A stretch of 64,000 nucleotides of DNA from Gordonia jacobaea (GTDB taxonomy: Bacteria; Actinomycetota; Actinomycetes; Mycobacteriales; Mycobacteriaceae), in contig NZ_LDTZ01000013.1 in assembly GCF_001186365.1 (NCBI RefSeq), positions 434,001-498,000 on the forward strand, read 5' to 3'. The position numbers and the translations under genes were made by a program. A model generated the notes under the pieces. It was not told the DNA's origin. It saw only the letters and a program-made list of their open reading frames with translations, and searched no databases. The first letter of the stretch is position 1. Every line of letters starts with the position of its first letter. Of this stretch, positions 1-64,000 are shown in pieces.

Positions 1-125
1 CTTTCGGTGGGGTGGACGGCCCCGACACCCGTGAAGTCGGGTGGGCCAATCGATTCGTTATCGCCTGCGGCCGTCGGCGGGCGGAAATCATTCACGCGTC
101 GTACGGCCTGTACGTGGCGGTGCAT

Positions 126-758
126 TCACGGCCGGTAGACGGGCCCCGAGGGAATCGAGCTCAGCGGAGTGCGTGCGCCCGGATCACGGCCGGGAGCCGA
201 GGGTCCGGGATTCGTTGTTCCCGGACCTGACGTGCCCTTTGCGGCGAAGTGGATCGTGTAGATGATGTCCCGGCCACGCTCGAGTGGAATGTTGAACGAC
301 GACGGCCCCACGAGCGTCAGTCCCGCGGGTACTTCGAGCACAAGGACACTCACCGTCCCGGTCGGGGACTGCACGGTAGCGGGCAAGGTCGTGACGTAAG
401 GGTTGACCGCGACCAGGCGAACCAACACGCCGTTGACCCCGTCGTGCGCGCCGTCGAGCACGGCATTGATCATCACGGACCCATACGCGACAGGGCTTGT
501 GGGCGTGGACGTTTCGGTGCTCGCGGGTGTGCTCGGTGGGGTCGATGACGAGGGCGGGTTGGTCGTCGGCGGCGTGGTTGTTGTTGGCGGTGTTGTCGTC
601 GGCGGCGTCGTGGTTGTCGGCGCCGTGGTGGATGGAGTGGTCACCGACGGCGCGGTCGTGTCGACGTCGGCGTGGGCACCACCCACCCCGAGAGACAGAC
701 ACGCCACGACGACGATGAGTGTGCTCGAGAAAGAACGGAAATGTGTGACGGTACGCAT
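126..758 (-). CDS. secreted Thr/Pro-rich protein of unknown function
   Basis: A 210-residue protein with an N-terminal Sec-type signal peptide (basic start, hydrophobic core around residues 12-26, likely cleavage after AHA near residue 30). A low-complexity linker of Thr, Pro and Ser (about residues 32-85) follows, then a small C-terminal domain (about 90-175) rich in Val, Leu and Thr that looks beta-stranded, and a Pro/Gly-rich tail. The linker resembles cell-wall-spanning spacers in actinobacterial exported proteins. I do not recognise the C-terminal domain and see no lipobox, LPXTG signal or catalytic motif. The ATG start is set by the signal peptide; the ribosome site upstream is weak. 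It has no obvious partner among its neighbours. Confidence 0.6.
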   Translation of the reverse strand: MRTVTHFRSFSSTLIVVVACLSLGVGGAHADVDTTAPSVTTPSTTAPTTTTPPTTTPPTTTTPPTTNPPSSSTPPSTPASTETSTPTSPVAYGSVMINAVLDGAHDGVNGVLVRLVAVNPYVTTLPATVQSPTGTVSVLVLEVPAGLTLVGPSSFNIPLERGRDIIYTIHFAAKGTSGPGTTNPGPSAPGRDPGARTPLSSIPSGPVYRP

Positions 759-912
759 GAGCGGACTCGCGATCTCCCCGACCCGAATCGGATCACTGTG
801 TGACCCCCGATGTCTGATGAGTCCGAATCGGGAGGGCGATCGTTAACACGCGCGAAGAACCGTTATCCACGCGTTATCTGGTGTCATTCACGCGTTCGAC
901 GGCGACCACTGC

Positions 913-2457
913 TCATCTCGACGCCGCATACCGCTTCGTGAGCTCGCCCTTGACCAGCTTGCCGGTGGGTGTGCGAGGCAGATCTGCAACGAAATCGACC
1001 GAGCGTGGAACCTTGTACCGCGCAAGCGAATCGCCCGCGAAGTCGAGGAGCTCGTCGGCAAGCGTCGGCGAGGCCTCGTACGCCGGATCGAGTTGCACGA
1101 GCGCTTTGGCGACCTCGCCGAGGTCGTCATCGGGCACACCGATCACGGCGACGTCGTAGACGGCCGGGTGGTTGATGAGAACGTTCTCGGCTTCTTGGGG
1201 ATAGATGTTGACGCCGCCGGTGATGATCATGAACGCCTTGCGGTCGGTGAGATAGAGGAAACCCTCATCGTCGACGTAGCCCATGTCGCCTGTTGTGGCC
1301 CAGGTCGGGTGTTTCGGGTGATACGCCGACGCCGTCTTGCCCGGGTCGTTGTGGTACTCGAAAGCGGGTGTCTCACGCTCGAAATACACGAGGCCGACGT
1401 CGCCGATGGGCACCTCGTCGCCGGCGTCGTCGCAGATCCTGATGACGCCCATGCCCGCTCGTCCGACGGAACCGGGATGCGTCAACGCGTCCTCGGGGCC
1501 GATGAACGTCGCGCCCGCGGCCTCGGTCGATGCGTAGTATTCGTGGATCACCGGACCCCACCATTCGATCATCGCGCGCTTGACTTCGGCGGGGCACGGG
1601 GCCGCGGCGTGGATCGCCACCTTCAGGCTCGACACGTCGTATTTGTCGCGGATATCCGCGGGCAACTTGAGCATCCTGATGAACATCGTCGGCACCCATT
1701 GGCTGTGCGTGGCGCGATACTCCTCGACGAGACTCAGCGCTTCCTCCGGCTCGAAGTGGTCCATGAACACCACGGTGCCGCCGACAGAATTGGTGACGCC
1801 GCAAAAGCGCAGTGGCGCAGCGTGATACAACGGCGCTGGGGATAGGTAGACGCTCTCGGCGTCGAATCCGTACAGCGGGCTGAAGATCGCGGTGTACGCA
1901 TCGGGGACTTCTGCGACCAAGCCATCCGGTAGCGGTGTGCGAATCCCCTTGGGGCGTCCCGTGGTTCCCGACGAGTAGAGCATGTCGGTGCCGCGGGGTT
2001 CGTCGGTACGCAGCGTGTCCGGTGCTGCCGCCAACACGTCGTCGTAGGGTTCGAAGCCATCGATGACCCCACCCCACGCGATGCGATGACCCGCTTCGGC
2101 AAGCGCTGCGATATCGCCGCTCGTCGAGACCGCTTCTGCCACAGCGGCATCGGCAAACAGCACCTTCGCCGCGCTGTCGGTGAGGATGTAGGCGGTTTCG
2201 TCCGCGGTCAGGTGATGATTGATCGCGGTGACGTAGAGGCCACTGCGGATCGCTGCCCAGTACACCTCGAACATGTGAAGGTTATTGCGCGACACCATCG
2301 CGATCGTGTCGCCAGGACGTAGCCCGAGTTCGTCGAGGTGGTTCGCCAACCGCGCGGAGTTGTCGTCGAGTTCGCGATAGGTGAGTGCGGTTCCGGTTGC
2401 AGCGTCGACGACGGCGGCTTTGTCAGGTGTGGTGGCGGCGATGGTTCCTGGGAACAC
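913..2457 (-). CDS. AMP-forming acyl-CoA synthetase (FadD-like)
   Basis: A 514-residue ANL-superfamily adenylating enzyme, expected to convert a carboxylic acid, ATP and CoA to acyl-CoA through an acyl-AMP intermediate. The P-loop LYSSGTTGRPKG lies near residue 162. The motif YYASTEAAG corresponds to A5, TGDMGYVDDEG to A7 and the hinge, and the C-terminal PRTPTGKLVK carries the catalytic lysine. There is no carrier-protein domain. The GTG start is supported by a GAGGAG ribosome site about seven bases upstream. It lies downstream of acnR on the same strand with a 119-base gap and is probably a separate unit. Substrate cannot be read from sequence; a medium- or long-chain fatty acid or an aromatic acid are both possible. 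Confidence 0.85.
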   Translation of the reverse strand: MFPGTIAATTPDKAAVVDAATGTALTYRELDDNSARLANHLDELGLRPGDTIAMVSRNNLHMFEVYWAAIRSGLYVTAINHHLTADETAYILTDSAAKVLFADAAVAEAVSTSGDIAALAEAGHRIAWGGVIDGFEPYDDVLAAAPDTLRTDEPRGTDMLYSSGTTGRPKGIRTPLPDGLVAEVPDAYTAIFSPLYGFDAESVYLSPAPLYHAAPLRFCGVTNSVGGTVVFMDHFEPEEALSLVEEYRATHSQWVPTMFIRMLKLPADIRDKYDVSSLKVAIHAAAPCPAEVKRAMIEWWGPVIHEYYASTEAAGATFIGPEDALTHPGSVGRAGMGVIRICDDAGDEVPIGDVGLVYFERETPAFEYHNDPGKTASAYHPKHPTWATTGDMGYVDDEGFLYLTDRKAFMIITGGVNIYPQEAENVLINHPAVYDVAVIGVPDDDLGEVAKALVQLDPAYEASPTLADELLDFAGDSLARYKVPRSVDFVADLPRTPTGKLVKGELTKRYAASR

Positions 2458-2576
2458 GACGATCTCCTCGATGACTCGGGATACGGACGATGCCGAGTGT
2501 GATCGGCATCATGCGAGATCGTATACCGAGCGATAGTTCGGCGGGGCCGTCATTGCCGCAATGGCGGGCGCCTAAC

Positions 2577-3155
2577 TCATGACTCCGCAGTGGCGCGCGA
2601 GCGCACCGAAGCCTCCACGAGGTCGAGAACTGCCGACAGGTCGTCGGTAGGACGTCCCGAAGCCAATCGGGTGATCAGCCCGTCGAGGACGAGGTCGAGG
2701 TAGTCGAGCAGAACGTCGGTGGGGACGTCGTCACGCAGTCGGCCGGTCTCACGGCCGCGTTCGAGTCGATCGAGAGTGGCCTTCTCGAGCTCAGCCGAGC
2801 GTTCCAGCCATGCCGACCGGAACGTCGGATCGGTGCGGAGCTTCCGCGCGATTTCCAGCCGCGTGCCCAACCAATCGAAATCCTGTGGGCGCGCGAGCAT
2901 GTCGCGCATGACCTGAACAAGGCCCTGCTCTGCCGCGACGTCGGCCATGCGTTCGGCGTCTTCCCGTGCGAGCGCGAGGAAGAGTGCCTCCTTGTCGCGG
3001 AAATGATGAAAGATCGCACCGCGAGAGAGTCCTGTCGACTCCTCGATGCGTTTGACCGTCGCTCCGTCGTAGCCGTACTCCGCGAAGCAATGCCGCGCGC
3101 CGTCGAGAATCTCCCGACGACGCGCGGCAAGGCGGTCATCACTGACCTTGGGCAC
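2577..3155 (-). CDS. acnR: TetR-family repressor AcnR
   Basis: A 192-residue TetR regulator. The N-terminal helix-turn-helix (about residues 10-60, including TVKRIEESTGLSRGAIFHHF) is canonical and the rest is an all-helical ligand and dimer domain. It starts (GTG) 13 bases after the acn stop codon on the same strand, the arrangement of acn-acnR in Corynebacterium glutamicum and of acn-Rv1474c in mycobacteria. In C. glutamicum AcnR represses acn. A perfect copy of the inverted repeat reported there lies in the acn promoter of this window, so negative autoregulation of the acn-acnR transcript is likely. Confidence 0.88.
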   Translation of the reverse strand: MPKVSDDRLAARRREILDGARHCFAEYGYDGATVKRIEESTGLSRGAIFHHFRDKEALFLALAREDAERMADVAAEQGLVQVMRDMLARPQDFDWLGTRLEIARKLRTDPTFRSAWLERSAELEKATLDRLERGRETGRLRDDVPTDVLLDYLDLVLDGLITRLASGRPTDDLSAVLDLVEASVRSRATAES

Positions 3156-3168
3156 TGCTATCGCCCTG

Positions 3169-6003
<2,835 letters not shown>

Positions 6004-6233
6004 GACTTAATCCACTCTCCTCGTGCCGACGGGCTGCGTCGGCGTCGTTCGACGTCTCACGTGTGCGCACGTGGACTGCTTGGCCGGCTCGTCGACGAAC
6101 GCCGCTCGTCGACTCCGACCGTGACCCGACGGGCTGCGCCGGGTGTTCGAGTGCTGTCGGTGGCGCCGGTGGGTGGTACCGATGCCTCCCTGCCCTCGCG
6201 GGGCGGCCACGGGGCCGCCGTGGTCACCGTGTC

Positions 6234-6263
6234 ATCCTAACAGTACGGCTGTACTGTTTACAA
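6234..6263 (-). promoter_or_regulatory. acn promoter
   Basis: On the minus strand a -35-like TTGTAA (6263-6258) and a -10-like TAGGAT (6239-6234) are separated by 18 bases. The spacer is almost entirely filled by the AcnR inverted repeat, so bound repressor would block RNA polymerase. The transcription start itself is inferred, not seen. Confidence 0.65.
6241..6256. promoter_or_regulatory. AcnR operator
   Basis: CAGTACGGCTGTACTG is a perfect six-base inverted repeat with a four-base spacer. Its minus-strand reading fits the C. glutamicum AcnR motif CAGNACnnncGTACTG at every defined position. It sits between the -35 and -10 of acn, and the acnR gene is the next gene after acn. Confidence 0.82.
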
Positions 6264-6514
6264 CACGCGACACGCCCGTTTACCGCCTACCTACAGCATC
6301 CTCCATTCTGTCGCATGGCACGAGGCGAGGGTCACGCGGTCGTGTGCGCGTCGGCGACATTTAATGGCTGCGAAACCTTCTCCGGTGACACGCGGGGGTG
6401 GGTCCCCGGCCGTGACGACCCATTGGGCAGGATTGTCGTGGCAGCGCGCATGCGGTTCGGAGCATGCGGTAGGTGCACGCAGTTTCGAGCAGAACAGAAA
6501 GTTGGGTACAGCCG

Positions 6515-7099
6515 ATGAGTCCAGGTCCACAGGGCTACCCCGCGATCATTCCTGCGAATGTCGACATGACGGCCCTGCGGCAAGAACTGCTTGCCGACCA
6601 CGTCGCCGCACCCGCCGATCAGGAACCAGCGCTTCGCGCCCTCGTGGCCCGGGCCGAGTCCGACGGGCATGACCTCAACGTGGTCGTTCTGACCGTGCCG
6701 CAGCCGAACTTCACCTACTACCGCGACATCGCCACCCAGTTGCAGTCCGAGGTCGGTGGGACCGTGCTGGTCATCGGCCCGAACTCGGTCGGTAGCTCGT
6801 CGGCCGACTTCAGTCGCGTGGTGCAGGAGCAGGCCATGGACGACCTGACGCTGCAGAATCCGTCCGTCGCCGCCACACAGATGTACGACGAACTGACGTC
6901 GCCGCAGATCGACTGGACGCTCGTGACGCTCCTCCTGGTGGTCGTGACGATCATCGGTGCCGTGCTCGCGCGTGTGCGGACCGTACGTGCGCGTCGGCGC
7001 CGCGGTGAGGTCGCGCAACCGGCTGCACAACCGCCGCGAGCAGCCGAGTCGACCTCGGGTGACGACGTGGTGTCGGCGACCGAGTCGTCCGCCCGCTGA
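6515..7099 (+). CDS. Rv1476-like membrane protein
   Basis: A protein of 194 residues from the ATG at 6515; the frame is open further upstream, but this ATG fits the family's usual N-terminus. The soluble N-terminal domain (about residues 1-135) contains the pattern ADHVAAPADQEPALR, as in the M. tuberculosis Rv1476 family. One membrane helix (about 141-160, LVTLLLVVVTIIGAVLA) follows, then a basic, disordered tail. It is the gene between acn and ripA, exactly as in mycobacteria. The soluble part resembles the extracytoplasmic TPM-like fold, but that is an inference. No enzymatic motif is visible; a cell-envelope role is suggested only by the neighbouring RipA. Confidence 0.75.
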   Translation: MSPGPQGYPAIIPANVDMTALRQELLADHVAAPADQEPALRALVARAESDGHDLNVVVLTVPQPNFTYYRDIATQLQSEVGGTVLVIGPNSVGSSSADFSRVVQEQAMDDLTLQNPSVAATQMYDELTSPQIDWTLVTLLLVVVTIIGAVLARVRTVRARRRRGEVAQPAAQPPRAAESTSGDDVVSATESSAR

Positions 7100-7472
7100 G
7101 GCAGGCTGCACCAACCAACCTCGCGAAGCTCGGACCCGGGTCGTACGGCACAACCGGGTCTCGTCGTCGTTCGACGCTCTGTTGCCAATTCGATACCTGG
7201 CAAGTCATGTCACCCTTTGGGCTGTTCACGGCATTTTCCCAGGTAATCACCCCTATGTAATTCGTTGCAGCGGTTTTCTCGTGTGTCCGATGTGACGTAC
7301 GGTTCTCATGTCGCTTGTGTTGCTGTTGGTATCCAATGCACCACATGTGGTAGGTGATGCACGTTGGTTGGTTGGGGAAGACGTGCACCCTGTGTTCGGA
7401 CATGGAGATGCGTGCGACTCGAGACGGTGCGACTCGAGGCATGACATCGCCGGCGAGGGCGAGGAGTTTCAC
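7100..7472 (+). other. ripA upstream region
   Basis: A gap of 373 bases without a gene. It contains a 12-base palindrome, ACCACATGTGGT (7340-7351), and a 12-base direct repeat close to the ripA ribosome site (7412-7438). The frame of ripA is open back to 7308, but that extension has no signal-peptide character and is treated as leader. I could not identify a convincing promoter or a known riboswitch. Confidence 0.5.
7412..7438 (+). repeat. 12-base direct repeat before ripA
   Basis: GTGCGACTCGAG occurs at 7412-7423 and again at 7427-7438, a 15-base period, ending 22 bases before the ripA ribosome site. It could be a regulator site or a leader RNA element; nothing proves either. Confidence 0.55.
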
Positions 7473-9026
7473 GTGAGGCGAGTGACCACCGGTGTGGCTC
7501 GTGGTACCCCGGGGCGGGGTAGGCCGCGATTCGCACGTCTAGGGGCCGTACTTGCGGTCGCGATACTCAGCGGAATGGGTGCGGGCCAGGCATTGGCCGC
7601 TCCTGGCGCGACGGCGCCGAAAAAGCCGACGAGTGCGGTGTCGACGTTGATCAATCAGATCGCGACGGCAAATCAGAACATTAAGGATCTCGACGGAGCG
7701 GTCGCCGTTCGCCAGGAGAACGCCAACAGGTCGCTTGCCGATTATCAGAACTCGATCGCGGCGCAGCAGCTGGCCACCCAGGCGGCATCCGGCGCCGAGA
7801 ACTCTCTCACCAAAGCCAACCGTGCTGCCAAAGACGCCCAGAAATCGTTCGATGCACTGATCCGCGATGTCTATCGGAATGGCACCACGTCGAGTTCGAT
7901 GACCAAGTACGTGTCCTCCGACAATCCCGACAGGGTGCTCGAGCGGATGTCGACGCTCGACCGGCTCGCCCGGAACCAGCAGGACACGATCCGTCGCCTG
8001 CAGGTGGCCCGCAACCAACAAGCCAACAGGGTGTCGGCGCTCGAAGCTCTCAAACGGCAGGCGGCGCTTGCCACCTCGGGCGCGGAGCAGCGCAAGAACG
8101 ACGCACTTGCCGCCGTACGCGAAGCCCGGTCGGCGATGCTCAACGAACAGCAGCGTCGCAATTCGCTCGTGACTCAACGTGATTCGGTCCAGCAGAAACT
8201 CGACAAGCTGCGTGGCACGGTCACAACACCCAAGAAGGTCGACGCTCCCGCGCCGACCGACCTGTTGTCGGGACTCTTCCCCGGAATCCCGGGACTCCCG
8301 GGACCTCGTCCGAGCGCGCCCGGCGCGACTCAGGTCGAAGGGACGAGTGACAACCAAGCGCTTCAGGTGGCCGCGGAGGCCGCCGCTCGTCTCGCGGGAG
8401 ACCTTGGCCAGAAGGCACTCGCGGCAATGGTCGGCCAGGCGCAGATCCCGCACTCGGAACTCCTCGACGAACTCGGCCTCGGGGGTGCGTCGCTGGGATC
8501 CTCCGGTGCCGACAGCATCGCCAGCAGGCTCGGTTCCGGCAGTCTCGGCACGCTGTTCGGCAGCTCCTCGGGCGGCGGTGGCCCGGTGCGTCCTGGTCTG
8601 CGTGGCCCTCAGGCCGTCGAGATCGTGGTGAACCGCGCGCTCTCGCAGCTCAACGTGCCCTACGCGTGGGGTGGTGGTGACGCCAACGGTCCCACCCTCG
8701 GTATCCGCGACGGTGGTGTTGCCGACAGCTACGGCGACTACAACAAGGTGGGCTTCGACTGCTCGGGCCTCATGATGTACGCGTTCGGAGGTGTCGGTAT
8801 CCAGCTCCCGCACTACACGGGTTACCAGTACACATCGGGTCCCCAGGTGCCGCTGGCGCAGATGCAGCGTGGCGACATGATCTTCTACGGTCCCAATGCG
8901 AGTGAGCATGTCGCGCTCTACCTCGGCGACAACAAGATGGTCGAGGCGCCGCAGTCGGGCGACGTCGTCAAGGTGTCGCCGCTGCGGACGGCGGGCGCGA
9001 TGCCCAACGTGGTGCGCCTGCTCTGA
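7473..9026 (+). CDS. ripA: peptidoglycan endopeptidase RipA (NlpC/P60)
   Basis: A secreted D,L-endopeptidase of 517 residues that should cleave peptidoglycan stem peptides during daughter-cell separation. From the GTG at 7473 the protein begins with a basic region and a signal peptide ending at QALAAPG (about residue 46). A long coiled-coil domain (about 60-235, the regulatory helix region in M. tuberculosis RipA), a Gly/Pro/Ser-rich linker and the C-terminal NlpC/P60 domain (about 385-517) follow. The catalytic cysteine is in FDCSGL and the histidine in HVALYLG. GAGGAG six bases upstream decides the start; the frame is open back to 7308, but that extension has no signal-peptide character. 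The adjacent ripB paralogue of mycobacteria is absent here. Confidence 0.92.
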   Translation: MRRVTTGVARGTPGRGRPRFARLGAVLAVAILSGMGAGQALAAPGATAPKKPTSAVSTLINQIATANQNIKDLDGAVAVRQENANRSLADYQNSIAAQQLATQAASGAENSLTKANRAAKDAQKSFDALIRDVYRNGTTSSSMTKYVSSDNPDRVLERMSTLDRLARNQQDTIRRLQVARNQQANRVSALEALKRQAALATSGAEQRKNDALAAVREARSAMLNEQQRRNSLVTQRDSVQQKLDKLRGTVTTPKKVDAPAPTDLLSGLFPGIPGLPGPRPSAPGATQVEGTSDNQALQVAAEAAARLAGDLGQKALAAMVGQAQIPHSELLDELGLGGASLGSSGADSIASRLGSGSLGTLFGSSSGGGGPVRPGLRGPQAVEIVVNRALSQLNVPYAWGGGDANGPTLGIRDGGVADSYGDYNKVGFDCSGLMMYAFGGVGIQLPHYTGYQYTSGPQVPLAQMQRGDMIFYGPNASEHVALYLGDNKMVEAPQSGDVVKVSPLRTAGAMPNVVRLL

Positions 9027-9188
9027 TTCCGCACCGAGCCGGATGCCGTGATACCGCGCCATCCGAACGACCTTCTTGGCGCGTTTTCAGGACGCACGGC
9101 TAGGCTGGCTTGCAATCATGTCGGCAACCGATTCTGCGAAGGCACAACGCGGCTGCGCCGGGATCCGGACGAACCTTAGGAGTAGGGG

Positions 9189-10409
9189 TTGACCTCTTCG
9201 CATCCGAACACTGAGCAGGCGCACGCCGCGTCGAACTCGGGCGGGGGAGCGGTGACGCTCAGCGACGACGACGTGAAGCTCGTGGAACGTGCGATCTATG
9301 AGGTCAAGCGTGTGATCGTCGGCCAGGATCAGCTCGTCGAGCGCATCCTCGTCGGACTGCTCGCTCGCGGGCACATCCTCCTCGAGGGTGTCCCCGGTGT
9401 GGCCAAGACGCTCGCGGTCGAGACGTTCGCGAAGGTCATCGGCGGCAGCTTCTCCCGCGTTCAGTTCACGCCAGACCTCGTGCCAACCGATCTGCTCGGA
9501 ACGCGCATCTACCGCCAGGGCCGTGAGGAGTTCGACACCGAGCTCGGCCCGGTTGTCGCGAACTTCCTCCTCGCCGACGAAATCAACCGTGCACCGGCAA
9601 AGGTGCAGTCGGCGCTCCTCGAGGTGATGGCCGAGCGGCACGTCTCGATCGGCGGAACCACCTATCCGATGCCGAGCCCATTCCTCGTCATGGCGACGCA
9701 GAACCCCATCGAGAACGAGGGTGTCTACCCGCTGCCCGAGGCGCAGCGCGACCGCTTCCTGTTCAAGATCCTCGTCGACTACCCGTCGGTCGAGGAAGAG
9801 CGCGAGATCGTCTACCGGATGGGCAATGTGCCACCGAGCGCGGCGCAGATCCTCGATCCGGAGACGACGATCCGGCTGCAGGAGACCGCGGCCAACGTGT
9901 TCGTCCACCATGCTTTGGTCGACTATGTCGTCCGTGTCATCAACGCGACCCGACGTCCCGCCGAGCTCGGTCTGCACGACGTCGATTCCTGGTTGTCCTA
10001 CGGCGCCTCACCGCGTGCGACGCTCGGCATCGTTGCGGCTGCCCGCGCGCTGGCACTCGTGCGTGGTCGCGATTACGTGATCCCCGCCGACATCGTCGAG
10101 CTCATCCCCGACGTCCTGCGCCATCGTCTGGTGCTGAGCTACGACGCTCTCGCCGACGAGGTCACAGCCGACCAGATCATCAACCGCATCCTGCAGACCA
10201 TCGGGTTGCCGCAGGTGGGTACACAGCCCGTGCAGCAACAGTCGCCGCCGATGCAGGCGATGCCGGGTCAGCCCGGCGTCGGACCACAGGCCCCGGGCGT
10301 GAACGGCGCACCCGGTCAGAACCCGCAACAGGTACAGCCGGTCAACGGTGCACAGGGCCGCTACCCGGCGGGGCCGGCCAACCAGACGTCAGCGCGGTAT
10401 GGCGGCTAA
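9189..10409 (+). CDS. moxR: MoxR-family AAA+ ATPase
   Basis: A 406-residue MoxR ATPase, thought to act as a chaperone for VWA-domain partners. Walker A GVPGVAKT lies near residue 66 and Walker B LLADEINRAP near 122. The sensor region ATQNPIENEGVYPLPEAQRDRF is diagnostic, and a Gln/Pro-rich tail of about 70 residues follows the AAA+ core. The TTG start is supported by AGGAG six bases upstream. It overlaps the following DUF58 gene by 11 bases and is co-directional with the VWA gene, the usual moxR/DUF58/VWA operon. Its substrate here is unknown. Confidence 0.9.
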   Translation: MTSSHPNTEQAHAASNSGGGAVTLSDDDVKLVERAIYEVKRVIVGQDQLVERILVGLLARGHILLEGVPGVAKTLAVETFAKVIGGSFSRVQFTPDLVPTDLLGTRIYRQGREEFDTELGPVVANFLLADEINRAPAKVQSALLEVMAERHVSIGGTTYPMPSPFLVMATQNPIENEGVYPLPEAQRDRFLFKILVDYPSVEEEREIVYRMGNVPPSAAQILDPETTIRLQETAANVFVHHALVDYVVRVINATRRPAELGLHDVDSWLSYGASPRATLGIVAAARALALVRGRDYVIPADIVELIPDVLRHRLVLSYDALADEVTADQIINRILQTIGLPQVGTQPVQQQSPPMQAMPGQPGVGPQAPGVNGAPGQNPQQVQPVNGAQGRYPAGPANQTSARYGG

Positions 10410-11337
10410 CAGCACACTGCCGTCGCTCGAATCAGGCCTGCTCGACGAACCGCAGCTCTCGGCAGCGCTGAAGTCGCTCGAACTGACGGTGCGCCGCAAG
10501 CTCGACGGCGTGCTGCAGGGCGAACACCAGGGACTGATTCCGGGACCGGGTTCCGAACCGGGAGAGGCACGGCCGTACCAGCCCGGCGACGATATCCGCC
10601 GGATGGAGTGGTCGGTCACTGCCCGTACGACCCAGCCCCATGTCCGTCAGATGATCGCCGACCGCGAGCTCGAGACGTGGCTCGTCGTCGACGCGTCAGC
10701 GAGCCTCGACTTCGGCACCGTCGCCCACACCAAACGTGAGCTCGCGGTGGCCGCGTCGTCGGCCATCGTGCATCTCACCTCCGGTGGTGGCAATCGCCAC
10801 GGCGCGGTGGTGTGTACCGGCGACAAGATCGTCCGCGTACCCGCCCACGCCGGGCGTGCCCACGACCTGAGTCTGCTGAAGACGATCGCCACCACCCGTC
10901 GCGCGGAACCCGGCGTGCGGGGCGACCTGAAAGCAGGACTCGAAGCGCTGCGCCGACCGCAGCGGCGTCGCGGACTGGCGGTCGTGATCAGCGACTTCCT
11001 GGGTCCGATCGACTGGGAGCGCTCGCTGCGCGCCATCGGCGCCCATCACGAGCTGCTGGCGATCGAGGTTCTCGACCCACGCGATCTGGAATTGCCACCC
11101 ATCGGCGACGTCACCCTCGCCGACGCCGAGTCGGGTGAGATCAGGCAGGTCACGATCACCGAGTCGCTGCGTCGCGACTTCGCCGACGCTGCCCGAGCTC
11201 ACCAGCAGAAGGTGCATCGGACCATCCGTGGCTGTGGCGGCCCCGTGTTGTCGCTGCGTACCGACCGGGACTGGATCAACGACATGGTGAAGTTCGTGGG
11301 GCGTCGTCGCCGCGGACTCGCCGCCGGGGTTGGGTGA
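10399..11337 (+). CDS. DUF58 protein, MoxR partner
   Basis: A 312-residue DUF58 protein (Rv1480-like). The DUF58 signature near residues 55-80 includes the run RPYQPGDDIRRMEWSVTAR. The fold continues into a VWA-like region (ELETWLVVDASASLDFG, a degenerate MIDAS) and ends with a basic tail. The ATG at 10399 lies inside the end of moxR, and the frame runs open upstream only as shadow, so the overlapping start is preferred. DUF58 proteins accompany MoxR and VWA proteins; the precise function is unproven. Confidence 0.85.
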   Translation: MAANSTLPSLESGLLDEPQLSAALKSLELTVRRKLDGVLQGEHQGLIPGPGSEPGEARPYQPGDDIRRMEWSVTARTTQPHVRQMIADRELETWLVVDASASLDFGTVAHTKRELAVAASSAIVHLTSGGGNRHGAVVCTGDKIVRVPAHAGRAHDLSLLKTIATTRRAEPGVRGDLKAGLEALRRPQRRRGLAVVISDFLGPIDWERSLRAIGAHHELLAIEVLDPRDLELPPIGDVTLADAESGEIRQVTITESLRRDFADAARAHQQKVHRTIRGCGGPVLSLRTDRDWINDMVKFVGRRRRGLAAGVG

Positions 11338-12323
11338 GGACGGCAGTGTTCTCGCACCCATGGTGGTTGCTCGCGCTTGTCCTCGTCGCCGCTCTCGGCG
11401 CAGGCTATTGGTACATGCTCCGGATGCGGCGCCAGCGGGCGTTGCAGTTCGCCAACACCGAGATGCTCGACCGCATCGTGCCCGCAGAGCCGCGGTGGAA
11501 GCGTTGGCTGCGCCACGCACCGATGGTCGCGCTGCTCTTGGCGTTGGTGCTGCTCGTGGTCGCAGTCGCCGGACCGCAGGCCAACCGCAAGATCCCGCGG
11601 AACAAGGCGACGGTGATCCTGGTGATGGACGTGTCGCGCTCGATGAACGCCACCGATGTCGCACCGTCGAGAATCAAGGCGGCACAGTCGGCGGCGAAAC
11701 AGTTCGCCGACAACCTCACCGACGGCATCAACCTGGGACTGATCTCGTTCGCCGGCACGGCGTCGACGTTGGTCACCCCGACGCCGAATCACGACGCCAC
11801 CAAGCAGGCGGTCGACAAGTTGCAGCTCGCCGACAAGACGGCGACCGGTGAGGGAATCTTCGCCGCTCTGCAGCAGATCCAGACTCTCAACGCGGTGCTC
11901 GGCGGAGACGAGGGCGCACCACCCGCGCGCATCGTGCTGCTCTCCGACGGTAAAGAGACCGTGCCGGACGACCCGGACGACCCGCGCGGAGCCTTCACCG
12001 CCGCTCGCAAGGCGAAAGAGGAGAAGATCCCCGTTTCCACGATCTCGTTCGGTACCTCGACGGGAACCGTCGATCTCGAGGGCGATCAGGTTCCGGTTCC
12101 GGTCGACGACGAGTCGCTGCGCAAGATCGCCAACCTCAGCGGCGGCCGGTTCTTCACGGCGTCGAGTCTCGATGAGCTGAACAAGGTCTACAGCACCTTG
12201 CAGGAGGAGATCGGCTACGAGTACCGCAAGGGCGACGATTCGTGGCCGTGGCTGCTCGCCGGCACCATTTTCGTCATCCTCGCCGCGGGCGGTGCGATGC
12301 TCATCAACCAGCGATTACCCTGA
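11334..12323 (+). CDS. VWA-domain membrane protein (Rv1481-like)
   Basis: A 329-residue protein with two N-terminal membrane helices (about residues 9-27 and 62-83), an extracytoplasmic or cytoplasmic von Willebrand A domain (about 95-285) with a complete MIDAS motif DVSRSM, and a C-terminal membrane helix (about 303-322). The layout matches BatA-like partners of MoxR. The GTG start overlaps the DUF58 stop by four bases, so the two are translationally coupled. MIDAS-bound metal probably mediates protein-protein contact. The link to the neighbouring cell-wall gene ripA is positional only. Confidence 0.85.
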   Translation: MRTAVFSHPWWLLALVLVAALGAGYWYMLRMRRQRALQFANTEMLDRIVPAEPRWKRWLRHAPMVALLLALVLLVVAVAGPQANRKIPRNKATVILVMDVSRSMNATDVAPSRIKAAQSAAKQFADNLTDGINLGLISFAGTASTLVTPTPNHDATKQAVDKLQLADKTATGEGIFAALQQIQTLNAVLGGDEGAPPARIVLLSDGKETVPDDPDDPRGAFTAARKAKEEKIPVSTISFGTSTGTVDLEGDQVPVPVDDESLRKIANLSGGRFFTASSLDELNKVYSTLQEEIGYEYRKGDDSWPWLLAGTIFVILAAGGAMLINQRLP

Positions 12324-12390
12324 TCGTCGTCGATCATCACCGCATCGACCCTGCCGACGTCACACGCACTCGCAACCGATAGGTTTGTAA

Positions 12391-13131
<741 letters not shown>

Positions 13132-13213
13132 ACCCCCTCGGCCGCACACCCCCCAGCCTCACACGCACAGACACCATCCACAGACACGCCTACCCGCAGA
13201 GGAGCCCAGCACT

Positions 13214-14050
13214 GTGAGCGGAATCCTGGACGGAAAGACCGTCCTCATCACCGGCATCATCACCGACGCGTCAATCGCGTTCAGCACGGCCAAGGTCGCG
13301 CAGGAGCAGGGCGCGAAGGTGATCATCACCGGCATCCCCGAACGACTGCGACTGATCGACCGCATCGCCAAACGGCTCCCGCAGGAGGTTCCGCCAGCGA
13401 TTCCGCTCGATGTCACCGACGAGCAGAGCCTCGGCGAGCTCGCCGACAAGGTGCGCGAACTCGCGCCCGAGGGGGTCGACGGTCTCGTGCACTCGATCGC
13501 GTTCGCACCGAAGACGCTGATGGGGCCCGACGCCGTGCCCTTCCTCGACGGTCCTGGTCCCGATGTCGCGAAGTCGTTCGAGATCTCGGCGTGGAGCTAC
13601 GCCTCGCTGGCTCGCGCGGCGCTGCCCGTGATGAACGAGGGCGGTTCGATCGTCGGCATGGACTTCGACCCGCGGACCGCGCTGCCGGACTACAACTGGA
13701 TGGGCGTTGCGAAGGCCGCACTCGAGTCGGTCAACCGCTACGTGGCGCGCGAGGTCGGCTACGCGAAGAAGATCCGTTCCAACCTCGTCGCCGCCGGTCC
13801 GATCAAAACGCTTGCAGCCAAGGCGATTTCGGGTACGGCTACCGACGATGCCAAGAAACTCACCATGCTCAACACCTACTGGGACGGCGCGTCGCCCATC
13901 GGTTGGGACGTCAACGACCCGGTAGTGGTCGGTAAGAGTGTGTGCACCCTGCTCAGCGATTGGCTGCCCGGCACAACGGGCTCGATCGTGTACGTCGACG
14001 GCGGAGCCAGCCACAACACCTGGTTCCCGGAGAACTTCCTCAGCGAGTGA
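13214..14050 (+). CDS. inhA: enoyl-ACP reductase InhA
   Basis: A 278-residue NADH-dependent enoyl-ACP reductase of FAS-II, the isoniazid target in mycobacteria. Its N-terminus GKTVLITGIITDASIAF is the unusual InhA nucleotide motif. HSIAF (the Ser94 region) and the active-site run YNWMGVAKAALESVNRY, with Tyr and Lys in place, are visible. The Ser94-equivalent serine is conserved. The start is GTG, preceded by GAGGAGC. It overlaps hemH by four bases. Confidence 0.95.
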   Translation: MSGILDGKTVLITGIITDASIAFSTAKVAQEQGAKVIITGIPERLRLIDRIAKRLPQEVPPAIPLDVTDEQSLGELADKVRELAPEGVDGLVHSIAFAPKTLMGPDAVPFLDGPGPDVAKSFEISAWSYASLARAALPVMNEGGSIVGMDFDPRTALPDYNWMGVAKAALESVNRYVAREVGYAKKIRSNLVAAGPIKTLAAKAISGTATDDAKKLTMLNTYWDGASPIGWDVNDPVVVGKSVCTLLSDWLPGTTGSIVYVDGGASHNTWFPENFLSE

Positions 14051-15195
14051 CTTCGCAGAGCTCGAGCGCACAGAACAGCACGGCATTCGACGCCGTGCTG
14101 TTCCTCTCGTTCGGCGGACCCAACGGGCCCGACGAGGTGATGCCATTCCTCGAGAACGTCACGCGCGGTCGAGGCATCCCGCGCGAGCGACTGGAAGCCG
14201 TCGCCGAGCACTACTACCACTTCGGTGGGGTGTCGCCGATCAATCGACTGAACCTGGACATGATCGAGTCGTTGCGTGCCGAACTCGCGCGACGGGGACG
14301 CGACCTTCCGGTCTACTTCGGCAACCGCAACTGGGAGCCGATGGTCGAGGACACCGTCGAGCAGATGTACGCCGACGGTCATCGGCGGGTGCTCGTGTTC
14401 CCGACCTCCGCCTGGGGCGGCTACTCGGGATGCCGTCAGTATCACGAGGACATCGCCCGTGCCCTCGACGCACTCGCCGCCCGCGTCCCCGATTCGGCTG
14501 ACGACCCGTTGTTGCTTCGCAAGCTCCCGCAGTACTGGGCCGAGCCGTCTTTCGTCGACGCCGGCGCCGACGCGGTGCGTCGCGCGGTGGCTTCGCTGCC
14601 CGCTTCGGACACGCCCACTCATCTCGTCTTCACCGCGCACTCCGTACCGATGTCGGCTGACGCGGCGTCCGGGCCCGTCGACGACACCGCCGAGCGCACC
14701 GGCGACACCACGAATGGTGAGGGCATCACAGCCGGTGGCGGTCGGCTCTACTCACGGCAGGTGCGCGCGGCGTCGAACGCCGTCGCCGAGGCGCTCGAAG
14801 GTGCTGCACACTCCGATGTCGACCAGGTCTGGCAGTCGAGGTCTGGCCCGCCACAGATCCCGTGGCTCGAGCCCGACATTTGCGACCACCTCGAATCACT
14901 CTCCGCGGCAGGCGTTTCCAGAGTGGTGGTGAGTCCCGTCGGATTCATCTCCGATCACCTCGAGGTGGTGTGGGACCTCGACAACGAGGCCGCGGACGTC
15001 GCCGAGAAACTCGGGATGGAGTACGCGCGTGCCGACAGCGTGGGAACCGATCCGCGTTTCATCACGATGATCGCCGACCTCATCGAACGCTACGCCGACG
15101 GCGAGGGTGACCTGCGGGCACTCGGGTGCGCCGACAACGGTGCGACGTGCCGCCCGAACTGCTGCGTCCCGGTGCGCCGACCTCAGCGGGCCTAG
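14047..15195 (+). CDS. hemH: ferrochelatase (coproporphyrin-type)
   Basis: A 382-residue ferrochelatase that inserts ferrous iron into a porphyrin. Actinobacterial members act on coproporphyrin III in the coproporphyrin-dependent haem route (HemH/CpfC). The N-terminal run VLFLSFGGPNGPDEVMPFLENV and SPVGFISDHLEVVWDLD with its conserved His and Glu are typical. The C-terminus has clustered cysteines (GCADNGATCRPNCC), consistent with the [2Fe-2S] cluster known in mycobacterial ferrochelatase. The GTG start overlaps the inhA stop (GTGA), so the two are coupled. The haem-iron link fits the iron theme of the window's right half, but no iron box was seen here. Confidence 0.93.
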   Translation: MTSQSSSAQNSTAFDAVLFLSFGGPNGPDEVMPFLENVTRGRGIPRERLEAVAEHYYHFGGVSPINRLNLDMIESLRAELARRGRDLPVYFGNRNWEPMVEDTVEQMYADGHRRVLVFPTSAWGGYSGCRQYHEDIARALDALAARVPDSADDPLLLRKLPQYWAEPSFVDAGADAVRRAVASLPASDTPTHLVFTAHSVPMSADAASGPVDDTAERTGDTTNGEGITAGGGRLYSRQVRAASNAVAEALEGAAHSDVDQVWQSRSGPPQIPWLEPDICDHLESLSAAGVSRVVVSPVGFISDHLEVVWDLDNEAADVAEKLGMEYARADSVGTDPRFITMIADLIERYADGEGDLRALGCADNGATCRPNCCVPVRRPQRA

Positions 15196-15197
15196 CA

Positions 15198-15986
15198 GTG
15201 GGGTCGGGGTCGGAGGTAGACGACGATGCGGTCGCGACGTCGTTCACCGACCTCGTGGCCGACGGCGCGGCCGCCGACGTGTCGGGTTGGGATTTCTCGT
15301 GGTTGGACGGACGCGCAACCGAGGAACGCCCACCGTGGGGTTACGCGCGTGCGATGGCGGATCGTCTCGGCACCGCGTCGGCATCCTTGGATCTTCAAAC
15401 CGGCGGTGGCGAAGTGCTGGCGGAGGCGGGACGTATCCCGCCGACGGCGGTAGCGACGGAGTCGTGGCCACCCAATGTCGCGCACGCGACCAAGCTGTTG
15501 CACCCGCGTGGGGTAGTGGTGGTCAACTGTGCCGATGAGCCACCATTTCCGTTCGCCGACAACGCTTTCGACCTTGTGACAAGCAGGCATCCCGCAACGA
15601 TCTGGTGGGATGAGATCGCTCGCGTACTCGCACCCGGTGGCACCTACCTCGCACAGCATGTAGGTCCTGCGAGTGCTTTCGAATTGATCGAGTTCTTCCT
15701 GGGACCTCAGCCCTCGGGACGCAGACACCGGCGTCCCGAGGACGAGGTGCGGTCAGCTGAATCGGCGGGATTCGAGGTCGTCGATCTTCGCACGGCCAGA
15801 CTCCGCATCGAGATCTTCGACGTCGCCGCGGTGATCTATCTCCTGAGAAAGGTTGTGTGGTGGGTCCCCGGATTCACGGTGGACGGATATCGGGGCCGGC
15901 TTCGCGAACTACACGAGCAGATCCAGCGGGAGGGGCCGTTCGTCGCCCACTCCACACGTCACCTCATCGAGGCACGTCGACGCTGA
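15198..15986 (+). CDS. class I SAM-dependent methyltransferase-like protein
   Basis: A protein of about 262 residues with a Rossmann methyltransferase pattern. LDLQTGGGEVLAEAG (motif I) is near residue 65, then FPFADNAFDLVTSRH and IARVLAPGGTYLAQHVG (post motif). The motif-I glycine pattern is slightly unusual (QTGGGE). I chose the GTG at 15198, three bases after hemH; an upstream GTG at 15147 inside hemH is also possible. The substrate is unknown. It is co-directional with hemH and may be part of that operon. Confidence 0.75.
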   Translation: MGSGSEVDDDAVATSFTDLVADGAAADVSGWDFSWLDGRATEERPPWGYARAMADRLGTASASLDLQTGGGEVLAEAGRIPPTAVATESWPPNVAHATKLLHPRGVVVVNCADEPPFPFADNAFDLVTSRHPATIWWDEIARVLAPGGTYLAQHVGPASAFELIEFFLGPQPSGRRHRRPEDEVRSAESAGFEVVDLRTARLRIEIFDVAAVIYLLRKVVWWVPGFTVDGYRGRLRELHEQIQREGPFVAHSTRHLIEARRR

Positions 15987-15994
15987 CGACGGCT

Positions 15995-16795
15995 TTACGG
16001 GATCGTCGGTACGTACTCGGAGATGACCCGATTGACCGCGGCGCCGCGTGCGGCGCGGGCAAGCGAGACCAGGCGTCGTAATTCGCCGTCGCCGGAATGC
16101 AATTCGTTCGACGTCGCGCCGAAGGTGACGTCACCTCGACCGGCGACGGTGACGATGGCCTCGATCTGAGCGGCGCTATCGATCACTCTCCTCGCACGGG
16201 TGTCGTCGTGGGGCGGGAGGTCGACCTGATTGCGCAGCGTGAGCGCGCGGACGGAGCCACGGAGATCGGCAGGAGGGTTGCCTGCGCGCGAGCCGACCCT
16301 GGTGGCCAGGGCTGCTGCCTCCGAGACCGATTGCCGCAGTTGATATTCCACTTCACCGACGGGTGCCGACGGGTCTGCGGGCAGCGGGGCGGCGTAGCGG
16401 TACACAGACCACCGGCATACGTCGGCGTCGAGGTTGGGGACGAGCGCGAGGGGGCCTGCGCGCTTTCCGATCTCGTCGTCGACAAGCAGGACTTCGCCGG
16501 CTGCGAAGCACGCAGACGTGGCAGGTCCGGGGGGCAGACCGTGGGGGTCGCCCGCTGACGGCAGGCGCACCGACATCGCCGTGGCACCGCGTAGGAGTGA
16601 GAGGAGTCCGAGAACGCCGTCGTTGCCGATGCGCGGGTGGTCGGTGTGGTCGTCGACCGTGTGGTGATCGGCGAAGATCGCGAGTGTGTCGGCCACGTCG
16701 TCGGGTGAGCATCGGCCCGCCAGCCACGCCGCGGCCCAGCCGCCGAGCGCGCATGCTGGCCACGCTCGCGTCACGGTGTGGTCGGTACTGGTCAC
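15995..16795 (-). CDS. conserved actinobacterial protein (Rv1486c-like)
   Basis: A 266-residue soluble protein without a recognisable catalytic motif. Position and orientation, antisense to its surroundings between hemH and the nfeD/stomatin pair, match Rv1486c of M. tuberculosis. Features are an Ala/Trp-rich N-terminus, a central region with LVPNLDADVCRWSVYRY, and a conserved-looking end, VNRVISEYVPTIP. Its 3' end is eight bases from the converging methyltransferase. The function is unknown. Confidence 0.7.
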   Translation of the reverse strand: MTSTDHTVTRAWPACALGGWAAAWLAGRCSPDDVADTLAIFADHHTVDDHTDHPRIGNDGVLGLLSLLRGATAMSVRLPSAGDPHGLPPGPATSACFAAGEVLLVDDEIGKRAGPLALVPNLDADVCRWSVYRYAAPLPADPSAPVGEVEYQLRQSVSEAAALATRVGSRAGNPPADLRGSVRALTLRNQVDLPPHDDTRARRVIDSAAQIEAIVTVAGRGDVTFGATSNELHSGDGELRRLVSLARAARGAAVNRVISEYVPTIP

Positions 16796-16925
16796 GAGGA
16801 ATCACGATACCGATGGCGGCTCACGCGCGCCGCGCGCATCGACACCGACATCGACACCGACACGTCATGGAGGTGCCCGGCGTGGCGACACGCAGCGCGT
16901 CGGGTCTGCCCTTAGCGTGTCCGGA

Positions 16926-17756
16926 GTGAGCGACGATCGATATGGACGAGACGTGCTGGCGACGCCGCGCCGGGCCAAGCCGAGGCCTCCAGAGGTGGCG
17001 GCCGAACGTGACCTGGTTGTCGAGGACGCCGCGACCGGCTTCTGTGGTGCCGTCATCGGCTTGGAGAAGAGCTACTCCGGCGACCTGGTGCGACTCGAGG
17101 ATCGTCACGGACGATCGCGCGTGTTCCTGATGCTGCCGGGGGCGTTTCTCATCGACGGCAAGCCGGTGACGCTCGTACGTCCGCGGACCCGCGGTCCGCA
17201 GGCCGCGTCGCGCACCGCATCCGGATCGCGGGCGCTACCGCAACAACGTGCACGGCAAGCCAGAGCGAGTCGACTGTTTGTCGAGGGTGTGCACGACGCC
17301 ACCCTCATCGAGCGTGTGTGGGGCGCGGACCTCCGCGCGGAAGGCGTCGTCGTGGAGAGTCTCGACGGACTCGACAATCTCGAATCCGCGTTGGCGGAGT
17401 TCGGTCCGGCACCGCATCGCCGCGTCGGCGTTCTGGTCGATCATCTCGTCGCGGGATCCAAGGAGGAACGACTGACCGCGGACGTTGGCGAGAACGTTCT
17501 GGTGTGCGGGCATCCCTATATCGACGTCTGGCAGGCGGTGAAGCCGTCATCGGTGCGGATCACGAAGTGGCCTGATGTTCCGCGCGGCGAAGACTGGAAG
17601 ACAGGCATCTGTGCACGACTTCGATGGGGCACACCGCAGGACGGCTGGCGTCGAGTTCTAGCCGGAGTCAACAACTTTCGTGATCTCGAGGTTCCGCTGT
17701 TGCGGTCGGTCGAAGAACTGATCGACTTCGTGACGCTCACGCCCGGCGACGACTGA
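16926..17756 (+). CDS. DUF3097-family protein
   Basis: A 276-residue conserved actinobacterial protein. It starts at GTG 16926 with the family-like beginning SDDRYGRDVLATP; earlier codons overlap the divergent neighbour and are rejected. An N-terminal beta-rich part (about 30-90, GAVIGLEKSYSGDLVRLEDRHG) is followed by a second domain opening with LFVEGVHDATLIERVWG and, later, GVLVDHLVAGSKEER. That pair resembles the Glu and Asp-x-Asp corners of a TOPRIM nucleotidyl-transfer fold, with the second Asp replaced by His. This reading is an inference. The biochemical role is unknown. Confidence 0.7.
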   Translation: MSDDRYGRDVLATPRRAKPRPPEVAAERDLVVEDAATGFCGAVIGLEKSYSGDLVRLEDRHGRSRVFLMLPGAFLIDGKPVTLVRPRTRGPQAASRTASGSRALPQQRARQARASRLFVEGVHDATLIERVWGADLRAEGVVVESLDGLDNLESALAEFGPAPHRRVGVLVDHLVAGSKEERLTADVGENVLVCGHPYIDVWQAVKPSSVRITKWPDVPRGEDWKTGICARLRWGTPQDGWRRVLAGVNNFRDLEVPLLRSVEELIDFVTLTPGDD

Positions 17757-17818
17757 CCAGACGGCACAGTTTCTGCTCGTCGTCGGGTTTGTCGGATTCG
17801 TTCTGGCACAATGAATAT

Positions 17819-18247
17819 ATGAGCGCACTGATCTGGCTTGCCGCCGCGATCGTGCTGCTGATCGGAGAGATCTTCAGTGGCGATCTCGTCCTTCTCATGC
17901 TCGCAGGTGGTGCGTTCGCCACTGCGGGTGTCGACGTCGCGTTCGATCCACCGATATGGGTCGACGGAGTCGTCTTCGCCGTGGTGTCCATCCTGCTGGT
18001 CGCCGTCGTGCGGCCGGTTGCCAAGCGCCACATGTTGAGTCGACCGCGCGTGCTCACCAACACCGAGGCGTTGGAGGGCAAGCAGGGAATCGTGACCGAG
18101 CAGATCGACGGCAATGACGGTCGGGTGAAGATCGGCGGCGAGATCTGGTCGGCGCGGTCGATGGACCCGGCCGAGACCATCGAGCCGGGTGAACATGTGA
18201 CGATCGTGCAGATCGACGGCGCGACCGCTGTCGTCTGGAAGGGATGA
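17819..18247 (+). CDS. NfeD-family membrane protein
   Basis: A 142-residue short NfeD protein (Rv1487-like). Two N-terminal hydrophobic segments (about residues 3-23 and 40-65) are followed by a C-terminal OB-fold (about 80-142, including GKQGIVTEQIDGNDGRVKIGGEIWSA). NfeD proteins partner with stomatin/SPFH proteins, and the SPFH gene starts at the base after this stop codon. The ATG at 17819 is chosen because the hydrophobic segment starts there; the ribosome site is poor. Confidence 0.88.
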   Translation: MSALIWLAAAIVLLIGEIFSGDLVLLMLAGGAFATAGVDVAFDPPIWVDGVVFAVVSILLVAVVRPVAKRHMLSRPRVLTNTEALEGKQGIVTEQIDGNDGRVKIGGEIWSARSMDPAETIEPGEHVTIVQIDGATAVVWKG

Positions 18248-19474
18248 ATGGCAATGGAATACATCGGCTTGGCCGTGGTGATCCTGCTGGTGCTCCTCGT
18301 TGTGGTGGTCCTGGCGAAATCGGTAGCACTGATTCCGCAGGCCGAGGCCGCGGTGATCGAACGGCTCGGTCGCTACACGCGAACCGTCTCCGGTCAGTTG
18401 ACGCTCCTGCTGCCGTTCATCGATCGCATTCGCGCACGGGTCGACATCCGTGAACGTGTCGTGTCGTTTCCGCCGCAGCCGGTGATCACCGAGGACAACC
18501 TGACCCTGTCGATCGACACGGTCGTGTACTTCCAGGTGACCAACCCGCGGTCGGCGGTCTACGAGATCGACGACTACATCGCGGGTGTCGAGCAGCTCAC
18601 CATCACCACGTTGCGCAACGTCGTCGGTGGCATGACGCTCGAGGAGACGCTGACCTCTCGTGACTCGATCAACGGGCAGCTGCGTGGTGTCCTCGACGAG
18701 GCGACCGGCAGGTGGGGCTTGCGAGTGGCTCGCGTCGAACTGAAGTCGATCATGCCGCCTCCGTCGATCCAGGAGTCGATGGAGAAGCAGATGAAGGCCG
18801 ACCGGGAGAAGCGCGCGACGATCCTCGCCGCCGAGGGCCAGCGTGAGTCGGCGATCAAGACGGCCGAAGGTAACAAGCAGAGCCAGATCCTCGCGGCGGA
18901 GGGCGCCAAGCAGGCTGCGATTCTCGGCGCGGAGGCCGACCGGCAGTCACGCATTCTGCGCGCCCAGGGCGATCGCGCGGCGGTCTACCTGCAGGCGCAA
19001 GGCGAGGCCAAGGCCATCGAGAAGACCTTTGCTGCGGTGAAGTCGAGCAAGCCGACGCCCGAGGTTCTCGCCTACCAGTACCTGCAGCAGATTCCGGAGA
19101 TGGCCAAGGGTGAGGCGAACAAGGTCTGGGTGCTCCCCACCGATTTCGGCTCGGCGCTGCAGGGATTCGCGAGGTCGTTCGCTCAGCAGGGTGATGACGG
19201 CGTGTTCCGCTACGAGCCCAACCACGACGAATCGGCCCCGGAGGTCGACGACGCCGAGACCGAGGACTGGTTCTCTCTCGCATCAGATCCCAAGGTGGCG
19301 CAGGCGGTAGCAGAGGCCGAGGCCGTTGCGCGCAAGCCCGTCGCCCCCGAGGTGACTGCGCGTCCCGTGCGGTCGTCGCTGCCGTACGCCGAGCCCCAAC
19401 CTGCTGCGAACGAGTTGGCCGACACCGCGTCTCCCGCGACGACGGCCGACGATGAGGCGCTGCGAACCGAGTGA
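18248..19474 (+). CDS. SPFH/stomatin-like membrane protein
   Basis: A 408-residue stomatin/prohibitin family protein (Rv1488, QmcA-like). An N-terminal membrane anchor (about residues 5-24) precedes the SPFH domain (about 28-190). A long charged coiled-coil with repeated AEGxKQxxIL patterns (about 180-250) and an acidic, Pro/Ala-rich C-terminal tail follow. Such proteins form membrane rings or scaffolds and are often linked to proteases or membrane-domain organisation. It begins at the base after the nfeD stop, so the two are co-translated. Confidence 0.92.
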   Translation: MAMEYIGLAVVILLVLLVVVVLAKSVALIPQAEAAVIERLGRYTRTVSGQLTLLLPFIDRIRARVDIRERVVSFPPQPVITEDNLTLSIDTVVYFQVTNPRSAVYEIDDYIAGVEQLTITTLRNVVGGMTLEETLTSRDSINGQLRGVLDEATGRWGLRVARVELKSIMPPPSIQESMEKQMKADREKRATILAAEGQRESAIKTAEGNKQSQILAAEGAKQAAILGAEADRQSRILRAQGDRAAVYLQAQGEAKAIEKTFAAVKSSKPTPEVLAYQYLQQIPEMAKGEANKVWVLPTDFGSALQGFARSFAQQGDDGVFRYEPNHDESAPEVDDAETEDWFSLASDPKVAQAVAEAEAVARKPVAPEVTARPVRSSLPYAEPQPAANELADTASPATTADDEALRTE

Positions 19475-19480
19475 GGCCGC

Positions 19481-20191
19481 TTACGCAGTGGTCGACTGGT
19501 CGCGTACCGGTAGTCGGACGTCGACGATCAGTCCGATGACCCCGACGGCGAAGAAGGTCGCGCTCAAGAGCATGAGCAGAGGATTGCGCTCGCCGGTCAG
19601 AGCGTTGCCGAGCAGGACCACCGCGACGGTGCCCGGCGCAGACGCGATGACCGACGCGATCAGGTAGGGGAGAAGCCGCACGGACGAGAGCCCGGCGCAC
19701 CAGTTCAACAACCAGAACGGACAGATCGGGATCAATCGCAGCGATCCGATCGCCAGCCACCCGCGTGCGGCAAGCCTCGCGTCGATCGTCATGACAACCG
19801 GACGGCTCAGGAAAGGCGTGACCCGATCGCGCCCTGCCCACCGCGCAAGCAGAAATCCGAGCGTCGCGGCAACAGCTGTCGAGATCAGTGCGCCGATGAG
19901 TCCGACCACCGGCCCGAACAGCACGCCCGCGGAGACCGTGAACACGGTGCGGGGGATGGGAAACACGGTGACGAGCGCGTACGCGAGGAAGAAGACCCAG
20001 ACGAACCCCGGTCCGAGGTCCTCGCCCCAACTACGGACGCTCGCAACCGTCGGCACTGGGACCAGGTATGACGTGACCAGCACAGCGCACACCGCTATGA
20101 ACGCGATGACGGCGTTGCGGACCAGACGTCTGCGTGCCACACGGTCTCCGACATCCTGTGTAGGCGTCGGGGTCACGGTCTCTGAGGGCAC
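19481..20191 (-). CDS. VTT/TVP38-family membrane protein
   Basis: A 236-residue polytopic membrane protein (Rv1491c-like) of the SNARE-associated/VTT family (DedA-related, TVP38/TMEM64). The diagnostic region FPIPRTVFTVSAGVLFGPVVG with re-entrant character is at about 80-105, and RLIPICPFWLLNWCAGLS at about 155. About five or six hydrophobic segments are visible. The GTG start is the first in frame before the hydrophobic region. It converges on the stomatin gene. Its transport substrate is unknown; relatives move or scramble lipids. Confidence 0.85.
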   Translation of the reverse strand: MPSETVTPTPTQDVGDRVARRRLVRNAVIAFIAVCAVLVTSYLVPVPTVASVRSWGEDLGPGFVWVFFLAYALVTVFPIPRTVFTVSAGVLFGPVVGLIGALISTAVAATLGFLLARWAGRDRVTPFLSRPVVMTIDARLAARGWLAIGSLRLIPICPFWLLNWCAGLSSVRLLPYLIASVIASAPGTVAVVLLGNALTGERNPLLMLLSATFFAVGVIGLIVDVRLPVRDQSTTA

Positions 20192-20318
20192 CGGGTAACT
20201 CTACTCGTCGTCCCTTGTGGCGAACTGCTTCCATGGAGCGCTTACCCGACCGAGCGAACGATCGGCTAAGGTTCGGTTACGCGCCCAACAGGAGCATCAC
20301 GGAGGTTAGCCAGACCAC

Positions 20319-22262
20319 ATGAATGATCAGCCTGTGCAGTCAGACCCGGCACTCGACGAGGCCTACCAACACTGGTCGGAGTCGGCGGCTGCGGTGCTCG
20401 CCAAGTCGCGACGTGTCGACGTCGCCGACCTTCCCGATACTCCGGAAGCCCTGCTGTCGACCTCGACAGCCGACGGCCTCACGGTGCGGCCGCTCTACAC
20501 CCGCAAGGACGAAACCCCCGAGCCCGGACTGCCCGGGGCGTTTCCCTTCGTTCGAGGTGCAGATCCCGCGCGCGATGTGACGGCCGGTTGGCGAGTCACC
20601 GAACGATTCGGCGACGACCCGGCGGTCGACGCAGCGGCGGTCAACACCGAGATCCTCGAGGCGATGAACAACGGCACCAGCGGCCTGTGGATCGCGGTCG
20701 GCGGGGCTGTGGCTGCCGATGACCTCGCCACGGTGCTCGACGGCGTCTATCTCGATCTCGCGCCGGTGACGCTCGACGCCGGGGCCGACGGAATCGCGGC
20801 GGCCGAGGCATTCGCTGCGATCCGTGCGGGCGCGCCGGAGCCGCCGGTGACCACCGCACCCACGGTCGGCACCACGCATTCGCTGGGACTCTCGCCGTTG
20901 ACTGCGGCGTACAGCGGCCGACCGACCGTGGACGCGGCGCAGGCCACGGCGCTGGCAGTCTCGAATCCCGACCCCGCCCTGCGTGCGTTCCGCGTCGACG
21001 GTGCCGACTTTGCCACCGCGGGCGCCGACAACGGCCTCGAGATCGCGCTCGTCGTCGGAGCGGCCCTCACACATCTGCGTGACCTCACCGACGCCGGATT
21101 GTCTCCGGCGCAGGCGTTGACCCAGGTGTCGTTCGGTGTGTCGGTAGATGACGACCAGTTCGCATCCATCGCGAAACTGCGTGCGCTGCGTAAGATCTGG
21201 GCGCGCGTCGCCGGTGTCGTCGGCGCGCCGGAGGTCGGTGGTGCGCTCACCCACGCGGTGACAGCACTCTCGATGTACTCCCAGCGGGATCCCTGGGTGA
21301 ACATGCTGCGCAGCACGGTTGCGGCTTTCGGCGCGGGTGTCGGTGGTGCCGACCAGGTGAGCGTCCTGCCCTACGATGCCGCGCTGCCTGCGTCGAAGCG
21401 TACGTCGGGGTCGACGTTCACCCGACGTATCGCCCGCAACACCCAACTGTTGCTTCTCGAGGAATCGAACGTCGGCCGCGTCCTCGACCCGGCGGGCGGC
21501 TCGTGGTTTGTCGAAAGCCTCACCGACGACCTCGCATCCAACGCGTGGGCGGTCTTCACCGACATCGAAGCGGCCGGTGGCTACCGCGCCGCACTCTCGT
21601 CGGACTGGGTCGCCGACCGTATCGGCGAGTCCCTGGCACGACGTGACGTCGAGGTTGCGCACCGGCGTAAGCCGGTCACCGGCGTGAGCGAGTTCCCCAA
21701 CCTCGACGAGAAGCCGCTCGGCCCCGACACCGCGGACACAACCACCCTCGCGACCGGCGGTCCGCGGCTCGCACGGGTGGGACGTGCATTCGAGGAATTG
21801 CGCGACCGATCCGACGCCGTGCTCGCCGACACCGGACGTCGTCCGACGGTGCTGCTGCTGCCGCTCGGAAGCGTCGCCGAACACAACGGTCGTACCACTT
21901 TCGTGGCAAATCTCCTTGCCGCAGGCGGTATCGCGGTCATCAACCCCGGGCCGGTGACCGCCGACGACATCGCCGACCTGGCAACAGCGGCGAACACCCC
22001 GATCGCGGTCATCTGTGGAACCAAGCAGCGCTATGCCGACGACGGGCCGGCCGCACTTGCGGCGGCACGTGCGGCCGGGATCGGCAATGTGCTTCTCGCC
22101 GGCCCTGAAAAGGAGTGGCCTGCAACCGAATCCGACGGGCAGGCGAAGCCCGACGGGTCGCTCCGTGTCGGTATCGACGCCGTCGCCACCCTGAACGATC
22201 TCTTTGACACGCTGACCACATCGACCCCGGCCGGGTCGAACACCTCGGGAGCCTCGGCATGA
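20319..22262 (+). CDS. mutA: methylmalonyl-CoA mutase small (beta) subunit
   Basis: The 647-residue non-catalytic partner of MutB. It shares the TIM-barrel architecture ([30 protein letters not shown] at about 368) but its C-terminal B12-like domain lacks the DxHxxG cobalamin motif present in MutB. The heterodimer interconverts methylmalonyl-CoA and succinyl-CoA, linking propionate, odd-chain fatty acid and branched amino acid breakdown to the TCA cycle. GGAGG lies about 13 bases before the ATG and a -10-like TAAGGT is at 20267-20272. It overlaps mutB by four bases. Confidence 0.93.
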
Positions 22263-24568
22263 CCGAAACACAGCAGACGGGTACGCAGCAGACGGGCACA
22301 CAGCAGGCGGGAACCATCGGTAGCTTCGCCGACGTCGATCTCGACGGCGCAGGCGATTTCGCGGCCACCGCGGGGTCGTCGGATGTCGCCGACGCGATCG
22401 ACACGCTCGCAGCGGCAAATGGCTATACGACGGAGCAGGTCGTCTGGAGCACACCCGAACAGATCGACGTCAAGCCCATCTACACCCGGGCCGACCGCGA
22501 CGCCGTCACCCGCGACGCCGAGCACCCCTATCCGCTCGACTCCATCCCCGGCGCCGCACCCTTCATCCGGGGGCCATACCCCACGATGTACGTGAACCAG
22601 CCGTGGACGATTCGTCAGTACGCGGGCTTCTCGACGGCCGCGGAGTCGAACGCCTTCTACCGCCGCAATCTGGCGGCCGGGCAGAAGGGTTTGTCGGTCG
22701 CCTTCGACCTCGCAACCCACCGCGGCTACGACTCCGACCACCCGCGCGTCGCAGGTGACGTGGGTATGGCGGGCGTCGCGATCGACTCGATCCTCGACAT
22801 GCGTCAGCTCTTCGACGGCATCGACCTGGGCGCAGTCTCGGTGTCGATGACGATGAACGGCGCCGTGCTGCCCATCCTGGCGTTGTATGTCGTTGCCGCC
22901 GAAGAGCAGGGTGTGCCGCCGGAGAAGTTGGCCGGGACCATCCAGAACGACATTCTCAAAGAGTTCATGGTCCGCAACACCTACATCTATCCGCCCAAGC
23001 CCTCCATGCGGATCATCTCCGACATCTTTGCCTACACCAGCGCGAAGATGCCGAAGTTCAACTCCATATCGATCTCCGGCTATCACATCCAAGAGGCCGG
23101 AGCGACAGCCGATCTCGAACTCGCCTACACGCTTGCCGACGGCGTCGAGTACATCCGCGCAGGGATCGAGGCCGGCCTCGACATCGACAAGTTCGCGCCA
23201 CGACTCTCGTTCTTCTGGGGCATCGGCATGAACTTCTTCATGGAGGTCGCCAAGCTCCGTGCCGCACGGCTGCTATGGAGTGAGCTGGTGGCGCAGTTCA
23301 CTCCGAAGAACCCGAAATCGCTGTCGCTGCGCACACATTCGCAGACCTCCGGATGGTCGCTGACGGCGCAGGACGTCTTCAACAACGTGGCACGCACCTG
23401 CGTCGAGGCAATGGCTGCGACGCAGGGCCACACGCAGTCGTTGCACACCAACGCGCTCGACGAGGCCATCGCTCTGCCGACCGACTTCTCGGCCAGGATC
23501 GCCCGCAACACGCAGCTACTGCTCCAACAGGAGTCGGGCACGACGCGTCCCATCGATCCGTGGGCGGGGTCGAATTACGTCGAGTGGCTCACCGCGCAAC
23601 TCGCCGACAAGGCTCGTCGCCATATCGCGGAGGTGGAGGAGACCGGCGGCATGACGCAGGCCATCAACGAGGGTCTGCCGAAACTCCGCATCGAGGAGGC
23701 CGCCGCCCGCACACAGGCGCGCATCGACTCCGGGCAGCAACCACTGATCGGCGTGAACAAGTACCGAGTCGATGACGACGAGGAGATCGAGGTCCTCAAG
23801 GTCGAGAACTCAAAGGTGCGGGCCGAGCAACTCGAGAAGCTGAAAAGGCTTCGGACACAACGCCATCAGGCCGCGGTCGATGCTGCACTTGCCGATCTCA
23901 CCCGCGCCGCCGCGTCGACCGACACCTCGGGCGGACTGGACAACAACCTGATGGCGCTCGCGATCGAGGCGGCACGTCATCAGGCGACCGTCGGCGAGAT
24001 CTCGGCCGCCCTGGAAAAGGTCTATGGTCGCCATCAGGCGCAGATCAAGACCATCAGCGGGGTGTACCGGCATGAGGCAGGCGACGTGAGCAACATCGAC
24101 GCGGCGACCGACATCGTTCGACGTTTCGCGGAGGCGGAGGGTCGACGACCCCGCGTGCTCGTCGCGAAAATGGGTCAGGACGGCCATGATCGCGGACAGA
24201 AGGTGATCGCGACCGCCTTCGCCGACCTCGGCTTCGACGTCGACGTCGGCCCCCTGTTCGCCACGCCGGAAGAGGTCGCCGCACAGGCTGCCGACAACGA
24301 CGTCCACGTCGTCGGGGTGTCATCGTTGGCGGCGGGTCATCTCACCCTGGTACCTGCGCTGCGTCAGGCGTTGACCGACGTCGGTCGCGAGGACATCATG
24401 ATCGTCGTCGGCGGCGTCATCCCGCCGGGCGATTTCGACGAGCTCTATGAGGCAGGTGCGGCCGCCATCTTCCCGCCCGGCAGCGTGATCGCCGATTCCG
24501 CCGTCGAGTTGATCTCCAAGCTCGCAGACAGCCTCGACATCGAGTTGCCAGAGGTGGCTGCCGGTTAA
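22259..24568 (+). CDS. mutB: methylmalonyl-CoA mutase large (alpha) subunit
   Basis: The 769-residue catalytic subunit. The substrate barrel has the family pattern around [19 protein letters not shown] and [20 protein letters not shown]. The C-terminal cobalamin-binding domain carries GQDGHDRG with the axial histidine (about residue 640), and SSLAAGH follows. The first 50 residues include an unusual [16 protein letters not shown] repeat before the conserved core. ATGA overlap with mutA and a one-base overlap with meaB indicate a coupled operon. Confidence 0.96.
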
Positions 24569-25560
24569 TGGGAGTGCAACGTCGGGTTGATGTTCAGGCG
24601 CTGACCGACGGTGTGCTCGGTGATCGTCGCGCCGATCTCGCGAGGGCGATCACCTTGGTCGAGTCAACGCGACCGGATCACCGTGCGGCGGCACAGGAGT
24701 TGCTGTTGGCGCTCACCCCGCATGCCGGGAAGTCGTTTCGCGTGGGGATCACCGGTGTGCCGGGGGTCGGCAAGTCGACGACGATCGAAGCGCTCGGGAT
24801 GCACCTCATCGAGCAGGGTCACCGCGTCGCGGTGCTGGCAGTCGACCCGTCGTCGACGCGTACGGGTGGTTCGATACTCGGCGACAAGACACGCATGGGC
24901 ACGCTGGCCGTGCACCCCGACGCCTACATCCGCCCGTCTCCGACGTCGGGCACACTCGGTGGCGTCGCGAAGGCGACCCGCGAGAGCATCGTGCTCGTCG
25001 AGGCCGCCGGATTCGACGTCGTGCTCGTCGAGACGGTCGGCGTCGGTCAGTCGGAGGTGACCGTCGCCAACATGGTCGATACCTTCACGTTCCTCACCCT
25101 CGCGCGGACAGGCGATTCGCTGCAGGGCATCAAGAAGGGCGTGCTCGAACTCGCCGACGTCATCGTGGTGAACAAGGCCGACGGCTCGCATCTGACCGAG
25201 GCCAAAGGGGCTGCGCGCGAACTGAAGAACGCGCTCAAGCTGATCTATCCGCACGACGCGCTGTGGGTGCCACCCGTCCTGACGATGAGCGCACTCGAGA
25301 ACACCGGCGTCGACGACTTCTGGCAGGCCGTCGAGCGCCATCATTCCGTGCTGGTCGACGCGGGCGAGTTCGACGCGAGGCGCAGCCGCCAGCAGATCGA
25401 CTGGACGTGGACAATGGTGCGCGACGAGTTGCTCAATCGCCTGGCGGCCAGCCCGGAGGTCGCCGGGATCCGCAGTGACGTCGAAGCGCGTGTCGGATCC
25501 GGAGACCTGACGCCCGCCCTGGCTGCGCAGGAAATCCTCGCCTCCTTCGATCGTCGGTGA
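24568..25560 (+). CDS. meaB: methylmalonyl-CoA mutase chaperone GTPase MeaB
   Basis: A 330-residue G3E GTPase (ArgK/MeaB, Rv1496-like) that gates adenosylcobalamin loading and protects the mutase from inactivation. The P-loop GVPGVGKST is near residue 67, with switch residues in [29 protein letters not shown] and NKADG. The ATG overlaps the last base of the mutB stop. The older name ArgK (arginine transport kinase) is not supported by the context. Confidence 0.95.
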
Positions 25561-25600
25561 CCGAAGGGCCATCGACGGCGAGACCCAGATGACCTGCTAC

Positions 25601-25619
25601 GTTGCTTAGGGTCGCCTAA
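25601..25619. promoter_or_regulatory. weak IdeR/DtxR-like box before lipase gene
   Basis: GTTGCTTAGGGTCGCCTAA matches 13 of 19 positions of the consensus TTAGGTTAGSCTAACCTAA, with intact TTAGG and CCTAA arms four bases apart. It lies 35 bases upstream of the lipase ATG and is weaker than the three boxes inside the cluster. Confidence 0.45.
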
Positions 25620-25653
25620 TGTCGGGCACCGTGTCTGTAAGGAAGGCGGTCTC

Positions 25654-26847
25654 ATGCGTTCTCTGGCCAGGATCCCGCGGCGTCGTTTCGCCGCGATGCT
25701 TGGGTCGGTGGTATCCATACTCGTCGCGGTGGTGATCGGGTTGGTGCCCACGCTCACCGCGACCCCAGCTGCGGCAGCGCCTGCCACCGCGGGCACGGTG
25801 CTAAGCGCCGAGGACATCACCGACAGGCCGGACGCGAAGGTTGCAGGTGCGGGCAAAGTTGTTGCCGTGACCTACCTTTCGCCGCAGAGTGACGGCACGC
25901 TCGTGCCCGTGCGTGCCACGATCATGATTCCCGCTGTTGCCGCACCGAAGGATGGCTATCGCGTCCTGGCCTACGGTCACGGCACCGCGGGCCTCGGCGA
26001 CGACTGCACCGTCACCGACCGCATGGGGCATCAGGGGCGCTACGACTCCTGGCTTGGTCCGTGGCTCAAGAAGGGCTACGTCATCGCGGCGACCGAGTAC
26101 GCGGGTATCGGCGGCCCCGGTGTGCACGCCTACCTCGACGGCGACATCGCAGGCAAGAACATCCTCGATTCCGTTCGCGCGGCGCGCGTCGTGACCCCAC
26201 AGTTCACCGGAGCGCAGACCTCGAAGGGCTTTGTGTCCACGGGTGGTTCGCAGGGTGGACACGCCGCGTTGTGGGCGGGTCATCTCACGCCGACTTACGC
26301 TCCCGAGTTGACCAATGTCGGTGTCGCCGCGACCTCACCGCCCGTCGACATCGCCGACTACTTCTCGGCGATCCGACCGGGCGTCCCGCCGGTCGAGGTG
26401 CCCGACTACGTCACCTACTTCTCGTACGTGCTCGCGGGACTCAAGGTCGCGCGACCCGATGTGGACGTCGATTCCTATCTGACCCCGCAGGGGCGCAAGG
26501 TCGTGAAAGATGCGCAGACACTGTGCTACCCGAATCAGGGTCGCGCGACAAAGGGGATGACCGTCGGGCAACTCGTTGCGAAGCCGTTCAACGAGGGTCC
26601 GCTGATCCCGGCTTTGCGCTCGGTGACGTACGTCCCCGAAAAGGGTTATCCAGCACCGATTCTGCTCCAGCAGGGCGCACTCGATCCGGTGGCATTCGCG
26701 CCGCTGACACAGCGGTGGGTCGATCGCGCGAAGGCGAACGGCGTCAATGTCGATCTGCGGACCTACCAGGCCGGCCACGGCGTCGGTGTCTACGCGGAAA
26801 CGAACGCGCTGGCATGGTCCGAAGGGCTCCGCTGGCCGACGGCCTGA
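25654..26847 (+). CDS. secreted lipase-like alpha/beta hydrolase
   Basis: A 397-residue exported serine hydrolase of the secretory lipase (LIP, Candida lipase-like) family. A signal peptide ends near ATPAAAAP (about residue 46). The nucleophile elbow is GGSQGGHA (Ser near 194), a likely acid is in QGALDPVAF (about 350) and the histidine in QAGHGVG (about 376). The hydrophobic core and triad order fit the fold. AGGAAGGCGG precedes the ATG. It lies at the left edge of the siderophore locus with a weak iron box upstream. It could be a general lipase/esterase; a role in siderophore hydrolysis is speculative and the enzyme is exported. Confidence 0.8.
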   Translation: MRSLARIPRRRFAAMLGSVVSILVAVVIGLVPTLTATPAAAAPATAGTVLSAEDITDRPDAKVAGAGKVVAVTYLSPQSDGTLVPVRATIMIPAVAAPKDGYRVLAYGHGTAGLGDDCTVTDRMGHQGRYDSWLGPWLKKGYVIAATEYAGIGGPGVHAYLDGDIAGKNILDSVRAARVVTPQFTGAQTSKGFVSTGGSQGGHAALWAGHLTPTYAPELTNVGVAATSPPVDIADYFSAIRPGVPPVEVPDYVTYFSYVLAGLKVARPDVDVDSYLTPQGRKVVKDAQTLCYPNQGRATKGMTVGQLVAKPFNEGPLIPALRSVTYVPEKGYPAPILLQQGALDPVAFAPLTQRWVDRAKANGVNVDLRTYQAGHGVGVYAETNALAWSEGLRWPTA

Positions 26848-26860
26848 TCGCGGCGCGTCA

Positions 26861-26910
26861 GCGCTACAACGACCTACAACGACCTACAAAGACCTACAAA
26901 GACCTACAAA
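26861..26910 (+). repeat. 10-base tandem repeat, about five units
   Basis: Units GACCTACAAC or GACCTACAAA run at 26871-26910 (four copies), preceded by a degenerate unit GCGCTACAAC (26861-26870). The array abuts a perfect hairpin and sits between the convergent ends of the lipase and binding-protein genes. Its lower GC content makes it stand out. Confidence 0.85.
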
Positions 26911-26954
26911 GACTGCGTCCCGCTCACCGAGGAATCGGTGAGCGGGACGCAGTC
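26911..26954. terminator. bidirectional terminator-like hairpin
   Basis: A perfect 20-base-pair inverted repeat (arms 26911-26930 and 26935-26954, loop GGAA) lies between two convergent genes. A T-rich run is only partial: on the minus strand the adjacent repeats read as TTTGTAGG units, and on the plus strand GTTGTGG follows. A Rho-independent terminator or a transcript-stabilising stem is most likely. Confidence 0.7.
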
Positions 26955-26986
26955 GTTGTGGTGGGTTTCTCTCCCCGGGGCAAACC

Positions 26987-27958
26987 TCAGAACTTGGCGG
27001 CCACGGGATCGAGGGTGTTGATCACGAATCCGACCGACGGTGCGCTGGGCACGCTGAAGGCAGGCTGCGTCTTGTCGTCGAGGAACACCACGGTGCCCTT
27101 CTGGACCGCGGGCAGCGATGACCAACCCGGAACACGCTCTGCGACAGCGGGATCGCCGCCCGGGGTGTAGACAACGAGCAGATCCGAGTCGAGCAGGTCG
27201 ATTCGCTCGGCAGAGATGAGGGAGCGCGTCGAACCCTCCTTGTGCTCGGCGGCGACCTTCGGGTTCAGGGTGAATCCGAGCTGGGCGATCAGACCTGCGG
27301 CGGCATCGTCGGTGGTGTTGATCGCACCGACCTGGCCGGTCGGACCGACCTGTGCGAAGGTGAACGTCTTGCCAACGGCCGCGGGGTACTTCGCCTTGAA
27401 GTCGGAGATCTTCTTGTTCGTCGAGTCGACGAGTTCGGTTGCCTGCTGCTGCTTGCCGAAGATCTGCCCGGTGGTGGTGGCGATCTTCTCCCACGTATCG
27501 ACCGTCGCGCCCTTGGTCAGGACGGGGATCGTCGGTGCGATCTCAGCCAGCTTGTCGTAGCGGCTCTTGTCGCCGACATAGCCTGCCAGGATCAGATCCG
27601 GTTGGTACTTGGCGATCTCGCCGACGCTGACCTGCGAGATGTCTGCAACCTGGATCACCTCGGAGTCGTGCTTGGGCGTCCACTCGAAGCTCGGGGTGCC
27701 CTGCGGAACGAACTCAGCGGTGATCGGGATATCCAGCGCCGCAAGGGTATCGGTCCAGTCGGTGATAAGGCTGACCACCTTGGTCGGCTTCTTGTCGATC
27801 GTGGTGCTGCCGAACTCGTGGTCGATCGTCACGGGGGCGAACGATTCCGATGACGACGACGATGCGTCGTCCTCTGAGGACGAGCATGCGGCCAGGAAAC
27901 CGATGAGTCCTGCTGTCAGCAGAACCGCGAGTGCCCGCGTCGCGCGCGTTTTCTTCAC
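26987..27958 (-). CDS. iron-siderophore ABC transporter substrate-binding lipoprotein
   Basis: A protein of about 323 residues from the GTG at 27958, whose sequence begins KKTRATRAL and continues to the lipobox LAACSSS (Cys near residue 25). A Ser/Asp-rich spacer and a FepB/FecB-type periplasmic-binding fold follow (PTKVVSLITDWTDTLAALDI, then QPDLILAG, and WSSLPAVQKGTVV near the end). It should capture ferric siderophore at the outer face of the membrane. An upstream GTG at 28015 would add 19 acidic residues before the signal sequence and is unlikely. It lies 53 bases after dhbA on the same strand, presumably in the iron-regulated dhbB transcript. No permease or ATPase gene accompanies it. 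Confidence 0.9.
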   Translation of the reverse strand: MKKTRATRALAVLLTAGLIGFLAACSSSEDDASSSSSESFAPVTIDHEFGSTTIDKKPTKVVSLITDWTDTLAALDIPITAEFVPQGTPSFEWTPKHDSEVIQVADISQVSVGEIAKYQPDLILAGYVGDKSRYDKLAEIAPTIPVLTKGATVDTWEKIATTTGQIFGKQQQATELVDSTNKKISDFKAKYPAAVGKTFTFAQVGPTGQVGAINTTDDAAAGLIAQLGFTLNPKVAAEHKEGSTRSLISAERIDLLDSDLLVVYTPGGDPAVAERVPGWSSLPAVQKGTVVFLDDKTQPAFSVPSAPSVGFVINTLDPVAAKF

Positions 27959-28011
27959 TTCAATCCAATCGTCTGTGTCGGGTATGTCAGTTTCGGACGG
28001 TACATCGCACA

Positions 28012-28755
28012 TCACATGTCCAACGTCGCACCTCCGTCGACGCGAAGGTCGTGCATGGTGATGTGGCGTGCGGCGTTCGACGCGAGGAATACCACCGTCG
28101 ATGCAACATCTTCGGGACTTGCTATGCGTCCCAACGGTATTCCGAGTCGATAGGCGTCCGGTTCCCCGGCGAGTACCCGGTCGCGGTCAGCGTCGTCGGT
28201 CCACATTCCCCGCAGCATCGGCGTGTCGGTGGAACCGGGGGAGACAATGTTGACGCGGACACCGTACGGCGCGACCCGAAGTCCGAGACTGCGCGCGTAC
28301 GACGTCGCGGCGGCCTTGGATGCGGCGTACGCGGCCAGCCCCGATCGCGGGGTGGCTCCCGCGTTGCTCGAGACGACCACGACGGATCCGCTCCGTCGCG
28401 CGGTGAGGTCGTCGAGTGAGACGTCGAGCAGATTGCGCACCCCGCCCGCGTTCACGGCCATGCAGGTATCCCAGTCGTCGGACATCACTCCGGCGGCCGA
28501 GACGACGATATCGACGGGGCCCGCCTGCGTCGCCGCCTTCCACGCATCGCCGACAGCCTGCCGATCGGTGACGTCGACACTACGAATACCGTTGTCGTGC
28601 ACCAGATCCCACGCGTCCACCGAGGCCCCGTGCGCGCGCAGCAACGCGGTGACGGCTGCCCCGATACCCCCCGCGGCGCCGGTGACCACCGCGCGTGTTC
28701 CCGCGAGCGAACCGGGTTGAAGCAACACAGGATCAGGCAGCGCAGAATCAGGCAT
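28012..28755 (-). CDS. dhbA: 2,3-dihydro-2,3-dihydroxybenzoate dehydrogenase
   Basis: A 247-residue short-chain dehydrogenase (EntA/DhbA type) that oxidises 2,3-dihydro-DHB to 2,3-dihydroxybenzoate with NAD. Visible motifs are VVTGAAGGIGAAV, SAAGVMS (for NAG), catalytic Tyr/Lys in YAASKAA and DGGATLDM at the end. The ATG at 28755 overlaps the dhbB stop by eight bases; longer upstream extensions overlap dhbB and are rejected. Its position directly after isochorismatase and opposite dhbE identifies the substrate better than the sequence alone. Confidence 0.9.
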   Translation of the reverse strand: MPDSALPDPVLLQPGSLAGTRAVVTGAAGGIGAAVTALLRAHGASVDAWDLVHDNGIRSVDVTDRQAVGDAWKAATQAGPVDIVVSAAGVMSDDWDTCMAVNAGGVRNLLDVSLDDLTARRSGSVVVVSSNAGATPRSGLAAYAASKAAATSYARSLGLRVAPYGVRVNIVSPGSTDTPMLRGMWTDDADRDRVLAGEPDAYRLGIPLGRIASPEDVASTVVFLASNAARHITMHDLRVDGGATLDM

Positions 28756-29428
28756 GGCTGCGCGCCCCGCGCGCGGGGGTGTCCGATTCCGACGTTGCGC
28801 CTTTCTGCAGCGCGTCGACAACGTCGTCGGTGGTGAGGACCCGTCCCGCACGCTTTCCGACGTATTCGCACGCCATCGTGTGCTCGTCGCGCGTGAAGTC
28901 GGCGACGGCGTCGGCAACGAAGAACGGTTCGACGTCCATCATGAACGCCTCGGTTGCGCTGATCATGCACCCCATGTGGGCGTACACCCCGATCACGATG
29001 AGCTGATCACGCCCGTGCCGTGCCAACAGGTGTCTCAGATCGGTGCGCTGAAATCCCGAGTACCGCCACTTGGTGACGGTGATGTCGCCCTGGCGAGGAG
29101 CCAGTGCGGGAATGATGTGCTCGTCACGGCCGGAATCGAGTCCACGGCCCCAGAAATCGGCCAGGATTCCTCGACGCGAGGGGTGTTGATCGCCGGGCTG
29201 CGCCGTGTAGACGACGGGTATGCCCGCGGCGGTGGCTGCCGCACGAATGGCGACCATGTTCGGGAGCGCGGTCGCCATCGGTTCGGCCTGCGTATCGTAG
29301 GCGTCGATGAAGTAGTTCTGCATATCGTGGATCAGCAGCGCGGCGCGCGAGGGTTCCAACTTCCAGTCGACGCGCTGCGGGAACGGTCCGTCGGGAATCT
29401 GGTACGGGGTGATCGTCGGGATAGCCAC
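28748..29428 (-). CDS. dhbB: isochorismatase without carrier domain
   Basis: A 226-residue isochorismatase (EntB/DhbB N-terminal domain) that hydrolyses the vinyl ether of isochorismate to give 2,3-dihydro-DHB and pyruvate. The start MAIPTITPYQIPD and LLIHDMQNYF, KWRYSGFQRTDL and GVYAHMGCM match the family. EntB and DhbB are usually about 285-312 residues with a C-terminal aryl carrier domain; here the protein stops after the hydrolase domain, and the carrier is encoded separately at 56790. The GTG start lies four bases from the iron box and has no ribosome site, suggesting a leaderless message. Confidence 0.92.
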   Translation of the reverse strand: MAIPTITPYQIPDGPFPQRVDWKLEPSRAALLIHDMQNYFIDAYDTQAEPMATALPNMVAIRAAATAAGIPVVYTAQPGDQHPSRRGILADFWGRGLDSGRDEHIIPALAPRQGDITVTKWRYSGFQRTDLRHLLARHGRDQLIVIGVYAHMGCMISATEAFMMDVEPFFVADAVADFTRDEHTMACEYVGKRAGRVLTTDDVVDALQKGATSESDTPARGARSHA

Positions 29429-29432
29429 GCCA

Positions 29433-29451
29433 TTAGGGTAGCCTCACCTTT
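29433..29451. promoter_or_regulatory. IdeR/DtxR box between dhbB and dhbE
   Basis: TTAGGGTAGCCTCACCTTT matches the consensus at 15 of 19 positions (S allowed at 10). Within it, TAGCCT (29439-29444, plus) ends seven bases before the dhbE ATG, and TACCCT (29440-29435, minus) ends six bases before the dhbB GTG. Both fit -10 hexamers of leaderless transcripts, so one repressor site would shut both promoters. Confidence 0.82.
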
Positions 29452-31029
29452 ATGCTCGTGTCTCCATGGCCCCCGGAACTGGAAGCGAAATATCGAGCCG
29501 ACGGACTGTGGGTGGGGGAGACGTTCGACGACGTCCTGCGCTCTCGGGCCGACGACCCGGCGTCCGCCGACCATACCGCTGTCGTCGACATCCACCGCAG
29601 GCTCACCTACGTGGAGTTGAACGATCGCGTCAGCCGGATCGCGGCGGGCTTCGTCGAACTCGGGATTGCGCCAGATGACCGTGTGCTGGTGCAGATCCCG
29701 AACCGGGTCTGCTACGTCGAAGCCGTCTTCGCGCTGTTCCGACTCCGCGCGATCCCGGTGTTCACGCTTCCCGCTCATCGTGCAGGCGAACTCGTCGGTA
29801 TCGCGCGCGCTGCCGGTGCCACCGCGATCATCTCGCCACGCGAGGACGCGGGATTCGACTATCGCGGACTCGCCGACACGATTGCGGCGCAAGTTGATTC
29901 GGTGACCCGGTGGATCGACGCCGACGACCTCGACGCGTTGTTGGCGCAACCGCTCGAGCACGACCGCGCGAACCCCGCCGAGCTCGCCTTCCTGCAGTTG
30001 TCGGGTGGAAGTACGGGCATCCCCAAGCTCATTCCGCGCACACACGACGACTATCTGTACAGCGTGCGTCGCAGTAATGAACTCTGCGGCGTCACCGCCG
30101 ACACGGTCTATCTCGCGACGCTGCCCGTCGCACACAACTTCCCGATGAGTTCGCCAGGCATTCTCGGCGCGATGTGTGCCGGCGGGACGATCGCCCTCAC
30201 CGCGTCGCCCGCGCCGTCCGTCGCATGGGAGATGGTGGCGCGCGAGGGCGTGACGATGACCGGCCTCGTGCCGCCCCTTGCGCGGCTGTGGACCGAAACC
30301 GCCGAGGCCGGAACATCTTTCGACCTCTCGTCTCTCGACGTCATCCAGGTCGGAGGTGCGCGCTGCCCGGACGAACTCGCACGCCGCATCGGCCCGGCAC
30401 TCGGGGTGCGCTTGCAGCAGGTTTTCGGTATGGCCGAGGGCCTGGTCTGTTACACGCGGCTCGACGACCCGATCGACGTGATCACGACGACGCAGGGCCG
30501 TCCGATGTCGGCAGACGACCAGGTCAGGCTCGTCGACGAGGACGGCGTCGACGTCGGCGCCGGACCTGGCTTCCTGGAGACGCAGGGGCCGTACACGATT
30601 CGTTCGTATTGGCTGGACGCGAGCCCGTCGTCGTTCGCGACCGACGGGTGGTATCGCACAGGGGATGTCGTCGAGCTGACCGCAGAGGGCAACATCGTGG
30701 TGCGCGGTCGTGGCGGCGATCGTGTCAATCGCGGCGGCGAGAAGGTGTCCGCCGAGCAACTCGAAGAACAGTTGCTGACACACCCTGCGGTGCGCGACGC
30801 CATCGTGGTGGCGGTAGCCGACCCCTATCTCGGTGAGCGCACCTGCGCCTACCTGATCGCCGACGACGCCGACAATCCGCCTAACCTCGCGGGTATCCGA
30901 CGCTTCGTCCGCGAGAACGGCCTTGCGGAGTGGAAGCTCCCCGACATCGTCAAGATCATCGACGAATTCCCCGAGACCGGCGTCGGCAAGGTGAGCCGCA
31001 AGAAGCTTCGCGAGATCCTCGCGGGCTGA
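29452..31029 (+). CDS. dhbE: 2,3-dihydroxybenzoate-AMP ligase
   Basis: A 525-residue stand-alone aryl-acid adenylating enzyme (DhbE/EntE). It activates 2,3-DHB with ATP and loads it on an aryl carrier protein. Strong family runs are SPWPPELEAKYRADGLW, LQLSGGSTGIPKLIPRTHDDY, LPVAHNFPMSSPG (the aryl-acid pocket Asn), QQVFGMAEGLVCYTRL and GVGKVSRKKL. A salicylate-specific MbtA homologue is the alternative, but the accompanying dhbA and dhbB point to DHB. The partner carrier is inferred to be the free ArCP at 56790, as none is fused to dhbB. Confidence 0.94.
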   Translation: MLVSPWPPELEAKYRADGLWVGETFDDVLRSRADDPASADHTAVVDIHRRLTYVELNDRVSRIAAGFVELGIAPDDRVLVQIPNRVCYVEAVFALFRLRAIPVFTLPAHRAGELVGIARAAGATAIISPREDAGFDYRGLADTIAAQVDSVTRWIDADDLDALLAQPLEHDRANPAELAFLQLSGGSTGIPKLIPRTHDDYLYSVRRSNELCGVTADTVYLATLPVAHNFPMSSPGILGAMCAGGTIALTASPAPSVAWEMVAREGVTMTGLVPPLARLWTETAEAGTSFDLSSLDVIQVGGARCPDELARRIGPALGVRLQQVFGMAEGLVCYTRLDDPIDVITTTQGRPMSADDQVRLVDEDGVDVGAGPGFLETQGPYTIRSYWLDASPSSFATDGWYRTGDVVELTAEGNIVVRGRGGDRVNRGGEKVSAEQLEEQLLTHPAVRDAIVVAVADPYLGERTCAYLIADDADNPPNLAGIRRFVRENGLAEWKLPDIVKIIDEFPETGVGKVSRKKLREILAG

Positions 31030-31060
31030 CCCTTCTGACCGATCAGGCCGCTCAGGCCGC

Positions 31061-32374
31061 TCAGGACAGCGTGCTCTCCACCGGGCGGTCGTTAAGTACT
31101 GCGACGACCGCCCGGAGCGCGAAGGCCGCGATGACCGACAGGACGAGCAGCGCGAGTCCGTAGTAGACGATGGCATCCGATGCGGTCCAGATCGTGCCGA
31201 AGACGCCTGCGACGAGCGCACCGATCGTCACGCCGCCGACCTCCTGGGCCATCCAGATGCCGTTCACCCGTCCGAGCAGCGGCCCGGGGGTGTGGTGCTG
31301 GATGAGGGAATACCGGAGCACTTCCTGCGTCGCCTCGAGATATCCGACGATGCACAGCAGGACGATCGCCAGCCACGCGACCGGTGCGAACCCGAAGAGC
31401 ACCTGGACGAGCGCCGCGCCCGCGAGTGCGCCGAGCAACACGACACCCGGACGCCGTACCCCTGCCAACCATCCACTGGTGAGTGCGCCGAGCATCGCGC
31501 CACAGGCGACGGCCGCGTACAGCAGGCCGGTTGCTCTGGCGTCGCCGCCGAACCGCTCCGCCACGAGCGCGGGAAGGAGTGCCACGAGTCCCGCGCCCAG
31601 CATCGCCAGGACACCGACGATCATCACGCCGAGCACGACTCGTTGCGAGGTGAGGAACTCGACGAGTGATTGCGGCGAGTCGCTGTGTGCCGCGTCGGCG
31701 GCGTTGACCTGAGCTCCTCCGGACGACGACTCCGACTCTGCGCCAAGGGTTGCCGCAGTGGGAGGCATCGACGGGAGACCCAGCAGGATCAGCACCGTCA
31801 GGGTCGCCAGGATCGCGGCGATGGTGTAGGCCCACTCGACACCGGCAGCCGCGATGATCAATCCGGCGATGGCAGGCGAGATCGCGGTCCCGACCCGGAC
31901 TGTCAGCGAACTGAGTGCGCCGACTGCAACGAGCTTGTCTCGCGGGATCAGCGTCGGCACCGCCGCCATCAACGCCGACGTCGAGAGCGAGCCGATCAGC
32001 CCGTCGACGCCCGCAAGAACGTACAGAGCCACCACCGACGTCGTGCCGAATACACCGAAAGCGTTCAGCGCGAGGCCTGCGAAGCTCAGTGCCGCGCCCG
32101 TGCGTCCCAGAAGAATCAGCTTCTTGCGATCGAACCGGTCGGCTAGAACACCACCGACCAGCATGCCAACGAACGTCGTGACGCCCGTGACGGCAGTCGC
32201 CGCGCCGACCTGCGCCGACGATCCGGTGAGGTCGTACATCTGGATCGGCACCGACACCATGAGGAGCCCGATGCCGATGATCGAGATGAGTCGGGCGCAG
32301 AAGATGCGGCGGAAGGCCGCGCTCTCGCGCAGGGGACTGATATCGATCAGGACCCCACGTACCTTGCCGCTCAT
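31061..32374 (-). CDS. entS: MFS siderophore exporter (EntS-like)
   Basis: A 437-residue major facilitator protein with about 12 hydrophobic segments and the inter-helix motif [12 protein letters not shown]. It opens [24 protein letters not shown], as in EntS, which exports enterobactin. A Ser/Ala-rich hydrophilic loop (about 205-235) separates the halves. The ATG overlaps the NRPS stop by four bases, so it is the last gene of the NRPS operon. It should move the finished siderophore out of the cell. It converges on dhbE with 31 bases between the stops. Confidence 0.9.
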
Positions 32375-35300
32375 CGACCACCTTCCGTCTCGCCGCAGTT
32401 CACGCTCGCCAATTCGGCGAGGGCGGCCAGCCATCGTTCTGCCAGACGCGCAATGGCATGTGCGTCGATCATTCCGGGCTGGTAGTTCCACGTTGCCGAC
32501 AGTCGCGGCCCGTCAGGACCGTCGACCGTCGCGACGTCGACGATGAGTCCGTAACCGGCGGGCATCTCGTCGTCGGGTCCGATGTCGACCGACTCGGGCG
32601 CCATCGACCACCCATCGAACGCGAAATCACGGTATCGACCAACGTAATTGAACTCGATGGCCGCGCTGGGCAGGTCGATGATCTCCCGGCCGCTGCTTTC
32701 GTCGCCGCTCGCGGAACCGTACCGCAGCAGACCGTACCCGACGCCACCGTCCGGGATCGTCGCCCGTTGCGCCGCGAGATCTCTCGCCTGTGTCGCGGCG
32801 TCGTCGGTACCGCCGACCCGGATCGGGTGGACGGCCGTGAACCACCCGACGGTGCCGGTGAGATCGGCGCCCGGAACGAGATGTTCGACGCGGCCGTGCC
32901 CCTCGGAGTCGACGAGCGTCGGAGTGCTGATCGCCGCACCGAACGCGCCCAACAGCACCTCGTCGACGCCGACACCCAGCCGTGCGCCGACCGGACCCAG
33001 GATTTCCCGCGCGACATCGGTATCGACATCGACGCGATGTCGGAGCACGGTGCCCTGGCGATCACGAGTGGGATCGAGGGCACGCGAGAAGACGGCCAGC
33101 GGATCGACATCGGCGGCGATCTGACGCCAGAGGTCCGTCTCACCACTGCGGTCCAACTCCGCCAACTCGCGCGCCCACGCACCGAAGTCGGTCGATACCT
33201 GCGCGAGCGAGATGTCTTCCGGTGCAACACCTGCGGTCAGCTGCGTGTACGCGGCAATCAGTTCCGGGACGAGCACGCGCCACGACACGCCGTCGACGAC
33301 GAGGTGATGGATGGCCACCAGCAGGCGGCCCGGTTCATCGCCCCGATCGCTCCACGCGGCCGCGACCATGCGTCCTGCCACGGGATCCAGGCGAGCGCGC
33401 ACAGTGCGTGCGAGCTCGATCAGATCTCCCTCACTGCCGTCGACGACGAGCACCTCGGGCACGACGCCGGATTCGGTTGTGTCCTCGCGGATCTCGGGGA
33501 TCTCGAAGTGCCACGGCGACGTGGTGGCGACGAGTCGTGCACGCAGCATGTGGTGGCGCGACACGAGAATGCTGAGCGCCTGTGTGAGCGCGTCGACGTC
33601 GAGACCCGCGGGAACCGTGAGCAGCGCTGATTGGTGGAAGCCACCGATGTGCTCGGGGTTGCCGCTCGTGAGTTCGTCGAGCCAGCCGACGATCGGTGTG
33701 GCAGGCACGACGCCCGCGGTCACCCGGGCGAGTTCCGGTGTGGCCCCGGCACGTTCGACCGTGTCTGCGAGTCCGACGATGGTGCGGTTGACCATCACGT
33801 CACGCGGACTGAGTGTGAAGCCCTCGGCGCGCAACCGGGCGACGAGCTGCATCGCCACGATGCTGTCGCCACCGAGCTCTGCGAAGTCGTCGTCGAGTCC
33901 CACCTGGTCGGCCGGCAATTCCAGCACGTCGGCCACGGCGTGACACACTCGCCGCTGCACGTCCGTTTCCGGCGGACGCACAGTGTGGTCGAAGGTCGGT
34001 TCCGGTAGCGCGCGGCGATCGATCTTGCCGTTCGGCAGGGTGGGCAGCGCGTCGAGCACGACGACGGTCGCGGGCACCATGTAGTCGGGCAGCATCGCGC
34101 GCACGGCAGCACGCAGGGTGGCGGGCTCCACCGGAGCCTGCTTCTCACCTGTCCAGTTCTGTTCTGGATAACGATCGGCTACGACATAGCCGACGAGCCT
34201 GCCGGCACGCGCGACGACGAGCGCCGTCGTCACACCCGGTACCGACGTCAGCGCCGACTCGACGTCACCGAGCTCGACACGGAAGCCGCGGATCTTCACC
34301 TGGTCGTCGGCACGGCCGCGGAAGTCGAGCTGGCCGTCTCGCGTCCAACGAACCGTGTCGCCCGTGCGATACATCCGCGACCCGTCTGCCGCGAACGGGT
34401 CGGCGACAAATCGTTCGGCGGTGAGGTCGCCGCGACCGAGGTAGCCGCGCGCCAATCCCGCTCCGGCGAGGTACAACTCACCGTCGACGCCGTCGGGAAC
34501 CGGCATGAGTGCCGGGTCGAGGACGTACGCGCGCGCTCCGTCGACGGGTCGGCCGACCACCGGATGCTCGGCGTCGGCCGCGCGTGCGACGAGAGCGTCG
34601 ACCGTCGCCTCGGTGGGTCCGTACAGGTTGTAGGCGTCGGTGCCGGTGAGTTCGCGATAGCGCTGCCACTGGGCGTCGGGAACCGCTTCGCCACCGAAAC
34701 CGATGGCGCACAGGGATTCTTCGGCACCGTCGAGTTGACGCAGGTGTGACGGCGTCAGCTCGAGGAAATCCCAGCTTTCGGCACGCAACTGCGCGGCGAG
34801 CGCCTGCGCGTCGTGCTGGGTATCGGCGTCGACGATGCTCACCTCGTGGCCGTCGAGGAGCCACAGCTGTGGCTGCCACGAGGCGTCGAACGCCAGCGAC
34901 CATGCGTGGCCGACGCGCAGGCGATCACGCCCGGCGCGGCGACGTGCGGGCTCGTGGAGCATGCGACGGTGACTTGCGAAGAGGTTCGCAAGACCGCGAT
35001 GGGGCACCACGACCCCCTTCGGTGTGCCCGTCGACCCGGAGGTGAAGATGACGTAGGCGGGGTGATCGGGCAGCACGGTCGCTGTCCGCCTCAGCGCAGG
35101 CGCCGAATCGGCCTGTGTTGGAGCGAGAATCGGGTCGTCGAGGGTGTCGATCACGCGTCGCGGCGCCGCGACGCCGGTCATCGCGGCAACTCGCTCGCGC
35201 GGTGTACCCGGCTCGATCGGTAGGTATGCGGCACCCGCGACGAGTACGCCGAAGATCGCTTCGAGCGCGACCACACCACGAGGCAGCGACACGACCACGA

Positions 35301-38300
35301 CGTCCTCGGGACCGATGCCCTCGGCCACGAGCCTGGCCGCGATTGTCTTCACGCGCAGGTCGAGCTCGCCGAACGTGCGAGTACCGTCGTGGCCCCGGAG
35401 CGCAGGTGCAGATCGATCGCGGGCCACCGCGGCGTCGAACAACTCGGGGAAGGTCGTCGCAGGAGCGGGCGGACGATGCAGGTCGCGCAGTTCCGTCGCG
35501 ATACGGATGTCGAGCTCGCGTAGCGGCCGATCCCGTTGTGCCGCCATGAAGTCCAGGATCATGACGAGCCGTTGGGCCATCGATTCGACCGTCGCCCGAT
35601 CGAACAGATCGGTGCTGTACTCGATCACTCCGCCCACCCGCGGCGTCACGCCGGTGGCGTCCTCGGTGAAGTCGAACGACAGATCGAACTTCGCCGTCGT
35701 CGGCAGTGGCGGCGCGATGCCTTCACCCTCGTGTGTTCCCGTGTTTCCGTCGGTTGGTGACTCGGGGAGTCGCCCGTCGACGTAGACCACCATCGTCTGG
35801 AACAGCGGGTTGAGCGCCGACGAGCGTGACTGCGCCACCGCTTCGACGACCTGCTCGAACGGGACGTCCTTGTTCTCGAACGCCGACAGGTCGGCCGCGC
35901 GGACCCTGGCGAGTAGCTCGGCCACCGTCGGGTCACCCGACACATCGGTGCGCAGCACGAGGGTGTTCAGGAAGAAGCCGACGAGTTGGTCGAGCCGTGC
36001 GTCGTCGCGCACGGTGACCGGCGATCCGAGCGGGATGTCGGTGCCTGCACCCAGTCGTGACAGCAGAACCGCCACGGACGCCTGGAACACCATGAACATC
36101 GACGTTCCCGTCGATGCGGCAAGCTCCTTGAGTGCCACGACCGTCTCGGGGCGAACGCCGACGAGGACTCCGTCGCCACGACCTGACGGTCGCGGAGGTC
36201 GGGCCCGGTCGTAGGGAAGGGACAGCTCCTCCGGCGAACCGTCGAGAGCGCGGCGCCAGAAGTCCAGCTCGCGTCGACCGCGGTCGTCGGCAAGCAGATC
36301 CCGCTGCCATGCGGCGAAGTCGGAGTACTGCAGTGCGAGATCGTCCCACTCGGGTGCAATCTGTTGTCCGCGTGCACGATACGCCGTATCGAGGTCGGCA
36401 CGCAGCGGCGCTGCCGACCACTCGTCGGTGGCGATGTGATGGATCGTGACCACCGCGAACTCGGACGTTGTCGCCACCCGAATCGGTATCTCGGCGGCAA
36501 GGTCGAAGGCATGTGCCGCGTCCGCGTGCAACTCAGTGACGTCGGAGACCACGCGGACCGGAATCTGTGGTGCGACGACGACGTCGGGGCGGTCGTCCGG
36601 GTACCGCGTTCGGAGTATCTCGTGGCGGTCGACGACGTCGCGGACTGCTGCGCGCAACACTTCCGCGTCGATGGGTGTCGTCCCCTGGGGGCCGTCCGGA
36701 CGCCAGAGCAGCGGCACGTTGTAGGTGCTGGTGGGTCCCGACACTCCCGCGAGCGTCAGCATCTGGGCCTGACCGAAGGAGAGCACCGGTTCGGCGTCGG
36801 CGCGACGACGCAAACTCGTTGTGTCCGAATGTGATTCCGGCGGCGTGGCTTCCCCGTTGGCGACGAGCCACTCGGCTAGTCGAGCGATGCTCGGCTCGTC
36901 GAAAACGGTCCGGACCCCGACGTCGTACCCGAGTGAACCGCGAATCAGGTTGACCAACTTGATGGCGGCGAGCGAGTGGCCGCCGAGGGTGAAGAAGCTC
37001 GCGTGGATATCGGTGACGTCGGTCCCGAGCACCGCCGAGAAGATCTCGGCGAGGTCGGATTCCAGCGACGTCCGCGGGCTGGTGCCCTGCGAACCGTCGA
37101 CGGTCGGCGTCGGCAACGCACGGCGGTCGAGCTTGCCGGTCTGATTCAGCGGAAACGCATCGAGCACGACCAGCGGTGACGGAATCATGTAGTCCGGCAG
37201 CAACGTCGAGAGTTGACGTGTCACGGACTCGACGACGGACGACTCGTCCTGCGAGCCGGCGTCTTCCGAATCGCTTGCTGCGACGATCCAGCCGACGACC
37301 CGATCGGAGTCGACGGCGACCGCGGCGTCGGCGACCTGGGGCAGCGAACGCAGTGCCGCGTCGATCTCGCCGAGCTCGACGCGGTTTCCGCGCACCTTCA
37401 CCTGGCTGTCGATACGGCCGAGGTATTCGAGGACGCCTGCTCGACGTCGGACCAGATCGCCTGTCCGGTAGACCCGCGCGCCCGGCTGGTCACCGGTTGG
37501 ATCGGCGACGAAGGAGCCCGCGGTGCGAGCTGGGCGCCCGAGATATCCACGGGCGAGCGGTGTTCCGCGCACGTACAGTTCGCCTACCGCGCCGTCGGGT
37601 ACACGCCGCAACGACGTGTCGAGGACGAGGAGGTCGGTACCGGCGATCGGACGTCCGATGGGTGCCGTGCGGGTGGACGCGTGTGGAACCGCGGTGTGAT
37701 CGGTGACGACGACCGTGGTCTCGGTGGGACCGTAGGCATTGATCACTGCCAGCGACGGTGCCGCGGCGAGTACGTCGTCGACGAGCTCGGTGCGTAACGC
37801 CTCGCCGCCGACGATCATGTGACGCAGTGAGTCGAGGCCAGGAAGGTGGGGGACGAACAGCTCGAGCAGCGACGGCACGAAGACCGTCGTCGTCACGCCG
37901 TGGGCGCCGATGAGGTCGGCGAGTCGGCGGGGGTCGCGCTGTGCGCCCGGTTCTGCGACGAGAACGCGCGCGCCGACAGTGAACGGCAGCAACAACTCCC
38001 ACACGGCACCGTCGAAACCGACCGGCGTCTTGGCGAGAACGGTGTCGGCTGGTCCGATACCGCCGCCCGGCATGGTCTGCGCGCGCCAGCGCAGCACGTT
38101 CACCACGCTGCGATGGGTGACCACCACGCCCTTCGGCCTGCCCGTCGAACCCGACGTGTAGATCACATATGCGGCGTCGTCGGCACGCACGTGAGGCAAC
38201 GCAGCGTTCGTGGGTGACGTCACCGAGTCCGCAGAGGCCTCATCGAAGAGACCGTCGTCGACGCTGACGGTGGGGACGCTGACCGTGGGGACACTGACGG

Positions 38301-41300
38301 CGGTCGGTGCCGAGTTGCCGCTTCCGACGATGACGGCAGCGGGGCGCGCGTCGTCGAGGATCGTTGCGACTCGGTCGGCCGGTGTGTCGGTGTCGATCGG
38401 CAAATAGGCCGCACCGGCCCGCAGCACACCCTGCAGGGCCGTCAGTTGCGCCATGCTTCGTGGCACGAGAACGGCAACCACGTCGCCGGGGCGTACGCCG
38501 AGGTCGATGAGACGGCCAGCCAGGCGTTCGGTCGCCGCTGCGAGCTGGGCGTAGTCGACCGATCCACCATTGGTGTCGGACAACGCTATTCGCGACGAAT
38601 GCCTGCGGGTGGCGTCGTCGATGAGATCTGCCACCGTATCGGCGTGATCGGCGAGCGCCTGCGCGCCGCGTTCGGCGTCGCGGATGGATGCCTCGTCATC
38701 GGGACCGAGAAGCTCGATCTGATCGACGACGACCTCGGGCGTCGCACTGACGACGCGCAGGATGCGGGCAAGGCGTGCGAGCAGGTCTTGAGCGGTTGCG
38801 GCGTCGAACATCGTCGTCGCGTACTCGAGGGCGAGCGTCAGTTCACCCGTCTCGGTGTTGTCGACGACGGTGAAGGCGAGATCGAACTTGGCCGATACGG
38901 ACGTCAGGTGCTCGAACGTCGCCGGGACACCGAGGAAGCGATCGGGCATCGCGCCGAACGGCAGGTATCCGACGCTAACGCAGAACAATGGATTGCGTCC
39001 GGGAACGCGCTGCGGTGCAAGGTGTTCGACGATCTGCTGGAAGGGGATGTCCTGGTTGTCGAATGCAGCGAGATCAACTGCGCGGACACGGTCGATGAGT
39101 TCGTCGAAACGCGGGTGGCCGCCGACGTCGGTGCGCAACACCTGGGTGTCGACGAAGAAGCCGACGAGGTCGTCGAGCGCGGGATCGTTGCGGCCGGACA
39201 CCGGCGAACCGAGCGGGATGTCGGTTCCGGCGCCCACCCGGTACAGCAGTGTGGCTACCGCCGCCTGGGCGACCATGAACATGCTGGCTCCACGATCGGC
39301 GGCGATACGCGCGAGAGTCGCACGGGTGTCGGCGTCGACGACGGTCGACTCCGTTGCCGCGGGCCCCGGCGCACCGGGACGCCGTGGACGGTCGCGGGGA
39401 AGTGCGAGCTCCTCGGGGAGGTCGGCGAGTGTGTCGGTCCAGAAGTCGAGCTGCTTCTGGCCGCGCTCGCTGATCCGATCACGTTGCCACAGTGCGTAAT
39501 CGGCGTACTGGACGGGCAGCGCCGAGAACTCCGGTACTGCACCTGCGGCCCGCGCGGCGTAGGCAGCAGTGAGATCGGTGAGCAGCGGTCGGTCCGACCA
39601 TTCGTCGGTGGCGATGTGGTGCATCGCGATGGTCAGGACGGCAACGGTCGACTCGTCGGGTGCAGCGACATGCGCCACCTGCACCCTGATCGGTGGCGCC
39701 GAACGCAGATCGAAAGCGCGCGTGAGGAACTCGCGTGTCACCTCTGTGACCTCGGCACCGGCGGTGCGCACCTCGACCACATCGGGGATCTCAGCGGAGT
39801 CGAGAACACGTTGGTACACCTCGCCGTCCGCCGTGGTCTCGAAGACGGTGCGCAAACTCTCGTGGCGTGCCAGTACATCTCTCATGGCGGCCGACAGCGC
39901 GTCGGTGTCGATGGATTCGTGCACGCGCACGACGTGGCCGTAGTGATACGAGATGTCGTCGGGATCCATCTCGTAGAGCACCCAGAGTCGTTCCTGTGCG
40001 GGCGAGAGCGGGATACGGTCCGGCCGAACACCGGTCGTGATGTCGGTGGTCGATCCGGTCAGTTCGGTGCGCAGCGCGATGTCGGCGGGAGTCCTGGCCT
40101 CGAAGAGGTCGCGGATCGCCAGTTCGGCGCCGAGTTCGGCGCGCAGGGTGGAGACGAGTCGCATCGCGGCCATGGAGTGACCGCCCAGTGCGAAGAAGTC
40201 GTCGTCGATTCCGACGGCACATCCCTCATCGGTGTCCGGGAGTCCGAGGACCTCGGCGAAGACCTCGCACAGCCGCCGTTCGAGCTCGGTGCGGGGTGCG
40301 CGTCGTGTTCCACCGACCTCGGGGGCGGGCAGCGCCTTCACGTCGAGCTTGCCGTTGACGGTCATCGGGAACTCGGTGACCGTGGCGAACAGGGTCGGGA
40401 CCATGTAGTCGGGGAGCTTCGCGCTCAACTCGCGTCGCAAGTGCGCATAGTCGAGTTCCGCGTCTGCGTCGGCGGGAATCACGTATGCCACAAGACGTTT
40501 GACGTCGGGTGTCGCCGGATCGGCGGTCGCCACGACTGCCGACGACGCGATCTGCGGCAGCGCGGTCACCGCGGCGTCGATCTCGGCGAGTTCGACCCGA
40601 TAGCCGCGGACCTTGACCTGATCGTCTGTGCGTCCGAGGAAGTCGAGATTGCCGTCGGGACGGATCTTCATCGCGTCGCCGGTGCGGTACAGGCGGCCTC
40701 CGTCGGAGAACGGGTCCGCGACGAACCGCTCTGCGGTCAGATCGGGCCGTCCGAGATATCCGCGCGCAAGGCCCGCGCCGCTGATGTACAACTCGCCCGG
40801 CACCCCCGCGGGCACCGGTCGCAGCCACGGGTCGAGCAGGTGTGCGGTGGTGTTCCAGATCGGGGTACCGACCGACGATGTCGGTGTCTCGTCGGTGCCG
40901 ACCCCGAGGGTGTTGATCGTGTACTCGGTGGGGCCGTAGAGGTTGTAGCCGAGGGTGTGCGGGTGTTGACGAAGCGCGGTCCACACCGGTTCGGAGACTG
41001 CCTCACCACCGAGCAGGACAAGCGCGGGCACGTGGTCGCCTGCGAGGAGGCCGTCGGCGAACAACTGCGCGGCGTACGTGGGCGTCACGTTGATGACGTC
41101 GATGCGGTGGGTCGCGCAGTAGGCGACGAGCGCTGTCGAATCGGCACGGAGTTGCTCGTCGGCGACGTGGACCTCGTGGCCCTCGACGAGCCACAGCAGC
41201 TCTTCCCAGGACATGTCGAACGCGAAAGAGACCGTATGCGCGATGCGGAGTCGCCCGCTGACACCGGCCTCACGGGCGAGCGCGATCGCGGGTTCGAAGA

Positions 41301-44300
41301 CCTTCTCGCGGTGGTTGAGCTGCATGTTGGTCAGGCCGCGGTAGGGCGTGATGACGCCCTTGGGTTTGCCCGTCGAACCCGACGTGTAGATCACGTACGC
41401 CGGTTGATCCGGGTCGACGTGGGGAGCCGTCCACGCCGGTGATGTGGGCTCGGGCAGGTCGTCGACCGCAAGTGTCGGCAGGCCGACGGTGTCGAATCGG
41501 TGCGCCACCGAGCTGTGGGTGAGGATCAGCAGCGGCGCTGCGTCGTCGATGATGCCGTGGAGTCTGCCGTCGGGGTGATCGAGTTCGAGGGGCAGATACG
41601 CTCCGCCGGCCCGCAGGATCGCAAACAGTGCGACGACGGTCTCAATGGAACGGGGGATCGCCAGTGCGACAACTGTTTCCGCTCCGACACCGTGGTCTGC
41701 GAGCACATGCGCGACACGGTCGACCTCGCCGTCGAGCTGTGCGTAGGTGAGACGCGAATCGCCGTAGATGAGTGCATCGGCGTCGGGGATCGTTGCGGCG
41801 CGCTCGGCGAGCAATCCCGACACCGTGGTGTCGGGGAGCCGATGGAGTGGACCGACGAGCGCAACGTCCGACTCGAGCGAGAGATCGAGGGAGGCAACCG
41901 TGGTGTCGAGGTCGCGACCGATCAACTCCAGTGCGTGGCGGAATCGTGTCACGAATCCGTCGGCGTAGCGATGGTCGATCAGGTCGTCTCGATACTCGAG
42001 TCGGAACCGAATCGATGCACCAGGTGTCACCACGAGCGCCAACGGGTAATGGGTGTGGTCCAGACTGCCCTCGCCGATGACGTCGTGCAGCGCCGACTGC
42101 TCGCGCTCCTCTTCTTCGGTTCGGAAGTTCTGCAGGACGTAGAGGACGTCGAACAGCACCGGATGCTCGGTCTCCTGCTGAAGGCGGGCCAATCCGATGT
42201 GGTCGTAGGCCATCAGCTCTACGCGGGCATCCTGACTGCGGCGCAGGAAGTCTCGCACCGACTCCTGCGGATGCAGCACCGTTCGCACGGGGACGGTGTT
42301 GAGGAACAGCCCGATCACGGTGTCGAGGCCGGCAACCTCTGTCGGACGGCCGGCGACGGTGGAACCGAACGCGACGTCGGTGACTCCGAGGACGCGCGAC
42401 AACGTGAGGGTCAGGGCCCCCGAGATGACGGTGTTGAGTGTGACGCCCGCAGACCTCGCGTCAGCGCGGAGTGACTCCGACGCGGCGACACCGAGGTCGA
42501 CCTCGATCCGACGCGGCGCACGAGGAGTAGACCCCACCGCCCGCGGCGCGACGAGTGCTGGCTCGGTGTAGCCGTCGAGATGTGCGTGCCATGCCGCGAG
42601 CGCGTCGGCGTCGGACGTGTCAGCGATCCAGGCGAGGTAGTCGCGCAGTGACGCTTCCGGTGTCGTCGCCTGTGCGCCTTCGAGGTGGGCGAGCAGCCGC
42701 GACACCACGAGTCCGCCAGACCAGCCGTCCCACAGTAGGAATCGACGGTTGACGACGATGCGGTCGTGCTCGCCGGGCAGGTGGATCAGCGTGATCCGCC
42801 AGAGGGGTGCGGTGCCGATCGGGATCTCGCGACCGCGGTCGGCGTCGAGGACCGCGTCGAGTTCGAAGTCGACGACGTCGGGCGACACCTCCGTGAGGTC
42901 GACCTCCGCGATGACGGGATCGACCGCGCTGCGGATGATCTGCACAGGGGAGCCGTCGACCTCGACGAATGCCGCCCGCAACTCGGGATTCTCGTCGAGC
43001 AGCGCACGTGCGGCGCGCCGCAGCGCCTCGGCGTCGATTCGGTGGCCGAGGTCGAGCCAGAACTGCGCGGTGTAGATGTCGTCGGATGCGTCGACCTGCG
43101 ACTGGAAGAACAATCCCTCCTGTAGCGGTGTCAGCGGCCAGATGTCGTCGATGGTTCCGTGTTCGCGAGTGAGTCGCTCGACGGTCGCTTCGTCGAGTGC
43201 CACCAGACGTCGATCGGCGTCTGCGATCACCCGGTCGGTGATCGCCTGCGCCAGGGTGTCGGCGTGTGGGATGACTTCCGAATCGACGTCGACGATGACC
43301 GACCAGCCTGCGTGATCGGGAGAGTCGTTGCGCAACAGCCTGATCGAGACGGGGTGTGCGGTCGGCAGTCCGTGGTCGCCGACGAGCACGTCGGGTTCGA
43401 CGATCTGCCCCGCAGCAGTGGCGCCGGCCAACGCCGCGCCGACCTGCGGCGAGAGATAGCGCAGCACATCGAGACCCGGTCGGTTGCCGAGAGTCGGGTT
43501 CAGGCCGGAAGGTAGCGAGGGATTCGCCAGGTCGATGCGTACCGGCTCGAGTGCCTGCAACGGGCCGACCGTGCGAGTGCCGACGGGTCGCAGGTCAACG
43601 GCAAGGTCGATCAGGAGTTCCCGCGGCGCATCGGCGCCGAAGACGTCTGCGATCGCACCTGCCAGTGCCGCAACGAGAGCGTGCTGGGTGGGATGTTCGA
43701 CGTTCGGGTCGTCCACGTCGACGCGAGAGCGGTGTGTCGAGTGGTCGGTCCCGGATGCGCCGGATGCGCCGGATGCGCCGTCGATGCGCGGTAGCGACGC
43801 TCCCGGCGCGAGGGCTTCAAGATAGTGCGCCAACGCGCCGACATCGGCGGCTCGTCCTGCCAATCCCGTTGCCAGAGTGCTGAGTTCGGCGTCCGGTGCA
43901 TCGACCTCGATGTGCCTACCCGCGGCGGCGTCGTCGAGCGCGGTCTGGAGGTCGGTGCGGAGGATCTCCGCGGACGTCGGATCGACAAGCGCGGCGTCGA
44001 ACGCGCCGATGACCTCACCGGTCGCGGGCACGAAGGTCAACCCGTGCGCGGGTGCTTCGGTCGGCTCGCTGTCGGTGATCGAGACCGGAAAGGTGCTGTC
44101 ATGCGTGGACGCTGTCGTCAAGGTCCACAGGATCGGTGCGGGCCGACTGACCGTGGTGCGCAACGCGGGATGCGCCGCGACCAGCGCAGAGGCGATGTCA
44201 CCGACCGCGTCAGCGGTCACTGTTGAGGGAGCCCAGGCGCGAATGATGCGGGGCGGCAATGTATCCGGATCGATGTGGCCTTCGCGAAGTCGCGCCAACG

Positions 44301-45807
44301 CAGGTGTCAGCGATACTGCGCCCGCAGCTCCGTGCGTTTGCGTGTGAACCGAGCGCAGCGCATCGTTGAGCTGTCCGTCGGGAGTGAATGCGCGTAGGCG
44401 TTCGGAGGGAGCGGTGGCGAGCGCGCGCAGGAAAGCGGCGAAATCCTCGCCGAGACGATGCGCCTTTTCGGCTTCCTCGGCGACGGTGCGAACGACGACT
44501 TCGGCGGGCCTGTCCCGACGCCTGACCTGGATCTGGATCTCGACATCGGAGACAGGACCGGATGCGAGGGCATGCAGCGAGAGTGGATGGCCGCCCATCG
44601 TCTGCCGCGAGGTGTTCGCCATGACGTTCACGCCGAGACCGAACATGCGGTACGGGCCGTCAGATGGTGCCGATGAACCCGCGTCCCTGGCCTGCGCTGC
44701 GAGAGCACGGCCGAGATCCTCACCGCGAAAACGACTGTGGGCGACGAGCGCGAACACCGCGCGTTCGGTGCGGGCGGCGAGGTCGGCGAGGTTGTCGCGC
44801 GGGTGCGCGTCTACGCGCAGCGGCAGCACACTGGTCACCATCGACGGTGTTGTGCGTGCCCTACGGTCAAGGCGCCCGGTCACGGGTAGCGCGAGAACCA
44901 GGTCGGTGCGGCGGGTGCGCACATGGGCAAACGCCGCAACCGCGGCGATCAGCAGGACGGTCGGTCGTACCCCTGCATCGCGCGCCAGCGTGCGCAACGG
45001 GTCGAGAACCTCGAGGGGAATGTCGAAGCGTGACGCGATGATCCCGCGACCGGGCACCACATCGTCGTCGAGGAGTCGCACCGGCTGCGGCCGGTCGCCC
45101 ATCCGCGCCAACCAGTAGTCGGCATCGGCGGTGAAGTCGGGACCGTCGCGATAGTCGTGCTCGGCGTCGAGCACCGGGAGCAGCCGCCAGTCCCTGGCTC
45201 GCGACGCAGTGCTGTTGCCAGAAGTCTCGGATGTCCCGGAAGCGCCAGATGCCCCGGAAACGCCGGATACGTCGTAATGCTCCTGCACCGCCTGGGTGAA
45301 GAAGCCGAGCCCCATGCCGTCGCAGACGAGGTGGTGAACCTTCACAAGCGCCAATGTCGGGTCGGGCTGGTCGATTCCGGAGTCGGTGTCGGTCCGGGCG
45401 GTGCGCAGGATCGTGCACTCGGTGAGTGGGCCGTGCGTGATGTCCATCGGCTGCGCGAGTTGTGCGGCCATCCAGTCGCGCGCTTCGGGGAGAGGTATGT
45501 CGAGGATGTCGACATCGAAGTCGGTAATGGGCAGGACCCGCTGCCGTACGTCACCGCCCTCTTCGACAAACACGGCGCGCATCGCTTCGGCCTTCTCGAG
45601 GACCGCGAGGATAGACGCCCGCAGACGTTCGACATCGGTTCGTGCGTCGACCTCGACGTAAAGTCCGGTCACGTACAGGGCTGGGTCGCCCGAGGCCTGC
45701 ATCGACAGATAGATGTCACGCTGACCGGCGAGAACGGGCAGTGTCTGATCCTGCGAACTCGCATGCTGCGAAGTCGGATGTTGGGGGCTGACATGCTGCG
45801 AGGTCAC
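32371..45807 (-). CDS. NRPS with three elongation modules and an unusual N-terminus
   Basis: A 4478-residue nonribosomal peptide synthetase. Domains, with key motif positions: C (HHLVCDG, ~157), dead E-like domain (HHxxxDG replaced by FDAALVD, ~602), C (RFLLWDGWS in place of HHxxxDG, ~1020), A1 (~1470), T (GGHS, ~1873), C (HHIATDEWS, ~2062), A2 (~2548), T (~2940), C (HHIATDEWS, ~3122), A3 (~3583), T (GGDS, ~3977), E ([10 protein letters not shown], ~4166). By-eye codes: A1 DMENLGLINK (N5-hydroxyornithine), A2 DGWVIGAVVK (no assignment), A3 DAQEGGLVDK (basic residue, Lys/Arg-like). It ends in an intact E domain with no thioesterase or reductase. The GTG start overlaps the upstream NRPS stop. 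Low-complexity repeats occur in several linkers. Confidence 0.93.
38261..38305. repeat. 15-base in-frame tandem repeat inside NRPS
   Basis: Two near-identical 15-base units (38261-38275 and 38276-38290, one base different) and a diverged third encode TVSVP repeats in an A-domain surface loop. The period is a multiple of three, so copy-number change would keep the frame. Confidence 0.8.
43751..43777. repeat. 9-base in-frame tandem repeat inside NRPS
   Basis: Three perfect copies of CCGGATGCG encode Gly-Ala-Ser repeats (read on the minus strand) in a linker of the dead E-like region. A related Gly-Ala-Ser stretch lies near 45215-45270. Confidence 0.85.
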
Positions 45808-48800
45808 TGGTTGACTCCGGATTCTGCTGGCGCCGCAAGCGAATCGAGCGCCGTGCACAGTGCAGCGGCGAGGTCGCGCACAGCGGCGTCGTCGAGGTGG
45901 TCGGGTAGATAGCTGAAAGTCGCGGCGACAACGGGACCCGACGACTCGTCACGACAGACGATGTCGATCTCGAGCGGGTAGGCGACACCGAGGGCCGGGT
46001 CGGGATCTGCGGCGAGTGCCGTCGATTCCACCGAGGGCTGCCAGGGCGAGCCCCCGCCGACGGTGAAGCGTCCGAGGTAGTTGAGCAGCACGGACGGTCG
46101 CGACATGGTGGCGAGTGCGGCCGACAACTGCGGGTTGAGGTAGCGCAGCATGCCGAATCCTGCACCGGCAGCGGGCATTGCGGTCCATGCTGTCTCAGCG
46201 TCGGCGATTGCGTCGGCGATGTCGCCGGTGGCCGATAGCCGGATCGGCGCGACGGTGGTGAACCAACCGACCGTATGCGACAGATCCGCGTCGACCCCGA
46301 ACTCATGTGCATCGCGACCATGACGTTCGGTGTCGACGATGAGGTCCGCGGTGTCGAGAGCTCGTGTTGCGGCGACACGCAACGCCCCGAGGAGCAGCGA
46401 CGTGATCCCCACACCGCGGCGGGTGGGTAGATCGGAGACGAGCGATGCCGAGGTCTCCGGAGACAACGTGACGACGTGGCGCCGCTGGTCGGCGACGGTG
46501 CCCGACGTGGCGAGCCGACCGGGCACCAGTTCGCCGCCCGGTGCCAGCACCTGCGCCCAATGGGCCGCCTCGTCGAGCAGTGCCGGGTCGGCGGCGCGTT
46601 CGGTCACGGCGGCGGCGAATGCGTGCAGGGGTGTCGGGGTCGGAATCGGTTGCGGCGCAACACCGGTGGCTGCCGTCTCCCAGAGGGTGTGGAGATCCTC
46701 GAGCAGGATGCGCCGGGAGACGCCGTCGACGGCGAGATGGTGAATGACCAGGATCAGTCGCCCCGCGATCGGATCGTCGGGTGAGCCGGTCGTCAACCAG
46801 GTCGCGCCAACCATGCGTCCTGCGCCGGGCGACAATCTGCCTGCCGCGGCGCTGGATTCGGCCGACACAGCTGCGGCGAGCGCGTCCGGATCGTCGAAGA
46901 CGGATCTGTCGAGCGTGACGATTCGCAGGACGTCGTCGACGTCGACCGATCCCGGTGGCGCGCTCTGCATGTTCCAGAGCACACCGGCGACGATCTGCAA
47001 CGAACTCCGAAGCGCCTCATGGGAATCGAGCAGTGCACGGAACATTGCGCGAAGCGTGTCGGCGTCGAGTTCCGCCGGGGTGTCGACGACGAGCGACTGG
47101 TTGAACCGGTCGATCGTGCCACCGATCTCACGGAGTCGATGGACGATCGGCAGCAGCGGAATGGGCGTCGGCGCGGTGGCCGCCGGGTCGTCCGTGCTCG
47201 TCGGCGCGGCAGACGACGTGTCGTCGATCCACTCGGCGACCGAGCCCAGTCCGGCGACCGTGCGGTGCGTGAAGACGTCCCTCGGCGTGAATCGGATGCC
47301 ACGTCGCCGTGCGCGATTGACCAAGGTCGTCGAGACGATGCTGTCGCCGCCGAGCGCGAAGAAGTCGTCGTCGACGCTCGGCGGGTCGTCGAGTCCGAGA
47401 GTGTCGGCGAAGATGTCGGCGAGCGCGGTCTCGACCGCTGTCGTCGGTGCACGACCCTCCGCGACGCCGACCTCGGGCTCGGGAAGTGCTGCGGCATCGG
47501 TCTTTCCGTTGACCGTCAGCGGGATCGAGTCGACGATCAGCACGGCCGACGGGACCTCGTGCTCAGGGAGAGCGTTGCGCAGTGCCTCGTGGAGTGAGTC
47601 GGCGTGCAGCGAATCGGAAGCGATATTGTCCGCGACGGCGTAGGCCAGGATTCGGTCGGCACCGCTCGGTCCGGGCCGGGTTAGGACTGCGGCGTCGCGC
47701 ACGCCGGGCAGACCCGCGAGGGCTGCCCGGATTTCCCCGAGTTCGATACGGAAACCACGGATCTTGACCTGTGTGTCCGCGCGCCCGAGATAGATGAGCG
47801 CACCCTGTCGGGTCTGTCGGAACAGGTCCCCGGTGCGATACAGCACCTGACCGGTGCCCGAGGGGTCGGCGACGAAACGGGTTGCATGCAGCGCCGGGCG
47901 CTGCAGGTAACCGGCGGCGACCTGGGGGCCGGCGAGGTACAGCTCACCCACGGCACCAACGGGTACCCGGCGCAGATATCCGTCGAGCAGATGGCCGGTG
48001 AAACCTGGCAGCAACGCCCCGACGTCGCTGCCCGTGGCGGTATCGATGGTCTCCTGATCGAGCACCAGATACGTTGCATGGACGGTGATTTCGGTGATGC
48101 CGTACATGTTCACCAACGTGGTCCGCGGATACCGCCGGCCGAACGATCGTAGGCGCGGCAGGTCGAGCGCCTCGCCACCGAAGATCACGTAACGCAGTGA
48201 ATCTAATGCCGACCCGGAGCCAATTGTTTCGGGGGTCTCCTGGTGCTCGGGGATCTCCTGGTGCTCGGTGTCTGCGAGATCTGCGGCGTCGAGGGCGAAG
48301 AAGGCCGACGGCGTCTGGCTGAGCACGGTCACACCCCGCTCGCCGATGAGGGCGGCGAAGTCGGCGGGCGAGCGCGTGGTGGCGTGATCGGGCAGGACGA
48401 GGTGCGCTCCGGTCGAGAGCGGACCCCACAGCTCCCACACCGAGAAATCGAATGCGTAGGAGTGGAACATCGTCCACACGTCGTTCTCGTCGACGTCGAA
48501 CAGTTCGGCCGTGGCATCGATCAATGCGGCGACGTTGCCGTGCGTGACGGTGACACCCTTGGGCTTTCCGGTCGACCCGGACGTGAAGATCACATAGGCC
48601 GGGTCAGCCGGGGTGAGTTCGGGATCGAAAACCGCTGTGTCAGAGAGGGAGTCATCTTCGCGCTGGAGGTAGTCGGCGTCGACGATGACCGTCGGCGCGG
48701 CGTCGGCGAGGGTCGACGAGATGCGTTCACTCGGGTACGCGGGATCGATCGGAACGTAGGCGGCGCCGCAGCGCAGTACTGCGATGATCGCGGCGACGAG

Positions 48801-51800
48801 GTCCGTCGAGCGTTCCAGGATCAGGGCAACCGAGTGGCCGCGTCGCACGCCGTCGCGGCGCAGGCGTGTAGCGATCGACGCGCTGAGTGCGTCGAGTTCG
48901 CGATAGGTGAGAGTGTGCGTTCCGCCGGACACGGCGGGACGGTCGGCGAAGGTGCGTGCGGTGGCGGCGAAGATGTCGACAAGGGATCGCCGAGGACGAA
49001 CGACGTCGGGTGCGGGCAGTACGGGAAGCTCGGCGGACCGGCCGAGGCGCAGCTGCGCGACGTGACTGGTCGGGGCGTCGACGAGCGTGAGGAGTATGGA
49101 TCTCACGCGCTCTGCGAGATCAGTGACGGTCGGTTCGTCGAAGAGTGCCGCGGCGTACTCCACGCGCAAGCGGATGCCCGCGGAGTCGGCGAGTTCGACG
49201 AACTCGAAGGTCAGGTCGAACTTGGCGGTTCGCGCTCGTGGGAAAACGGGTTCTGCACGCAACCCGGTGAATTCGGGGGCGATGATCGGGTCGCGGTACT
49301 GAACCATCGTCTGGAACACCGGATGTCGGCTCAGTGCTCGTTCGGGTGCGAGTGCGGTGACGATCTCGTCGAACGGCACATCCTGTGCGGCCAAGGCCGC
49401 GACGTCGGTCTCCCTGACGCGGCGCAACACCTCGAGGAGTGTCGGATCACCGGAGAGGTCGGTGCGCAGCGGCAGGGTGTTGACGAACATTCCGATCAGC
49501 GACTCGGCGGACGCCGATGACCGGCCGGCCACCGGGGTGCCGACCACGATGTCGTTGCCTGCTCCGGACGCGTTGAGCGCGAGCGCCACAGCGGCGTGCG
49601 CTGCCATGAACACGGTCGCGTCGAGTGCCCGTGCGGCAGAGCGGAGCCCGACGAGAACGTCGGCGTCGACGACCATCTCGACTTGGCCACCAACGGGATC
49701 CGGCTCGATGGGTCGGGGACGGTCGTAGGGGAGGTCGAGTTCGGCCGGTGCGTCGGCGAGTTGGTCTCGCCAATAGTCGAGTTGTCGGCGCACCAGTGAC
49801 CGGGAATCGGCGACGGTGCCCAGCCGCTCGATCTCGACAAGCGTGTGATCGGCGTACTGGAGCTGTGGTGCGGCAACCTGCGTGCCGTTGTATCCGGCGG
49901 CGAGCTCGTTGAAAAGCGTTGCTGCCGACCATTCGTCCGCGGCGATGTGATGCACCGTGAGGAGCAGCACCGCCGACGCTTCGGAGGTGCGTAGGAGGTC
50001 GGCGCGCAGGGGCAGGTCCGCTGACAACTCGAATGGGCGCCCGACGAGTGAGTCGATCGTCGCGTCGAGGTTCGCGGGTTCGATGTGGTGTTCGTCGATC
50101 AGCACCCTCGCGCCGTCGACCCCATCGATGACCTGTGCGTCGTCGACGATCCTTGTGCGGAGCGTCTCGTGGCGTTCGACGATGCCGTCGAGTGCGCGTT
50201 GCAGGCGCGCAGCGTCGACTGGCCCGTCGAGCTGAACGGCGAACGGAATCGTGTACGCGGCATCGCCGATCCCGCTCTGGAAGGCGAGTCTGCGCTGTGC
50301 GGGCGACAGCGGAATCCGTTCGGGGCGTTGCGCGGGCACGCCTGCCGAGTTGTCGGTGACGCCGGTAGTCGTGATTTCAGCGCTGTCGGCCGCGAACAGC
50401 GCCGCGAGGTCGACGAGCCGCGGGTGGGCAAAGACCTCGGCGACACCGACGACACGTCCGGTCGCCACCCGCAGCCTCGTCAGCACACGCGTCGCCGACA
50501 GGGAGTGGCCACCGAGGTCGAAGAAGTTGTCGTCGACGCTCGGCCGTGCCGCGCCCGCGGCGTCGAAGCCGAGCACGTCGGCGACGGTGTCGACGACGAG
50601 GCGCTCGAGTTCGGTGCGCGGCTCGCGTCGGGAGACCGCGCGCGGCGAGGTCGGGGCGGGAAGGGCTCGACGGTCTGTCTTGCCGCCCGGTGTGCGGGGA
50701 AGAGAGTCGAGTCGGGTCCACGTGGCAGGGATCATGGCTGCGGGCAACGTATCGGCGAGTTCGGCCGGGACGGCGTCGGGTGCCTGAGCTCCGGCAACGT
50801 AGACGTCCAGACGTGCGTGTCCGTCGTGATCCTCACCGGTTACCGCCACGGCATCGTCGACTCCGCCGAGTGCGAGGACAGCTTGTTCGACCTCACCGAG
50901 TTCGACGCGGGTGCCACGGATCTTGACCTGCGAGTCGGCACGACCGAGGAGTTGCAGTCTGCCGTCGGCAGTGATCAGACCACGATCGCCGGTGCGATAC
51001 ATCCGGTCACCGCAACCTGCCGGGTTCGCGACGAATCGCGTTGCGGTCCAGTCGGAGTGCCCGTGGTAGCCCCGCGCCAGTTGGACGCCGGTCACGTAGA
51101 CCTCGCCGGAACGGCCGGCCGACACCGGGTTCAGGTGACGGTCGAGCACGACGACACCAGCGCCCGGAACCTGCGTGCCGACGGTGATCGTGCCGACCGC
51201 GGCGGTGCGGATCGTCGCGGTGGTGACGTCCCCCGCGACCTCCGACGACCCGTACGAGTTCACGACTTCTTCTGCGGCGCCCGCGAGTTGAGCAGCAGTG
51301 CTGCCGGGAAGCGGCTCACCGGAGACAATCCACCGGCGTATCGACGCGACCGGCGCGGGACGCGCTGAGCTGTCGGGGAGCAGGTCGGCGATTGCCCTCG
51401 CCAGTGACGGCACGGCCGTGATCTGGTCGACCGCGTGACGGTCGATCAGCTCGGCGAGTGCCATCGCGTCGCGCGCGGACGCGTCGTCTGCGATGGCGAC
51501 GGTGGCGCCCGCGGCGAGTGCGCCCAGGATCTCGGTGGTGCCGTCGATGAACGCGATGGCGCTCTTGGCCAGTACGACCGATCCGTCCCACCGCTGCGCG
51601 GCCCACGCGATGCGATTCGCCAGCGCAGCAGCGGTACCCACAACACCCTTCGGTGTTCCGGTCGAACCCGACGTATAGATCAGGTAGGCGGCCGACTCTG
51701 GATGTGCCGTGTACGGGGCGAGTTCGGGCGAAGTGACCGCGTCGGCGCGAATCTCGGCGAAGCTGTGCTCGTCGAGCACGAGCGCGGGTGCGGCGTCGTC

Positions 51801-53378
51801 GAGCATGAATCGGATGCGACCGGAAGGGTAGGTCGGGTCGATCGGCGCGACGACCGCGCCGAGCCGGGCAACGGCCAGGATCGCGACCACCATGTCGATG
51901 CCACGCGGCAATGCCACTGCGACAACGGATTCGGGTCCGATTCCGCGATCTCTGAGCACGTGAGAGGTTCGTCCTGCGAGCACATCCAGCTCGCGGTACC
52001 CGACGCGTCGATCACCCGAGACGAGGGCTGTTCGTCGTGCACAGCGTTGCGCGGTATCCGAGATCTGCTGGGCCACCGGAACATACGGCAGGGGAGCTGA
52101 CGGCAGCGATGCTGACGGGAGCGATCCTGATGGCGGCGTCGTGGCCGGAGGGGTCACCGTGAGGCCACCCAGGAGCTTCTCACGCGAGTGCGCGAGCAGG
52201 GTCAGCCACGCGACGACCTCATCGAGTAGGTGCGGGTCTGCTCCGCGGCGTTCGAGCACCAGCCCGATGGAGGGGTCGTCTTCGACGAGAAGTGTTGCGG
52301 TGAAGTCGTTGTCGTCCTCGATGTGGGGCCGCACATCTCCCCGAGGGAAGCTCTCGAACACGACGAGTGACGAGATCGGGCTGCCGAGATCTACTGCCGA
52401 CATGATGTCGGCGAGCGGCACGTGGTGGCTACCGAGGAGGGCGAGTTGCTCGCGCTGCAGTCGTGTCAGCGTGTCGCCGACGGTGTCCGATGGATCGATG
52501 CGCACCCGAACCGGGATCGTGTTGATGAGCATGCCGATCATCTCGTCGACCCCGGGCACCGACGGATCCCTACCGGAGACGACCGTCGCGAATACGACGT
52601 CGTCGCAGTCGTTTCGGTCGGCGAGCACGAGTGCCCAGGCGAGCTGGATGACGGTATTCAGTGTCGCCGAGGACTGCGTCGCGACGTCACGCAGCGCCGC
52701 CGATACCTCGGCGCTGAGGTGCGCGCGTAGTGGCACGGCGGGCGTCGTCGGCTCGACGATCTCGATGAGCGTCGACGCCTCGACATCTGCGAGTGCCCCG
52801 ACCCACGGGCCGACGTCGCGGCCCCGTGAGGCAATCCAGCGTGCGTAGTCGCTGATCGGCCGTACGGGTGCGAGGGTGTCGCCCCGGTACGCGCGCACGA
52901 TCTCGCTGAACATCAGGTGCAGCGACCACCCGTCCAAAGCAACATGGTGTGCGACGACGAACAGCCAGCGAGGGCGTCCGGACTCGGTCACGAGTGTAAA
53001 GCGCAGCGGCGGAGGCGAAGTCAGTGCGATGCCGGTCGTGCGGGCGTCCGCGCGCAGGGTGTCGAGTCCGTCGTCGAGCGTGGCGATGTCGACGACGGGG
53101 AGCTGTGTCTCGACTGTGGTGTGGACGCGGGCTACGGGTTCGCCGGTCCGTCGACGTGTGTACGAGGTCCGCAATGTTGCGTGTCGAGAGGTGACGGTGG
53201 TGATCGCCTCGCGCAGGCGGTCGACGTCGATTTCATGCGTGAGGACCGTCGTGAGATCAAGGTCGGCGAGGATCAGATACGGGTCGACGTCATCGGAGCC
53301 ACGAGGGGCTGTCGATCGGTAGACGATCGCTTCCTGGAGGCCGGTGAGGGGTAGGACGTCTTCGAGCGCTGCGCTCAC
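45804..53378 (-). CDS. NRPS, two modules ending in epimerase
   Basis: A 2524-residue synthetase with layout C-A-T-C-A-T-E. Positions: C1 HHVALDGWS (~143), A1 (~564), T1 GGHS (~954), C2 HHIAADEWS (~1142), A2 (~1595), T2 GGDS (~2008), [10 protein letters not shown] (~2212) with [11 protein letters not shown] and NYLGRF. A2 reads DFWSIGMVHK, one position from the threonine code DFWNIGMVHK, so with the E domain it should add D-(allo-)Thr. A1 is atypical: the A4 segment is FIDGTTE, which puts the usual Asp235 one residue late and gives IDTTISSGDK; its substrate is unknown. The GTG start overlaps the upstream NRPS stop by four bases, with GGAGGG nine bases before it. Confidence 0.93.
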
Positions 53379-56300
53379 AGCAGGTCACCCTCCATCAGTT
53401 CGTTGAGTTCGTCGTCGTCGACCCCTGCGGTGGTTGCGGCCGCAGAGCTTGTCGGGAGCGGCTGGCCTGTCGGGTACGAGTTCTCAGCATGCGTAGCGGT
53501 TGCGTGGCTGCGTGCCACTGACGCCAGTCCCGCGACCGTGGGATGGTCGAAGATCTCCAGCGGTGTGATTTCCCAGCCGGCCGACGCCGCGGCGCTGACC
53601 ACTCGCACGGCGACGATGCTGTCGCCCCCGAGTGTGAAGAAGTTGTCGTCCGCGCCGACTGCGGGAAGCCTGAGCACCGTCGCGAACACCTCGGCGAGCG
53701 CGGTCTCGACGGGACCCGACGGCGGCCGCGACCGAGCGGCCTGCGCCGCGTAGTCGGGCGCGGGCAGTGCTCGTCGGTCGATCTTGCCGTTGGGCGTGAG
53801 GGGAAACTCGTCGAGCACGACGAGTGCCGACGGCACCATGTAGTCGGGCAGGATGTCGGCGATGTCGCTCCGCCACGAGTGGGCCAGCGCGTCGTGCTCG
53901 GTGTGGTTGTCTGCGGCCGAGTGCGTGGTCACGTAGCCGACCAGTCGCCCGTCGACGGAGGTGACCACCGCGCCTGCGACGGCCGGGAGGGAAGTGAGCG
54001 CAGCCTCGATGTCGCCGAGCTCGACTCGGAACCCGCGCACCTTGACCTGATGGTCGGTGCGGCCGAGGCAGTCGAGTCGGCCATCCGGCCGGATGCGCGC
54101 CAGGTCTCCGGTGCGATACATGCGCGCGCCGTCGGTGAACGGGTCGGCGACGAATCGGGCCGCGGTCATGCCGGGCAGGCCGCGGTAGCCGCGAGCGAGT
54201 CCGTCTCCGCTGAGATAGAGCTCGCCGACGCGCCCGGCAGGAACCGGGTGCAGCGTCGAATCCAGCACGCGGACACCCGTGTTCGCGATCGGGGTGCCGA
54301 TGGTGACGTCGGCTGCATCGTCGATCTCAGCCGTCGTCGACCAGATCGTCGTTTCGGTCGGTCCGTACATATTGCGCACCGACCGCGCGGAAGCGACGAG
54401 GTCGCGAGCGACGTCGGAGGGCAACTGCTCGCCGCCGACCAGTACGTCGACACCTGCCAGCGCGGGTCCGTGCCCCGCACCGAGGAAAGCCGACCACAAC
54501 GACGGTGTGGCCTGGATGACGTCCGGTCGATGCCGGGAGATGAGTGCCGCGAGCCGCGCCGGATCGTGAATGTCGTCGTTGTCGGCCAAGACCACACATG
54601 CTCCCGCCGAGAGCGGTACGAGTGTCTCCAGGAGTGCGATGTCGAAGGAGATCGTCGTCACCGCCAGCAGTGACCTGCCGGGTCCGAGGCCGAGTCCGCC
54701 GACCATGTGGTCGGTGAAGTTCTGCAGGGCACGGTGCGGGATCACCACGCCCTTCGGCTTGCCGGTCGACCCCGACGTGTAGATGAGGTAGGCGGCAGAG
54801 TTGTCGACCGGGTCGTCCGACATGGTCTTGATCGGCCGCCCGTGCGGATCGGAAAGGCGCCGGATCTGAACATCGCGGTCTCCGGATGCCACGACGGTGG
54901 GTTCGGTGATGGGGGGTTCGGTGATGCGGGATTCGACGACGGCGGGTTCGATGATGGCGACAGGCGCGGCGTCGGCGATGCTGGCAGCTCTGCGGTCGGC
55001 GGGAAATCCCGGATCGAGTGGGAGAAAGGCTGCGCCACTGCGCATCACGGCGACCAACGCGACGATGAGGTCGATGCCGCGGGGGAGTGCGACAGCGATG
55101 ACCGACTCGGGTGCGACTGGCCCCAGCCGTGCCACGAGTTCGTCTGCGCGACGATTGAGTTCGCCGAAATCGATCGCGTCGTCGCCGTATCGCACCGCGA
55201 TCGCATCGGGTTCGGCGGCCGCGATGCGGGCACCGAGCGGGGTCGGGTCGATCGGTGCCGTCGCGCCGGACGGGAGAACGTCGACGCGTGCCCGCCCGGT
55301 GGCCGGCGCACCGGATTCTGGCACATCGGATACGTGCTCGACGATCCGCATGGCGCCGACGGGACGTGTTGGCTCACGCAGGAATTCGCCGACGAACGCC
55401 GCGAGTGAGTCGGCGATCCGCGCGGCGTGTGCTCGGCTGTAGATGGCGGCGTCGGCGTCGAGTGTGAGTTCCAGGTCGGAGCGGTCGGACTCCGTCGAGC
55501 CGAGGTCGAGTGCGGTGATCGAGAGATCGACGACCGGACCACGACGCAGCGAGCGGACCGTTGCGGTAATTGAGTCGGCTGAGTCGGCGTCTGCCGAACC
55601 CGCGGTCCCGGAATCGAAAGTGACTGTTGAGCCGAACGGTTTGACGTTCACTGTCGGTCCCACGACACCGTCGACGTCGCGGCGTCGTGCGTCGCGGACG
55701 ATGTCCTCGCCTCGGTAACGCGCATGCGGCGCGATCCGGCGGATGCCTGCTGCGGCGTCGGCTGCGAGTTCGCCGGCGGTCGCTGCGGGGGCGACAGCGA
55801 TACGCAGTGGGGTGACGTTGACCGTTGTGCACACGACATTGGCTGTGGGAGAACCGAATCGGTTCATCATCGGGAACCCGATCACGACGTCGGCGGCACC
55901 CGTGGCGCGTGCACAGAATGCCGCGACGGCGGCTACGAGGCGATCAGGCGACATCGCGGCCCCGCCTGCGCCGCGGACCAGGGCACGAGTCGTGTGCGTA
56001 GCGGCTGCGATGCGGTGGCCACGAGGCGTGTCGCCCAAGGTCAGGGGACCAGTGACGCCCGCGAGCTCGCGGGTCCAGAATTCTGCACTCGCACCGGCAT
56101 CGGGTTCCGGCGGAAGGTCGACGACGCTCCCGAGGCGTCGGGTATCACCCGGATCCGCGTAGAGGCGACCGATGCGTCGAACGAGCAGACCGAGGCCGTA
56201 GGCGTCGATCACGATGTGGTGCGCGACGACGAGCATCGAGGTGCGCCCACCCGCGTGGAGGATCTCGACGACTGCGCACGGGCCGGATGCGGGATCTATC

Positions 56301-56593
56301 GCGATCTGGACCGCGGCCTGCGCATACACATCGATCGCGTCGGCATCGGCGCCGAGATCGCGGTCGGTGACCTCGATCGGTACGCCGAGCTCGACTGCCA
56401 CATCGCCGTCCTGCTCGGAGAACACAGATCGCAGACCGTCGGCTTCGGCGACGGTCTGGCGAACAGCGGCTGAGAGGCGACTGGCATCGGGTCGAGGTTC
56501 GAAGTCGACGAGTTGACCGATCGTGAACACATCGGGGTTAGGGGCGACTCGCTGCGCGAACCACAAGCCCTGCTGCGCCGACGTGGCGCGCAT
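53375..56593 (-). CDS. NRPS, first module (C-A-T), glycine predicted
   Basis: A 1072-residue synthetase, first gene of the NRPS operon. The C domain (about residues 1-430) has HHIVIDAYG, HHxxxD followed by Ala instead of Gly, and ARYRGEDIVRD, which resembles C domains that accept aryl groups from a carrier protein. It therefore probably attaches DHB to the first residue. The A domain (P-loop ~602) gives DILQLGMIWK, almost identical to the glycine code DILQLGLIWK. T GGDS is near 991, and a short acidic tail ([14 protein letters not shown]) may dock to the next synthetase. I chose the ATG; a TTG immediately before it is equally possible. The iron box at 56665 lies 71 bases upstream. Confidence 0.93.
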   Translation of the reverse strand: MRATSAQQGLWFAQRVAPNPDVFTIGQLVDFEPRPDASRLSAAVRQTVAEADGLRSVFSEQDGDVAVELGVPIEVTDRDLGADADAIDVYAQAAVQIAIDPASGPCAVVEILHAGGRTSMLVVAHHIVIDAYGLGLLVRRIGRLYADPGDTRRLGSVVDLPPEPDAGASAEFWTRELAGVTGPLTLGDTPRGHRIAAATHTTRALVRGAGGAAMSPDRLVAAVAAFCARATGAADVVIGFPMMNRFGSPTANVVCTTVNVTPLRIAVAPAATAGELAADAAAGIRRIAPHARYRGEDIVRDARRRDVDGVVGPTVNVKPFGSTVTFDSGTAGSADADSADSITATVRSLRRGPVVDLSITALDLGSTESDRSDLELTLDADAAIYSRAHAARIADSLAAFVGEFLREPTRPVGAMRIVEHVSDVPESGAPATGRARVDVLPSGATAPIDPTPLGARIAAAEPDAIAVRYGDDAIDFGELNRRADELVARLGPVAPESVIAVALPRGIDLIVALVAVMRSGAAFLPLDPGFPADRRAASIADAAPVAIIEPAVVESRITEPPITEPTVVASGDRDVQIRRLSDPHGRPIKTMSDDPVDNSAAYLIYTSGSTGKPKGVVIPHRALQNFTDHMVGGLGLGPGRSLLAVTTISFDIALLETLVPLSAGACVVLADNDDIHDPARLAALISRHRPDVIQATPSLWSAFLGAGHGPALAGVDVLVGGEQLPSDVARDLVASARSVRNMYGPTETTIWSTTAEIDDAADVTIGTPIANTGVRVLDSTLHPVPAGRVGELYLSGDGLARGYRGLPGMTAARFVADPFTDGARMYRTGDLARIRPDGRLDCLGRTDHQVKVRGFRVELGDIEAALTSLPAVAGAVVTSVDGRLVGYVTTHSAADNHTEHDALAHSWRSDIADILPDYMVPSALVVLDEFPLTPNGKIDRRALPAPDYAAQAARSRPPSGPVETALAEVFATVLRLPAVGADDNFFTLGGDSIVAVRVVSAAASAGWEITPLEIFDHPTVAGLASVARSHATATHAENSYPTGQPLPTSSAAATTAGVDDDELNELMEGDLL

Positions 56594-56664
56594 CAACGCC
56601 CCACTCCGGGAGTGCGTAATGCGGCGATCTCGGGCAATCGACGACAGCAGCCAACCATGAAAAG

Positions 56665-56683
56665 TTAGCCTACCCTAGCCTAA
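56665..56683. promoter_or_regulatory. IdeR/DtxR box between NRPS operon and ArCP operon
   Basis: TTAGCCTACCCTAGCCTAA matches the IdeR consensus at 15 of 19 positions. It lies in the 196-base divergent region between the first NRPS gene and the aryl carrier gene and can serve either or both promoters. Confidence 0.78.
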
Positions 56684-56717
56684 ACGGTAAGCGGGGGCGG
56701 GGCTGCGCTGTCGATGT

Positions 56718-56737
56718 TGGTAAGCCAATGCTTACCA
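56718..56737. promoter_or_regulatory. 20-base palindrome before the ArCP gene
   Basis: TGGTAAGCCAATGCTTACCA has perfect eight-base arms around CAAT. A further GGTAAGC half-site is at 56686-56692, 33 bases before the equivalent arm. This looks like an operator for a dimeric regulator other than IdeR; as RNA it could also form a stem in the arcP leader. Confidence 0.55.
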
Positions 56738-56789
56738 GAGTTCGAGCTGCGATGCTCGCAATTCACCGCATGTCACGAGAGAGGACGGC

Positions 56790-57065
56790 ATGGCCACAAC
56801 GAATACGGTACTCACCCGAGAACGGATCATCGCCGACATTGCTGGCATCCTCGGTGTTGACGAGAGTGAAATCACCGATGACACAAACGTTCTCGACGTC
56901 GGTCTCGACTCGGTTCGGCTGATGTCACTGATCGAGCGCTGGCGCGCCGCAGGTGCTCACAAGGCAGATCTGGTGAGTATGGCCGCTGACCCGGTCGTCG
57001 GCTCCTGGATTCGTGAACTCACCGCGGACAGTGTTTCCGGTGCCAACGAGGGAGGGCTCCGGTGA
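56790..57065 (+). CDS. free-standing aryl carrier protein
   Basis: A 91-residue carrier protein. It has the aryl-carrier phosphopantetheine motif LDVGLDSVRLMSLIERWR (Ser41), close to the C-terminal ArCP domain of EntB (LDYGLDSVRMM type), and an EntB-like start with R-x-x-I-x-x-D-I-A-x-x-L. It supplies the domain missing from dhbB and should be loaded with DHB by DhbE, then offered to the first C domain of the NRPS. GAGAGGA lies just before the ATG. Its stop overlaps the halogenase GTG by four bases, so the two proteins are made together. Confidence 0.88.
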   Translation: MATTNTVLTRERIIADIAGILGVDESEITDDTNVLDVGLDSVRLMSLIERWRAAGAHKADLVSMAADPVVGSWIRELTADSVSGANEGGLR

Positions 57066-58591
57066 GCGACGCCACTCGTAGCGGGCAACCGGTGAGCGAG
57101 ACCGCCGACGTCGTTGTCGTCGGCGGCGGGCCGGGAGGTTCGACGGTCGCGACACTCTTGGCGCGCAGCGGCCACCGCGTGGTGCAGTTGGAGAAGGAGT
57201 CGTTTCCCCGGTATCAGATCGGCGAATCACTGCTTCCGTCAACGATTCACGGCGTATGCCGACTCCTCGGCGTCGACGAGAAGATCAAGAACGCGGGATT
57301 CATGCACAAACGCGGTGGCAGTTTCCGCTGGGGCAAGAATCCGGTGCCGTGGAACTTCTTGTTCGCCATCTCGCCGGAGTTTGCGGGTGAGGGGTCATAC
57401 GCGTACCAGGTCGAGCGCATGAAGTTCGACCAGATCCTGCTCGAGAACGCTGCGGAGCAGGGAGTCGACGTGCGGCAGCGCAGCAGGGTCAACGGGACAA
57501 TCACCGACGAGACCGGCCGGGTCACCGGCATCCGTTACGTCGACGCCGACCGGGTTGAGCACCAGATCGACGCCAAGTTCGTCGTCGATGCGTCGGGAAA
57601 CACCACGCGGTTGTCGAAATATGCGGGCGGAGAACGGATTTACTCCGACTTCTTCCAGAACGTCGCGGTGTTCGGATACTTCGAGAACGGCAAGCGTTTC
57701 CCAGCGCCGGACAGCGGCAACATCCTGTGCGCGGCGTTCGACGAGGGGTGGATGTGGTACATCCCGCTATCGGACACGCTGACCAGTGTCGGTGCCGTGA
57801 TCTCGCGCGACAAGGCAGAGCACGTTCTCAACGCACAGGAAGAGACGCTGCTGCACTACGTCGATCGCTGCGAGATCGTGAAGGACATGCTGTCCGACGC
57901 CACCCGCGTCACCGAGGGCACCTACGGCGAGATCCGAATCCGCAAGGACTATTCGTATGCCAATACCCAGTTCTGGGGAAACGGCATGGTTCTCGTCGGC
58001 GACGCCGCGTGCTTCATCGATCCGGTGTTCTCCACCGGGGTTCATCTCGCAACGTATTCGGGTGTGCTGGCGGCGCGATCGATCAACAGTGTGTTGGCGG
58101 GTGCGATGACCGAAGAGCGCGCGTTCACCGAGTTCGAGGGTCGGTACCGTCGCGAATACGCAGTCTTCTACGAGTTCTTGTCGGCCTTCTACGACATGGA
58201 GCAGTCAGAGGACTCGTACTTCTGGAAGGCACGCAAGGTCACCAATTTCGACCGCAACGACATGACCGCATTCGTGTCGCTGGTCGCGGGTGCCTACTCC
58301 GGCGAACAGGCCCTCACCGACCCGGAACAGATCATCGAGCGCTTCTCGGCGTCGACGGCCGCCCTCACCGAGGCCGCGGAGCGAACCGGTGGCATGGACA
58401 CCGACTCGGGCCAGCGGATGGGACATCTCTTCGGTACGCAGGTCGTGCGTGACGTCATGGAGGAGATGAACGCGTTCCAGGCACGCGGGGCGGTTGGTAC
58501 CGACGGAAGCGAACCGCCACTGCTCGACGGCGGACTCGTTCCGTCGGCCGATGGACTGAGCTGGGCCGAACCGGCTCCCGCGACCGTCTGA
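57062..58591 (+). CDS. flavin-dependent halogenase
   Basis: A 509-residue FADH2-dependent halogenase. Motifs are FAD site GGGPGG (residues 21-26), FPRYQIGESLLPS typical of carrier-protein-tethered halogenases, Lys in HKRGGSFRWG (K83, the position of the lysine that relays HOCl) and W-M-W-Y-I-P at 230-235 (WxWxIP, which blocks monooxygenase behaviour). The sequence belongs with halogenases acting on carrier-bound aromatic rings. Translational coupling to the ArCP suggests that it chlorinates DHB-S-ArCP. It needs reduced flavin from a partner reductase, not evident here. An unrelated phenolic substrate or an inactive enzyme cannot be ruled out from sequence. Confidence 0.88.
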   Translation: MSDATRSGQPVSETADVVVVGGGPGGSTVATLLARSGHRVVQLEKESFPRYQIGESLLPSTIHGVCRLLGVDEKIKNAGFMHKRGGSFRWGKNPVPWNFLFAISPEFAGEGSYAYQVERMKFDQILLENAAEQGVDVRQRSRVNGTITDETGRVTGIRYVDADRVEHQIDAKFVVDASGNTTRLSKYAGGERIYSDFFQNVAVFGYFENGKRFPAPDSGNILCAAFDEGWMWYIPLSDTLTSVGAVISRDKAEHVLNAQEETLLHYVDRCEIVKDMLSDATRVTEGTYGEIRIRKDYSYANTQFWGNGMVLVGDAACFIDPVFSTGVHLATYSGVLAARSINSVLAGAMTEERAFTEFEGRYRREYAVFYEFLSAFYDMEQSEDSYFWKARKVTNFDRNDMTAFVSLVAGAYSGEQALTDPEQIIERFSASTAALTEAAERTGGMDTDSGQRMGHLFGTQVVRDVMEEMNAFQARGAVGTDGSEPPLLDGGLVPSADGLSWAEPAPATV

Positions 58592-58607
58592 TCGGCACGC
58601 ACCTGCC

Positions 58608-59876
58608 ATGCTGACAGCGTTGGCGCTGATCCTCGGGGCGGCACTCGTCTGCGGAGCGATCGCGCGTCGACTCGGATTCCCCTCGATGGCAGGCGAATTG
58701 GTCGCCGGTGTGCTGCTCGGCCCGTCGGTTCTCGGCATGGTGGCACCCCAGGTCACGGGAGTGGTCGTCGATGCAGACGGCGCGCCGACCACGGCGATAT
58801 CCGCGGTCGGCACGCTCGCCGTGGTCTTACTCGTCGGACTTGCGGCAACCGAACTCGACGGGCCGTTCCTGCGCGGGAACGCCCGCACCATCGGCGTCGT
58901 CAGCGGAGTCTCTTTCGTGATCCCGCTCGTCGCCGGCATCGGAATCGGACTCGTGCTGCCTGCCGAGTACCTCGGTGACGGTTCGAACACAGGTGACGCC
59001 ACGAGCACAACAGAATTCGCGGTTCTGCTCGGCGTCGCGATGTCGGTCAGCGCGATACCCGTGATCGCTCGGATCCTCGGCGACCTCCACCTATTGCAGA
59101 CGAGACTCGGTCGGCTCATCCTTTCGGCGGGCACTCTCACCGACCTCGCCGCGTGGCTGGCGCTGGCTGCTGTCTCAGCCCTGGTCACCGTGGGGCTGCG
59201 CGGCTGGCACCTTCCGTTGACTCTGCTGGCAATGATCGGTTCGGTGGCCGTTGCGCTCGTCGCGCGGCCCGTGATCGGGCGTGTGCTGAGTCGGTTGGAA
59301 TCCGGTGGCCACGACGCACAGTCGGCAGCCGTGATGGTGATCGCCATGGTCGCCGGTGCTGCGGCGACCGAAGCTCTGCACCTCGAAGCCGTCCTCGGGG
59401 CGCTGCTCGCCGGGATTGCCTGTGGTCGACGTCCCGAGCGCGTCGTGGCGCCGCTGCGGTTGGTCACCACCGCGGTGCTGGCGCCGGTGTTTCTTGCGTC
59501 GGCAGGTCTACACGTCGATCTGCGAGTTCTCGCCTCTCCGGGCGTGGCGGGAGTGGCAGTCGGTGTGATCACCGTCGCCGTCGTCGCCAAACTGCTTGGC
59601 GGATACCTCGGGGCTCGCCTCGCGCGTCTGTCGAGATGGGAGTCGATGGCGGTCGGAAGCGGGCTCAACGCTCGCGGGGTCGTCGAGATCATCATTGCGA
59701 CAACAGGTTTGAGTCTCGGAGTGTTCAGCGAGGAGACCTACATGATTGTCGTCGTCATGGCGGTGGTCACGTCGGTGATGGCGGGGCCGATGGTCGCGGC
59801 CGCCGCGCGACGATGCCGGCAGGAGGCCGGTCAGTCAGATCTCGTCGGCGCCGAGAGCGCGCAGCACGGTACGTAG
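58608..59876 (+). CDS. CPA2-type cation:proton antiporter
   Basis: A 422-residue membrane protein with about 12 hydrophobic segments of the Kef/CPA2 monovalent cation:proton antiporter family. Family features are GFPSMAGELVAGVLLGPSVLG at the N-terminus, an unwound helix region AMSVSAIPVIARIL and GLNARGVVEIIIATTGLSLGV near the end. There is no nucleotide-binding C-terminal domain. It starts 16 bases after the halogenase stop and is probably in the same operon. Antiporters of this type recur in actinobacterial NRPS clusters; its role here is unknown. Its 3' end overlaps the convergent dhbC by 42 bases. Confidence 0.88.
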   Translation: MLTALALILGAALVCGAIARRLGFPSMAGELVAGVLLGPSVLGMVAPQVTGVVVDADGAPTTAISAVGTLAVVLLVGLAATELDGPFLRGNARTIGVVSGVSFVIPLVAGIGIGLVLPAEYLGDGSNTGDATSTTEFAVLLGVAMSVSAIPVIARILGDLHLLQTRLGRLILSAGTLTDLAAWLALAAVSALVTVGLRGWHLPLTLLAMIGSVAVALVARPVIGRVLSRLESGGHDAQSAAVMVIAMVAGAAATEALHLEAVLGALLAGIACGRRPERVVAPLRLVTTAVLAPVFLASAGLHVDLRVLASPGVAGVAVGVITVAVVAKLLGGYLGARLARLSRWESMAVGSGLNARGVVEIIIATTGLSLGVFSEETYMIVVVMAVVTSVMAGPMVAAAARRCRQEAGQSDLVGAESAQHGT

Positions 59877-61124
59877 CTTGGCCGTGGTCTCCGCGACTTC
59901 CGCGTCGGGATCGGAGTCGGCGACGATACCGCCACCCGCCCAGGTCGCCAGAGTTCCTGTGCGCGAGTCGATTTCCGCACACCGGATAGCGACGAGCCAC
60001 TCGCCGTCTCCTGGCGTGATCCCGTCGGCCCCGCGCAGCGCTCCCGAGCGCTCGTCAGTAGAGAGATTTCCGACGCACCAGCCGACTGCACCGCCGTAGA
60101 AACCACGGTCGCCTTCAGTCGCGAGGATGTACTCCCTGGCCGCGGCGGTCGGGGTTCCGCACACCGCAGGTGTCGGATGCACGGCGATTGCGAGATCGAG
60201 CGCCGTCGTCGACGGATCGGCGAGCTCGCCGACGATCGGCGTTCCCAGGTGCCACATCGACGACGTGCCCACGATGCTGGGCGCGTCGGGTACGTCGAGT
60301 CGCGTGCACAGCGGCGCGAGGGCGCTCCGCAGAGCATCGACGACGAAACGGTGCTCACCAAGGTCTTTGGCCGACGAGTTCAGCGTTGCTGCGCGCTCGG
60401 CGTCGACGATCGGGTCGTGATGGCGTGGAGTGGATCCGGCGAGCGGATGAGCGCTCACCTGACGACCGCGCCGTCGTATGAGTACCTCGGGGCTCGCGCC
60501 GACGAGATGCCGCCCGTGGTGGGCATCACCCGCGGGAGTGAGCTCCGTGCGGAAGATTCCCGAGTGCGGGTTCAGTGCGGCGAGGGCGGCCATGAACGAC
60601 TCCGGTGTCAGCCTCGGGCTGGTGTCCAACAACAGCTTTCGTGCCAGCACCACCTTGGCCAGCGGATTGGTCGAGTCCGCGAGCACTGCCACCGCTGCAG
60701 CGACCCTGTCACGGTGTTCCTCGCGGAGCGGTTCTGCGGCGACCACACGGGCCTCGGCGACCGGGCCTGGTGCGTTGGTCGAGCCAACTGCGTTCGGGAC
60801 GGGGATGTTCGGCACGGGAATGTTCGCGACGGCTGCGGCCCGAGAGCTCGTCGGCACGTCGAAGCGGATGTGTGCGGGCGCGGTCAGCGCGCTCGGTGCC
60901 TCGGTGTCGAATGCCAAAGCGCCGACAATCGCTGAGTGCTCGCCGCTCGCGAGTGACTCGGCTGCGCGTGCGGGATCATTGAACGAGGCGACAGCACCAC
61001 TCGCAGAACAGCGGTAGTCGAGTCCGTAAAGCTCGAAATGATCGGCAGGCGTGGTTGATCCGTCGACGCGGGCGGGCTGAGCGTCGGGATCATCCACGCG
61101 CCCTGTCGAGGTCGAAAGAGTCAT
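59835..61124 (-). CDS. dhbC: isochorismate synthase
   Basis: A 429-residue chorismate-utilising enzyme (EntC/DhbC) that makes isochorismate, the first step of DHB. Motifs are AKVVLARKLLLD, HLVGASPEVLIRR, HPLAGSTPR, KDLGEHRFVVDALR, HPTPAVCGTPT and FYGGAVGWC. An IPVP repeat (residues ~98-110) sits in a loop. The ATG at 61124 is selected by GAGGAGG nine bases upstream. It should be transcribed leftward from the iron-box region at 61229. A salicylate synthase (MbtI) is less likely because dhbA, dhbB and dhbE are all present. Confidence 0.92.
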   Translation of the reverse strand: MTLSTSTGRVDDPDAQPARVDGSTTPADHFELYGLDYRCSASGAVASFNDPARAAESLASGEHSAIVGALAFDTEAPSALTAPAHIRFDVPTSSRAAAVANIPVPNIPVPNAVGSTNAPGPVAEARVVAAEPLREEHRDRVAAAVAVLADSTNPLAKVVLARKLLLDTSPRLTPESFMAALAALNPHSGIFRTELTPAGDAHHGRHLVGASPEVLIRRRGRQVSAHPLAGSTPRHHDPIVDAERAATLNSSAKDLGEHRFVVDALRSALAPLCTRLDVPDAPSIVGTSSMWHLGTPIVGELADPSTTALDLAIAVHPTPAVCGTPTAAAREYILATEGDRGFYGGAVGWCVGNLSTDERSGALRGADGITPGDGEWLVAIRCAEIDSRTGTLATWAGGGIVADSDPDAEVAETTAKLRTVLRALGADEI

Positions 61125-61228
61125 GATGCCGGTCGTCCTCCTCGTTCGATGCGGATTCGGCGTGCGCTGACGTGTGCTGATGGGTGCGGGTCCGGCCTCG
61201 CGGGGGGTACCTGAACCCGACCTAAGGA

Positions 61229-61247
61229 TTAGGTTAGACTTACCTAG
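61229..61247. promoter_or_regulatory. IdeR/DtxR box between dhbC and ornithine monooxygenase
   Basis: TTAGGTTAGACTTACCTAG matches the consensus at 16 of 19 positions, the strongest of the four boxes. It lies in the 175-base divergent region and should repress both dhbC and the monooxygenase operon when iron is plentiful. Confidence 0.88.
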
Positions 61248-61299
61248 TCTTGCGTGCGGCGGTGGCCCACGGAAATCACGACGATCTAGGGAGTGGCGC

Positions 61300-62613
61300 G
61301 TGTGTAGTAAGCGGAACTCCGAACTCGATATCGCTGGCATCGGATTCGGACCGTCGAACTTGGCTTTGGCCATCGCGGTCGAGGAGCACAACGACAACAG
61401 CACGGCACGCGATGGTGAGATCCAGGCACGGTTCTTCGAGAAGAAGTCCCAGTTCGGGTGGCACCCCGGCATGCTCCTTCCCGGGGCGACGATGCAGGTG
61501 TCGTTCCTCAAAGATCTGGTGACGCAACGTAATACGTCGAGTTCGTACTCGTTCTTGAGCTACCTCGCCGAGCATGACCGGTTGGGCCACTTCATCAACC
61601 GTCAGGACTTCTTCCCGCTGCGTGTCGAATTCCACGACTATCTCCGGTGGGCGGCCGAACGCGTGTCGGTGCCGGTCGACTACGGCTCCGAGATCAGCTC
61701 GGTCACGTTCACCGACGGCGCATTCGACATCACCTCGGCGTCTGGCGAGAGCGTGCGGTCGCGCAATCTCGTGCTCGGCGGAGGGCTGCGGGCGAAGCTT
61801 CCGGCGGGTGTTGTCGCCGGCCGACGCGTCTTCCACAACCATCACGTGCTGCCCAACCTGGCCAAGCTACCGCCACTGACGCATCACCGGTTCGCCGTGA
61901 TCGGCGCCGGTCAGAGCGCTGCAGAGGTTGCGGCTTTCCTGCATGAGACGACTGGCGCCGAGGTGCACGCCGTTTTCTCCAAGTTCGGCTACACGCCGGC
62001 CGACGACAGCCCCTATGCCAACCGCATCTTCGACGCCGAGGCCGTCGACGAGTACTTCTCGGCCGAACCGGCGTGGCGCGACCGTCTGCTCCAGTACCAC
62101 CGCAGCACGAATTACTCGGCTGTCGATCCGGTACTGATCCAGGACCTCTACGGACGCGAGTACACCGAGCGCGTATCGGGCAATCGCCGCCTCTTCGTAC
62201 ACGGCGCCACCGAGGTCACCGACCTCGACGAGGCCGACGACGTCGCACGCCTGCGCATCGCGCATCGCACAACGGGCGAGGTAATCGATCTCGACTGCGA
62301 CGCCGTCGTATTCGCAACCGGATTCGAGCCGACCCCTGTCGCGGACATGCTCGGCGATCTCGCTGCCCACTGTGCGGCCGATCAACACGGCCGACCCGTA
62401 CTCGACCGTGCGTACCGACTGCAGACCTCCCCGGAGATCACGGGGCAGATCTTTGTACAGGGCAACTCAGAACACACACACGGACTCACGTCGACGCTAC
62501 TGTCGAACGTGGCCATCCGATCGGGGGAGATCCTCGACGCCGTCGTGGGTCGCGGATCGAATCAACCGATGCCGGCGGCCGTACCCGTTGGCCATAGCGC
62601 TTCTGGCGCTTGA
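61300..62613 (+). CDS. L-ornithine N5-monooxygenase (SidA/PvdA type)
   Basis: A 437-residue flavoprotein that hydroxylates the side-chain amine of ornithine with NADPH and O2, providing the hydroxamate building block. Motifs are the FAD site GIGFGPSNLALA, NADPH site GAGQSAAEVA, and DAVVFATGFEPTP. The run NRQDFFPLRVEFHDYLRWAA is also typical. A lysine-specific IucD-like member is the alternative, but the hydroxyornithine-type code DMENLGLINK in the NRPS favours ornithine. GTG at 61300 follows AGGGAG by six bases. It is followed by the siderophore-interacting protein gene. Confidence 0.92.
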   Translation: MCSKRNSELDIAGIGFGPSNLALAIAVEEHNDNSTARDGEIQARFFEKKSQFGWHPGMLLPGATMQVSFLKDLVTQRNTSSSYSFLSYLAEHDRLGHFINRQDFFPLRVEFHDYLRWAAERVSVPVDYGSEISSVTFTDGAFDITSASGESVRSRNLVLGGGLRAKLPAGVVAGRRVFHNHHVLPNLAKLPPLTHHRFAVIGAGQSAAEVAAFLHETTGAEVHAVFSKFGYTPADDSPYANRIFDAEAVDEYFSAEPAWRDRLLQYHRSTNYSAVDPVLIQDLYGREYTERVSGNRRLFVHGATEVTDLDEADDVARLRIAHRTTGEVIDLDCDAVVFATGFEPTPVADMLGDLAAHCAADQHGRPVLDRAYRLQTSPEITGQIFVQGNSEHTHGLTSTLLSNVAIRSGEILDAVVGRGSNQPMPAAVPVGHSASGA

Positions 62614-62633
62614 GTTTTCGAGAGGTGAGCAAC

Positions 62634-63503
62634 GTGACCGGCATCGATGCCGTGCAGGGGCAGGATATTAGGCCTCACGCGACCGAGATCAAGTTGACCA
62701 TGTACGACCTGCTGCCGCGCACGGTCGAGGTTGTCGAGACCATCGACTTGAGTCCGGACATGCGTCGAGTGCGGTTCTCCATCAGCGCACCGGAGAGCTT
62801 CATCGTGGTGCACATGGCACCCGACGACCACATCAAGCTGTTCTTCCCGGATCCCGAAAGTGGCGAGATAGTCATGCCCGGCGTCGGCGCCGAAGGTATG
62901 CGGCTGCCGACCGAGGGCAAGTTCCCGATCTATCGCGACTACACCATTCGGGCCTTCGACCGTGAGAGCGGCGTCCTCGACATCGATTTCGTGCTGCACG
63001 ATCACGGCGTCGCCGGAAAATGGGCGGGAGGCGCGGTTGCGGGCGATCGACTCGGAATGCTCGGTCCGCGCGGCTCCCACATCTATCCGACCGGCTACGA
63101 CTGGTACCTGCTCGGTGCCGACGACACCGCGCTACCCGCTCTCGCGCGCTGGCTGGAAGAGCTACCCGACGACAAGCAGGTCATCGCCTTCGCCGAGGTC
63201 ACCGGACCCGAGACGGAGATCGACCTTCCTCAGCGCCCGAACGCCCGGGTGCACTTCGTCCACCGGGGCGCCGATCAGTCGGGCAGGGGCACGAACCTCC
63301 TGCGCGCGGTGGAGGAGTTAGACCTCCCCGAAGGCAACTTCTACAGCTGGTTCGCCGGAGAAGCGTTGTCGCTCAAGCCGATTCGACGCCATCTGCGACG
63401 CGAGCTCGGTCGGCCGAAGGACTGCGTCAAGGTCGACGGGTACTGGCGCACCGGAACCGTCAACCTCGACCACCACGTCGAGGACGACGAAACGTCGGAA
63501 TAA
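62634..63503 (+). CDS. siderophore-interacting protein (FAD ferric reductase)
   Basis: A protein of about 289 residues of the ViuB/YqjH siderophore-interacting family, which reduces ferric siderophore inside the cell to release iron. The flavin-binding RDYTIRAFD is at about residue 102, VLHDHGVAGKWAG at about 124 and the family-diagnostic SWFAGEALSLKPIRRHLR at about 238. The GTG at 62634 is preferred because AGAGG lies eight bases upstream; a TTG overlapping the monooxygenase stop (62610) is an alternative start. It is the last gene of the operon that begins with the ornithine monooxygenase. Confidence 0.92.
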   Translation: MTGIDAVQGQDIRPHATEIKLTMYDLLPRTVEVVETIDLSPDMRRVRFSISAPESFIVVHMAPDDHIKLFFPDPESGEIVMPGVGAEGMRLPTEGKFPIYRDYTIRAFDRESGVLDIDFVLHDHGVAGKWAGGAVAGDRLGMLGPRGSHIYPTGYDWYLLGADDTALPALARWLEELPDDKQVIAFAEVTGPETEIDLPQRPNARVHFVHRGADQSGRGTNLLRAVEELDLPEGNFYSWFAGEALSLKPIRRHLRRELGRPKDCVKVDGYWRTGTVNLDHHVEDDETSE

Positions 63504-63560
63504 GAGGGCCGCCGGAATAGACGCCGATGCTGTCGGCGGGATTCGTCCCGGCCCCTCCGC

Positions 63561-64000
63561 TCAACCGATGAGGGGCGCCAGGGTCTCGCCGAGGAGTGTC
63601 ACGCGACCGGGGACATGCCCATTGGCCGGAGAGTTGACCGTCACGCCGTCGATTCCGCTCTCCAGCAGAGCGGAGAAGCGCGCGGCGACCTGTTCGGGAC
63701 TACCGACGATGGTCGACGCTCGACGAACCTCTGCGGCCGGATTCCGTGCGAGGTACGCCTCGAATTCGGCCGTGGCTTGCTCCTCGGTGGGCGCAATGCA
63801 GGCCGAGGTCTGCGCGGTCACCGTGATCTCCGACCGATCGCGGCCGAGCCGATCGCAGTGGGCGGCAAGGACGTCGAGTTTCCGCGGCAGATCCTCGGGT
63901 GCGGCGATGAGGTTGGACTCGTCGGCGTACTGCGCGACCATCCGTAACGTCTTCTTCTCGCCACCACCGCCGATCATCACCGGGATGCGGCAAAGTGGCG
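63561..64000 (-). CDS. LLM-class F420-type oxidoreductase, 3' part
   Basis: The C-terminal 145 residues or so of a gene that runs off the right edge of the window. PVMIGGGGEKKTLRMVAQYAD followed by DRSEITVTAQTS and TIVGSPEQVAARFSALLESG is characteristic of luciferase-like, F420-dependent oxidoreductases. The N-terminal barrel is missing only because of the window boundary. It converges on the siderophore-interacting protein gene. The substrate is unknown and a siderophore role is not indicated. Confidence 0.85.
   Translation of the reverse strand, partial: PLCRIPVMIGGGGEKKTLRMVAQYADESNLIAAPEDLPRKLDVLAAHCDRLGRDRSEITVTAQTSACIAPTEEQATAEFEAYLARNPAAEVRRASTIVGSPEQVAARFSALLESGIDGVTVNSPANGHVPGRVTLLGETLAPLIG

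Follow-up and report, generated by a model that had tools for sequence, protein, structure and literature searches.

A free-standing aryl carrier protein and a CndH-like flavin halogenase in a DHB siderophore cluster of Gordonia jacobaea: a predicted route to a chlorinated catechol peptide

Flavin halogenases, in which the GxGxxG FAD site, an active-site lysine and the WxWxIP motif have established roles, act on carrier-bound substrates if they are of the CndH/SgcC3 type. The substrate of CndH (chondrochloren halogenase, PDB 3e1t) is reportedly a tyrosine-derived unit and not DHB; RadH, by its PDB label, is said to act on free substrate. CndH is classed as NRPS-dependent (PMC6864650), and a reference title cited in the same paper describes chlorination of a carrier-bound phenol by SgcC3 of the enediyne C-1027.

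Chlorodactyloferrin is described as a product of Dactylosporangium fulvum, encoded by a hybrid cluster joined to the pyridomycin genes (DafA-L), and as composed of 4-chloro-DHB, Gly, Arg, Orn, N-hydroxy-N-acetyl-Orn, Orn, Ser and cyclo-N-hydroxy-Orn; its two NRPSs have four and three A domains respectively, it was no longer formed after disruption of dafA, and the cluster is reported there as unresponsive to iron chelation (PMC10683483). Chlorinated DHB groups are also present in the siderophores chlorocatechelins A and B of Streptomyces (Kishimoto 2014, via PMC9609785). No chlorinated siderophore from Gordonia was found in the open-access literature, subscription journals lying mostly outside the search.

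The window considered here is a stretch of 64 kb from Gordonia jacobaea, positions 434001-498000 of its contig. Its plus strand contains the gene of a free-standing aryl carrier protein (ArCP; 56790..57065, 91 aa, ATG start, attachment motif GLDSVR; Pfam PP-binding, E 1.2e-08) and that of a FAD-dependent, CndH-like halogenase (57062..58591, 509 aa, GTG start; Pfam Trp_halogenase, E 3.4e-70); the coordinates of both ORFs were checked and are exact, and the four-base overlap of the original prediction was found in the shared GTGA. The EntB aryl carrier domain was the top PDB match of the carrier (E 5.4e-08), and EntE-EntB fusions were matched also; the phosphopantetheine serine stands in a GLDS motif, as in EntB-type ArCPs, and the nearest likeness is to ArCPs. 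The window carrier is a separate small protein, whereas that of EntB is fused to the isochorismatase. The isochorismatase of the cluster (EntB-like; 28748..29428, minus strand, 226 aa) gave the Isochorismatase domain only in the domain search, without an ArCP domain, and a genome-wide search with the carrier gave no second carrier match at E<=0.001. Both findings suggest that the free ArCP is likely to be the DHB carrier of the whole pathway, replacing the domain missing from EntB.

Upstream of the carrier-halogenase pair are located three NRPS genes, divergent from it; an MFS exporter (31061..32491, minus strand; MFS_1, E 1.5e-33; the ORF start overlaps NRPS3 and the ORF is probably too long); an EntE-like DHB-AMP ligase (29452..31029, plus strand; best family TIGR02275, 596.1 bits, under the cut-off of 723.55); the EntB-like isochorismatase; an EntA-like 2,3-dihydro-DHB dehydrogenase (28012..28917, minus strand, true start near 28752; top NCBIfam match of that name, 262.3 bits, under the cut-off of 312); and a periplasmic-type iron-siderophore binding protein (26987..28015, minus strand; Peripla_BP_2, E 4.9e-24; best NCBIfam match, enterobactin-binding protein, below cut-off). 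Downstream follow a CPA2-family cation/proton antiporter-like protein (58608..59876, plus strand, 422 aa; Na_H_Exchanger, E 8.1e-46); an EntC/DhbC-like isochorismate synthase (59835..61511, minus strand; Chorismate_bind; top NCBIfam DhbC, 299.8 bits, under the cut-off of 486); an ornithine/lysine-type N-monooxygenase (61174..62613, plus strand; Lys_Orn_oxgnase, E 4.6e-94); and a siderophore-interacting (SIP-family) reductase (62610..63503, plus strand; SIP and FAD_binding_9). The cluster contains DHB biosynthesis, DHB-AMP ligase, ArCP and NRPS, several best-family scores being below the NCBIfam cut-offs. A salicylate starter instead of DHB was rejected: relatives of EntA, EntB and EntC are present, and the salicylate synthase model gave only 62.4 bits. 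An MbtH gene was not recognised in the 64-kb window by a loose motif search.

The IdeR-like pattern (three mismatches allowed) gave 8 matches in the window against a shuffled mean of 0.91. Seven of them fall on three sites in divergent promoter regions between cluster genes: 29433..29451, EntB/EntE interval, 1 mismatch; 61229..61247, EntC/N-monooxygenase interval, 1 mismatch; 56660..56683, NRPS1/ArCP interval, 3 mismatches, the weakest of the three; the remaining match, at 20301, is outside the cluster. The earlier description of an IdeR-boxed DHB siderophore locus was thereby borne out. The true start of EntC is probably near 61122-61220, because the called ORF runs over the IdeR-like box; that of the N-monooxygenase is probably downstream of the box 61229-61247. 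A palindrome, TGGTAAGCCAATGCTTACCA, was noted at 56716-56738 upstream of ArCP; it is not IdeR-like and is a possible second operator.

The domain search gave six A domains in total for the three NRPSs; their codes were read by alignment to a GrsA segment. NRPS1 (53375..56596, minus strand) is C-A-T, with an A1 code for Gly (DILQLGMIW), and would be likely to take DHB from the carrier. NRPS2 (45804..53378, minus strand) is C-A-T-C-A-T-E-like; its A3 code (DFWSIGMVH) points to Thr and its A2 code (IDTTISSGD) was matched to no substrate, this code being without Asp235 and having a faint likeness to beta-alanine codes. NRPS3 (32371..45858, minus strand) opens with two C domains, the second lacking HHxxxD, and an E-like degenerate stretch between them (residues about 1-1330), and continues A-T-C-A-T-C-A-T-E-like: A4 (DM-NLGLIN, third letter alignment-dependent) reads as hydroxyornithine, A5 (DGWVIGAVV) was matched to no substrate, and A6 (DAWEGGLVD) is hydroxyornithine-like. 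R. rhodnii and R. triatomae likewise gave two C-like matches at this NRPS3 position. No thioesterase was found at NRPS3. The A6 domain is probably specific for N-hydroxyornithine, because its code is nearly equal to the last A code (DAWEGGFVD) of the chlorodactyloferrin-type locus of genome G189, discussed below. The predicted product, in the presumed order of modules, is (chloro)DHB-Gly-X-Thr-hOrn-Y-hOrn, whose single catechol and two hydroxamates would together offer six donor atoms. In the related DHB clusters of R. rhodnii, R. triatomae and Nocardia altamirensis some positions carry a Ser-like code.

Genome G189 belongs to the halogenase clade and contains a pyridomycin-like set (AMP ligase, NRPS, PKS, and NRPS with KR and thioesterase), followed by binding protein, ArCP, halogenase and two NRPS ORFs, one with four A domains and one with three; the first code of this NRPS pair is glycine-like and the sixth serine-like. 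It is taken to be the chlorodactyloferrin locus or a close copy, because gene layout, A-domain numbers and the first and sixth codes match those published. Its halogenase (presumed DafH) is about 71-72% identical to that of the window and has an ArCP gene directly upstream; the two fall in the same clade, a link to the known cluster that depends on G189 being the published locus. The chlorodactyloferrin cluster shares with the window the DHB genes, the halogenase, Gly in first position, two N-hydroxyornithine ligands and the lack of a terminal thioesterase. It differs in having two NRPSs with 7 A domains against three with 6, in having Arg, Orn, Orn and Ser in place of Thr and the positions without prediction, and in its reported indifference to iron chelation, against the IdeR-like boxes of the window cluster. 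Chlorocatechelins, compared by description, are built on a short scaffold of mirubactin type that bears two catechols and an acylguanidine (via PMC9609785). They had been proposed as the precedent and remain one for chlorinated DHB, but chlorodactyloferrin (PMC10683483; halogenase about 71% identical) is the closer. The count of six A domains was likewise correct and the peptide may be new, as had been suggested, but a differing NRPS set does not make a new kind of siderophore; the chlorinated-DHB class is already known from other actinobacteria.

The halogenase contains GGGPGG (residues 21-26), FPRYQIGESL, Lys83 and WMWYIP (230-235), all as originally reported. In an alignment of 63 rows (four partial or duplicate and three distant rows removed beforehand) Lys83 is K in 63/63, and W, W, Y, I and P of WMWYIP are invariant in 63/63. 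The PDB ranking was: CndH (3e1t) 577.7 bits, near full length; 8zop (halogenase) 240.4; CmlS 238; ChlB4 158; PltA 157; RadH 138; PltM 50; tryptophan halogenase structures 28-38 bits, partial alignments. A free-tryptophan halogenase (PrnA/RebH type) was rejected on these last values against 577.7 for CndH, the best solved relative, and the assignment of the window enzyme to the side of CndH, far from tryptophan halogenases, is supported. The bit score alone does not prove tethering, because RadH, said to use free substrate, scores 138 bits, near the carrier-dependent PltA (157).

The phylogenetic placement that had been proposed as a check was approached by a quick tree of 67 rows (four duplicate or partial rows omitted, CndH and CmlS added, no free-tryptophan halogenase among the rows). 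The window halogenase is within a 26-row clade (SH-aLRT 99) of 12 Gordonia, 2 Rhodococcus, 1 Nocardia and 11 Micromonosporaceae; CndH is its sister (support 88, long branch), CmlS being the only other named row. The closest named relative is that of G. sputi NBRC 100414 (98%). In Micromonosporaceae a halogenase match at E<=1e-110 was found in 44 of 354 genomes, 11 of them at 69-73% identity and the others no higher than 59%. The halogenase gene on the C-1027 plasmid of S. globisporus, which we take by strain to be that of SgcC3, is 54.3% identical; SgcC3, like the window enzyme as read here, is a halogenase for a carrier-bound phenol, but its setting is an enediyne cluster with beta-tyrosine on a PCP, unlike the DHB cluster of the window. 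Fifteen residues are specific to the halogenase clade in the 63-row alignment, e.g. Ser87 and Thr325, which all 26 clade rows share and which 36 of the 37 others replace by Thr and Ser.

The carrier gene is directly upstream of the halogenase in 24/26 clade genomes (12/12 Gordonia, 1/1 Nocardia, 11/11 Micromonosporaceae); no carrier gene was found beside the halogenase in the remaining two, R. rhodnii and R. triatomae, and in the latter the carrier is at the DHB cluster and the halogenase on another contig. Of the clade Micromonosporaceae, 9/11 have a DHB-AMP ligase gene on the contig of the halogenase, at a distance of 36-37 kb, and 2/11 have it on another contig. A search of 59 Gordonia genomes (carrier counted at E<=1e-15) gave the carrier in 24, of which 12 also have the halogenase, always at the same place, adjacent to the carrier in 12/12 (aligned parts 0-54 bases apart) and with intact frame in 12/12. 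At the 12 halogenase-free carrier loci (17-30 kb inspected each) neither a halogenase nor a CPA2 match was found at E<=1e-3, and the GLDSxR site is kept in all 12; the carrier has EntE/EntB beside it in 5 (G031, G077, G019, G007, G069), stands between the exporter and EntC/N-monooxygenase in 3 (G035, G004, G010) and has SIP and an NRPS domain close by in 1 (G012); no partner was recognised in the other 3 (G026, G033, G020). The order exporter-ArCP-EntC-monooxygenase of G035, G004 and G010 is that of the window minus halogenase and antiporter. The special coupling of carrier to halogenase supposed at the outset was given up, the carrier being found beside DHB genes in some of the 12/24 carrier-bearing genomes without halogenase. 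As the carrier occurs at matching Gordonia loci without it, the halogenase looks like an optional addition beside a pre-existing carrier. In the complete Gordonia genome G036 (G036:C1:4967409-4973724, L113) EntA/B/E, exporter, ArCP, halogenase and CPA2 are all kept; the interval from exporter to ArCP gave no NRPS match, and the best NRPS1 relative, 38%, is about 930 kb away.

The reading preferred, to which a probability of about 0.74 is given, is that the halogenase chlorinates DHB, most likely in carrier-tethered form, and that the product is a peptide capped by chloro-DHB and containing two predicted N-hydroxyornithines. According to this scheme the genes around the pair would provide the starter unit of an iron-regulated NRPS siderophore: EntC, EntB and EntA would make 2,3-DHB; EntE would activate it and load it on the free ArCP; the halogenase, with reduced FAD (a guess would be that the SIP-family reductase of the cluster supplies reduced flavin), would introduce presumably chlorine into the ring of ArCP-held DHB, most likely at C4; and the first condensation domain, of NRPS1, would join (chloro-)DHB to glycine, the six-module line then adding Thr and the two predicted N-hydroxyornithines. 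We infer strongly that DHB is chlorinated, and less strongly that the carrier holds it. The EntB-like ArCP, the DHB genes, the CndH relation and the related 4-chloro-DHB product make carrier-bound DHB the most plausible substrate, as had been predicted. Tethering is suggested by the kinship with CndH, by the carrier gene immediately preceding the halogenase in 24/26 clade genomes and by the behaviour of the enzyme class; position 4 is suggested because chlorodactyloferrin, the related product, carries 4-chloro-DHB.

Chlorination of free DHB, followed by loading of chloro-DHB by the DHB-AMP ligase with the carrier a mere neighbour, is an unlikely course, though it is the one proposed for DafH, which would halogenate DHB before loading (PMC10683483), and it agrees with the 12/24 carrier-bearing Gordonia genomes that have no halogenase; the NRPS-dependent class of CndH, the nearest solved relative (PMC6864650), argues against it, as does the carrier directly upstream in all clade genomes other than the two Rhodococcus. 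Quite improbable is the modification of another peptide residue or of the finished siderophore, e.g. of an aromatic residue activated by A2 or A5: these two codes were matched to no substrate, and many halogenase relatives at <=60% belong to NRPS clusters in which no DHB gene was matched, but an aromatic residue is predicted by 0/4 assignable codes (Gly, Thr, hOrn, hOrn-like; A2 and A5 outside the count), the halogenase is paired with the ArCP and not with an NRPS module, and the chlorine of the related known product is on DHB (PMC10683483). A relic enzyme, or a flavin monooxygenase that does not halogenate, is hardly credible, for although the superfamily includes monooxygenases and G036 retains the gene without a local NRPS, Lys83 and W-x-W-Y-I-P are invariant throughout the alignment and the frame is intact in every halogenase-bearing Gordonia genome.

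If chlorination of carrier-held DHB is the correct reading, catechol siderophore chlorination would be a widespread modular add-on (carrier in 24/59 Gordonia, halogenase in 12 of those), and Gordonia with and without halogenase would form natural pairs for the effect of chlorine on iron binding, catechol stability and escape from siderophore piracy. Chlorocatechol groups have a practical side as well: the siderophore part of cefiderocol is described as a chlorocatechol (PMC8945497).

The CPA2 gene was found at the locus in 10/12 halogenase-bearing Gordonia genomes against 0/12 halogenase-free carrier loci; the other two (G028, G034) have only an off-locus copy, of a sister lineage shared with the halogenase-free G033. 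In clade Micromonosporaceae a CPA2 relative (44-48%) is within about 4 kb of the cluster EntE gene in 10/11; none was found in the eleventh, G227, and Nocardia gave only a 35% match. R. rhodnii and R. triatomae have halogenase and CPA2 in one place and the DHB cluster in another; at distant loci (L027-L049) CPA2 adjoins the halogenase in 4/23 (Actinomadura madurae, two Herbidospora, S. globisporus). Fisher values for co-occurrence were 1.2e-11 (two off-locus copies counted) and 6.7e-05, both ignoring kinship. Ten off-locus copies were inspected and no halogenase was seen among the called ORFs nearby, and a 43-46% copy is present in 3/20 halogenase-negative control genomes; the subfamily, though it tracks the halogenase, is therefore not restricted to halogenase loci. 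Separate tree branches hold the copies of Gordonia/Rhodococcus, those of Micromonosporaceae and the others, so that halogenase and CPA2 may have become associated on more than one occasion. Putative Na+/H+ antiporters are described in clusters of halogenated products (ClaT, AbeT, AtmB, RebT, PMC3158105; FlH, PMC3999930); no published explanation for them was found in the open-access literature, with subscription journals mostly outside the search. It is conceivable, though on balance doubtful, that CPA2 is a dedicated halogenase partner (halide/proton/cation balance or export of the chlorinated product) and that unrelated pathways acquired the pair repeatedly, in the present cluster as an addition through which a DHB siderophore already in place became chlorinated. 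The recurrent pairing raises the testable question whether halogenating pathways need an ion transporter of their own. In a G. sputi-like genome (G079:C136:177359-178622) the CPA2 gene matches in two frames, indicating a frameshift or a sequencing error.
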